Below, piece after piece: positions 1-64,000 of a stretch of DNA of 64,000 nucleotides; within the stretch, counting starts at the first letter, position 1; each line of letters starts with the position of its first letter. The stretch is from Labia minor. Taxonomy: Eukaryota; Arthropoda; Insecta; Dermaptera; Spongiphoridae. Under the pieces are notes generated by a model, which searched no databases, was not told where the DNA came from, and worked only from the letters and a program-made list of their open reading frames with translations. Location: positions 68,632,501-68,696,500 of the forward strand of contig OY720349.1 of the NCBI GenBank assembly GCA_963082975.1. The letters run 5' to 3'. A program made the translations under genes and the position numbers.

Positions 1-3000
1 TAACTTTCAACTGAAACAATATGCATAACATTAATTTTTACTTAAAATCAATTAAATATACTTATTACAAATACGAAATAAAATTTTAAATTATTATTAT
101 CAAAAATGGATCATGAATTTTTTCTATGGTCATTTTATATACATACTTGGTATATAATATAAACGTTTAATGAGATCTTAAAATTTAAACAGATGATCTC
201 TTATGTTAACAAATATAATTATTATTACTAATATTCAACTAAAGTGAGTTGTTAAGATTAAGATTATTAAAAATAATAATATGTAAATAATCTTCATGGA
301 TTATTTTGTACAAAAATATTTTCTGTACTTTTTTCAATTACCTACACTTTAAAAATTATAGAATTTGTTTTTAATACTTTTTTTTATTATTTATTGGATA
401 AAAAAAGACATTTCAATATAAAATGATCATTTATTAGTTCTAGAATCCATTGTTTTCAGGAAAAATAGAGCCGTTTTAGACGGGGCACAGCCATCCAGTA
501 AATGAATCTCCTAAAAAAAAAATATTTTTTTTAAATATGTAAAACACATCAAGATACATTTACTTGATTTCTTTTAATATAATCTAATGGTGTAGTATCT
601 ATTTTTTGATGAATGAATATTCAATTTGATCATTTCTTTATTGAAGAGTTGTTGATGTTTTTGAAGAGTATTTTGAGTTATATTGTAAAAGGGGAATAAC
701 ACAAATTGATCAAATCAGTTGGCCGGCAGTGAAGAAAGGAAAGGGGGGGGGGGGCAAGGATGAACGAGTTGGAGAGAGAAAGAGGGTGAACTGACTTATA
801 GACTAACTTTCAAACCATGAAAGTGTTTACGACTTGACTATACTGATTTAATCGATCTAAAGTTGAGAAGGCTAAAAGTAAACGGGGAAGCATCAATAAT
901 TTTGCCATTAGATTTGCTAAACTAAAATTTCTACTCATCCCTTCCTTTCCATGCTTTTTGATAGTCGTACTGGACAGTTTAAAAGGGTTTTTGACCAGAC
1001 AAAATAAATTCGACAAGAAACAGTTGAGTTTTATTTTGACTGAGTGTTTTTGTCATTATTATAGTAATAAATAAAAAAAAACAATTGGCCTAAACAAACT
1101 TTTTTTTTAATTTTAAAATAAATAAATTTTAACATAATTGATGCTTGTGTTTAAGATTCTTAAAATAAGATTTTATTGTCAAAATGAAAGAAAATAATTA
1201 AAATTAACTCAGTGAATTTGGATTTTCTTAAAGTGTATAATCAACTGTACATTTAAATATTAAACTCGAGGGATTTTGAAAATTTGTGTGATAAGAAATT
1301 ACAAAATTCACATAGGAAAAAAATAATGATTAACATGATTTAAATTAATTCTTTAAATACTGAAATTATTTTAAATACTTGTGTTTTGGTTTCTAATCAT
1401 CCAGTAATTTCAAGGGTATGTAAGATTGTAATAAACCAACAAGCACGTGCTGTTGCCAGGCAATCATTTATCGAAGAACATGCCACGCCGACATGTTGCT
1501 TAATTTAGGTGATTATCTGGAAACGGGTGCTTTCACACCATGTCAAGTTAAATATATATATACATATATATCTATATATGTGTACATTTAGATACTTATT
1601 CAACTTAGAAATAAAAATTATTCAATATGCAGAAAATCAAATTATAATATGCAGTTAATAATTATTTAATCTACATATATCTGTATAGTATAGTTTTTTT
1701 TTTAATTTAATTTTTATAATTTATCAGCAATATTTATTGAATAAGGAGCTTTATGAATAAATAAAACAAGTCATATGTAAAAAATAGTATTATTTTTGTA
1801 GATAAAGAGTTATATATGCATATATCAATGAACTATATTCAGAAATTTATTTAATTGTAACATATAATTTAACATAATATTTCAATGCGGAATATAAATT
1901 AGAATAAAAGAAACTGATTTTTTCTTAATTAATTATATGAGTGGCGAAAAGTTTATTTAAATTGATTTAAAAACAATTTAAAAATTAAGTATATCTAGAC
2001 ATTGAAAAATTTAGATTTGTCAAAAAATTCAATTGATTACATCTTTTATGCACTAATTGCTTCAAAAAGAATAAAAAAAAATGATATTTTTATTAAAAAA
2101 ATGATTGTTCTCCATATAAAATACTTTTCAAGTAGTTCATGTAATATTATGCCTTTTAGTTTAATTAATAATGCACTTTTAGTCAGATTTTTTTTTTTTT
2201 TTTTTAAAGTTAAAATTAATATTTCCTCAATCAGTTTTCAATTTGTTTCAATTTTTTTTCATTGCTTTTTTGTTCAATAAAAATTCTATTAAAATATGTG
2301 TTTTGTGAAAAAATTGATTGATCCAGATAATGTTAATTAATATTAGAAGAGAGAAAGAGAGAGAGAGAGAGAGGAAGAGAGAAAAAGAGAAACTATAATT
2401 TTTTTAATGAGATAAATAACTATGATCATAAATTTAATGAGAACATTTTTTAAAATATTCTTTATTGATGTATATATTGAGAGGTAGAAAAAAAAAAATA
2501 GGTCATAAATTTCATATTTTAATTTTAAACATAAATAAATTCTTTTTTTAAGTATATTTTAATTATTTATAAATTGTATAAAATGTATTTAATTAAAATT
2601 CTATTATAAAAGAAAAATCAATAAAAAAAAAAATAAAATAAAATAAATATTATATATCGTCGATTGTATAAAAAAAAATTAAAAAAGAAAAAAATCGTTT
2701 TCCTTTTTGAGATTAGAAAATTTTCGAAAATACGTACATATAAACAAAATTAAATTTTATTATTCGAGATAGCATATTGTAAAGATAATTAGTGGGGTGT
2801 TTGGGCAGAGCTTTAGAAAATTTAATCTAAATAAAAGGTTATGCCGTTAAAAGGGCATTAATTTAATCCTTTTAATTAAGATAAACAGATTTGATCATGT
2901 ACAAATAAATTTCTAAATGAGACAAGAAGCAGCCGTCAGTAGTTAGTAGTAGGCTTAAAAAGAGGAATAGAAAGGAAGTGGCTGCGTGGGGAAAATAAAT

Positions 3001-3754
3001 GAAGTATAAAGATATATGTATATGGTAAAAAGTGGTATACGAGAGAAAAGGCTTAGCCAAGTCCAGCAAACAACAACGCCCTGATTAGAAGGCACCATAA
3101 TGACTGGGGACAGAACAACCCCCGCGCTAGTGGTTTTCATTAATCACTAAAAGGGAAACAACACCTAAGAAGGCATACCTGAAATCTATTCTAAATTGAT
3201 AAATATCTACATCCATAAAAGTTAAAATATATTCAAGTAAATGCTCATTTGTTTTCATTCCTTTTTTTTAAAAAACTACATATTTGAATTTATGTCCATT
3301 TCAATTATTATTTTATTTATTTATTTATTATTTATATTTTTAAACTTGATGATGTATCAACTTTCATTTTTAAGTTTCCTAGCACATTAATTTACTATTT
3401 ATGCTAAATATAATAATATATAATAATATTTATACATAGACATAAAAAAAAATTTATATTCATAATTATATATTTAGTGTCTCAATTATTTTTTTAGCAT
3501 TTTTCTCCCTCGATTCCAGCCACCCTTGGAATTTATTTGCTCCTTTAGTGCATTTTTGTGTTCTCATTGTCAGTGCTAAAGTGATGCCTCTATTAATTCA
3601 ATTCGCGTTTCGGTCTTCTATTTACTATCAACTACATATTTGAACTTGACACTTTAGATTGAAAAATTTAATATTATAATTAATAACAATTAACAAAATA
3701 AAATTGATAAAAAAAGATGAGAACTTTCGAATTGCCACTAAAATAATAATAAAT
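1..3754. other. AT-rich intronic DNA with three GC-richer islands
   Basis: Mostly featureless. Islands lie at about 720-1020 (including a 12-G run at 743-754), 1430-1545 and 2930-3180. Their longest frames (61-68 codons, minus strand) have no recognisable content. TCACTAAAAGGGAAA at 3144-3158 recurs at 9823-9837. Confidence 0.6.
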
Positions 3755-4384
3755 AAGTTGACCTGTGGCCAGGTCCGAACCGACCGACGGTTTGAAGTAA
3801 ATTAATTTCCAGCTACAGAAACAATTTCAAATAATTTTAATATATCTATTAATGTAATAAAAAACAGATATGGATATAACATATATATTTTTAATTTTAT
3901 TTTATTTATAATATATATGTAAGACCAGGCTGTGACGTCATGAATGGCTGGATGACGTCATATAACTTTAAATCAAGAAAAAACTAATAAATATGATTTT
4001 CCCGAGGATAAAACCAATACAAAGTGCATGATTCGTGGTGATATATAAAAAAATCTCCTCATCTGTAATTTGGTGTGAAAATAACCCTTCCCTTCCTATC
4101 GTCGATCGCTAATACTACCACTTCCGGTTTCCGGATTTGCACCAAAAGTTGATCAATTCATCCCACTGATGCATTAAGTAAATATACCAAATTTCATCAA
4201 AATCGGTTGAGCCGTTCAGGCTGTACACATCTATACGGACGGACGGACAGACGGACAGACATCATGCTAGAAATACTTTTTTCTGTTTAGAAAATGCATG
4301 ATTCGTGGAGATATGTAAAAATCTCCACATGTGAAATTTGGTGTGAAAACAATACCTCCCTTACTATCGTCGGTCGGTAAAAAA
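3755..4384 (+). mobile_element. R1 interspersed repeat, copy A (fullest)
   Basis: A sequence of about 630 bp starting AAGTTGACCTGTGGCC and ending CGTCGGTCGGTAAAAAA, recurring at 4728-5182 (inverted), 22881-23190 and 60835-61690. CCGACCGACG near the left end and CGTCGGTCGG at the right end form a short inverted repeat. Inside are two TGACGTCA palindromes (3933-3940, 3953-3960), an ACGG/ACAG tetranucleotide run (4233-4260) and a direct duplication of about 95 bp: the block from about 4027 starting GTGCATGATTCGTGG recurs near 4293 and forms the right end. There is no coding capacity. It is a non-autonomous element of unknown class. The stretch CCAAATTTCATCAAAATCGG is of a kind common in arthropod repeats (recall). 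Confidence 0.82.
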
Positions 4385-4727
4385 GTAAGTAAATTTGATT
4401 AATAATTTTGATATTATATAGAAAAAGAATATATTTTGTTCATAGTGGTGATTATATTGCATTATTAATATTATTTAATAAGGGAAAGGTTGGAGCGTGC
4501 TCGTTTCAATAGTCAATTATTATTCAATGCATATTTTTGAGGCCTATCCAAATTGGAATGGGCTCTTCTTAAAATAAATTACTAAATTATTATAGGAATA
4601 AGAAAAGGGGTTAGTAAATCTGAGATGGATCTTGTTTAAGTTTTAACGTAGTAGAATACATAAAAGAGAGATTCAATATTTTATTTATTTCTTCTTAATT
4701 TATAAAATACATATAAAAATTTAATAA

Positions 4728-5182
4728 TTTTTTTACCGAGCGACGATAGGAAGGGAAGGTATTGTTTTCACACCAAATTTCACATGTGGAGATTTTTACA
4801 TAAACAGAAAAAAGTATTTTTAGCATGATGTATGTTTGTTTGTCCGTCCGTCCGTCCGTCTGTCTGTCTATTGTGTTTCCGTATAGATGAACGGCTCAAC
4901 GTATTTTGATAAAATTTCGTATATTTACTTAATGCATAAGTAGCATGAATTCATCAACTTTTGGTGTATATCCCGAAAACGGAGGATTAATTTTATATTC
5001 AATGTGGAAATTTTTCTCTTAAAATATAGTAGTAATTAATTATTGAGTAATTAAACTAAAAATAAAACAAAGATAATATAATTTAGTCATTTTAATTCAA
5101 GTTTTAAATATTTTTTTTTTGATATACTGTTGTAAATTAATTTATTTTAAATCGTCGGTCAGTTTTGTGCCTGGCCACATTT
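4728..5182 (-). mobile_element. R1 interspersed repeat, copy B (inverted, internally deleted/diverged)
   Basis: Reverse complement of the R1 right half (4728-4985: TTACCGAGCGACGATAGGAA, CTCC hairpin, GTCC/GTCT run, CAACTTTTGGTG) and of the R1 left end (5134-5182, GTCGGTCAG and CCTGGCCAC). The middle is not recognisable. It faces copy A across 343 bp. Confidence 0.75.
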
Positions 5183-6475
5183 TTAATTAAAAAAAAAAAT
5201 AGATAAAAAAAATTAAATAAAGTAAATTTAGTGGCTCAATCAAATTCTAGCATTCTTAACAAAGAAATAGTATTGATTAATGCAAAATTGTTTAATATTG
5301 ATAAAATAGTTTTCTGTAGATATTTATAATGTTTGAAAATAATTTTTAAGAGATTTTAAATATTTTCTCAGAATCTTCTAATTTCATTCAATTCTCATAA
5401 ATAGGAATTGAATTATATTTTTCAACTCTATAAAACTATATAACAATTCATCAAAATAGCAATTCAATTCGAAAGATTTAATATATGTTTATTTTTATCA
5501 ATTTATTAGTCTTTTTCTGTAAATTTACTATATATAAATTAAGTATACATTTAAATTGACATTTAATAAAGAATAGTGTTTAAAGTGAGATAAGGAATTA
5601 AGTTAATTACATTGCGTAATCATGATCAATGCAAATAATTGGAATTGAAAGTTAATTAGTATTCGTGGTCGATGCAATCAAACAGGTGAAAAAGGATTAA
5701 TTATATTCTCAATGAATTAATTTCATTTTAAGAGTGAACTACCAAGAGAGTTTTCAATTCGCTAGAAATGTAGAATTGTATCAATTATAATAATTTGGAT
5801 TGTCATAAAATAAAATAAAAAAATTTATTATTATAAATATATACTTGAGTTGATACCAAGATTTCGAAAGAGAAAATATTTATCTCGGGATTTATGTTAA
5901 TATTCTAATTATCTGGCTTAGTGGATGACATGTGTAGGCGTTTAAAGAACCACACCCTAATAGGAATTAAAAATTAAAGTATTATTCTGCTATTCTCCGC
6001 GAAATGTCATATTTAACATTCAAATATTATTTTTTTTTATTAATCTCATGTTTTAATTAATATAATATTAGTTGTTATTTTAAATGGAATCTATCTTCCA
6101 GTGGCAGGCTTTATTATAAATGAGCAAATAAAGATAAATGAGAGGGAATAGGAATTGTGCATGAAGAAAGTTCACGGTTGTGATTGTTGCGGTAAAGAGC
6201 TTCAAAGTTCAGTATATCTACAGTAAATACATAGATACATAAATCTTGCATTAAGTAGTGTACTATATTTGGCAGATGCTATTGTATTAAATTAAAATTT
6301 CAAATTATGGTATATTATATCTTGTTTTTGGACATTTTTCATTTTGAATAATTACATTTAATTATTTTTTAAGGCTATTGGACTTTTATCCATGATATTT
6401 TTATTTTATTATATATTTATAGTTATTAATTCTATCAATTTAGACATTTTTGAACGATATGAGTGATCCTTTAAA

Positions 6476-6480
<5 letters not shown>
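5183..6480. other. AT-rich intronic DNA, nothing recognised
   Basis: No frame over 60 codons, no repeat family and no island of note. Confidence 0.6.
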
Positions 6481-6514
<34 letters not shown>

Positions 6515-6522
6515 TTTATATA

Positions 6523-7857
6523 AGGTAAATGTAACAGTCGTGAACCACTGTACTAGTAATGGACCATTTGATAGATTTTTGATCAAAATAAGCTTTTTAA
6601 TTTCAAATTAAACTTGAAGAGCCTTTTTCGGATTGCTTACCACTGAAACAGAGACCAATCGCTTCATTTATATTATAATTATGAATTTTTTAAAACATGA
6701 GGCAAGCGTTCTTGCATTTTAAGATTCGTTTCTTATGCAAAACGTTAAGGATATGCTTCACTTTATTTTCAATATATTATGTTTTAATTAATAATAATTT
6801 CAATCCAAAAATTCAATTCAATAGTTGATACTACAAATTATATTAATCAGTTTGAAATATTTTAACTTATGTGATGATTAAAAATTATTAAGGGGGTGGT
6901 CATTTGCTGAAACAAATATCTCATTTTTAAGATTTCTAAGAAATACGATTAAAATTTTTTTTTACTAAAATCGTTTTTTTTTATTAAAATAAATGCGATG
7001 TATGCTAATTTTTTTTTGTTTTAAGTGTCTAGAACAATTTTATTCAGTAGTGGACCACGTGGTCAAATACTGAGATAAACATGGCTAATCACTAAATCTT
7101 TACAACTTAAATTATATTTTCATCAGATTCCTTTAGATAACTAAATTTTATGCTAATAATAAATTGTGTAAATAGGTTAATTCCCAATTTATGTATAAAC
7201 TTTATTAAATTTATAATTTTATTTTATGAAATTAAATCAACAACAATTTATTATATTTAAACATCTTATTACTGATAATAATAAATATTAAATATAATTA
7301 TTATTATATTAGTATGAGCAATTATAATTATATTAAATTAATATTACTAAAATTTCCAATATATTTTTTTAAATTATATTAATGTCATTATCTTTCTCTT
7401 TTCGATTGCATTAACTGACCTTCTTTCTTGTTTAAAAACCGCGCGTTTAAATGGATAAGAATTGTAAATATAAAGAAACAAACTGTAAATATAAAGAATA
7501 ATTAAAGTAAATTTTAAAAAATATTAATAAAACCAATCCTTAGTGCATTTTATTACATTTATTTATTTTAACCCATTTAAGGTTGATGGTCCATTACTGG
7601 ATCAAAAAGTGGCCCACTACTGAAAATCGAAAGATTTTCAGATGGCCTACTACTAGAAAAAAAAAATACGTTTTGAAAAAAACTAAAAAAAAATATTTAA
7701 ATAAAAATTAACCGAATGTTTGTGTTGTAGTGATATTTAAAAATAGTTGTACAATATGTTAGCACTTGTTGTTATTCATTCTAACTTTTATTACAGAAGA
7801 ATAGTGTTTTTTAATAAAAATTTCTCTTAATATGGCCTACCACTGGTACATTTACCT
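6523..7857. mobile_element. TA-flanked inverted-repeat DNA transposon, non-autonomous or decayed
   Basis: The left end AGGTAAATGTAACAGT and the right end, reverse-complemented, AGGTAAATGTACCAGT are inverted repeats (15 of 16), each flanked by TA (6521-6522 and 7858-7859) as in Tc1/mariner-like elements. The 1335-bp interior has no open frame of note. It carries repeated TGG(C/A)CCA-type motifs followed or preceded by CTACTG/CAGTAG near 6555, 7046, 7587, 7608, 7640 and 7833, and a 12-bp perfect palindrome GACCACGTGGTC at 7053-7064. The left boundary touches an AT microsatellite (6481-6511), which would suit a TA target. Superfamily assignment is inference. Confidence 0.72.
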
Positions 7858-7859
7858 TA

Positions 7860-10800
7860 ATTAATATAATATTTTTATTAATTGATCAATAAAATATTTT
7901 GAGATGGGGAATTTCCGGTTATGCACATTCATACATTATTATTAATGTTTTATATTTTAAATATTATTATATTTCGTGGTATTTTAGAATTTTTGTTTTG
8001 AGCGTAACTTCCAGGGGCAGGCTTATTATAAAAAAAATAATGCTTGTTATTATAAAACTTTATTTTTATTTACTTATTTATTTTTAAATTTAAAAAAAAA
8101 TACAAATAGAAAGAGATATAGTAGATAAAAACTAATAATATAATTAGACAAAGAAAAGTAATCTATATGATCAAAATGTTAATTACTTTCTTTAATTTAT
8201 ATACTTATTTAAGAGTTGTATTTTTTTATTGTTTCAAAAAAAAAAATGTCTTAATAGGTTAGTAAAATGAATGGGGGAAAAACAAACAAATTTATAAAAA
8301 AAAAAGTTAAGAACAAAAAAAAAAAAACCTTTTAAAAGACAGATCTTGCTGTATAGATAACAAATAATTTCGAATGCATTCATTAAAGGTTAATTACTAA
8401 TAACAAATTGTAACGTCTATAAAATACAAAATAGAGTATAAAAATCTACTTAAAATTCATTAGAATTTTTTTTATCCTGTCTATTTTATTTTTGTTCCAT
8501 CGTATCCGGAGGTACGTATATTCAGAAGATGAGAGAACGATATAAAGGGTGAAACAAATGAAAGTTTTTTATGGGCCAGGCAATTGTATTTGTCGGGTAT
8601 TTGATTAGGTTTTTTTCGTAAAAGAGAGGAAGTCTTCATCGGCGAGGTGGGTGTGGGACTCCATGACTTCTCAATTGAGTGCTCATTTCACAATAGAAAC
8701 GAATGGATGAAAAGAAAGAAAGTAACATAGAATGAAGGATAAAGGAAAGTGTGGGAGTGAAAAGAAACAACCCATTCGATTATATTAATCAACGGGTTAG
8801 TTTTCTTTTGTTAAGAAATTAATTGATAATAATAACCAAATAGATTTTTTTTTCAGAATTATGAAAGTGTAGAAAATAAAAATAAAAGGAAAATAGAACA
8901 AGATTACAAATTTTGCTTCCAATACTATTGGAATGTATGACATTAATCAGTTATATTGATTGTCACTTGGATTGTAACATGTGCAACTGGTCATATCCCC
9001 TTTCAATTTAATTGGAAAATTAATTATTAATATATCTCTAAATTTTTAAGTATATATTTCAAATATTGATTTATTGATTTTGTTTTCAAAGTGAGTTATT
9101 ATTTATTATAAAAAAAATTCAATGCAATTTATAAAAGTAAATTTCAATATATCTCTTAATACAACCATAAACTTTCAAAAAACATTTTATGTTATTTTGG
9201 ATAAAAACAACAAATCTCGAAAAATATAAAATTCAACGCAGATTTAGTAATTGATAATTTTTTAATGTTTAAATAGAATTCAGTAGTATTATAGTATTAC
9301 ATTAAACTTATGAAAATTTTGGTCAATTAATAGTTAATTTTATTATTTCTCTCATTAATTTGTACTTACTTGTAATATACTAAAAAAAACAAAAAACAAA
9401 TTCGATAAAAGTTTTAATTTGTTTTTTTTTTTTTTGTTATTTGATTTAACACTTGAAATAAAATCATGCGATAAAAGGCTTGAAGTTACGTATATCGGAC
9501 CAAGTCCGAGGATCCTCAGAATGGCCTATTAGATCGGAGGTCACAGTCTTTTCATTCAAAGAGGTAAACGCAGTCCCCTGTTATTCAATCCTTTTTATAT
9601 AGGCTCTGTCTTTTTTAGTGTGAGAGTGGACGAAAAAAAAGACCAAAAAGGGTGGATGAAAGATGGAGCATCTTTGCAAAGATGCAACGACTCTGAAACG
9701 GCAAGAAACTTTTCATCCTCTTTTACGACAATATCGAGATCTCAACTTGATCAGAACAGTTTAACCATTTGCCATCCGTCGCTAACAGCAACGGATCTCA
9801 TCACCGTTGGGGATCATCGGATTCACTAAAAGGGAAAAGCCCGCTTCATTTTATTTATTTATTTATTTATTTATTCTTTATTCTCTTTAACTTAACAAAA
9901 CAAATAAATATATATTTATCATAAATATATTTAAATAAGATTTTTATGAGAATTAGGTAAAATAATAATCAAATTCAATCAAATAGAAATACTAAATATT
10001 GAATGTTAAGAATTTAAGTAAATATAAAAATGTAGTAAACCATCCCACATCATCTTGAAATTAATTAAATAAATATTTTCAATTATTAAATTGATACTCA
10101 TCATAATTTTTTTTTTTTTTTTTTTGAGAAAAAACTATTTTTTAAAAAAATTTAAATTTGACAAAAATTGAAAACATACTTCTCAACGTTATTGTATATT
10201 CAAATTAAATATAAATTAAATGTGTGAATTTTAAAATTGAAATAATGTTGGTCCCATAACTTGAATTTTATCTATGATATTCAATATTAATTTTAAAATA
10301 TTAAATGAGTTAGAGAAGACTATTGTATACTTGACAAATGACTTAAAAAATTTTAACATAAATAAAGATAAATGAAAAAAAAATTCCGAATAGAGAAACA
10401 ATTAAAATTAAAGAGCGGATTAGACATTTATTTATAGAAAGGTCAATTTATCTTTCCCCTAATAAATCAGGAATCATCTAAAAAGTGCAATTAATATAAA
10501 AAACAATAAACAACATAAGCTCTAAAATTAAACTAAACCAAAAAAAAAAAATCAATTTATAAATCGATTAGTGAGCTCAAAATTAATAATTAAAAAGAAG
10601 ATTCAATTATAAAAGAGAAAGAAAAAAATATAATAATGAAAATAATGATTCTTAATTTAAAGAAGACATTTTTGGGGACAATATCTTTTTAATTCAGCCA
10701 TGTTTCTTCTTGATGCTTAAGGTACTTAAGTTTTACGGACCTTTCTTTTAGTAACCGAGTGGGGTGGAAGAAGAGGGGCGATCAAGAACAACGACAAGCA

Positions 10801-11110
10801 GGCCACGTTATGAATATCTGTGTGAGTCTCAACCGGGAGGGTGGAAAAGCAGGAGAGAGGCCATCAGGTTATTCTCGCTCAAAATTGAACGTGAACAGCC
10901 CCAAGTGAGGGCTAAAGAAATTCTCATCTCTGCCGGTCATCTGGCCGCTTATTATCTTCTATTCTACCGGGGCTATAAACTCGCCACTTTATCTTCAAGG
11001 AGAAAAAAGTTTTTTCTTTTTTTTTTTTTCTCTTTAGTTATCTATATAGATATTTATTTATGTTTGTGAATTAAATCAAAAAGCACAGTTATTGATTGAG
11101 TAAAGAGAAA
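7860..11110. other. Intronic DNA with islands at about 8500-8780, 9470-9840 and 10680-11000
   Basis: The island at 9470-9840 carries a 69-codon frame and that at 10764-11069 a 101-codon frame. Neither shows a known domain, bounded splice sites or conserved motif, and the second ends in low-complexity phenylalanine. They are better viewed as non-coding islands. Confidence 0.5.
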
Positions 11111-12724
11111 AAAAAAACATCAGCTTTGTTTCAAACAAAAATAGAAATTTATTATTTTACTTAAAATTCAATTACCTCAAATAACGCTTTGATAATATTT
11201 GATAATAATTTATTAAATAGCAATAAATATATATATAAAACAATTGAAAAATCAAAAATTCTAAAATATAATTTTGCATTTTTATTCCTGACATGTTTTT
11301 CCATATAATAATTAATTATTTCATTATATCTCATATAATAATTAAATCTATACATGCATATGTTTCAAATTTGAAGGAACCAAAACAGATTAGGAATTAG
11401 GTATATTATATAAATAGTAGTATATAAATAAAGTATAGTCTTCCTTAATAATCTGTGTCCCATGCTTATTTTAATAATTTATTAACTTAATAATGTTTTT
11501 AGGGAATGAACTTGTTATCTCAACAAGCAAGTTTTTATATTTAATAGAACATATAAATAAATATTATTAAATTGTCTATGTTAATACGTCTAGAAGATAA
11601 CTAAATTTTATTAAATTATTGCTATTATACTACTATCATTATTAGGGTTGTAGAGGAGTTCTCTACTAAACATTAGATTGTTAACAAAAATTAATTAAAA
11701 TAAATATTATAAAATTATATATTAAAGCTTAAAATATCGATTAATATTGTTATGTATATTAGCTATAATGGAATATGATATTAGAAATTAGAAAAAAAAA
11801 ATTAATATAAGAATATTGTATACTGTGAGAAGAGGGCACTCAAGACAGCAAGTACTTAAAAACCTCCACTTGATTCTATGAAAATCGTTAAAGGATAATA
11901 TTATAGTAATAAAGTTAAATAAAATTGAAAGCATTTATTGAGTACGATAACTTCTATTTATTAAGAGAAATTTCGATTTAGACTTGCTTTTCAAAATCTT
12001 CAAATCTATTATCATATCTAGTAAGTTAATCTGATTACACATCTCTCTGGAGGTCTATTCGAATGTATTAGGGTTTTAAGGCTCAAAGATGACCTACAAC
12101 AATTAATGCTCAAAGATGGTTTGAAATAAACAAGATTATGACTGATAGCAGCTAGATGCTTACTGAATTCAGAATTTTGAAAATAGATTAATTATATTCT
12201 TGAATTCATCTTCTGCTACTACACTAATATTACTACTACTAATAATAAGAAACCATTTGTGAAACGACTGGTCCGTAGGAAAGAATATGAAATTGGGAGA
12301 ATATAAAACCAGATCCGATGAAATAGGAATTAGAGAAATATGTATGATTGCTGCATTCTATAGTCAGATAAATTAAAAATTAGTTATGCATTATGCATAG
12401 AACAAATTTGGAATATAAAAACTAAAGAATAGATAAATTGTTAATTCATTAAAATTGTAGTATACAGTGGAAAAACAGAAAACATTGTTTATACCTATAT
12501 ATGTATATAATTACATTGATTAAAAGTAAATTATTCTTTATTTTTGCGTGAGTGTACAAGTAAATAATAATTTAGTTTCCTAGTGATTTGAGAAAATAAT
12601 TTTATAGACAATAATTTCAAATATTTTTTATTAATGAAATAGATACCAAAAGTTTTGAGAATTATTGCAAATTTAGAAATAAAGTCAGTCATATATTAAG
12701 CAAAAATAATTAAAGTTTAAGAGA
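11111..12724. other. AT-rich intronic DNA, nothing recognised
   Basis: No significant frame, repeat family or hairpin noticed. Confidence 0.6.
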
Positions 12725-12900
12725 GTTAGCTAAAGTTGAATAGAGAGGGGAGAGTGTTCATGTATTTTCTCCATGTATGCGAATTCAGGGGACATTTCGA
12801 GCTGACCTCATCCCCAATCTCGCGGCCGAAGTTCATTAGTGCAATGGACCACCCATTGGGACGGACAAGTTAAGGGAACTTGGGTGTTCATACAGGAATA

Positions 12901-13050
12901 GGAGGAGGAGGAGGAGGAGGAGGAGGGAAAGAACATGGGGAGGGGGGGGGCTATTTGAGTTTGGACGCTTGGTTCTGTATTACTTGCACAATCTATGACC
13001 GAGGTGTTTGTGTGTAAGCATTGTGTGTCTGTGTGTGTGTGTGTGTGTGT
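12901..13050. repeat. (GGA)n, G run and (GT)n microsatellites
   Basis: GGA repeat at 12901-12926, nine G at 12942-12950 and GT repeat at 13029-13050, within an island of balanced base composition. Confidence 0.93.
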
Positions 13051-14471
13051 TGAACGGAAGTGATGTGGGGTTTCGGAAAAGGGACCTAACTCTGCCCTTT
13101 TCGTTAATTAGAAAGGGAAATTAGTTCACGATATATAAACATGGGCGACTATTAACTTTAGCTCAATAATAATATATTGTACTTTAGCGACTTAGGATAT
13201 GACCTTAATACAAAAATAGAATACGCCTTGTCAGGATATGATTTTAAAATATGATGAAAATTTCAAAAATCGTTTTGATGGTATATTGTGCAAAGTTAAT
13301 TATAAAAATCTACACCAATTCGAAATGCAACATAATTCACATGAAAAAACTTTGATTTAATCAGATCTATTTTGTAAAATATTTAAAATTCTTCGGATAT
13401 AATTAAATACCTACAATTTTTTAAGAACTTAAGAACCTGAAGAACAAACATTGTCCTCTCTCACATATTCCACATTCTCTCTTAGTTCTTGATCTTCAAA
13501 ATTTAAGCTCTTTATGATGAATATAATCTATAAAATAGAAATAAAATAATAAAAACAAAAAAAAAAAAAAAAAAAAAAAAGGTAAAAGTTATTCATTTCT
13601 GATTATTTTTATTAAGGAGGATATGAAAACTTTAACAAATAATTTTATGATAAATTAAACTAAATTAATAAATCATCAACCAACATGTTAGGATAAAACT
13701 GAAATAGAAAAAAATTCTGCTTCAATTATTGAAATAACAAAAATAATAGAGATGATAGATTAGAGAACTCATTTATATTTAATATCCAACTTAACAGTAA
13801 TTATTTCAAAATGAATTGACATGCTTAAATTGACGTGAAATTTGAACCTCAATTTAGGTCATGTCAAACACGAACAAGTTTAAAATCCGTTAGGATTGAT
13901 TAAGCTGTTTTGTCAATGCAATGGAATGATGACGTACAAAAGGGTCCATACTACTTATTATTAAGTGTGATTAAGTATCAAATTATATCTACAAATTGGT
14001 AAATGTTACTGATCAATAATGAACGATTTGGTAATGAATTTCTTGCAAATTGATTATTGAAAAAAAAAAAAAAAATATAAATATAGGATAAACTTTAGAA
14101 AATCATTTCTGAATTGTTTTTCTAAATTATTAAAAAAAAAAAAAAAGAAAATTATAAATATTATATATATAAGAAAACTAAGATTTTAAAAATTGATCAT
14201 TGCCTTATCTGAAGTTAAAAGAACTTTGGCTTAAACCCAAATGGGTATAAATAAATATACATATGAATATATATGTTGACATTAATATTTATCCATCCGA
14301 TTTGATCAAATCTATAGATATTTTGTAATCCTAAATTTTGGAACCATAAAACTACAACATTGAAACAGAGAGGGAGAGAGAGATCGATCTCTGTCTCTCG
14401 CCGTTTTATGATATGGATTCCATTCATTCATTTATTTATTTATTTCAGGGGAATGAGGAGTGAGTTAAAAA

Positions 14472-14475
<4 letters not shown>

Positions 14476-14524
<49 letters not shown>
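14476..14524. repeat. (AT)n microsatellite
   Basis: About 24 uninterrupted AT units, the longest simple repeat in the window. It creates the YIYIY reading frame seen there, which is not a gene. Confidence 0.95.
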
Positions 14525-14530
<6 letters not shown>

Positions 14531-15876
14531 ATGATGGGTTAGTTTATTCGAAGAGAAATCTCGGAAAAAGAAATAAATATAAAAACGTTATTTTTTTTAT
14601 CGCGATATTAAAATTTATAGAATAATTAAAATATTTCATTTCTCCAAGGCTATTTTGTCTTACTCGATTTGAGAAATAATATATATTTTATTTTATTTTA
14701 TTTTAAATATTATTATTTTCTTCTTAAGAATATTGATTAAAAACGATAGAATATATATTATATATATATATATATACATATTTTTTAATGATTAAGATTA
14801 TTATTTAATTTCACACGCAAAAGTTTTCTAGTCATATTCTAACAATTCCATGCCCAATCCCCATTAATAATTCCATCAAATATATAAATACTTATAATTT
14901 TTATGAAATGCAGAAGACATTTTTTAATTTATTTTTTTTATTTTGTTTGTTATCTAAACCTTTAAGAAACAGAGACGAAATCTGTATCGTTGATAAGATA
15001 GATTATTTCTTATAGTGAAATCAGAAATTGAGATATTTCCGTTCTTTTGACTGATTTATGTACAGGCATAAAACATTCATAATTTCCATAAAATAGTATG
15101 AATAATAAGATCGAGAATGGATAAAATCGCAATTCAGAGGTGATTTAGTGTAATAGATGATGTCCTCTAATGTTGATTGTTAACGGTTTTCTTCAACAAA
15201 AATAAATAAACACAATTTCTTACAAGTTTAATTGTTTGTTTTTTTATCAAATAATGATATTAGAAAATTCAACATTGTGTACATGCTAAAAACAAATAAT
15301 TCTATATAAATCATCAATTCTGACGATAGGAATAATAATCTCTTATTGTTAGTTTCAAATTGAAAAAATATGTATATTTATTACCTTCATTTACATATGT
15401 AGATGCAACTAAAAATAATTTTCTATATGAATATGTAAAAGTAATCCAATTAACCTTGGAATTTGAAATCTAATGAACATTAAGAGAATCAATTGAAAGT
15501 AATATTTGTTTTTTATTTTTAAATAATATTATATCAATTATGAATCAATTTAAATGGATGTGAATGTAATAAATATAGTAATTTATTTTTAAGTAGGAAA
15601 ATATGAATGTATAAATTATAATAATGAATATCGATTTAAAAGATCAACCAATTCTTTATCGTTGGACATTCGCAATAATTGAAAAACACATTTCAGTTTA
15701 TATATTTTATATTTATTATTCAATTAAAACCGAAACCATTTTTGTTATTGAATGTTTCATATGTTTCATTCGATATTTAACGAATTGATTTTGATTTCTT
15801 CTCCTTTATCAACTATCTAAGATAAGAATATGCTTTATAAAAATTAATAAGAATGATAACATCTGTACAATTATTT

Positions 15877-15915
<39 letters not shown>

Positions 15916-15925
15916 AATTATTTTG

Positions 15926-16170
15926 CCGGTTGTATTATATGGGTGTGAGGCATGGTCTATGACCTTATGAGATGAGAGTAGATTTAGATAGAGTATTTGA
16001 GAATAAGATTCTTCGCAGCATTTATGGACCAAAAAAAGATGAGGTCACCTGGGAATGGCGGAGACTGCATAACGAGGAATTGTGAATGATCTCTATGCAT
16101 TTCCAAATAAAGTTAGAATTATAATATCGAGAAGACTGCGATGGACAGGGCACGTGGCTAGAAAGGGTTA
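15926..16170 (+). pseudogene. LINE reverse-transcriptase C-terminal fragment (decayed)
   Basis: Translated pieces in different frames read VVLYGCEAWSMTL, then NKILRSIYGPKKDE and WEWRRLHNEEL, then RRLRWTGHVARKG. This series is the familiar end of non-LTR retrotransposon polyproteins (YGCEAW, ILR, GPK, EWRR, RRLRW.GHVAR). It is broken by at least three stops and two frameshifts, so it is an old 5'-truncated insertion. TA microsatellites flank it (15881-15912 and 16205-16223). Confidence 0.8.
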
Positions 16171-16223
16171 CAGTTATGTTTCTTGTGGCCAAGAACTTTC
16201 GAGTATATATATATATATATATA

Positions 16224-16969
16224 AAGTCTGATTATTAAACGGGTTAAATCTTAATTTTATTTGTAATTTTGATATTATAGTTACTCTTTATTAGGAAAAC
16301 CAATTAAAATGGCTAAAAAATGAGATCTATAGGTACACACCTCCAAAACATTGTAATAAGTGAATTTCACAATTCTACTTGAAATTGTATTAGAGAATGA
16401 AAATCCATTTCTTTTGACCATGAAATCGATTTTTTTTTTTGGAAAAATATTTTCAACTCAAAAGACAAAAGAGCAATATATTATTTAGTTCTTTTGATAA
16501 AACATTTACCCACATTCCCATACGTCCATTGGTAGACAATTCGATTCTCCTCCCATTTCCCCTCTCTCAAAACACCTCACACTCCTTGTCCTCCCGTACC
16601 ACAGAAAAGAATTTATTTATTGAACTCTCCCCCAATATATGTATTCAATAAAATTTCAATATCGAATTGTTTTCTTAGCCTTAAAAATTAAAGGTATTTG
16701 AGTGGTGGTGTTTCATCGAACAAAGCACAAACCTGGCTTAACCACCCGATGGATAGAAATACCTAACGTGCTTTTCGCATTATGGTATTTTATAGGTATT
16801 ATAAGATACCACGAAAGCTAGTAAATTGATACTGGTGGCTTGTCCTTAATTACCTTTCACGTGTTTCCGTTTCAACCTGCCCTTAAGTCAAGCATCCCCG
16901 TTTAATAAGATGCTAATCAGCGGGCGGATCTGTTTATTCCACCTACAGTTACGGTATACATTGTAATTG
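16224..16969. other. Island at about 16480-16969 left of the hAT element
   Basis: Base composition becomes balanced toward the hAT insertion site and stays so on the other side (20312-20540), so the transposon landed inside one island. A 70-codon frame at 16439-16651 has no known content. Confidence 0.5.
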
Positions 16970-16977
16970 TTCTACAC
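16970..16977. repeat. Left target-site duplication of the hAT element
   Basis: TTCTACAC, identical to the copy at 20304-20311. Confidence 0.9.
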
Positions 16978-17444
16978 CAGTGGTTCTTAAACTGTGGTCC
17001 GCGGACCCCTGGGGGTCCGCGAAGCCTTTACTGGGGGTCCGCGGTCCTCGGAAAAAAATCATCGTAAAAATATATACATATATAAATATTTAAAGTTCAT
17101 TGTTTAACTATATCCTCCTAGAGAATTACGGCTATAATTTAATACTATTAATAATACTATTTTATTTTATTAAATTGATAATTATGTCAATTAATTTTTT
17201 GTGAATAAATAAACATATATAAAAAACTATATATAAAATTTGAATTTTCATCCATTCATTCATTTAAAATCATTTTTCGATTGTTCCTTTAAAATAACCC
17301 CTCTTAGGGGCTCGGAAGGGGAGGCATATAAGGGAATTTTCTTTCACTTTGTTATTGGGGAAAACCAGGGGAGGGGACAGTCTTACCCGGAAAAACCCAA
17401 ATTGTCAGCGTCCACTCTGGGGTTTTAAACAGTTTTAAAGCAAA

Positions 17445-17554
17445 TGTTAATTATAAGTTCATTTCTCAACGAGTTGTATCTTTAAATTATTTTTATTAAT
17501 GTTAATTATAAGTTCATTTCTCAACGAGTTGTATCTTTAAATTATTTTTATTAA
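17445..17554. repeat. Tandem duplication, 55-bp unit, two copies (inside the hAT element)
   Basis: The block starting TGTTAATTATAAGTTCATTT is repeated with period 55 and appears identical. It lies in the hAT 5' region, upstream of the transposase. Confidence 0.9.
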
Positions 17555-17740
17555 TTTAATTAATTATAATTAAATTATAGCTAATAATAGTTTATTATAG
17601 CTAATAATTTTTTTTAATTTTTAGTGTAATTTGCATGATCATTATTTTATAAAAACACTAAACACATTTTGCAATTTCCCAGAAAGGCTGTTTTTGAGAG
17701 TAAGTATAAGTTAGTTTTATGAATAAAAAATATTTATTTT

Positions 17741-17829
17741 AATAATATTTTAGAATCAAATTACGAAATTAATAATATTTTAGAATCAAATTACGAAATT
17801 AATAATATTTTAGAATCAAATTACGAAAT
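17741..17829. repeat. Tandem repeat, 30-bp unit, three copies (inside the hAT element)
   Basis: AATAATATTTTAGAATCAAA plus TTACGAAATT repeats at 17741, 17771 and 17801 without visible change, about 230 bp upstream of the transposase start. Confidence 0.92.
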
Positions 17830-17852
17830 ATATTTATTATATAAATTAATAT

Positions 17853-18027
17853 TCATTTAAAATGATATTAAATCATTTATTTAAAATGATTTAAAACATT
17901 TATTAAAATGATTTAAAACATTCATTTAAAATGATATTAAAACATTCATTTAAAATCATATTAAAACATAGCTAGTAAATAATAATTCGTTATATTTATA
18001 TTATATTTATATTATATTTATATTATT
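17853..18027. repeat. Degenerate tandem array of AAAATGAT-type and TATATTTATAT units
   Basis: About five copies of an ATTCATTTAAAATGATATTA-like unit run from 17853 to 17968, followed by a TTATATTTATA array (17990-18025). This is the third tandem block in the presumed promoter/leader of the hAT transposase. Confidence 0.8.
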
Positions 18028-18058
18028 GTAGTTCAATGTTAATAAATTACTCCATAAA

Positions 18059-19267
18059 ATGGATCGTTGGCTACAAACTGGTTCAACACAGAAACGGAAA
18101 GAATCAGATGATGAGGCATCAACAGCAAACTCTACCAAGAAACGCAAAACTAGAAAATATTCGGATGATTATTTATCATTTGGATTTACTTATATTTGCA
18201 ACAATGATGTGGAAAGACCAGTCTGCGTTCTATGTCAGGAAAGTTTATCCAATGAAAGTATGAAACCTGCTAATCTCAGACGTCATTTACAAACAAAGCA
18301 CAGCGAGCATGTTAGTAAGTCTATCGAATTTTTTAAAATGAAAAAAGAAGAACTTAATTCAAGTCAGAAATTGATGGTAAAGACGGGATCTGGTGGTATG
18401 AGTAAGAAAGCAGTAATGGCATCATATGAAGTAGCTCTACTTATTGCTAAAGCAGGAAAGCCGCATAATATAGCAGAGCAATTAATTCTTCCTGCTACAA
18501 AAGTAATTACAAATATAATGTTAGGAACTAAAGCAGCAAACGATATAAATTTGATTTCATTATCAAATGATACGGTTAAGAATAGGATTGAAGACATGTC
18601 ATGTAATATAAAAGAAGAATTAATATCGAGAGTGCGCAAAAGTCACTATTACTCATTACAATTGGATGAAAGTACTGATGTCACTAATAATGCCAATTTG
18701 TTAGCTTTCATTAGATATGAGTTTGAAAATCAAATACAAGAAGATGTATTGTTTTGTGATTCACTACCTTCACGAACGACAGCTAATGACATATTTAACA
18801 GTTTGAATAATTTTATAACCGAAAATGAAATAGAGTGGCCAAAATGTGTTGGAATTTGCACTGATGGTGCTCGTGCAATGTCAGGTACAAGAACTGGATT
18901 GATTGCTCTTATTAAAAATGTTGCGCCTCAGGTTGTTTGGAATCATTGCTGCATTCACAGAGAATCATTAGCAGCCAAAAATATGTCACCAGATTTGAAA
19001 AGAACATTAGACGAAGTAGTTAAAATTGTCAATTTCATTAAGGCTCGTCCACTTAATTCCAGAGTTTTTAAAATTTTGTGTGAGGAAATGGGTAGTCAAC
19101 ATACACATTTATTATTACATACAGATGTACGTTGGTTGTCCCGCGGGAAAGTACTCATTCGCCTTTTTGAGCTTCGAGATGAAATACGATTGTTTTTAAT
19201 AGATGCGCATTTTGAACTGACCGAATGTTTCAATGATTTTATCTGGTTAGCTAGGGGGCTTACTTGA
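18059..19267 (+). CDS. hAT transposase, N-terminal part (BED zinc finger and first half of the RNase H-like domain)
   Basis: This is a 402-codon reading frame starting MDRWLQTGS. Residues about 56-81 form a BED-type zinc finger (C56, C59, H76, H81) that would bind the transposon ends. The RNase H-like domain follows, with candidate catalytic D203 in LDESTD and D269 in CTDGARAMSG, the hAT cysteine/histidine signature WNHCCIHRES (294-303) and the TDVRWLSRG motif (355-363). The sequence resembles ZBED5, SCAND3 and GTF2IRD2-type hAT-derived proteins (family recall). The frame ends at a TGA (19265-19267) just after WLARG, where related proteins continue without interruption, so this is a truncated half of one ancestral gene. 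An overlapping start at 18036 lies in another frame and is a shadow. The codons upstream show no other disruption. Confidence 0.92.
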   Translation: MDRWLQTGSTQKRKESDDEASTANSTKKRKTRKYSDDYLSFGFTYICNNDVERPVCVLCQESLSNESMKPANLRRHLQTKHSEHVSKSIEFFKMKKEELNSSQKLMVKTGSGGMSKKAVMASYEVALLIAKAGKPHNIAEQLILPATKVITNIMLGTKAANDINLISLSNDTVKNRIEDMSCNIKEELISRVRKSHYYSLQLDESTDVTNNANLLAFIRYEFENQIQEDVLFCDSLPSRTTANDIFNSLNNFITENEIEWPKCVGICTDGARAMSGTRTGLIALIKNVAPQVVWNHCCIHRESLAAKNMSPDLKRTLDEVVKIVNFIKARPLNSRVFKILCEEMGSQHTHLLLHTDVRWLSRGKVLIRLFELRDEIRLFLIDAHFELTECFNDFIWLARGLT

Positions 19268-19917
19268 CTGATATTTTTACAAAATTGAACGAACTTAATT
19301 TGAGCCTGCAAGGTACTGTTGTAAATATATTTAAAGTTGAAGATAAAATAGAAGCAATGATTAAAAAAATCGACTTGTGGTCGAAACGCATCCAGAACGG
19401 TGTATATGAGTCTTTTCCAACTCTCAATGATTTCATAGAAAGCTCCAGTGAAAAATTGCTTAATCAAACGCGTCAATTATTTGTTGAACATTTAATTACT
19501 TTGAAAAGCAACTTCAGGAAGTATTTTTCTACTCCTGATCCTTGCAATAACTGGATCAGAGATCCATTTAATATGGAAATTACAAATGCTAAACATTTAT
19601 CTGCACCTGAACAAGATATTCTCGTGGAATTATCATGTGATACAACTTATAAACTAAAATTTAACAAAACTGAATTGAGCAACTTTTGGTTACTTCTCAG
19701 GTCAGATTATCCTGCGCTTGCAAATAAAGCACTTCAACACTTGATTCCATTCTGCACAACATATTTATGCGAACAAGCTTTTTCGGTACTATTTTATATT
19801 AAGTCTAAATATAGAAACAAATTAAATGTAGAGCCGGATCTTAGATTAAAAGTTTCCAATATTAAGCCAGATATTGAGATTCTTGTTTCAAGAAAACAAC
19901 TGCATACATCTCATTAA
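19255..19917 (+). pseudogene. hAT transposase, C-terminal part, separated by a frameshift (third catalytic residue and dimerisation domain)
   Basis: The open frame continues the transposase one base out of register with the N-terminal part. It is open from 19255 after a TAG at 19252-19254, and its first recognisable residues are AYLTDIFTKLNEL. Counting from the leucine at 19264 (a TTG codon, not a real start), residue 170 is the glutamate of CEQAFSVL, the expected third acidic catalytic residue. The hAT C-terminal dimerisation region follows (KSKYRNKLNVEPDLRLKVSN). The frames are offset as expected for loss of one base in or beside the five-G run at 19254-19258. Together the halves make about 618 residues, a normal length for this family, so nothing else is missing. 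The gene is probably inactive unless the shift is a sequencing error or is bypassed by ribosomal slippage. The stop TAA (19915-19917) lies within a long inverted repeat. Confidence 0.88.
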
Positions 19918-19952
19918 ATATGTAAGTTATATTTAATGAGATAGATGCAGTT
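19898..19952. repeat. 24-bp inverted repeat over the transposase stop codon
   Basis: Arms 19898-19921 and 19929-19952 match at 22 of 24 positions, with a 2-nt internal mismatch, around a 7-nt loop GTAAGTT. The left arm includes the last six codons and the TAA. In RNA this would be a very stable hairpin at the end of the reading frame. Confidence 0.85.
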
Positions 19953-20096
19953 ATTTTTTAAAATATTTCTTATTTAATATTTTCTGAAAAAAATTATAAA
20001 ATATTTATATGAATTTAATGTAAGTACCCATTATAATTTGTGAGATTTGTTGCTATGACAATGTTTGTATTTTCTTTCTTCAATATTATAATTTCT

Positions 20097-20102
20097 AATA
20101 AA
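20097..20102 (+). terminator. Polyadenylation signal candidate of the hAT transposase
   Basis: AATAAA lies 180 bp after the transposase stop and inside the element. It is plausible, but chance hits are common in DNA this AT-rich. Confidence 0.35.
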
Positions 20103-20303
20103 ATGTGTTCTACAATATGCAAAAAAATCGTTATTCACCAATCACTGTTAGAAATATTCATCATATATCCTTGTCCTTATGAGATCGTAAGCCAGAAATT
20201 AATTAATAAAATGACGTAAAGTACCTAAAGTTGTGATGGGGGTCCGTCAAAAAAAATTTTTTCAAGTGGGGGTCCGTGGAGTACATAAGTTTAAGAACCT
20301 ATG

Positions 20304-20311
20304 TTCTACAC
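20304..20311. repeat. Right target-site duplication of the hAT element
   Basis: TTCTACAC, identical to the copy at 16970-16977. The 8-bp length is diagnostic for hAT elements. Confidence 0.9.
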
Positions 20312-21215
20312 GTGTACAACATTTCTCTATTAAGCATTTGTGACCGTGTCGACTGTCAGGTGGGGTCACCACCGCACTACCTTCATTAGAATTAATTATA
20401 CATACCGGGGGCAATATGTTGTTATTAATGTTTGCTGTCCGGGATTACATATGGGTTAATCTGCCAAATTGCATGCCAACACCACCCTCCCTCCCACTAT
20501 CCACCCTCATTTGTTTCTTTTAATAACTAGTCAAGATTTCCATATAAATGTATCGGTCTGGGTTAATATTTCATTTGAAAAATTGAAAGTGAAAAAGAAA
20601 ATATATTTCACATTTATAAAAAATTCCAAAAAGTATAGATTGTTTCTTCTATCGAAAAATAATTTTAAATCGAATTCAAAATATATCCCAATTAGAATGT
20701 GTGATTATATATATTTATATATATAATTTAAGAATTAGAAATAAAAAATATTTTATTTATAAAAAATAATTAATTATATAATACTTTTACATAATATATT
20801 TAGATATTATCGTATCCTAATTTATTATTTAGAGGTATGCATTGATTTCTAAGAAACAAGTATAAAAAAAACTTGATCATCATATTTTAATATAAAAATA
20901 GTAATAGATTGAATAAGAGAGTATATATTATAATATATAAAAAGTTTTACAGGGATGAAAAAGAAATAAACTTCTGATCGTATATCTACCGAAAAGAAAG
21001 AAATAACTACATTACACGGAGAATTGAAATTCAATTATCCTTAATAAATATTAAATTAACCATTATTATAAATATGACAGTATTATATTTTATTATATAA
21101 TATTATAAAATAAAAATGTTTCAACGAATGCCTTCGGTTAAGGTTAAATCTATCAACTTTAGTCAGTTGCGTTTTTAGTGGAGATATCTTCTTTAGGTAT
21201 TAAATAAATCAAATA

Positions 21216-21246
<31 letters not shown>

Positions 21247-22880
21247 GTATAATTATTTATAAATGAATGTGTGTTAATTAAGGTAGGTTTCTGTTTAAGA
21301 TGCTGTAGGTTATTTCCATATTATATATAGATGGTCACCACAGGCCCCACTAATTAATTTTAACTAATTCATGAATTTACATACATTAGAGGTGATTTTG
21401 TCTAATGATTGTGGTTAAAATTAACATAAATTGATTTTTTCAAATATTAAGTTTGTTTTTAAACAGATTTGGTATATATAGTATAGTTATATATATATAT
21501 TAGAAAAAAATGTGATCATATTCTTAAATAAAAAAATTTAAACCTCTCTCTCTCGCTCTAATCAACTAATAATAAATAATTTTCCACAATAATACCCTCA
21601 TTTAGAAGACAATATATACTATATATATTTATATTTTGTGACCGTTATAAGATAATAATCCAGATTAACATAATAATGGGACTTTACAATAGTAATTTTA
21701 TTATAGTATCATATTTTAAAAATTCAACACCTTAAACAGACATTTAATTTTAAAAAATAAAGAGATAATTTTTTCAAATTGATACAGTGGTACAATATTA
21801 TGACATTTTCTATATTCAATGATAACATTTTAAATTTTAACCATTATCTATTTAAATTTATTTGTATATTTTATCATTTTAAAATTTATTAAAAAAAAAT
21901 AATATTAAAAATATTATTTTTAATCTAAATTATTATTTTACAAGTGTTGCTTCTAAGAAAATAGTTTGAAAGTTTGAGGAATATATATATAAATCAAAAA
22001 ACAAGAACCAAAGAAACATCAAAATCCTTATAAAGAAAGCAACTGTTTCCTTTGTCCCAAAAATAGGTGGTCGTGAGCATATCATTTAAATGAAAATTTT
22101 CAAATTCAATTTTGTTTTTCCTACTCACTTTACACCTTTCCACTTCGTCATGATGTTGAAATTCAAAAATAGAAAAAAAAAAAAAAAAAAAAAACTATAA
22201 TATAATTTATATTTATTTTAAGGGTAGTATATTGAAAACTTTGTGTTTTTTTTTTTGTTGGTCCATATTTTCACTTCGCCAAGACCATCCTACTCCTTTA
22301 TCCAGGGGGTAGATGGATTCGGAACCTTGCTTTCTGCAACAAGAGTACTTTTTTTTATCCGGTATATCTGGGTTGCCGTTTGTTCATTCTCTTCCACCTA
22401 CACACCTTCACACTTCACTATCCTACAACCCCCTCCATTTTTTCCTCCAACTCCGACTCTCCTCGATATGCACACATGTTCCCGAAAGGATCGATCTTGT
22501 CGAAATCCGACAAATATCGGCGCGTCCCTGTTGAATATCTGCCATAGCACCAGCCACATTCGCCCTTGCAATTTCCTCCCCTTGACTGCCATCCCCATTC
22601 ACACCACATCGCATCCTGCCTTCATATTTTTCTTCAACTCACATCACTCTCACCCTCTCAAAGCAATTTCTTTATTCAGGCATCTAGGAGACTTCTAAAC
22701 TCATCTCTTCAGGCATTTTGATCTAATATATTTAGTCTAATCATAAATTTGAAGAAAAAAAAGCAAAACAAAACAAATATTGTCTTAGAAAAGGTCTGAT
22801 AGAAATGTAGTATTTTCAATAGAGAAATATTTTTGGCATATTTATTATAGTTTATTTAATATTTAACTTATCTTAGAAAT
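20312..22880. other. Island remnant 20312-20540, AT-rich DNA, then CT-rich island 22243-22700
   Basis: The segment 22243-22700 is strongly pyrimidine-rich on the plus strand and open for 151 codons in one frame and for 60-73 in several others. Being open in many frames at once and low in complexity argues against coding. Between the islands nothing was recognised. Confidence 0.5.
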
Positions 22881-23190
22881 AAGTTGACCTGTGGCTAGGC
22901 GCAGAACCCACCGACGGTTTGAAATAAATTAATTTCCAGCTACAGAAACAATTTCAAATAATTTAAATGTATCTATTAATGCAATAAAAAACAGATAGGC
23001 ATATAACATAAATATTTTTAATTTTATTTTATTTATTATATGTATATATCTAAGACCAGGCTGTGACGTCATGAATGGCTGGATGACGTCATATAATTTT
23101 AAATTAAGAAAAAACTAATGAAGAGGATAAAACCAATACAAAGTGCATGATTCTTGGAGATATGTAAAAAAATCTCCTCGTGTGAAATTT
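22881..23190 (+). mobile_element. R1 interspersed repeat, copy D (3'-truncated)
   Basis: Begins AAGTTGACCTGTGGCTAGG as in copy A and runs collinear to GTGTGAAATTT, then stops, lacking the ACGG run and right end. Both TGACGTCA sites are intact (23064-23071 and 23084-23091) with the same 20-bp spacing. Confidence 0.85.
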
Positions 23191-24107
23191 TATAATTTAA
23201 ATTATAAATGTAATATCATTGTATAATAGTTATAAAAAAAATATTAACAAATATTAATACATTTACAAAATTGCTCCTGGAAAGTAGATAATCAGTTTTA
23301 CAATGAAAGTTCCGAGAAAAATACAATTCAAATTAACAAATTTTTTTATTTTTCATCTAATTTCATAATATATAATTGATTATACATTCTTATATATATT
23401 CATAGCCACAAACTCATTTATTTTTATTTATATAGATATCTAGATAAATTAATTATTATTGATTATATGTCTGATATATAGAATGAATGAATGAATGAAT
23501 AATAAAAATAATATTAAAGACGAATTGAAACAAAGGAAATAAGCTACTTGAAAAACTATAAAAGAAAAGGTTCTCAAAAAAAAAAAATAAATAAATAAAA
23601 TAATAATAAATAAATAAAAATATATATATTTATATAAATTATACACTAAATCACATTATTAATATTCATAAAACTATAATTATTATAACACACATTTATA
23701 TGAGAATAAGACAAAATGATTATCTGCACTTTTATATGATTATGATTTAAAGTAATGTTACATAAAATAACTGTTTATAAATAGATATACTAGTTAAGTA
23801 AAGTAAAAAGAAAGGGGAGAAAAAGAACTAAAAGAAGTGCTGGTAAACAAGCCTAACACTTTAAGACAAAGTTCGAAGAACATTTAAGTACTATTGTGTT
23901 CTAAATAAAGAAGAAGTTTTAATGAGAAAATCATGGTAATTACTTGAGTTGGAATTTAGAATAATCCTTAATCAGTCAGCCTAGAATGAACTTTCGAATG
24001 GTAAGAGAAAAAATCTAAATACTTTTTTACTTGTTTGATTACAGAAAATTACTATGTGTAAAGAAGAATGAGATGATTAATGAAATGAGCTTGTTGAGGT
24101 TGTAATT
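23191..24107. other. AT-rich intronic DNA next to the RRM2 exon
   Basis: Simple AT-rich sequence with an AATG repeat near 23480. No further exon is visible within 900 nt downstream (minus strand) of the RRM2 exon. Confidence 0.6.
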
Positions 24108-24115
24108 CAACTTAC
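24108..24115 (-). promoter_or_regulatory. 5' splice site of the RRM2 exon
   Basis: The minus strand reads GCG|GTAAGTTG, a consensus intron start directly after the last codon of the RRM2 exon. It is the main evidence for the 3' border of the exon. Confidence 0.8.
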
Positions 24116-24191
24116 CGCTTTTTTCACGAAGGACACGAACCCATAGCCTTTGGATTTGAGCGTTTGCGGATCCCGCACTACTCTACAGTCT
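24116..24191 (-). CDS. Rox8/TIA1: Internal exon of a TIA-1/TIAR (Rox8-like) RNA-binding protein, RRM2 segment
   Basis: Proteins of this family carry three RRMs, bind U-rich RNA near 5' splice sites and in 3' UTRs, and act in alternative splicing and stress granules. Read on the minus strand, the exon is one base completing a split codon followed by 25 complete codons, giving DCRVVRDPQTLKSKG followed by YGFVSFVKKA. KGYGFVSF is the RNP1 octamer, with the aromatic residues that contact RNA. The stretch matches the middle of TIA-1 RRM2; the DPQTLKSKG and VKKA residues resemble insect Rox8 more than vertebrate TIA1 (recalled family knowledge, not a search). Splice sites are strong: acceptor pyrimidine tract plus ACAG at 24192-24195 and donor GTAAGT at 24115-24110. 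The upstream intron is phase 2 and the downstream intron phase 0. There are no frameshifts or stops, so the exon looks functional. No adjoining exon (RRM1, rest of RRM2, RRM3, Q-rich tail) was found in the window. Confidence 0.88.
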
Positions 24192-24221
24192 CTGTAAAAA
24201 AAAAAGAACAAACCATTAGTA
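24192..24221 (-). promoter_or_regulatory. 3' splice site and branch point of the RRM2 exon
   Basis: On the minus strand a T-rich tract ends in ACAG immediately before the exon (24195-24192). A TACTAAT motif at 24221-24215 is a near-perfect metazoan branch-point sequence, with its branch A at about 24216, 25 nt from the exon. This spacing is normal and fixes the exon start at 24191. Confidence 0.8.
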
Positions 24222-25364
24222 AATACAGCTAAAACAAAAGAATTTTTAAAGGATTAATAAATAACGAAGAGTGGTATAAAGATAAATTACGGACCTTGAT
24301 GATTAGAGTTGAATATTAATTAATTGACTTATTTAATTTAAATTAATATCATGGAAATTTTGATGATATTTATGTATGTTGTATTTAATAATATGCCATT
24401 TCAGTGATCTCTTTAGAATTTAATTTTTAAACAAAAGGTATTTATTTATAAAAAGGTATTGAATTTTATATATGATAGCACTTTTAAAAGGATGAATATC
24501 AATGAATATGAATGGGAATTCAAATGAATTTATTTCTTAATTTCTCTTTAATGAAATGAATATAAATTGGAAAATTCATTAAAATCGTAGTGTATAAGAA
24601 ATATTTGATTCAATGAATAATAAACATGAGGAACCAGATTTGCCATTTTCTAATTATAATTAAAATCTTAACTTTTCTCTCTTCTTTCAACACGCGGATA
24701 AACGTTGTCTTGCTTTGTCTCTATCTGTCTGAATCATTAATATAATAAAAAGGAGAGGAAAAAAAAAGAAAAGAAAAGAAAAGAAATATTATTGAACAGG
24801 AAAATCCCTATCTAAGGAGAGCTTATTAACCAGGAGATCAGTTTGTAATTTGGTACAAAGATCACGCTCCTCGTTCCCTTACTCTGATCCACCCCTTTTT
24901 TGCGTCGTGACCCAAGTTGGGGCTAATTTTAAATTTATCCATTGACTCGAGGGATAAGAGAGGAGCAGAGATCGCTAACGAGGGGCTGTGGACCTGCCAA
25001 AACTAGGGTGCAATTTCTGTTCACGGGGCGAAGGGGAGAATGTGGATGCAAGAGGAGGAGTGAAACGTGATGCAAGACAGAAAAAGGAAAAAAAGAAAGA
25101 GAAGGGCACCCTGAAATTGATTGGAGAGACGGAAGGATCCTGAAGAAGGAAAAAGCCTCCGAACCTCTCTCTCCCACCACCTCGCCCTCTCTACGCAGCA
25201 CCTACATCAGACCCGGGAGACTCATCCTCCTTTAGAAAACGACGACTTTGTCGACCTTCTAAGATTTCGCAGCAAGAAAAAAAAAAAAAAAAAAAAAAAA
25301 GAGAAACAGCATCCTTCCGATAAAGTTAACTCCAAGGTTTCCCAACTCTCTTGTCCTCATCGTA

Positions 25365-25404
<40 letters not shown>

Positions 25405-26760
25405 CACAAATCTTATTTCAATTGGATTTAAGACGGACAAATATTAAATTTGTTCTTTTTAAACCAAGAGATAAATCCACAAGAGTCGTAATTTAATTTC
25501 AGCCAAGTGCATAACAAGAGTTGACTTACAATGAAATTTCATCGTTGCTGATTTTTCAAGTGAAACAAATTAATTGTAAATTCTATTTATATTATTCTTA
25601 AGACTAAAAATAGATTAATAAATAAATAAACAAAAGAAAAAAAAATCGTTGACAATCGGTCATTCTAATAAATATTGAAATCAGTTTACTTTGAAATTAA
25701 TCCATGAATTAAATAAAAAATATTCATTCAAGCATAAAATGAAAAAAATAAAAATAAAAATAAAATAAAAAAAGTAATTAGCAATTTTTATCAATTATAA
25801 CTAGGTTAGTCAATTAGTACCTACCTGAATATATATTCATAAAATATAATAGACACACACAATTTATTTTAACATTTAAAAATTTCCTCATAGAATATTT
25901 AATTAATCAGTATATATTTAAGAATCTACACATTTTGAGAAGTCTAAATCATTATGATAATTGCTTTTTATTTGTTTAACAATTAAATATATATATATAT
26001 ATATATATATACGTATATACATATGTTACATCAATTTATTTTTAGAAAGTTGGTGTTATATTAAAAAATAAATGTAATCAAAGTGGTCTAAATAAACATA
26101 ATTATTTTTTTTTATTTAATTTTTTTTCTTATAAGTTTAATATTTTTTTATAGATGACGAGATTGTAGAAAAAAGGTATTTCAAATAAAGCTGATTTTTT
26201 TGAGTTTGACATGACAGAACGTCAATACTATCAAGCCCGCATAAAATAATTTGGTATGAAAAATATGTTCTTTGTCTTTTTAACCCCTCCTCACACTTAA
26301 ATAGAATGGACTATTTTTTTGGGTGAGCTATTATAAATATTATTATCCACAAGAATATATATATATATATATATATATATTGTAATATATAAATATAAAA
26401 ATGCCTTTTATATGTAGAGGGTTGATTGTTTGAGCACATGGCAAAGTGTATAAAAGGTGACTTTCTAAAAATGATTGTTATACCTTTTCGTTACCCCAAG
26501 ATGGAGAGAGGGGTGGACAATTTTGCCAAGTGGCATAGGAGGGGAGAATGACCATTTACATGTTTAGACATTTGTTGGTCATTCTTGGATGGAGTGGAAG
26601 GGAAGCGACTTCATCTGACGAAGTAAGAACAAAATACAAGGATCATCCACAGTGTGCGAGGAAGCTGCCTGCCCTGATATGACGACATGATACCTTGAGG
26701 AAAATATCCAAGAATCATCTTACTTGAAGTCCCAGTGTTCCCCGAACTCATAATTAATTT
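24222..26760. other. Intronic DNA with islands at about 24640-25340 and 26400-26760
   Basis: The first island holds mutually overlapping frames on both strands (88 and 82 codons) without recognisable motifs, a 24-base A run (25277-25300) and an AT microsatellite. The second includes GCCAAGTGGC and GTGCGAGGAAGCTGCCTGCC. Candidate regulatory DNA only. Confidence 0.45.
25369..25401. repeat. (AT)n microsatellite
   Basis: About 16 units, following a GC-richer island. Similar AT tracts lie at 6481-6511, 15881-15912, 25987-26011, 26355-26380, 39516-39542, 54289-54318 and 61772-61796. Confidence 0.95.
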
Positions 26761-27664
26761 GAATAACACAGCTAAGTAGTCGACTACTATTATATATAAA
26801 TAATTGCAATTATTCTATAAACTCAATTCCATTAAATTTATACTCCTATTAATTTTTACGGTACCATTAAAATTATTTAATTTCTAATTAATTTCTTATT
26901 ATCAATTGTATCTAATAAATTCTTATATTCTTAATAAATAAATAATTTTAGTTGTAATTTTATATAAGCATTTTTCATATTGAACCTATTCAATTTTATA
27001 TTTTCCCTAATCAACCTACGCGGATTCATAAACCATTTAATTATTCTAAATTCATTCCAGAGTGCTACCAATATTAAACTTATTTGTTAACCCAAATTTT
27101 CTCATAAAATACCTGCCCCGAATTCCTCTTATATACGACAATATATATATAAAAAATAAATAAAAATAAATAAATATTAAAAAAAAATCATTTATTCTTT
27201 ATAATATATTTAGAAATTCTGACAGGTTATTAGCTAGGCGGACAAAGGTTAAACTTTATACTTAATATCCACTAGAGTTTATTTTCCCATAATGTGAATA
27301 ATTAATTACTCAAATATTTTTATTATTTCTTTGTTGAAACCTAATTAAGTGTTCATTATATTTTACAATTACGATTTTATAAAAAAAAAATATTACTTTT
27401 TTTTTGTTGATAGTAATAATAAAAAGATTATAGATATACACTAATTATATACTGAAAATAATTTAATATTAATACAGTTCATAGTATAATCTTTTGATTA
27501 TATTAATTCAAACCTTAAAATAATTTCTATAACAAAACGTATATTTGTATTAATGTAAAATTTTTGCACTGGGCTAAACATCATTGGTATTAAAGAATTT
27601 TTCATTTCTCTAAACAAAATATACATATATTTACATGTATTTGTGTCTAATATTTTAAGTTTTG

Positions 27665-27701
<37 letters not shown>

Positions 27702-30580
27702 TATAATCCCCAATGAGTTTACAATAAAACCCCTCGCGTTTGATTACAAAGAGAAATTAACAGTTAATACTAGTATGTTTGTTTATGAAATTACTGACGG
27801 TCGGATGAACAGCACAACAGCCGTTGCTCTCCATTTAGAAAAGGGTTGCTTTGTGTACTGCCTTACGTCCACCCCCGCAAACACACCGGCCCTTTCATCT
27901 TGGCCGAAAAGAGCCTCAGGGTGTGGACGGAGACGCTAATAGAGAATGGGTAGAGAGGTAAGCGCTTTCAAAAAAGAAATTAAATGCATGTCAAACTGAC
28001 CCCAACACGTTAATTCATTACAAGTTATGCAGATGTGTTGAATTAACAAGCAGCTATTGATAGAAAATTAAAAAATTAAAAAAAAAAAAAAATAAATAAA
28101 TAAAAAGAAGAAAGAAAAACAAAAATGAAAGAATATTGAATAAAAACAAAAGAAGTAAAGGGAAGTAAAAAGAGTATGATTTTAAAAATAAAAAAAGGAA
28201 GTAAAATAATCGTTAAAATACTGAGTGTCTATTATTTTGACATTCTTTATTTTTGACAATTTTAAATAAAATGAATCTTAAATGTGATAAATATTATTAT
28301 CAAAAGCTAAAATTAAAGATAATTGATATTATTTTTTATAATATTCATATAATTAAAAAGAATAAAAACTAAATTAAGGTAATCACAAGTCAGAAATAAA
28401 AATTGATGGAAAAAAAAATGAATAAAAAACAAAATAACAACAATAAAAGAGATATCCCCTTGTGGCTACAAAACCGGTTGTTTTGGAATCTACTATTATT
28501 TTATTTTATGAATGCAAAATAAATATTTTTTTTTTTATTTGTTATGCAAAACTGTTTTTACTCATTGATTGTAAATATAACTACTTAAATAATAATAATA
28601 ATAAAAAAACAAAAATATCTATAAACAGTCCTATATTCAGGTTATTTTATTTTTATTAAAATATAAATACCAATTTAATTAAATAAACGTTTTTAGTTGT
28701 TCCAAAAATCACCGCACCGCTTTTGATGTGTTAGGTTAGTTAAGGTTATAAGATAAAATATTAAAATAAGATATTAAGATTATAATAAATAAGCTGTTCA
28801 ATGAATTGTTATATAAATTTAAATAACTAAAAATTTTGATTTTGTATTTAGATTTTAGATGCAGATAATTGAAATTTGAAAATATGAGAATGAAAATTCA
28901 AGATGTCCATATATATATGGATACAATTCTTACATTATTTTCCTAATTACAAACGATTTCGGAAAAGAGACTTAAAAAATTGGTTTATTTCTTAAAAATT
29001 ATGTCAATATAAAAATATAAAGTGCATATGCTTCTTAATTAACAAATAAATTGATAAAGTAATAAATAAATAAAGAAATATGATTGGAAAGAAGAAGATT
29101 ATGGAAGCAAATTTGACTGATGTAATATTAAAAATTAATAAATAAATATTTTATTGAATATAGAATAGACTCTACTTAATGAAAGAAAACAGACTATTTT
29201 TTCTATTTGTTTTTAGTCATTCAATAAAAATTAAAGAATAGAGTTATAAATTAATTATTAGTAATTCGTGGAACCTCTTGTTAAATTATAAACGAACCCC
29301 GGAATAAGAATTATACCTGTTGAACACGATGGGGGTGGTAAAAAGGGTGGTTAAAAAGCGCGTAAAATCTAGCCTCTTATAAAAGCTGAAATTTCCCACA
29401 GTGAAGTTGGGATGATTAAAGTGCTCTTTGTTTTAAGCTTTAAGGAGGCTGTATTGGCAGACGGTGTCATCGTTCAGTGTTGACCCATTAAACTTGAAAG
29501 ACGACAAGAGAACGTTAATGATCTACATACATACAACTTATCTTTCAAGAATTCTTGTCAATTACTTATTGGTGATTATGGGAAAAATTTCAAATATTAA
29601 TATATAATAATAAGAAATTAATTAAAATTTTATTATTATGAGAAAATAATACTAGGTAATATATATTTCTTATTAATCAATTATTTAAAGAAAATTATTC
29701 AATTGTATAAATTATATATATTTTCAGACATATATATTCTACAATAAATAAATATAAAGTATTTTAAAATATAATAATTACAATAGTTCTTTGTAGATTA
29801 ATATACATATTAAATAAAAATAGAAATTTTTCTTACAAAGAGAACGTAAAAAAAAATAGAAATATTATATACCTAAAATCTCTATCATATAAAATTTCCA
29901 AAACAATTATTAAAGACTGAGAAACGAAAAAAAACAAACAAAAAACAATAAACAATAAAACCCTTCCCAATTTAAATTTATTCATTTTAATATAATTTTG
30001 TTTAATTGATTTTCTAATGAGACATATCTTGTACCTGTAAATACATGTAGGACTGGGTTTTGGTCGGATTTTATCGCCATTATGATAAACTTCTTCTATT
30101 TTCTCGTCTTAAATATTTAATGTAAAATTTTTTAAAAGTTATTATTAAAAAAAATCTAATTAAAGTTCTAACTTTTTTTTTTCATTCTTTTTAAAATAAT
30201 TTCGGAATAGAAAAAAAAAAAAAGATATTTATGTTCTGATGGGAATTTGTTCTGTTGATATAATTCCGGATTTACCTAGGCTTATCATAATTCCTTCGTT
30301 TTTTACAGATGTTTATAATACCTAGATAATACTGCGAAAGCAAGAATGTTTTATTTATTTCAACGGACAGTAATTATTTTGAATCCGTAAGAATGTCAGA
30401 TTGAATCCCTCCCCTAAAGAAAGGATGATAATAATTCAAACAAAAAGACTTTTTTTTTTTGTTTTGGTGGAAATTTAAATAAATTCACCATCAATACACA
30501 CCTCAGTTGTGCTTTACGTCTTGAGCTATGTTTTTATTTATTTATTTATTTATTTTTTCATAGAATAAAGCCAATAGACT
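26761..30580. other. AT-rich DNA with islands at about 27720-27975 and 29270-29530
   Basis: Both islands lack open frames over 60 codons. The rest is AT- and A-rich with an ATA microsatellite at 27666-27701. Confidence 0.5.
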
Positions 30581-31261
30581 TTGTTTGGCAACAGGATGCT
30601 GTTCTGCTTTGGTTTGGGGTTTGATATCAACCAGCCAGCTGTGACACATTAGAGCTCACACTCCTCTCCCCTCAAAGAGATTGAAAATGGAAAACGGCCC
30701 TATATAAAACTGTATTTCTATCATATCAGCGCTTGGGCATTTAATAATTTAATAGCAGCTCCAATACACACCCACAACACAATACAATGGTGACTCCGTT
30801 ATGGTCTTTAAATATATAGCAGTTTTGTGACTGCATGAAGGGAAGGCAGTTTTTTTGGCACCCATTCTCTTTCTCGGCTTTGCCATCTATTTATTATAAA
30901 TTTATAAATATTTTTAGTATCATCTATCATATAATAGGGGGGCATACGTTGGTATGGGTTATTGCACACAGCCAGGGCATTTATAGTACTAAAATAGGAT
31001 CGGATGGATGGAGGATAAATTCGTTTGCTTTGCAACAAAATATGAAAGAAAATTAAATTGACCATAAAAAAAAATCTATTGAAGTAAAACATATTTTTTA
31101 ATCTTTCATTTCAAGCAAAAAAAGATAATCTCGATTTAATTTTTATTTTCTTCTTTCTTATTTTTATTCTATCTTTTAACAAATAAGACTGAATTTACTT
31201 GATTATGAAAGTGTATTAATGTACAACAAAACAATTCTATTTTCAATAATCTTAATCTTAA
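30581..31261. other. Island at about 30581-31030
   Basis: Frames of 73 and 94 codons overlap on opposite strands; neither has a recognisable motif. Confidence 0.45.
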
Positions 31262-31426
31262 TACATATATAAAAAAAGATTTTTGTCTGCACACATTGCT
31301 CAGAATTTAAAATTTTTTGCATATCTTCGCGTTTCATGACCTCTAGAATCCAAAAGTGACTTCTGTCTGTCCGGAAAATAACTATTTTATAGACTCAAAA
31401 TTGGCGAAGGCGCTCTTAGCAGCTAG
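31262..31426 (+). mobile_element. Helitron-like repeat, third copy (short)
   Basis: Shares the block from TTTTTGTCTGCACA through ATCTTCGCGTTTCATGACC and TCTAGAATCCAAAAGTGACT with 48285-48367. It ends GCAGCTAG followed by T. The 5' TC is degenerate. Confidence 0.5.
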
Positions 31427-33535
31427 TATACTACTATAAATACTACTTTAATTGATATTTACAGCTAACATATTTTTGTAATTATCATCTTAAACAAAAC
31501 CAAACCTATACAAAGCGAGTTCAATTTCTTCTATGTTGATTGGTTTCTCGTAAAAACATAAATTTAAGATATTTTAACAATAAAGTTATAGACTTCTTTT
31601 TATCTTTTAATTCAGATAATTTTTGCTAAGGTAGAAATAATAATTCAAATTTACAATATCATGAAGAGCAAAAAATAAATAAAGAGGTTGAAAAGAGAGA
31701 TATTGGGTGGAGGATCGTTTTCATTTATAAACAGCACGCCAAAATGAATATTCAATGACGTTAAATATGATTAATCGTCATTCGAGCGGAGCATTGCCCT
31801 TTGAATTAAACAAAGAAAAAAAAATATATCAATAAAATTGGTTCTTTACAACAAATGAACACAACAAAAAAATTTAAGATAATATAACACAATCCATAGA
31901 TTAATAACTTAGGCTATTGAAACACGAATGTGGAAATGTAGGGGAGGGGAGAAGGTGAGTGGGGTATAAGAAAAATGGCTTACTTTCTTGAATTTTCAAA
32001 CAACATAAGTTATTAAGATTTATTTATTTATTTATTGTTCTAAAAACAAACAGAAAAAAAATTCAATATTTTCACATCTATAAAATGAGCTTGATCTGTC
32101 CAAACTGGATTTGTTTTAGAGGTACAAATTAATAAAAACTATTATAGATTTTTACTTAGTTTTTTATAAATTTAAAAAATAATATAGTAAAATTGACTTA
32201 AATGTTTTTGAATTTTTGTAAATAAATCTGTTTGTCTCCGCCGCTATTCCTTATGATAATGAATAAATATACAATAAATATTTGAATATATTAAAAGGAG
32301 TGAGTCTTAATTATACCATCAAGTGTAAGTAAAAAATACAAATATAGATCCTAATCAGATCAATGTACAAATAAATGAATTTCATCATTAATATGAAATT
32401 ATAATCACATAAATAAGATAATTAGCCTAAATAGGATATATAAATAAATAATTAATAAAATATATACCAAATAACGAATGAATCAATTTTTACAATAAAA
32501 ATATATTATTGTTATTATTATTTATTATAATACAAAATTACAATTTAAATTATAATAGTAAATGATGTCATTATAGTAAAAGATAAGATAAACAAGGGTG
32601 TAGGATGAATAAACAAAATAATTCGATATCTTCGAATGAATATGGTGTGTGAATGATAATCTGATTATTTCCTCTGAAATTAATTCAATTGAAAAGAAAG
32701 ATTTCATCTTTAAGTTGTTGATCTCGATTCCAGGCTGGCCTGAATGCTCATGGCCTGACGCCAAAACCCTCTCTCTCTCTCTCTTTCTATCTCCCATTGA
32801 TGAGAAAAACCATTTTACTACTATCTCTCGAAAGGCCGAGCAAATTTTGAAAACCGCTTAATTAAATAATTTGGAAAAGATTTAGAAGGGCGTGCTGTTT
32901 GTGGTGGCTAAAAAGGAGGAGGATGTGGCGTGTGGGTGGTGACAGTGAGGGAATGTAATTAAATAGATATTTCAGCAGTGGGACTGAAGAATTGAGTTGG
33001 GTAATGGTTCGTTTGGCTCTCTCTCCTCTTGGATCTAATGAATTCGCTCTCTTCGGAGCCATGTCGGTGCCAATTAACTTCGACCAGACCCAAATGGAAG
33101 GAGCACCCTCTCCATAGAGGGTTATCGAGTGTCGACGACGACTCTTCTATTGCTGACCCAGAGGAAGGCCAAGATGCTCGTGTGCAATTAACAAGAACAC
33201 TCGAAAACAGATAAGGTGGACATAACGTAGAAAAATCAGTTCTGTTTCACGTTGCAATGATTGTAAACAAGGAAGCGGAAAATCTTCTGTCTGCTAGATA
33301 AATGATCATTCCCCCAAAGGAAATTAGTAGCTTAATTGATTACAGCCACATGTTATCTACCTCGTATGTATGGTCTGTGAATAACAAACAAGATCCCATC
33401 GACATGGTGGAGTGAAATTAATTTGTCTGATAAAAATAAATAAATTATGTGATTAAAAATAAACTTAAATAAATTAAATGAATGAAAAAAAGAAACAAAA
33501 ATTGTGTGTGATTTTTTTTAAATTAAAAAAATCAA

Positions 33536-33570
<35 letters not shown>

Positions 33571-34994
33571 ATCCAATCCGGGGTCATTCTCCTTACCCAA
33601 ATTTAATATATTACTATGATCGTGTCATAGTCATTATTTGGAGTAAAAAAAAAGCAAAAAAACAAACGTCAATTATATTATATATATTTTTGAATTAATA
33701 ATTTAAAGAAAACTATGTTATTATTGCTTGTAATGATATTTCTAGTAATATAAATTGCTAATTTAATTGACAAATTCAAATATTTAAGTATTACTAACCT
33801 TTATTTATTAACATTATTCAATATTCAGATAATTTTCATTATATAATTTGACACATATATGTACATATATAAGGATGAACTTTGTGATGTTTAAAATTAA
33901 ATGATTTGTTTCTTAACGTATATTAAAAGGAATGATATAAAACATCAAAAATTTTTTTAAAAAAAGTAGATTAAATTAAATTAAAATAAAAATATCAAAG
34001 GAAAAAGTAAAATAGAATTTTTCTCCGTAAAACGAAAGAACAATTTCAATAATGAATTTTATAGAAGAGTAAAGAGATAAAAAATAATAAACAATATAGA
34101 ATAACATCAACAAGAACAAAAACAAAACATGAGAGGGAAATATCTTTATTAAATTTCATATCAAGTCGTTTTTCGATATTTTTCTACGAATTCCTTGGAC
34201 AATGGTACTTAAACGGATATTAGGCTCATTGGTTTCTAAAGAGCCATTTACTTTTAGGATCGAGATTCAAATCCGACCTGAATATCAAAATTTCTATTAT
34301 GGTTGCAAATCTACATTTTATGGACTTTAATTTCTAAATGGGCACGAAGTTCGTTTTTATATTTTCTATTTTCCAATGGGATTATTCAAGAAATGACCTT
34401 TGGTCATCGGAAGCTGCTGCATTAAAGAGGACCCCCCATCGGAGTTGATCGCCCTCTGGCCGTTGAATACCAAAGAGTACCAAAATAAAAAAAAAAAAAA
34501 TCATGGATACCCCGCCCTTGATCCAAGTCCGCGAGCCCATTTTCATTTTATATAGAGAAAGACGAACGAGTTCTTTTTTACGCTCCCTAGCAAAGCATTA
34601 CGACACGTCAACACTAATGGAATCAAGTCATAAAAGTGCAGGGCGGACAATAAAATTGATCTGAGAGCGTTAATGCTTGAAGGCTAACCCACCCCCACCC
34701 TACATTCACCCTTCCTCTCACTCCCCCCCCCCCCGATAGGACTCTAAAATAGCGCACATATCTTATGCTCTTTCAACACTCATGCTAATTGTTTGAAAGA
34801 ATTTTCAATCAATCTGAAAGACCATGGAGATAATTGTATTATTTTGTAACAAATCGTAACCATTCTATATGATAAAATCAATTGACTATAAAATTAAATT
34901 AAATAAAAGGCACATAACCAATCAGTTCAAATAGAATTACTTTGATTGGGACATGGAAAATAAAAATCAATAAGAATAAATTTGTTTTGTTTTT
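31427..34994. other. AT-rich DNA with islands at about 32720-33420 and 34140-34790
   Basis: These are two of the longest and most complex islands. The first is split by a CT microsatellite. The second contains TGACCTTTGGTCA (near 34395), a palindrome-like half-site pair, and a 12-C run (34723-34734). No coding evidence. Confidence 0.45.
33537..33569. repeat. (AAT)n microsatellite
   Basis: About eleven AAT units. Comparable trinucleotide arrays lie at 27666-27701 and, as TTA, at 45362-45396. Confidence 0.95.
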
Positions 34995-35470
34995 TACTAT
35001 CAAGCCAGAGATGGTATTGCGATCACGAAAATTTTCCATGTCGAGATTTTGATGTTTTTATACGTTTTGAAAATCCCTGAGTCATTTTCACTAATTTTAA
35101 GAAAAATATCTGTGTGTATGTAGACAAGATTAAGCAAAAACGGTTTGAGATAGAATAATGAAATTCGGTAGACGGACATTATTCCAAATTCGTAGTTTTC
35201 TATCAACTTTTGAGAAATGTAGCTCAACCACAAGAGGGTCATTACTTAACACGTTTTGATTTTTTTTCCTCTAAAGTGACCGTAAAAGTAAAGTTATAGG
35301 TTTGATAGATTTTCACATGATTAAAAATTGTACAAAACTGCTATATATAGAATTTCAGCTTGATTGAATTGCTGAAAGTACAGGAATTAATTTTTTAAAT
35401 GCTAATCACGCGTCAGCACGTGACTTGGTCATCAACAAAGAACCAAACACGCGCTTGTTCAATATATATT
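34995..35470 (+). mobile_element. R3 interspersed repeat, copy 1
   Basis: The segment 35000-35240 (GATTTTGATGTTTTTATACG, GACAAGATTA, AAAAACGGTTTGAG, CGTAGTTTTCTATCAA) recurs in reverse at 50100-50335. The sequence after it (to a CACGTGAC-containing stretch near 35420) may belong to the same element. Class unknown, no coding frame. Confidence 0.65.
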
Positions 35471-38400
35471 TATTAATTTTCATTTATAATTTTAATTAAA
35501 TTTAATTTAAATATAATATATGTTATTTAATCCAATTCAAATTGCGAGATAGTCGAGTGAAGACACTCCAGATTTTTTTTTTATATTATCAATTTTACAA
35601 CTTAGAATAAAACAAAAATTAAGAAATATAAAATAAGTTAATAGTCAATTCTAATAGAATTATTTATTAAAGAAATCAATTTTCTAGTAAGAATTATTGT
35701 TTTGTTTTATTGAATTAAGGGAACTAAGCTCATTTTTACCCAGTAGTCATTAAATCTTAGACCTTAAATGAATTTGGCGAAGTTCGATCCCTGGAACTTA
35801 AGCTCAGTAGTCCAGGGCTCGAGGGAAATTTTAATCAATACTAAAATATATATTAAAAGCTATCGTTTATATCCTTGGCGATTTTTATCAAATCAAATTC
35901 CTCCAACAATTCTTATTCAGAATGGTTCAGTAGTGGTTATAGATAAAAAGAAAAATATTTATTCCGAGTATACATGATGAACCAAGGCTTCTCACATATT
36001 AATAAATACAACCTATAATTTATAAATTAAATATAAATTTAGTTATAAAATGTAATATAAGTTGTTGTCTCTTTAAGGAAGTACCTTGGAATTTCATAAG
36101 TAAATGGAACATGAGTAATATTGGAAGGGAGTGTTCTTTCCACTAACAAACTTTGTACTAATTGCTTAACTTTGAGGATCTCATTGGATTAAAGATTGGT
36201 AAATCATCCTCTGGCGGTATTCTAATTGGTATTAGAAGCGATTAAATAAAATGTAAAAAAAAAAGGAAATGGAATGGAAGGGTAGAGGGAGAAGATGAAT
36301 TGAGCAGAAAGAGAATAATGGATTGATGGCGAAAATGATAAATGAAATTATTCAATAGGCTTTCATTCAAGAATACACAAAGCAAATCGAATCGGGAGAG
36401 AGAAAAAATATCTGAAAAGAATATAACAATTATATTAGACTCTTTTTAGGCAAACACAAGATAAAAGTAATTATATTGTATTAAATGATTTTTTCTTTTT
36501 TCAAAGCTTTTAATCTATCTATATAAATAATATAAAAATTTTAATGTTATTAGATATATAATTAAACATATATTTATTAATTCGAATTTCAAACATCCTC
36601 TAGAATAATTTAAAGGAAATTAAATAAAATAAAAAAATTAATATTACTAAGTTTTATCTGTTTTTATATTTATTTATTTATTTATTAATATATATTGGTA
36701 TTAATCACCAATTTTAATTAAAAGATATAGAAGTGAAATTTAATTTTCTATAGAGACAAAAAGTGTTTTCTTATTTAAATGAATACTAATTTCTTTTAAT
36801 AAAAGAATCTAATATAGTTTTTTTTTTAAACCTAACTATAAATAAATGCAATATAATCAATATAAAATGAACTTTCATAAAAAAAAAACTGGAAAAGGAG
36901 TGGAAAATTAATATTTTTAATTTCGTTTTTTCTCCAGACTATCTCTTTCTCTCTTTAATCTTGTTTACAAAATTTTTTAGCAAGTTCGCGAAGTTTCAAG
37001 ATGAAGTCATTCTGCTCTTACTCCCTTAAAGGAGAATTCAAGTAAATCGAATAGGGTAGCGGGAAGAGGTAAAAGGATATACAAGGAGATGGCGTCTAAA
37101 AAAAAAATTATAAATAAAATGTATAAAATTTTAAACAATACATAAATAATTAACTGTCAAGAGATCAAAGAATATACATAAAAACACGTATTTATATTTT
37201 AAAGAAATTATCTATTATCCAATGTTGTTTCATATCGACTGTAAATGAACTCGAATCTTAACAAAAACAACTCGAGGGGATCTTGCAACTGGTGCTGATG
37301 CTGGAGTTTTCAAAAGCAACAACCCTGGCGGGTATCAATTTCGCCGAGGTAAATAGGTGGGAAAACGTTTGTGAAACATATCATAAAACAACATACGAGA
37401 TCATCACTCAGAATACATTATCAACATCCGCCCTTTTATAAAAATTTAATTAAATTTTAAATTAAGGTATGTTTACAAACGGAAAAACAACACAATACTA
37501 TTGACTTTAGTAATGAATGAATCTTTGAATATATATGAATATATAGATATAATAAAAAAATAAAAATACTTTATGTATCTTATGAATTTTCAATTTTAAC
37601 CTTTATCTAAAATATTTTTTTTTTTTTTTTTCAAAATTAAAAAAACAACCCACACGCATTTCGCTTTAAATAGGTAGTTATTTAAATTAAAAAAATTAAA
37701 AAAAAGAGATAAGTTCTTTTGATAAAATTACTAAAATATCTCAAAAGAATCTTAAATAAATTTCTCGACTCGATTTTTTTACATCCCGATCAATATATGA
37801 AAAAAAAATCCCTTGAACTTGCAGGGATTAAGTGATCAAAGGATCCTTCAACCTGCAAAATCTTTACATTAAAGAATAAAAAAAAAATCTAAAAAGTCTT
37901 TTCTTAACTTTAAAGAGACTGAGATACTAAGATTAAGGTCTGGAGCTTTTTTATTATCCACACCATAAAAAAAAACTACTTGAAGACGGTTCAAATGTTG
38001 ATGTATATCCATCACTTTCATTAATCTCAGTTTAAATTTTTAAGATAGCGAGAAATCGTATAGCAGATTTTAATTAGTTGCAAAATCTCTTTAATGGAAG
38101 AACTGTTTATATGTATATCTATTTTCTGATGTAAGCTTCATGATCTCCTATAAATCAGAATAGTTATAATATACTTTTATGTCTGATGAAATTAGTTTGG
38201 AGCTATGATTATAAGCAGCAAATGCTGTCTGAGAGGAATCCAATTCCCTCCTTATTGTTTTACAAATTACATCTATTGATTATATAACTAAATCAATTCA
38301 TTTAATGGATAATTTGAATCAAAAGATAAATTAGAGGAGAAAAATAGAATGGAAAAAGTTTCAAATTAATAGAGTCATAAGAAATAATATTCTGATTAAA

Positions 38401-38640
38401 AAGGAATATTAGAATATATTAAGTATCCACTCACGTCTTATATATAAAAACTAAATTTAAATTATAAAAAAAAAAACAAACTTTAGATAGTTCAACTATA
38501 TTTGTTCATTTCAAATTTAGTATTTGAATTATTCACAAAATAATAATTAATTTAATATAAATAAATTTAGTTTAATTTTAAGTTTTAACCTATTTTTATT
38601 ATCATTGTATAAAGATCTATAAGATATAAATAATGAGTAC
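35471..38640. other. AT-rich DNA with an island at about 37000-37440
   Basis: A roughly 60-codon plus-strand frame ending at 37440 (contains LEFSKATTLAGINFAEVNRW) is unlike its surroundings in base composition, but no family is recognised and no clear splice sites bracket it. Confidence 0.4.
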
Positions 38641-41600
38641 ATAAGATCGAAAATTCAATATGGTGACAGGTCACTTAAGTATTCAGGTTGGCCTTTGTGT
38701 CCGACCCCTTTAAGATTTAAGGGTTCGATCCTGTTTGCTTGGACATTGGACTGGAGAGGTAGAGGGAAATTTAGAGAAGTCGTAGTGTGGGTGACTTTGA
38801 TTGAAATGGCCGATTCAAAATTAAACTTGGAAACGAGCTGAGCGACCGGTTGGTTGGTTGCTCCGAGGAATGAGCGTGTCAAAAACTGCTCTTGGCTTCT
38901 CCAATTCCATTGGATTACGTTTTCCTGATTGGAATTCTTCGTTGCCAGTAAACTAAATAAATAGCTAGGGGAGGCAAAAAGGGAGCCAAAAACACAGTTT
39001 TTGCGTAAATACGAATGAATGAATGAATGAATGAATGGATATAGAAAGGATAAGTGGAACGGGAGAAAAGAGAAAGGCGGAAGTGGATGCGAAGATAGCA
39101 AGAAAACAACAAGCAACACGAAGACAACAACGTCTACGACGACGGCATATAAAGAAAATTAGTTTACAAAAAGCGATTAGACAACGTTTAAATGGGTTCC
39201 AATGTAATAATAGTAAACATGTCACCTTGAATAAGAAATGAACTAAGTTTGCCAAACAGGCGGAAGATAAGGAAGGGAAGAAATCAATGGAAGAGCAGCC
39301 CGAAGCATAGGCGCGCTCCCGTTGGCTGGCTGGGCTGGTTGCTCATCGAAAAGGGGAATCAGTTGACAAAGGATGTTATCAAAACATTTTTTTTTATCAT
39401 AAATTAAAATTATGTTTATAAATCTGTAATCATATTATATATTAACAAAAAGGAAAGAAGAGAACGCAAAGCAATCAGATAAAAAGAAAGAAAGAGTTCT
39501 TTGAATTTTATTTCTTTATATATATATATATATATATATATAATTTCTTTTAAATTGGATTCCAAAAGATTAATATAGAAGAAAATAATATAAATATGAA
39601 AAAAAAAAAAAAAAAATATAAAATAACGTTTTTTTCATAGACTAAAAATGCGCCCAACGTTTTTCTTTGAATATGAAGCAATTCATCAAAACTTTGTCAG
39701 GCTTATAGAAGAATTATTTTATTCTTTTTAGTCAATGAAAAAAAGGCATGAAGTGAAGCTGAGAAAAACGTTATAATTATAATTATACAGAAGAGGCGTC
39801 TGACATGGCGAGAATCCAATTTAAGAGCAAAATTATATAAATCAATGTCATTAATCAATCATTAAAAAGAACAAAAAATATTTTTTGCTTTTCATTTTTA
39901 AATTATAGAAAAATATCGAATCATAATTTCAGTGTTGAAGTCATAAACTACTGAACTTGAGTACTATACCACAGTGAACTTATATATCTGAAATATGTTT
40001 AGGTCGCTAAAATTAGTTATTTTGGTTATTTATTTATGTTTTAATTAATCAAAGAATAATTTGATATAATAAACGCAATCATAAGAAACTGCATATATTG
40101 AAAAAGTAAAAAAAAAATTACTTTTAATTAAAGTAATACATACAAGATAATCAAAGTAATATGTTTATTATAACTATTTACTCAACAGACTAGTTAACTT
40201 TAATTATATATTTACAAATTAATCTACATATAATAATATTTCTGCAATAAGTTCAATAAAAAATTGAATTAAAAAATATTTTAAATATAATAATCAAATT
40301 TAATTAAAACAATAATAATCTATAATGAAGATAAGATAAACTTAAAAATTCTAATTTTGTAGATACTAATATTTATTTGGAAGATAATAAAAAAACAAAA
40401 AAAAAAACAAAAGATTCAAAGCCCAAGTCTAATGAAAGTTCTTTCAGACAGTGGTTAAGTGTTCATGATCTAAACTTTGGTCATTCGGGACCTATTCATA
40501 TATATTACAGTGTGCCCGAAAATCAGCAAAGTTAGAGAAACACCATTTTAAATAGAAAATACCAAGAATACCGTAGTTGGTAGTCAATTAAGACTAAGTT
40601 CTATTCACCCTTAGAAACTATTCTCCACTGGGAAACGAAAACACAAATACAGAACAGCCTGTATCAGTGTCGATCAATATTAATCCGAAAATAAATAGTT
40701 GAATAACCATGATAGAGATTTTTAATAAAAATATAATATAATTAAAAATATTTATCTTATATATATAATATTAATTAGTCAAATTAATTAATAAAATATA
40801 AAAATAGATAATATTAAAATTATATAGAATTAGTGAATATTTTATTTGTATCATTTATTAAATATTAAATAAATAAATAAATAAAATATAGTATCGAACA
40901 GATTGAAACAAGATGAAAATTTGTAAAATTTTTTTTTTTTTATTTATCATTAACTTTAATAATAGTAACAAATTATTACGATTAATATTTTATTTCTTTT
41001 TTCACTCAACCGATATCAAAACACTGAGCAATGCTTGCTATTATAGATTGTGTCAAAAATGAAAATAACCACAGTATTGCCATTACAAATACTAACTATG
41101 TTGCCAAAGTGCAAAAATGCAAAAAAATGTTTTTGTTTCAATTAATCTGTTCGATACTGTAACTAAATAATATATTAATAATAAGATAAATAGTGATTAA
41201 AGTTGGTTTAGATCCCATTACAAAAATATTTTTTTTTAGTTTAAGTTAATTATTTTTAACATATTTTATATATGTATAATTAGTAGTAGATAGTTTTCAT
41301 TGCTTAATACTAGAGTTAACATTCTAAACTGAAATAAGTTAGAAATTAAATTATATCAAGTTTAAGCAAGGATAAAATATTTTTTTTCAATTCAAATATT
41401 ATTAAACATGGATTATCAGTTTTATATTTAATTTTAGAGTGGCAAAGGATTTCTCTTTCACTTTTGAAATGAATCCGTTTCATTTACGTATATTTGCTTA
41501 TTGATTTAAAATAAAATTAATAAATATGAAAAAATCAGTAGTGGGAGAAATAGATTATTCTATAAATTGAAAGATCAATTCAAATGATATCTGCATAAAG

Positions 41601-42050
41601 AGAAAAGTTGAAGATGAAAGTCAAAATGATAATTTCAAAATTAAAATACAATAAGAATTGAAAAATTATAAAATTGAATTAAATTAAAGTTTGTCTTTTG
41701 TGAATGGGATTTAATTTGTTTGTAAAAAAAAGAGAGATCAAAGGTTTAAAAAAATATAGGAAAATCTATAATATTTTTGCTTTTGTATGCCTTACGCCTG
41801 GCGCTTATGCAATTAAGTTAACGTCATTACAATGGTACTATGACAATTCTTGGGGTATATCATCCTTAATCTATAGAAATATTTAATGTAAACAGCAAGA
41901 AGATATTGGATTAAAGAAATGAAATACTTATATATAATAAGAATTTTTTTTTTCTCCACTTCACTCATTTATGTGATTTGATTAGTATTGCAAGTTAAAC
42001 GCATGCGCAAGAAGAGGCTTTGTCAAATGTGAAAGAGTGGCATTTTAATG
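38641..42050. other. Island 38641-39375 followed by AT-rich DNA
   Basis: The island includes an AATG repeat (39013-39036) and CAAC/GAC-rich stretches. Minus-strand frames (154, 96 and 71 codons) overlap each other and a basic 68-codon plus-strand frame, so none is convincing. From 39376 nothing was recognised apart from microsatellites. Confidence 0.45.
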
Positions 42051-42770
42051 ACACCTGTAGCTGCTACAATTTTGTATTCAAAAATCCAAATGTTTTATAT
42101 ATATACCTATACATCTTATTCTTGGTGTTCGGATTTTTTTTTCAGCCCTAATAATAAAATAATAATACATATGTGTATTATTGTTTAATAACCTCGGTTG
42201 TTGAAAGCTAAAATCGAACGAACAAATCAGTTATTAAATTTATATTCGAAAAAGGGGACAAAATAATTTTTAGTTTAAGCATGCAAAACATATCATCGCA
42301 TTATATTTAATAATATAGTATAATAATAAAAAATATATTTAATAATATTTTTAACATTCAAATTTATAGAGGCAAAATCTACACCTGTAGCTGCTACAGA
42401 AATGTTGAGTGTTCAAAGGCAGTTTGTATCTTTTTTGAAATTATTATCATCCCAACGAATAATTTTATTATTATTTTTTTTATTATAATAACTAATAACA
42501 CATTTGTACTAAATCAGATAGTGTAGGATTGTATAAAGGAATATTCCAGTTTCCGTTTTTTCCACATTTAATATAATGAGAATTAATAATAAAAATACAT
42601 AATATTAAATATTCTCTTTTAATATTCAAATAAAATCCAATAATCAAAAATCGTTGTTAAATAGTTATTTTTTCTGTTTTTCAACAGGTCTAAGGTCGAC
42701 CATTCATGATTATTTCGTTATTAATATTTTCCTTTAATAATCTTTTAGAGATGTTGAGTGTTCAAAGGCA
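42051..42770. repeat. Sequence interrupted by two insertions with 17-20 bp duplications
   Basis: ACACCTGTAGCTGCTACA occurs at 42051-42068 and 42381-42398. ATGTTGAGTGTTCAAAGGCA occurs at 42402-42421 and 42751-42770. The layout fits one ancestral sequence split by two AT-rich inserts (42069-42380 and 42422-42750), each flanked by a long target duplication. The inserts are not recognised and do not resemble each other clearly. Confidence 0.65.
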
Positions 42771-43293
42771 CCTGCACCTACACGCGTATCTCAAACGAGT
42801 AGCTGTCACACACTAAAACAGAATAAATCAATTGAGGGCCGAGTGGGAGGTCGGAGCTGGGCGCAGCTTAGATGGGGGCGGAAAGGGATGGGACACGCGT
42901 GCGCTTCAAGAGAGACAACTTGTTGAGCCAGCTGGTCTAAATATATACGACAAGAGAGCGAAAGAAAAGTCTCTCCATTCTACTTAACTAACTAATTAAC
43001 GAATATGGCTTGTCATATGGAACACCCTCCACACTCCCCATCCCTCATTCCATTCATTCATTCAATTTAATACAAATTTAGTAAAACAAGTGACTAACAC
43101 CAAGACATAATAAATAAACTATTGTTTTTAATAACATTTAGATAAAGAGATTATATAAATGGAATCAGTCAAGAAAAATAAATATTTCTTTAAATTTTTG
43201 CAAATTCTAAATAATCTTGAAACTATAATTTATTTTAATTAAAGTGATACTATAAAAATTTCTAAAGTTTTTTTTTTTTTAATTTCTTGGATT

Positions 43294-43298
<5 letters not shown>
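42771..43298. other. Island at about 42771-43060
   Basis: GC-rich (GGTCGGAGCTGGGCGCAGC), immediately right of the doubly interrupted sequence. No open frame. Confidence 0.5.
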
Positions 43299-43344
<46 letters not shown>

Positions 43345-43408
43345 GCTAGGATTTCACCCTTCCTTAAGCAGAATTGAATGTTATATATATATATATATAT
43401 ATATATAT
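43299..43408. repeat. Two (TA)n microsatellites around a 42-bp unique spacer
   Basis: Tracts at 43299-43339 and 43382-43408. Confidence 0.95.
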
Positions 43409-43757
43409 GGAAAAATTATAAATTTCTCAATAATTATAAAATAAAAAAGATGTGACATTCAATGGTTAGCTAACTTAACTATGAAATAACTAAATTTGTA
43501 ATTAATTAATTCATTTATCAAATTTACAAATAATGAATAATTGGTCGAATCAACAGTTAACACTTGTTGAAATTTCATTACATTATATATATAATATAAT
43601 ATATATATCCTCTCTTTATTTATTTGTTTCCATTAAATTGATAAATAATGAGAATGTCTGTTCATGGAAAAATTTATTTATAAATAGATTTCATAAATTT
43701 CGATTACTGAATATATATTAAATTTTATCTTATCTTATTATGCTAGCTAAAATTGTA

Positions 43758-43930
43758 TCTATATATATATATTGGTTCTCAAAAACCGCTCTAACGATTT
43801 TTTTCAAATTCACACTAGATATAGTATTTATAAAGAAAAATTGAGTTTTATTGATCACATCTCTTGAAACTTACAGCTTCATTATTAATTTCTTAATTAA
43901 AAATTATATATGGGTGTGACGTCATCAATT
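43758..43930 (+). mobile_element. Helitron-like or related repeat head
   Basis: A|TCTATATATATATATTGG is followed by GGTTCTCAAAAACCGCTCTA, a start resembling the 5' TC ends of the elements at 48269 and 50336, but with a different body. A TGACGTCA site lies near 43917-43924. No 3' end identified. Confidence 0.35.
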
Positions 43931-43932
43931 TT

Positions 43933-44262
43933 ACTCCCGCCATTTTTAAAAGATATTGTATTAATATTTTTTTTATATTTAAAATATTTTAAAATAAAAT
44001 AAATTTCGAAATAAAATTAAAAATATTTATTTTTAATAAAATATATATATATATATATTTATTAATCTCTCTCAAAAAAAAATAACAACAAAATACGGTT
44101 GGTTGACTCCCGCTTTTTTTTAAATGATATTGTATTAACATTTTTTTATATTTAAAATATTTTAAAATTCATTATTTAATTTCGAAATAAAATTAAAAAT
44201 ATTTATTTTTAATAAAATATATATATATTTATTAATCTCTCTCAAAAAAACAACAACAAAAC
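43933..44262. repeat. Tandem duplication, about 173-bp unit, two copies
   Basis: ACTCCCGC, then GATATTGTATTAA, TTTCGAAATAAAATTAAAAA and TTTATTAATCTCTCTCAAAA occur in the same order from 43933 and again from 44106. The second copy is slightly shorter in its AT tract. Confidence 0.85.
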
Positions 44263-44316
44263 AAATAAATGTCTTTGAAAGATGGTAAAAATATCTTTTT
44301 AATTATCAAAATATCA

Positions 44317-44371
44317 TAGACCAGTGGTAAGAACAATTGTTTTTACTCCCCGAGTTCGAAGGATCGAAACT
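44317..44371 (+). other. tRNA-like pol III promoter remnant (A and B boxes)
   Basis: TAGACCAGTGG (44317-44327) fits the A-box consensus at 10 of 11 and GGATCGAAACT (44361-44371) fits the B box at 9 of 11, with 34 nt between. No full cloverleaf closes around them. Probably the head of a degenerate SINE. Confidence 0.4.
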
Positions 44372-44621
44372 CGCCGCGTGCATTTTTTTTTTATCTATTT
44401 TCGTGATTTATTTATTCATTGTTCTTTTATTAATTAAGTTTTAGATAGTTTTATAATTTTTAATATTTTTTCAATAAAATATTATTTAATACATTTAATA
44501 ATTGTAATAAATAATTAAAGAATTGTATATCAATATTTTTTAAAGGGTAGAGCGAGCTCGGTGTCTCAGGTATTAATATTACCAGCCAAATCCAATAATA
44601 ATGAATCATTTTTTTTAACTT

Positions 44622-44655
44622 AAGTACCTAGCCGAGGCTCGGGGTCCCGGTACTT
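44622..44655. repeat. Nested inverted repeat (hairpin)
   Basis: AAGTACC (44622-44628) pairs with GGTACTT (44649-44655), enclosing a second stem CCGAG/CTCGG (44632-44636 and 44638-44642). A similar CTCGGTGTCTCAGGTA block lies about 85 bp upstream. Confidence 0.7.
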
Positions 44656-45359
44656 TTAATTTTATAACATTTTAGATTATATATATACATGTATATATAC
44701 AATACTTTGTTTGATACCTTTATCTCCGTTTAAAATAAATGAAGTTATGAAATAAAACAAAATAATAGTAGGTATTAGTAATAGTTGTTCCGAAAAAAAT
44801 TGGTTTTTAGTTAAAAAATTGTTTAACCGATTAAATTTGAACACTATTTTAAATGAAACATTTTAATTTAATTCATAATACTAAAACGAACGATGCACAT
44901 TTAATACGAATAATTTAAATTTAAACACTCGAATTAGTTTCAAATTGAATGAACATTTCAGTTGTTGCACCATTATCAGAAGCCCCCAAAAAAATCATCC
45001 AACCAATTTTTTTTTTATATATATTTAATTAAAAGAAATATAAAAAAAATATAATAAAATAAACAGCAATAGAGAAGAACGTTTATTTTCTCTCCCATCT
45101 ACCATCAATTTTTATTTTTATGTTTATTTCGTTGTGATTTGGCATTTTACATCGTTGCTTTCTTTCTATATAAAAGCATTAACTGTTCGCGTTTATATTA
45201 AAAAAAAGTACAGTGCTATTTATGGTTCCTTATAAAGGAAATATGCAAACGCAGGGTGGAAACAATCTTTTGCTCTTTCGCGGCTGATGGGAGGCAAAAA
45301 GATCTACTTGCTGCGATTAAACATACAATTCTTTTCCTTCGCTTTTATTTTATTTTTTA

Positions 45360-45396
<37 letters not shown>

Positions 45397-46966
45397 TTTT
45401 TTTTTCAAATATTTTTCTATAAAAGCATCAGATTGTTCTTTGTGCCCGTGTTCCATAATTTACATTTTATATAGCCGAGTCTCTCACCCGTTCATCCCCA
45501 TTTACCAGCGGCACCTATACAAGCCAGCAGGAAGAATAAGCGCCATGCATTATGATTAGAGCTTTTCGTTCATTCTAATTAATGGAAATACTCCGGATGG
45601 CGGCAGCTAAAAATGTTAAACCCACACACAATTTCATCCTTTCCCTTTATCTATATAGAGGGAGGATCTTTCAGAAAAAGCCATTTTTTCCACACGGTGT
45701 TCATATTTCTTTTTCCAACTTAATTCATTCTGCCTCTCAAACCCTCAAAAAAATAAAACCACCCAACCACCCATTCTGACATACACCGAAGCTTATATAA
45801 TATCCAAAAATATGACTATCGAATATATCGATCCCGTAAATCTCATTCCACAGCTGTGATAAGCCCTTTATTCTTCAGCCAAGTTCAAAAATAATGAACT
45901 AACCAGAGAATATATGGATACCGTTCTTTAGAATTTATAGGGGGAAAAAATAACTTGACTATATTAATAAAACATTACAAAATATAAAATGAAAATTATA
46001 TTTTTTATTTAAAAGTAAATAAAACAATTTATAAAATTTACTAGGAATAGTTGCAGGAATCCAACTCAGGAAATTCCTTATTTAAAAAATTGTAATAAAA
46101 TTCTATTGATAAAGTCTTTTTATTTGAATATTTTATATTTATATTTATTATTATTATTATTATTATTAAAATAATATAACTACAACAACTTATGCCCAAC
46201 AAAAGTTGATGTCTAAAATTCAGAAATGCGAATTATAAAAATTACCTTTACATAATTATTTAAAATAAATTATAATTATTATTTATTACTATTAATTTAT
46301 TTTTAATCAAAGAAAAACTATTTATAAAATATTTTATCTAAATAATAAATAAATAAATAAATATAAATTATAAATAAGTTTGTAATTGTATAATAAATCA
46401 ATTGTAATAAAATATCAATATCAAATAGTAAAATGAAAAATGATACGAGTTGATTCTTTCTACTAATGTATATATATTAAACAGCATAATTTTAAATAAA
46501 TTAATGATTTATATACGTATATATATATATAAAATTATTTAATTTCACTAAATTATATATTTTTAAAATATAAACATTGAAAATTATTCATTAGAATAAA
46601 TTTGAATAATTCTATTTTTGTTAAAATAAAAGAGAAATATGCCACACAAGTGATTAAAATGCAAGTTTCTTCAATTTTTAAAACATATTTCAGGGATTTG
46701 TAGATTTTTTCACATCCTTTTCCAAACACATATAAATATATTCTACCTAAGTATAAAATGAAAAAAAAAAAAAAAAAAATTTAAAAAGGTGCCCTTGAAA
46801 GGGCTCAACGGGTCCCACTTAAGTGAATCAAGGTTTATGTTAATAAGAAAAAAAAAGCTTGCCAAAAAAAGCATTTTTTGTGCGTCTATTCCATTCTATA
46901 TCTTTGAACATGGAAGGAAATGTAGAAAAGTGCTTTTGAAAAAGTTTTAAATAGAAGTAAAGCCCA

Positions 46967-46988
46967 AGAGAGAGAGAGAGAGAGAGAG
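46967..46988. repeat. (GA)n microsatellite
   Basis: Ten or more GA units. Other GA/CT tracts lie at 2346-2392, 32767-32784, 49195-49217 and 56204-56230. Confidence 0.93.
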
Positions 46989-47924
46989 GCCTATAAAGAT
47001 AGAGGTGGTGTCGATGACATAGGCGGCTCGATAGCTCTCTCATTGGCCACTTGATCAGCCCTTAAAAAGGAACCGGAATATCGCCTTAATCCAAAGGACT
47101 TCCTAAAGCACTTTAAAAAAATAAATTGATAAAAGTTATCATATAGTTCTTTTCCTATTTTTATAAATAATAAAAATAATGGTTAATAAAAAAAAGTACT
47201 AAGAATTCAGTTAATTCAAAGATAAGATTTTTAGAGAATCATATTTTTAAAGATGAACCTAATAAAAATTTCAAAATATATATTAGATAGTATACTATAA
47301 AAACTCGAATTATCCAGTTGTAAGTTTTTTTTTATCTATAATACGATAAAATAAGATTATATTATATGAAAAATGGAGATTACATAAAAATAAGAAACAA
47401 ATGTTAAAGAAAATTATTATTTGAAATTAAATTTAAAAAAATAATCGTTCATTATTGTTATTATTATTAAAACGATAAATTAAGGAGAAAATAAAGTAAT
47501 AAAAAATAAATAAATAATGAAAGCTATTTACAACTAATAAACGTAGAACAAAGTATTAAAATAATTAATTTAAATTTTTATTTAAAGATTCTATAATATT
47601 TTTCAAAGATATTTTATAATTACAAAACTTATTACTAATTATTAATGATTTTAGAAGAAAAGGTGTGACATTTGAAACTGAAGAAAAATTTAGTTGAGTA
47701 ACTTTGATTGATGATTAATCATCACCCTGAGGAATTATTTAGTTAGTGACTGAAAGGTAGCAAACGGAGATAAAAGATATTTAAAAAAAATGAACTAATA
47801 AAAAATTTTTTCTCATTTAATATATGATATATTTAAAAAAAGGATAAAAAAGGATGATATTTGAAAAATAGCCAATGCATGAAACAAATACTGTAATGTA
47901 AAATAATGTCTTCTATTAAGATAT

Positions 47925-47940
47925 AATTGCAATTGCAATT
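47925..47940. repeat. 16-bp perfect palindrome AATTGCAATTGCAATT
   Basis: Self-complementary and built from AATTGC repeats. No neighbouring feature explains it. Confidence 0.7.
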
Positions 47941-48268
47941 ACAATTTGTTAAAATTGAAAAACCAAAATAGTGTTTATAAATAAGTTTGTATTTTATGAA
48001 TTTAATAAATTTAGGGAAAGTTGATTAGTTATTGAAATAATATTTCACAAAAAACCTAAAAATATATATTATTTTTAAATAAAAATATAGGATAATTAAA
48101 TAATTCTTTTCTAAAAAGAATATATACAATTATTATTAATTATTTATTTATTTCGAAACTTTTCTCTTAACCTCACTCTCTAGTTGTTAAACTAATATTA
48201 GTTTTGCATTTCAAGAATAAATTTCAATATAATCTTGTAAATAATATGTACTAGAATTAAATTCTTAA

Positions 48269-48590
48269 TCTATATATATAAAAAAAGGTTTTTGTCTGCA
48301 CATTGCTCAGAATTTAAAAATTTTTGCATATCTTCGCGTTTCATGACCTCTAGAATCCAAAAGTGACTTTAGAATTTTAATGGAGGAAATTAACTTTGAT
48401 CTAAAAAAATTAGTAAATGAACTTAATAATAACAAAACAAATAAATCAATTAATTTAAATTAATACTATTAATGAATGTATATATTGGTAATTTATCTAT
48501 AGTTTTATAACGATAATTATGTTAATTTTATTTATATAAATTGTCTAAAGTCTCTAACTTTGCATTTTCTCAAATTTGTATTTAGCAATA
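48269..48590 (+). mobile_element. Helitron-like repeat, second copy (3' end unclear)
   Basis: Starts A|TCTATATATATAAAAAAAGG and shares TTTTGTCTGCACATTGCTCA with the copies at 31262 and 50336. The segment 48500-48590 matches 50405-50465. No clear CTRR end was found. Confidence 0.55.
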
Positions 48591-50099
48591 CATAATGGTA
48601 TAACATTTAAGAATTACAAATTTTTCTATTTCTTAAATTCAAATTTAAATTCAGCATAGAAATTCTATTTAACTGAAATATTTTATAAATTAACTGATCA
48701 GATGTTTTTTTGTGTGTAATTATAAAAAAGATAGCATGAAAATATATATTATTAGTTCAAGAGCTCTTGCTTGAAATCAAAATAAGAAAAACAAGTAAAT
48801 ATATTGGGAGTTGTCTCGAGATATATACAATAGATTATAGAATACGAGTAATATATAATATATATAACGTAACGCCTACGCTGTTTTGCTAATAGAAGCT
48901 TTCGAGCTTTAAAATTATTTCCAAATTTATAATTAATTCCTTCTAATAAAATATCTGCCTATAATCAGTTGTATTTTTTAATGCAGATATATTAATAAAT
49001 AAAATATCATTCATAATATGAATATGAAATAAAAAACAAATATGATATTTTTCTATTAAAATAATTATTAAAAAAAATCAGTAAATCATTTGAGACTTTA
49101 TTACAATGATGGTAGAGGTGATGTTAATTGATCTCTTTATATTGGTGAATTATGATAATTTCAATAGAAAATACACTTACGCTTTTGATATAGTAGAGAG
49201 AGAGAGAGAGAGAGAAAGAGCGTCATCGCCGCCCGCCTGGTTTCAGTTGGCATGCGCACTCACACAACAAAATCGACCGACTGACTGACTGAGCGAGCGT
49301 TCATTCGACTAGGAGCCCCTGGCATATAGGCAACCGGCAACACAAGCCACCCAATTTAAACTTGAAATATTTAAATAGTATACATACTCTATTATTAATT
49401 ATTAATCGTATTAATTCTGCATCTAATATTTACATAAAAATTTTAAAATAAATTGATATATTTGAATTTTCTAATATAAGAAACGAATGGTTATCAATTT
49501 TAATGGAATTTAGAAAAAAAAAATAAACAAATAAAAATTTTAAAAGAAAGTATTGGAAAATAAAATATGAATTATAGTATAATATCAAGATAATATCAAG
49601 ATGATAGATATATCATATATATTAGGTTTTTTTGGAATATTGTTTTGATATTTTCATAAATGGGTTTAAATAGAATTAATAAAAATAGAAAAGTAAAGAG
49701 CTATCAAAAGATGATTTAATACGAGATAAAAAAAGAAAATTTAATCAAAATTTATACAAAATTGATTAAGGTACCTAAAGTCTATACCAGTCTATGTCAG
49801 TAGGTATAGATGATTATTAAGAATAAGTAAATTTGAAAATTTACTTTATTTATAAGTTAATTAGTGTTTCATATTTTCTCTCTTTAAATGACAGTGGGGT
49901 AAAAAAGATCACCCACTCCCTTTTGTATTGAATGAGGTGTGTGATTCTATCTATCTCCGATCATAAGATTTAAAGTTTTTAACAAAATTTTCACTGATAA
50001 CATTTTGTTGATATAAGAAGACTTTTTGGATTAATACTATATTTTTGTGAGTTTAGCAAATTTATGAAATGTATTTGTTTTCAACTGCTTTTAGCTTCA
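48591..50099. other. AT-rich DNA with a compact island at 49195-49350
   Basis: The island follows a GA microsatellite and contains a GACTGACTGACTGAGCGAGC run. No coding evidence. Confidence 0.5.
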
Positions 50100-50335
50100 A
50101 TGGTCCTTTTGCGAATGAGCTGCATTTGTCAAAAATTGATAGAAAACTACGAATTTTGAATAATGCCCGTATACAAAATTTCATTATTCTAGCTCAAACC
50201 GTTTTTGCGTAATCTTGTCTACACATACAGAGAGAGACATTTTTTTAACCTTATTGAAAATGACTCAGAGACTTTCAAAACGTATAACATCATCAAAATC
50301 TCGCCATCGAAAATTTTCGAGATCACAATCTCTCA
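50100..50335 (-). mobile_element. R3 interspersed repeat, copy 2 (inverted; abuts the Helitron candidate)
   Basis: Reverse complement of 35000-35240 with scattered changes (AAAACTACGAATTT, CTCAAACCGTTTTTGCGTAA, TTGAAAATGACTCAGAGAC). It ends exactly where the Helitron-like element at 50336 begins. Confidence 0.7.
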
Positions 50336-50763
50336 TCTATATATATAAAAAAAAAGGTTTTTGTCTGCACATTGCTCAGAATTTAAAATGTTTTGCATAT
50401 TGCAATTATGTTAATTTTATTTTATAAATTGTCTCAAGTCTCTAACTTTGCATTTTCTCAAATTTCATTATAATTAGAAATATTCAATAATAATCTAGCA
50501 ATGAAAATAAAATATCAAAATGAAATGATCAGGAACTTTCGAGTATCTTTATTTAAATAGATAGATATAACATATACAATAATAATATATATATATATAT
50601 ATAATTAATTTACTGATTAAATTAAAATATATTTTAAATAAGAACACAAAAAGTAATGAATGTTTCATGTAATATACTGATTGAAACAAAATGGATGAAA
50701 ACCTTTTCCTACTTTCAACCAAATACTATGTACCACTCGGGGTACAGGGGGCGGAGCCACTAG
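50336..50763 (+). mobile_element. Non-autonomous Helitron candidate
   Basis: Begins TCTATATATATAAAA directly after an A and ends CTAG directly before a T, the TC...CTRR ends and A/T target expected of Helitrons. A GTACC/GGTAC hairpin (50730-50734 and 50741-50745) lies 18 bp before the end. The head (GGTTTTTGTCTGCACATTGC) recurs at 48285 and, slightly changed, at 31280, and an internal block recurs at 48500-48590. Length 428 bp with no coding capacity. The hairpin is a little further from the end than usual. Confidence 0.62.
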
Positions 50764-53700
50764 TAGATTAATAAAAAAAAAGTGTAATTTTTTAGTTCTA
50801 TATTAATTTGATGAATTAGGGAAATAAAAAAAAAACATTTTGATTTTAAATAAGATTGTCACAAACAGCACACAAGATGGCCTGAAGATTGCCTTAACCA
50901 AAACCGATACGTCATCCTAGTGGACATAAATAAATAAATAAATTTAATTCAGTTATAATAGTTATATAACAAATTTAAATGTAATAAATTATATAATTGA
51001 AACAATTAAATTGTTGAAATTTCATAATAAGTTAAAACAAGATAATTTGAATGAAATCTGTCAGTGGTGAATGGAAAATATGATGTAAGGTTGTGACAAA
51101 GAAGAGACAAGTGTTTGTTATACTTTTTCTTTTTCTTTTCCTTTATTAAAGGGTGTGTATACGTCTACAAGAGAGAAAAGGCGGGTAACAACAAAAAAAA
51201 AAAAACCAACAGCCGCCAATCAATGCTACAAGTTGTCTTATCAACTAATTTGCATCCGCATCGCTTGCGCCGCCAATGGAAATTTAATAATATCGACAGT
51301 GTCGTTTCAAAAAAAAAAAAAGATTATATATATGTTAATAATGAAACGATGATGTACGACGAAAAGTTATAATGAATTGCACGTTTTCACCGGAAAGAAG
51401 CGAAGATCTATATTTATTAAAATTAATAATCAGAAACTCTGTTAATAAGTGATCTAGCGGAGTTGTTAAGAAAGTTTCTAATGGGGACGGTGGGGGGAAG
51501 GGAGTGGGGAGGAGGATGAAGAGAATGGGTGATGGGAAGTGAATCTTGGAAGCCTGGTGGAGTTGAGGGAGGTGTATTTTCCCGGGGTTTGGTACAATTA
51601 TATTTTGATTGGTGGTGCTTTCGAGTTGAACTTCAAATGGACATCTGTTGAGCCAATGTCTTAAACGATGCCGCACGCCTCCTTCACGAAGACAAATTAA
51701 CTTCCCAAAAAGATTTAGCTAATTCCAAACAAATTCTTTCCTTCATGCAGAGTGAAAGAGAGCAAAGATAGGGCTAAGATAGGGATGAGTACGAGAATAA
51801 GAGAGAGAGAAAAAAAAAAAAGGAGAGTTTTGTTCTTTTTTCTTTTAACTAACTTAAATTAGATCTTATCTTTCTTCTGTTTCTTTGACATTTGATTTTG
51901 TTTAAATTCTTGTTTGAATTGTTATACTTGTTGCGTTCTATACAATCAATAACTTCTTTATTATTATTAAGACTATTATTTTTTTATTTTATTTTTTATT
52001 GAAAACACAAAAACCTTTTCACCTTATTTTCCATTGACTATTCTCTAAACTGTTCCACCCTCTTTTCTTCAATTTAAAGAATATTCTCTTATGGGAAAGT
52101 TGGAAGAAGAAGAAAAAAAATATAACCTAAATTTTTTAATATGCATCACTGATTCAATTTATGACGACAAACAGATTACCTGAAATCAGTGAGGCGAAGT
52201 TGAAATGAACCAGGGAGAATGCAAAAACAATAACATTATTATCGACTACATGTTGAATTATTTAATAAGACAGACAGACTTATTTCAAGTTCTTCTCTTT
52301 AACTTTTAGCTACATATATAAAAATATTTATTTCTAAAATAGTGAGATAATAGAATCCATATAAAGGATGAAAGAAAGAATGAATAATAATAATATTAAT
52401 ATAAAATTTTAATTTTTCATGTAATTTGCTTCTCGACGTTTTGGCACCCATTTTGCAACCATTTTCAAGAGGACTCTTGTAAGCAAATTTTGGGTCTAAG
52501 ACACAGAAATTTATGATTCTTATTAATAGTTATCATTTTTTTCTCGCTATGCCATTATATACTTGATAAATGAAAATATTTTCATTTTTTAATAGTAGAT
52601 TTAAATTTTAATAAGATTATATTTATATTAACAGTATATTTAAATAATAATTTAATTATATTTAATGTGCAATATAATATTGGTATTATTATTAATTATT
52701 TCACAGTTCATATAATCTTTTAATCATTACCAACAAGATTTAATTGATTTTAATTCACTTTAAAGGATGAGATTGAAAATCAAAAAGTAAATATTTATTT
52801 TTTCTTCTATCTCAGATTAAATTTATGTTTAGCTCTATTAATGTATCAAGAATATTGATAATTCATTTCTCAGTGTTATTATATTTATTCTAGCCAAACT
52901 AGGAGGGGTTCTGAATTGAAAATAATTGCTAAATAACCTAAGTTTACCTACCTTAACTATATTTGAAACAAATATTGACCAATTTTACTGAATGTATTTA
53001 TTAAATTTAAAATTTTATTAATGTAAGCAAAGATTTAATTATATTTAATTTAAATTTGAATTTAATAAAACAAGTAGAATAAAAAAAAATGTCCTACAAT
53101 CTAATAATAAACAACTGTATAACAATATATTATAAAATTAATTAATTACATACGTATTAAATCAAGTATTCAAAAAACTAATTAAGTTAAGGGTTTTACA
53201 CATATTACATAAAATTATTACTATTATTATATATTTTATTGACTATTGATATTGCATGATATTGATTGATATTATCAAGTAATGTTCTTTTTTTAATATA
53301 TTAATATTCCTCTGACCATCTTTATGTTTAGTCACCTCCATCCAATCACTAATATCTCCTAACTCCCCTTTGGTAATATTATTATCACTTGTTATATATA
53401 CTCTTGTTGTATTAAAGAACGGAATAGTATTTGTAAATAAATAATAATAATAATAATAATAAAAAGAAAAATGGGGGGGGGGGGTTTCTCAAAGCTGAAG
53501 AGAAGTTAATTACTTTTTAAAGAAAAATATTTACTTTCTTAATTATAATTCAAAAATGAATCGTAGTTAAATTTTGCCCTATTTGTCACGCGTGGGTTGT
53601 TTGTCGTGGATGTTTGATTCTAATTTAAATGTTAGAGAGAAAGACGAGGAGGAATGAGGAAGGTAAAAAAGAGAAAGAGAGAGAATGAGAAAGAGATAGA

Positions 53701-54285
53701 GAGAACGATACTTAGATAAGAGAGAAAGGGAGAGATTTTTCAATTAATTTCCAGCTCTTATACTTCTATCTCTGTTCTTCGATAAGGCCAATCACAACTT
53801 TACCATCTCAAGGCATCTTTATACAGAAATATAGATGCATTTATTGGTTGGAACTTGATGCGAAAGTTTGATTAATACCTAACTTTGTGAAAAGCGGCCC
53901 GTTCAATTCGTTTTGGTCGATAATAGCGTGAAATCAGAGGCACTATCGTCATTTTCAATTCAGAGAGAACAACTCTTACGTCACCTAAATTGGCCTCCTA
54001 TTTGAGTAAAAGGTTTTTGTGTCATTAATAATACTCTTTCCTCACAAGTTAAAATATTTTTATTAAATAATTATTTGGAAATGAAATAGAAGAAATTTAA
54101 TGTGACTTTAATTACTCAAAGAAACACGTTAAGAATAAACTAAAAGATAATTTCTTGGAGATATGACATTCTTATTAAGTCAGAAAGAATTGAGATATTT
54201 TATAAAAGAATGTCTTGAAAACTCTGCCACCCACGCATCCATTTCAACAAAACATTTTTTTTTTTTATTATTAAATTTAAAATCA

Positions 54286-54321
<36 letters not shown>

Positions 54322-55009
54322 GATTATATACCCTTTCCATGTGTTATCACATGTGTTAAATTAACTAGAATCGACAACAAATATATAAGCTTCATAATTT
54401 AAATTTAAAAATTAAATTTACCATTTTTTTTCTTCTTTTAAAAATTATATCTTGTAAAATTTGTTTTTATTTTTTTTAATAAAATATTATTGATATTATT
54501 ATTATTATAATGTCTTTTAAAACAAAATTGGAATAAATGGTATAAAGAGGGACAAAATTTAAAATAAAAAAAAACTTAATTTTTTTATTATAAAATTAAT
54601 GTTATAAGTATTTATATTTTAGAAATAAAAATAAAAATTTTAAAATTTGATAATTTTTTATTGTTGTAATATACTATTAAGAAAACATATTTACTAATTT
54701 CTTTTCTTTTATTATATGATTATTATATTTTTATTCCCTATATTATTTCCTCCATGTCTCTCCTCTTTCTTTCAAATAAATTCTTATAATATTGTAGATG
54801 TCACATATCATTGAATTCATATTTTTAAATTTATAGGAGAATAATTGAAAATACATTTAGAGTCCAAGGTTGTCTATGTTTTTGCAAATGTTTTTAACTT
54901 GATAACATATAACTATAAAATTGTTGAAAAGCTTAATCGTGTAATGATAAATACCGAAAATTGAATGTTATTAGTTTCGGGAAATGATTACTTTGGTATT
55001 TCGAAAAAG
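50764..55009. other. AT-rich DNA with islands at about 51060-51800 and 53570-54010
   Basis: The 113-codon minus-strand frame at 51335-51676 is proline/leucine low-complexity from a purine-rich plus strand and is not convincing. A weak CAG|GTAATC juxtaposition on the minus strand lies at 52182-52174. A 12-G run is at 53473-53484. Confidence 0.45.
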
Positions 55010-56197
55010 TCAATCTAACCCCTGTTTGAGAAGATTGATCCTATACTAGGCTCTTTTTCCAGCACACACTTCTTCTATCTCTCAACATGTTGTTCGTAGA
55101 TAGAGAGCGAAGGGAATTTTTAAGCGTCCACTTTCCAAGAAAATATTAACCTTGAGAACATGACTGTCCATCGCTCATTGTACCACATATACTCAGGAAA
55201 GGTGGGAGTGAAAGGGGTGAGACGGAAAAAAGATTTATCTCGGAGAAAAAAAAAGTGACGGTCTTTTGATTTATCTCCCGTCGTAATTGTATTTCATCTC
55301 AAGTCGCCGACATAGAAAGATAAAACTCTTTTAAGAAAATATCTCACAAATTGAATTTGTTTATTTACTTATCCCTCAAACGGATCTATCTATCCACTTT
55401 TAAAAATATCAAAGATATATTATATAATAGAAACAAAAACAAATTTCTTTCTTAAAAAATAAGGTTAATTAAAATTTATTTTGTATTAAAAAATAAAATA
55501 TTTTTATTTATTTTATACAATAAAGAATTGTGAAGATGAGAGAAAAAAAAAAAAAAAATTATTAAAAATATTTATGAAAAAGTGGTAATCTATGATAGAA
55601 ATAATGAGATAATAAGCAAATACATCCCCAAGCCTGGCTTTGCCAAGTCCCGGTTCGTGGTTCTATATACGTATATTCATGCTCTTATTTATAAATAAAA
55701 AATGTATTATTTTCAAGTAAAATTTGTTTTGTAGTCAATTAAGGTAAAAATATATAAATATGCTAATGTATGGAAAACATGTTTTGATTTGTGTCGTTTC
55801 AAATTGCGTCACCTTTTTTCGGTTTCTATTAACGATGGAAACCAAGGCTTGGGTGTATAAAATTTGGTTTACGTGCCAGAGACCAATAAATAAAAAATAA
55901 TTTTCAAATTATTTAATTTTATTTCAATTAACTTGTTAAGATTAAATGAAAATAAAATGAAATATCAATGTATTTGATAATTTTTTTAATAGTAATAAAA
56001 TAATAATATAATAATAATGTTATATGATTTTTAATTAAAAAAAAGAAATGAATTATTTTTCAATTTAAACATATAAAAAATAAAGGTAATTAACAAAAAA
56101 AAAAAACGAGTTAAGAAGGATTGACTGGCGAGGGAAATAATTAGACGAGACTCGATTATCTATACGAGAATGGCTATGGTGAAATTTGAATAGCAGC

Positions 56198-56230
<33 letters not shown>

Positions 56231-56619
56231 GTACTTCGAGTGGGCCTTTTAGCAGCAGCCAACACCAAAATAATCAAATTAACACGAAACAGATGAGTCG
56301 ATATCCCTTGTTTAGCCCTTCATAATTGTTTAAGACTTTAACACAACTCTGGGAAGGTTATTAATAAACAAGAAGGGGGAGAAATCGCCACCCTCCCACA
56401 TCAAATATTAACCCATTATCAAAGAGGAAAATAAAAATCATATACGTGCGGATCGTTTTAAATAATAGCCTGAAGTAATCAAGCGTGAGATTTTTTTTTT
56501 TTTATTTAGTAAAAAGTGAGAGATTCAATTAACAAAGATCAATAACTATACATTATTCTACATATATATATATATATAGAAACTCTTATAAATAAATAAA
56601 TATAATTATAATTATAATT
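55010..56619. other. Islands at about 55010-55330 and 56100-56460
   Basis: The second contains a CT microsatellite (56204-56230) that produces a 70-codon RERERE frame on the minus strand, which is not a gene. Confidence 0.45.
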
Positions 56620-56623
56620 AAAT

Positions 56624-56834
56624 GTGCCACTCAGAAGCCAAATCGACTCAATTTTTTAAAATTTTGCTAGTAATGTAATGTAATGTAATCAGCAACATAT
56701 GAAGTGAATAATGAACTTGATAATCTTAATATTGCAATGCAATATACATTTTTCTGTAATCAATAACCCTGAATTTCCTACAAGCTGTGCACTTTGGGCT
56801 TCATTTTCTCCTCAGTTTGGCTTCTGAGTGCCAC
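56624..56834. mobile_element. Short inverted-repeat element (MITE), 211 bp
   Basis: The left end GTGCCACTCAGAAGCCAAA and the reverse complement of the right end match at 18 of 19 bases, flanked by AAAT on both sides (56620-56623 and 56835-56838). The interior is AT-rich with no frame. It lies about 450 nt downstream (minus strand) of the ratchet-point candidate. Confidence 0.72.
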
Positions 56835-57228
56835 AAATAATTTATGAGTTCATATGAAAATTTTTCCATATGAAATTCTAAAAATTATATAATATAACTT
56901 GGATATATATATATATATATATTTGAATTTCTGATAATATTAATGTTTCCCATTGGATTGGCTCAAAATAACAGATTATATAACTAAAAGAAATGAAAGA
57001 AATAAAAATTAATCTTTTAATATGATAATAAGATCAATATTAATATGTTTTACTAAACTATTTTGTATTAAATTACATCATGAATACTTAAAATCAAATT
57101 ATATAAAAAAAAAAATATAAATAGAATAGAAAAAGATAGAAGTCAGAAATTCATTGATATAGCTCAATAAATAAATAAAAAATGAAAAAAATGTCAATAA
57201 AGAAGAGGAACTATTGACATTTCTTAAT

Positions 57229-57320
57229 CCTTACTGTTATCTTGTGTAAACCTTTAATGTGTGGGAAGGTTTTTAAGTTGAACTTACCTGAAACAAAAGA
57301 AAGAATAATGTTAAATACTT
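57229..57320 (-). promoter_or_regulatory. Candidate recursive splice site (ratchet point) in the 5' intron
   Basis: Minus strand: a pyrimidine-rich run (TTCTTTCTTTTGTTTCAG) is followed without a gap by GTAAGTT, the junction lying between 57288 and 57287. This zero-length-exon arrangement is the defining signature of recursive splice sites known from long introns of flies and vertebrates. A TTTAAC-like branch-point candidate sits about 20 nt upstream. A second donor-like GTAAGG begins at 57234, so a 53-nt recursive-splicing exon (57287-57235) could be defined. The site lies about 33 kb upstream of the only exon found, in an intron of more than 39.8 kb on the same strand, the context where such sites occur. 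No other site of this strength was noticed. Confidence 0.6.
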
Positions 57321-60300
57321 AAATAAATTATATATTTATGTTAAAGTTAATTAAATAAAGCAGATATAAAATAATATAATACATAAAGTCAGTTTGATAA
57401 CGTGTTTTCATGGTAATGCTTGTTGGATTAATTTTTATTTTAATTCTGTTTGGGCTGATTATTTGTTTTCTTTTTTATAATATAAGAAAATATTTTTTTT
57501 AAGATATACATTTAGATTTGAATTATTCTTTAAATATATAATTATTTAAATTACTTTTATATTTATTGATATTTAATAATTATTAAATATATACTACAAT
57601 ATGGGGTATTAGGTAGTATAATTATTATATAAATATACTATAATTCCTCTTGTACCAGTTACTAAATTTTAAAACAAGAAAACCGGTTGCATAACTTCCA
57701 GGGACGCATTCGTTTATATATAGTTAAATTATTATTTTTTTTTTTTACAAAACTAAAAGAATTAAATCGAGATAACTCAGAATATTAGGAATTTTAGACA
57801 GAGAAAGGGGAACTGTTCTTTAGAGTGAAGAAGAATTATTTTTTTGAACACACATAAATTAACTTTATAGATTGCTAATCAAATTAATCATCACCGGTTC
57901 CGCGTGGCATTGTAACAATTGACGTGATCGCATGGTCTGCATGTCACCCCAATTATAATTTCTTTTCTAAATACGTAATAAAGATCCTTTAATCGATTTT
58001 AAAATGAAAAACAAATTCAAACAAACAATACAATTGATATAACTTATCTTTCAATCTTATTAAAACAATAAATTACTTTAATCATACGTTTTAATATTCC
58101 ACGATAGTAACATAAAGGAATAATAAAATTTTGATAATCAAATAATATATTAAGATAATAAATAATTATTTTAAAATTGTATGAGAGGATAACAATAATT
58201 TTATACACTTTTCGTTTTAACCGATTTGCTTCCTTGTTTCTCCTCGACCCCTTCGATATCAACAAAATATAGTTTAGTAGGAATGGATAAAATGTGCTTA
58301 GAATAGGCTCATGCTGCTCTGTTATATTCATGTTTATTTAGGTCCTATTATAAACTAAGCAAACTAATATTTGTTCATGTTTGTAATATTACAGAAACTT
58401 CATTATTAACGTCTGTTTCATTTTTAGTTAATTCGTGTTGATCATGAATATTACTAATAGGTGCAGCTTTTAAAATAAACAAGATTTCTATTTTAGATAT
58501 TTATTTATGCAAATATTTATAAACACATAATCAATTATTTTTTTATTTGCATCACTTAAAAGAAAATAATATCAAATGAAATACAAAGTTGATCATTTTA
58601 TACCTTTGATTTTAGATTAAAGACTTGTGAAAAGGAAAATTTTCAATTAAGTTTAGTAATATTTATATTAGAATTTTTGTAATAATGCAAAAAAATGAAC
58701 TCCATTCTATTTATTTGTCTTTTTGTCTTTATGAAAGTTCTTGGGTACATCAACCACATTTCTCCAAACGACTGTAATCGAAACTATGTTTGGAGATCAT
58801 GTAATTCCTTGTTATGCATTCAATTTTTCGAAAAATAAATTTAAAAATTTGAAGAACAAATTTTATTGAATTATCTTAAGATGGGTAAATATTAAATTCA
58901 TTTCTTGTTGTATATTAATGTTTATAATATAATTTATAATTTACATATATTAAACTGTAAAAAGCCTACGTCATGAGAGGTATATTTATTTATATATAAT
59001 TATTTAAAGGAAATTTAAAATTTAGTTATTTCTGCAAGTTTTTTTTAAAACTTTGTTGTAAAATGTATCCTATCTATCCTAACTCTGTCTACTTTATTAA
59101 AATAGCAACAGCAGAACTATTGCATGCGGGATGTACGAATTATTATTAATAACCCCCCCCCCCTCCACCCCAAAGTAATTTTTTTTTTCGATTTGAATTC
59201 CATTAGATTTATGTCACAATATATGGAAGAGATCGGATCAGTTATTTTCTTTAGCATGGATATTTCTTCTTTTGGTTTTCAAATAATAGCTTGTATATTT
59301 TATAAAAACAATTTATGTATAACAAATATGAATATACAAAAACTTCTTCTATCTCCATGCACTAAACCGTTTTTATGAGGTCGTTCAAACTAACTTGGAT
59401 TAGCGCTCGGGCTAAGTTGATGGTCAAAGCGATCTGCAGCTTTAATGCCGCCGCGTGGGCAATATGACGCGCCTTAGCGAATAGTAATCCACCATTAGTT
59501 ATTTTTTTCCTATTTGTAGAAGAATACAATCTGAATTCTTATTCGTTTCTCTATTTGTCACCAATCCTTGTCCACGCATGACGTCATTAATAATTCAAAT
59601 AACAGGGTTAATATTTTTTTTTGAAAAAATAGGCATAAATATAAATATATATTTTCATATATAAAATAAAAAGCAATATTTGTATTTTTTTTTATTTAAT
59701 CGTGTTATCAAATTTTTTTAATTGTATTGAAATAATTTTTAATTTTAAATAATTATTATAATTTATTATTAAATCAAATAAAACAAATGAAAAGTGCATA
59801 AAAATTATTTCTCTTATCGTTTATATTTTATGTGCGTATTTTCAAATATATATTATTAAAATATATTCGAGAATTTTTTAATATAATATTTTTTATATAC
59901 ACAATTCTTATATCTTATATATTGCTATTATTTTTGCAACATTGGAAAGACTAATCATGAAAATAGGAATACGAACGAATTCAATATAGAAAAATATATT
60001 GAATCAATTTTTGCGAAATAATTTTATTATTAAGGGAAAAATTTCATTATTTGCCATTTCCTTATTGAGACAATATGGCCGAAATTTCTTTTTTATTTTA
60101 TTATTTCACTGTGAAAGTCAAGGTGGGCAGCAGCACTTTCAATATTGCTGCTGGCAGGCTGGGTGTGTATTTTGTGTGTGCTCTTGTTATTACTTAGACG
60201 GGAGACTTGTCGGGGGGAAGGGGGTAGAAAGACCAGGGCAGAAGGCAGCAGCATCAGCACCAACATTGGAGACACTTCTCGATCAATTGAAACTTGCCCT

Positions 60301-60834
60301 GTTTGCACACAAACACACTATTTCTCTCCATCTCCTATATATATATATTTACTTTTCTTTCGCTTGTGCTGTTCAAAGCATTTGCCACCTTTCGATTTCG
60401 ACCTTTCCATTTCTATAAGAGGGGGAGAAAGAATATCGGACGCTTCTTATAATCCTTAGGCAGATTATCCGGAAATTGACTGCACAGGAAAAAAAGAGAG
60501 GAGAGAGTTTTTTTTTTTTTTTTGGTTCAAGAAAAAAAGTGAAAGAGGAAGAGAAAAAGAAATGAATTCATGGGATGGCTGACTGGTTCAACTTCGAGGC
60601 AATTGGAATGAGTAGCTAATAAGCCATCTTGACGAGATGGGAAAAAAACCAATAAAAATTTTTTAGAGAAATGATCAATTAGAATTTATAAAAAATTGGA
60701 AATCGATACAGATATTATATAAGCATTAAAATAAATGATATAATTATAATGGTTCTTTAAACTCTATACTCTACGAGTTTTACAAAAATTAGGTTTTTAA
60801 GGGTAAATTCAATTCTTATCTTTTTTAATGTTTT
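57321..60834. other. AT-rich DNA with islands at about 57890-57960, 59380-59600 and 60060-60640
   Basis: The island at 59380-59600 contains GCTTTAATGCCGCCGCGTGG and a TGACGTCA at about 59579. The island at 60060-60640 has overlapping 139- and 104-codon plus-strand frames without motifs and the CAGCAGCA inverted repeat. An 11-C run lies at 59153-59163. Confidence 0.45.
60128..60153. repeat. Perfect 8-bp inverted repeat CAGCAGCA / TGCTGCTG
   Basis: Arms 60128-60135 and 60146-60153 around 10 nt, in a GC-richer island. Confidence 0.7.
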
Positions 60835-61690
60835 CAACCGATCGACAGCTTGAAATTAATAAATTAATTTCCAGCTACAGAAACAATTTCAAATAATTTT
60901 AATATATCTATTAATGCAATAAAAAAAAAAAGATATGTATAGAACATAAAAATTTTTAATTTTATTTTATTTATAATATATAAGTAAGAGGTAGCTGCGA
61001 CGTCATATAATTTTAAATTAAGAAAAAAACTAACGAAGATAATTTTCCCGAGGATAAAACCAATACAAAGTGCATGATTTGTGGAGAAAGATAAAAAAAT
61101 CTCCTCATGTAAAATTTGGTGTGAAAATAACCCTTCTCTTCTTCCTATTAAAAAAAAACCTCTGAATTTGTACGTCCTACGCAAGGACAACGCCTATCAA
61201 GCCGGTTATATCAATGAGGTGTCCTATGATCAGTAAAACGGGTCCTCTCAACCTTTACCTTCATTTTTTTGATCGGAGGCGCTATCAAGTAGCTTTCCCC
61301 AATGTTTTTCCCGGAGGCTGAGTTGACTCAGGCAAGGGACTTGAACCCGGGACCATGTGAATGTGAGGCAGGTTCGCTACCCACACACCCAATGGCGCCT
61401 TCTTCTCTTCCTATTGTCGATCGGTAATACTACGACTTCCGGTTTGCACCAAAAGTTGATCAATTCATCATACTGATGCATTATAAGTAAATATACCAAA
61501 TTTCATCAAAATCCGTTGAGCCATTCAAGTTGTACACATCTATACGGACGGACAGACGGACAGACTTGATGCTAAAAATACTTTTTTCTTTTAAGAAAAT
61601 GCATGATTCGTGGAGATATGTAAAAAATCTCCACATGTGAAATTTGGCGTGAAAACAATACCTTCCTTACTATCGTCGGTCGGTAAAAAT
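60835..61690 (+). mobile_element. R1 interspersed repeat, copy C, interrupted by a SINE
   Basis: Collinear with copy A from the ACCGA...GACAGCTTGAA left region to the CGTCGGTCGGTAAAAA right end, with a SINE inserted at 61150-61400. Of the two TGACGTCA sites only one degenerate CGACGTCA remains (near 61000), because the intervening segment is deleted. Confidence 0.85.
61150..61400 (-). mobile_element. tRNA-derived SINE inserted in R1 copy C
   Basis: On the minus strand the element starts GGCGCCATTGGGTGTGTGGG (61399 downwards). It carries an A-box-like TGTGTGGGTAG and a B box GGGTTCAAGTCC (near 61339-61350) with tRNA spacing, then a unique body (TTGTCCTTGCGTAGGACGT) and ends in a T run. The host repeat sequence is duplicated on both sides as imperfect CTTCTCTTCTTCCTATT and CTTCTTCTCTTCCTATT, a target duplication typical of LINE-driven insertion. 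R1 resumes exactly where it left off. It is not a functional tRNA: the cloverleaf is degenerate and the body is long. Confidence 0.82.
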
Positions 61691-64000
61691 AACAAAAAAT
61701 AAATATATTAATATATTACTTAAAAAAAAAGTCCATTTATAAACTAACAGGGAAATTATTATTCTAGTGTTTATATATATATATATATATATATATTCTT
61801 TTATATCTCGAGATAATTTTATTTGAATAAAATATATATTTATTTAAAAAAATAAAGTAAATGGAATTTTATTTTTATAACTTTAATCCAACTTGAAAAT
61901 TAACATTCGTAAAATAAAATAAAAATAAAAAAAAAAATTATAAATATATACAATATAAGAATAAAAAAAAAGTTTACTGTTGTCATTTCGCACATTATCT
62001 TTTATAATTAGTGAAATTAAAACAAAGCTATTAAATTAGACAACTTTTGGGCCCCATTTTTTATTGCACATTATATTTATGACCCATGGAGTATGTGTTT
62101 TTATGCATCTTAATTATTTACAATTAAAGTTTTAACCCAGATTTATTTGCTATTTGATCTTGTTTTAATATCCGACCCTGAAGTGAAAAAAAATTCCAAC
62201 TTTTTTTTTTTCTTCTTTTTAATTAAAAATATAAAGTTGAAATAAATCATTAGAGAAAAAATTACATTGAGAATGAATAAATATATTTAAGAAATTCTTA
62301 AAAAGTTTATTTTTATTATTTATTATATATGATAGTTTATAATGAATTGTAGTGAAGAGAGACAGAAAGGTATTCATTTCAAAAAACAATATTAAACGAT
62401 TTTTAAAAAAAATTAAATGAAAATAATATTTTATTAAATGAATAATTACTTCTAGATAAAATAGATAATAGAGTCAAATATATAATTTATGTAAATTAAA
62501 TAATATTCCTGTTTCCAATAAGCATATTTTGGGTTTTTCATCATAGAGGATGGGAAGTTATTATCTTCATAAGTGTTAACACATTATAAAACAATGTGAA
62601 GAACACACAAATACATATATTCTATTCTATAATACGACTCCCTTATTGAGATTTGAAAAAAAAAAACAATACTCAAGGGCATTTTATCTTTTGATATGTT
62701 TAAGAGAGTAGCCTACTAGAAATATTATCAAAATATGTCTATTTAATTAAATATTTTATTTGAAGATAATTATAAATTATCGGTAAATATATAAGTTAGA
62801 GATAATATCAGAGTTGATCAAGTATGGGAATAGAAATGATATGATAGCGAAAGAAAGAAGAATAAACACATTTAGATTAAAAATAGTCGGGAATATATAA
62901 ACTTTGCACGGATTGGAACTAAAGCGACGGTGTGGAAGAACCAACCCTATCCATTCCACCACTGCCCTTAAAAAAGGAAAGAAAGAAGAGGAGGGAGAGA
63001 GAGAATGAAAGAAACAAAAGAAAACAGATGAGAGAATGAAGGGTGGTCTTCTGGAGCGTGTTTGTGCAAGAAGTGTCTCGGTATGTGCGGGTACGCCAGC
63101 CTTCTTGGGCCAGCGAACAAAAGGGCCGTAAGGCAACGGAAAGCCCTGCCAACCCGTGGCCCATTGTGCACACCGATAAAATACTGTTAATTTGTTACGA
63201 AAATAATAGTAGGAAAAAAAATGTCTCTCTTTATGACAGCCGAATTTAAAATGATATTAATTATTCAGGTTGACGGAAAGGGCTAAAGTTCTTTTGCGCG
63301 TGCCAATTAGATATTTAGCCCCGAGCTTACTGTCCTCGGGAGGTGTAAAGTAGATGGGGGAAGGTAGAGGGGATGGAGGGTAAACTAAGTGCATCATTAA
63401 TCTTAACTTGACTATCGTCCTGCATAATGGAAAGTACTCCAACCACCTCATATATTATGCGGGAATTTCTTCAGTGTAAAAAAAATAAATAGATAATAGT
63501 AGCAGAGTTTAGCTATTTTTATGGCGGAAGAGTGAAAGGAGAGAAGGAAAAAAAAAAACTAAGTGGATAATTTGATTTTTCAATTAAATGAAAATAGATG
63601 AAGAGACCTTTTAAAGTAAAAAATTAAATTATGTTTAAATTACATAAGGTTCAAGATTTATGAATGTGAAAATTTTAATAATCACAGTATTTAAGTGCAA
63701 TCATGTGGATTAAAAAATCGCAAAACAATAATTAGTTAAAAATTAGATTTAACGATGCAAATTTTCATTTTATTTTATCTGAAAAAACTAAATCCAAATT
63801 AAAAAAAAAAAAGCAAATCCCTAAATATATACATATTTAATAATGATAATTTAAATTTAAACATTTTACAAGCTAACTTCTGTGATGAATATAAGTAAAA
63901 TTAGTATTTCGAAAAAATGTCAATTTGTCTAGTCCTCAACACAATCATATATCGCCCCCATTTCTCTAGAATCTCTCTTCCCATTCTCTTTGTTTCATTC
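61691..64000. other. AT-rich DNA with an island at about 62900-63460
   Basis: The island has mutually overlapping minus-strand frames (67-119 codons) with no recognised motif. No RRM1-type exon was found up to the window edge. Confidence 0.45.

Follow-up and report, generated by a model that had tools for sequence, protein, structure and literature searches.

A candidate Drosophila-type ratchet point in a 110,865-nt intron of a Rox8/TIA1-type gene

The window analysed here, a stretch of 64,000 nt, corresponds to C6:68632501-68696500 of a 604-Mb assembly and carries a coding exon of an RNA-binding protein gene on its minus strand (Table 1). The exon is flanked by TTTTTTTTTTACAG on the acceptor side and by GTAAGT on the donor side. 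Its translation agreed with a fly Rox8 sequence at 88% of 25 residues and with a human TIA1 sequence at 71% of 24 residues. When the exon alone was searched against the PDB, TIA-1 was the best single domain (22.0 bits) among the 4 alignments listed, with hnRNP A2/B1 at the top of the ranking. No further Rox8/TIA1-type exon was found elsewhere in the window. With this Rox8 protein as query for the genome, the minus strand of C6 gave six collinear matches of 57-79% identity; nothing corresponding to query residues 1-62 was detected in their vicinity on C6. The matches run from C6 69,159,875 down to 68,535,669, and the gene hence covers at least 624 kb. Judged by its sequence, with several RRM exons in order on C6, it is a Rox8/TIA1-type gene. 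About 392 kb separate the matches at C6 68767654 and 69159792. Joining the window exon to the next exon upstream gave 54 residues in an unbroken frame. The intron between the two is 110,865 nt long and of phase 2, splitting a Ser codon after the second base. The start of the window exon at 24191 is settled, since the frame would be lost if the AG located two bases further on were used.

Table 1. Positions of the exons, splice elements and further features; plain numbers refer to the window, C6 and C1 to the assembly.
Feature	Position	Strand	Remarks
Coding exon, A + 25 codons, second RRM, 76 nt	24116..24191	-	RRM_1 E 7e-05, above cut-off
Upstream exon, 88 nt, ends ATATC then GTGAGT	C6:68767644-68767557	-	own genome
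In-window portion of the 110,865-nt intron	24192..64000	-	5' end C6:68767556, 71 kb beyond window
Rox8 matches	C6 69159792, 68767553, 68656610, 68631291, 68553920, 68535669	-	genome search, Rox8 query
Acceptor half, pyrimidine tract + CAG (TATTCTTTCTTTTGTTTCAG)	57288..57307	-	11.2 bits
Donor half, GTAAGT, adjoining acceptor AG	57282..57287	-	in best compound site of the window
Predicted branch-point A in TTAAC	57311	-	24 nt upstream of junction; pattern yTnAy
Predicted cryptic RS-exon, 53 nt, frame-shifting	57235..57287	-	ratchet junction to GTAAGG donor
Predicted RS-exon donor GTAAGG, context ACA/GTAAGG	57229..57234	-	6.3 bits
Weaker compound site	16048	-	16.2 bits, donor GTGACC
Weaker compound site	25824	-	13.6 bits, poor tract
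Weaker compound site	52179	-	13.5 bits, weak donor
Second sense compound site, TTTTTTTTCTTTTGTTTTAG/GTAAGT	C6:68721084	-	18.4 bits; outside window, 31.3 kb upstream of 57287
Third sense site in 244 kb	C6:68535638	-	18.1 bits, end of Rox8-type coding match
hAT-type transposase remnant, two overlapping frames (411 + 220 aa)	18032-19917	+	220-aa frame: Dimer_Tnp_hAT just over cut-off
Open frame of intronless copy, 406 aa, three RRMs	C1:49286706-49287926	-	genome search

Within this intron the minus strand reads TTCTTTCTTTTGTTTCAG/GTAAGTTC, the slash marking the junction and the G of GTAAGT being window base 57287. In the wider context, ...TTTAACATTATTCTTTCTTTTGTTTCAG/GTAAGTTCAACTT..., zero bases separate the AG of the acceptor from the GT of the donor. 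The initial annotation had described a minus-strand acceptor abutting GTAAGTT without an intervening base, on the same strand as the exon and about 33 kb upstream of it, in an intron of more than 39.8 kb belonging to a TIA1/Rox8-type gene. The sequence agrees with all of this: the junction lies at 57288/57287, the distance from 57287 to 24191 is 33,096 nt, the full intron is longer than the window shows, and the six ordered matches on the C6 minus strand identify the gene. A ratchet point is expected to combine an abutting AG/GT with a pyrimidine tract and a strong donor hexamer, and to lie on the sense strand of a long intron; at 57287 all of these are present, and the intron is bounded by two exons that share one frame.

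The acceptor half scores nearly as high as the acceptor of the Rox8-type window exon itself (11.2 versus 11.9 bits with the same matrix). Besides the predicted branch point, further yTnAy matches occur at -37, -54, -60 and -64 relative to the junction, and the stretch between an AG at -32 and the acceptor AG is AG-free. On the two strands of the 64-kb window together, CAGGT[AG]AG has a single occurrence, at the candidate ratchet junction. With fly-like acceptor and donor weights, the compound score at 57287 was 20.7 bits, and the runners-up in the whole window had 16.2 (minus) and 14.6 bits (plus). In each of 12 scorings the site ranked first on the minus strand and surpassed every site of the plus strand. 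These scorings came from 4 matrix combinations, each evaluated once as a normalised score and twice as log-odds, with two different backgrounds; the normalised compound score was 0.92-0.94.

Downstream of the junction, a second donor delimits a predicted cryptic RS-exon. A donor as good as ACA/GTAAGG is expected 0.12 times per interval of 30-100 nt. When the upstream exon is joined to the RS-exon, the reading becomes ...GEIS followed by an immediate stop. With the weights used here, the regenerated donor ATC/GTAAGT reached 6.25 bits, the RS-exon donor 6.28 bits and the native donor ATC/GTGAGT 7.04 bits; this scoring rewards G against an AT-rich background, and by the hexamer alone GTAAGT is better than GTAAGG. 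The GC content of the RS-exon is unremarkable, as 31% of the 53-mers of the window are equal or higher, and its body is T-poor.

Examination of the complete intron on the sense strand revealed compound sites of 20.7 and 18.4 bits, followed by a third of 14.4 bits, while the best antisense site had 14.1 bits. The two best sites cut the intron into pieces of 46.5, 31.3 and 33.1 kb. Their likeness is confined to the junction (28 nt, 89%), other matches in the 1.6-kb surroundings being short or non-corresponding. Without flanking homology at corresponding places, the two sites do not look like copies of one repeat. An RS-exon is expected to be short, usually out of frame and followed by its own donor. 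Such an exon is predicted at 57287 and absent at C6:68721084, where no donor above 1.5 bits was found within 20-250 nt, so the second site misfits the RS-exon model as scored here. In the 244 kb read, three sense sites and no antisense site reached at least 18 bits; the third of them, at C6:68535638, is probably an ordinary exon donor.

The cryptic RS-exon of Drosophila ratchet points measures about 50 nt, is usually out of frame and carries its own donor (PMC8605326). In flies, 63% of the introns > 40 kb contain a recursive site of high confidence, and a further 7% contain one of medium confidence (PMC6110457), which would be a favourable prior for the present intron if the organism is fly-like; its closeness to fly Rox8 suggests that the organism is an insect. 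Similar to the ratchet points of kuz, Bx, Ubx and others (PMC8605326; PMC6110457) are the abutment of acceptor and donor, on the sense strand and within a very long intron, the predicted short out-of-frame RS-exon with its own donor at 57287, and the presence of two sites that divide the intron into like-sized pieces. Differences are also visible. The segments of 31-47 kb are about two to five times as long as typical fly segments of 9-15 kb (PMC6110457). Fly ratchet donors are generally stronger than RS-exon donors, a tendency and not a rule (PMC8605326), whereas the regenerated donor here is no stronger than the RS-exon donor. Moreover, no RS-exon donor accompanies the second site, and the host gene is of the Rox8/TIA1 type. 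In mammals, more than 6,400 potentially expressed RS-exons have been described, as against just nine sites definitively noted as fully suppressed (PMC8605326). The predicted exon resembles these in starting with a donor sequence and in a fate that would be set by the competition of two donors; it differs in that a skipped exon is predicted here.

An acceptor-like tract never used in splicing might lie beside GTAAGT by chance in an AT-rich intron. We regard this as unlikely. Acceptors at least as good as the ratchet acceptor occur 13 times on the minus and 7 times on the plus strand of the window with the fly-like matrix, and GTAAGT 6 and 8 times, respectively; from these component counts about 0.002 juxtapositions are expected per window, which argues against chance. 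Simulated 64-kb strands, drawn from Markov models trained on the site-bearing strand itself, matched the score of 57287 in 5, 9, 15 and 25 of 2000 cases (orders 1 to 4), and in 1, 0, 1, 2 and 2 of 200 cases in a smaller simulation (orders 1 to 5). At such rates a 604-Mb genome would contain a good number of equally good sites by chance alone. The score is rare for a single window and not rare across a scan of many windows, and the site was picked after the fact. A site together with an RS-exon-type donor, which is present here at the usual distance, arose in only 1, 0, 1 and 4 of 2000 simulated strands. The intron as a whole also speaks against coincidence: it has two sense sites, whereas its antisense strand does not exceed 14.1 bits, and among 500 simulated introns per model, pairs of sites of at least 18.35 bits appeared in 0 (order 1), 2 (order 3) and 3 (order 4).

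An ordinary 53-nt poison cassette exon, with its acceptor at 57288, its donor GTAAGG at 57234 and the GTAAGT at its 5' end unused as a donor, would explain the usable splice sites at both ends, a donor on par with the regenerated one, and the stop after GEIS upon inclusion. It offers no reason why such an exon should keep a perfect donor hexamer as its first six bases, nor why the same juxtaposed motif stands at C6:68721084 without any cassette exon, and we consider it very improbable. Even less probable is that the site belongs to some other minus-strand gene or non-coding transcript within the intron. The scans made would overlook an unknown nested gene if its exons were short. Nevertheless, exons of a single gene flank the intron on both sides and join in frame, and among the 18 open frames between 24.2 and 64 kb none exceeded its curated Pfam cut-off, the best hit being Tetraspanin with an E of 0.097 in a Pfam scan of all 29 window open frames of at least 90 aa plus the frame of the known exon. 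No Rfam family was found at gathering threshold in the window. A transposon origin of the site was also considered: a second copy of the surrounding 1.7 kb was not found in the window at E 1e-3, and in the 244 kb only an inverted-repeat element within the surrounding 1.6 kb was duplicated, in a copy that excludes the site, so this origin was rejected. Conservation via viral contigs was likewise dismissed. One exact match to a shortened pattern was obtained there (20-nt alignment, E 0.055, GC 41%), which lacked common context and was attributed to chance.

With a probability of roughly 0.77, we therefore favour the reading that 57287 is a functional intronic ratchet point of the Drosophila type, as the initial annotation had proposed. 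This part of the proposal is strengthened by the motif, the sense strand, the long intron, the branch-point-like element, the RS-exon donor and the second site; the missing RS-exon donor at the second site and the segments exceeding the fly-typical length fit it less well. The view of the whole intron thus adds weight to the ratchet-point reading, and the site still has the standing of an unproven candidate based on DNA sequence. The sequence shows the elements and the strand they lie on, the exons on either side, the phase of the intron and the stop, and from these we infer use of the site and the order of steps as follows. The spliceosome would define the 53-nt RS-exon (57287..57235) by its acceptor at 57288 together with the GTAAGG donor. 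The upstream exon, ending in ATATC, would be joined to 57287, where a donor would be regenerated. In a final step, this donor would be spliced to 24191 with nothing retained. The site at C6:68721084 may be used before, in which case three successive steps would remove the 110.9-kb intron. Splicing from the RS-exon donor instead would make the message stop right after ...GEIS.

Use of the site would mean that a Rox8/TIA1 gene whose introns are very long, in a genome that resembles those of insects, undergoes recursive splicing of the Drosophila type and has a cryptic RS-exon bearing a stop. In that case a protein that regulates weak donors would itself depend on the contest between two donors of equal strength. 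The known mechanism would remain unchanged even then. A literature search pairing 'recursive splicing' with 'Rox8', with most subscription journals outside its scope, returned no such report, and a first report is not claimed. Equal strength of the regenerated and the RS-exon donor would make the outcome tunable, and a self-regulating switch is conceivable in which Rox8/TIA1 protein binds a U-rich stretch past the RS-exon donor, favours the stop-bearing exon and limits its own level. The protein is known to bind U-rich RNA downstream of weak donors. T content was 0.54 at +59..+129 and 0.52 at +59..+109, values reached by 6% and 12% of the same-strand segments of the window, respectively. This enrichment is too weak to support autoregulation; a U-rich enhancer past the RS-exon donor was rejected as a candidate, and we regard the switch as quite improbable.

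Several further elements were noticed in the window. The hAT remnant lies in the next intron, antisense to the Rox8/TIA1-type gene. Beside it, at 17443-18026, a cluster of tandem arrays is found, four of them with periods of 55, 30, 24 and 11 nt and 91-100% matches. A tandem repeat of 176 nt with 1.9 copies and 87% matches is located at 43943-44267 within the long intron. The inverted repeat at 56616-56842, 0.4 kb downstream of the ratchet point, has 27-nt arms that are 89% complementary and 173 nt apart, and a 76% similar copy of this element was detected at about C6:68758430-68758650. Clusters of longer open frames in the AT-rich window were observed at 9533-11069, 22228-22698, 32525-33246, 38655-39342, 51335-51718, 59990-60459 and 62777-63256, and no Pfam match at E 0.1 was found for these seven. 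Finally, an intronless Rox8 copy was detected elsewhere in the genome, with 77% identity to residues 1-290 of the fly Rox8 query at C1:49287087-49287905. Its sequence suggests a retrocopy whose reading frame has stayed open, and the spliced C6 gene may hence not be the sole source of Rox8.
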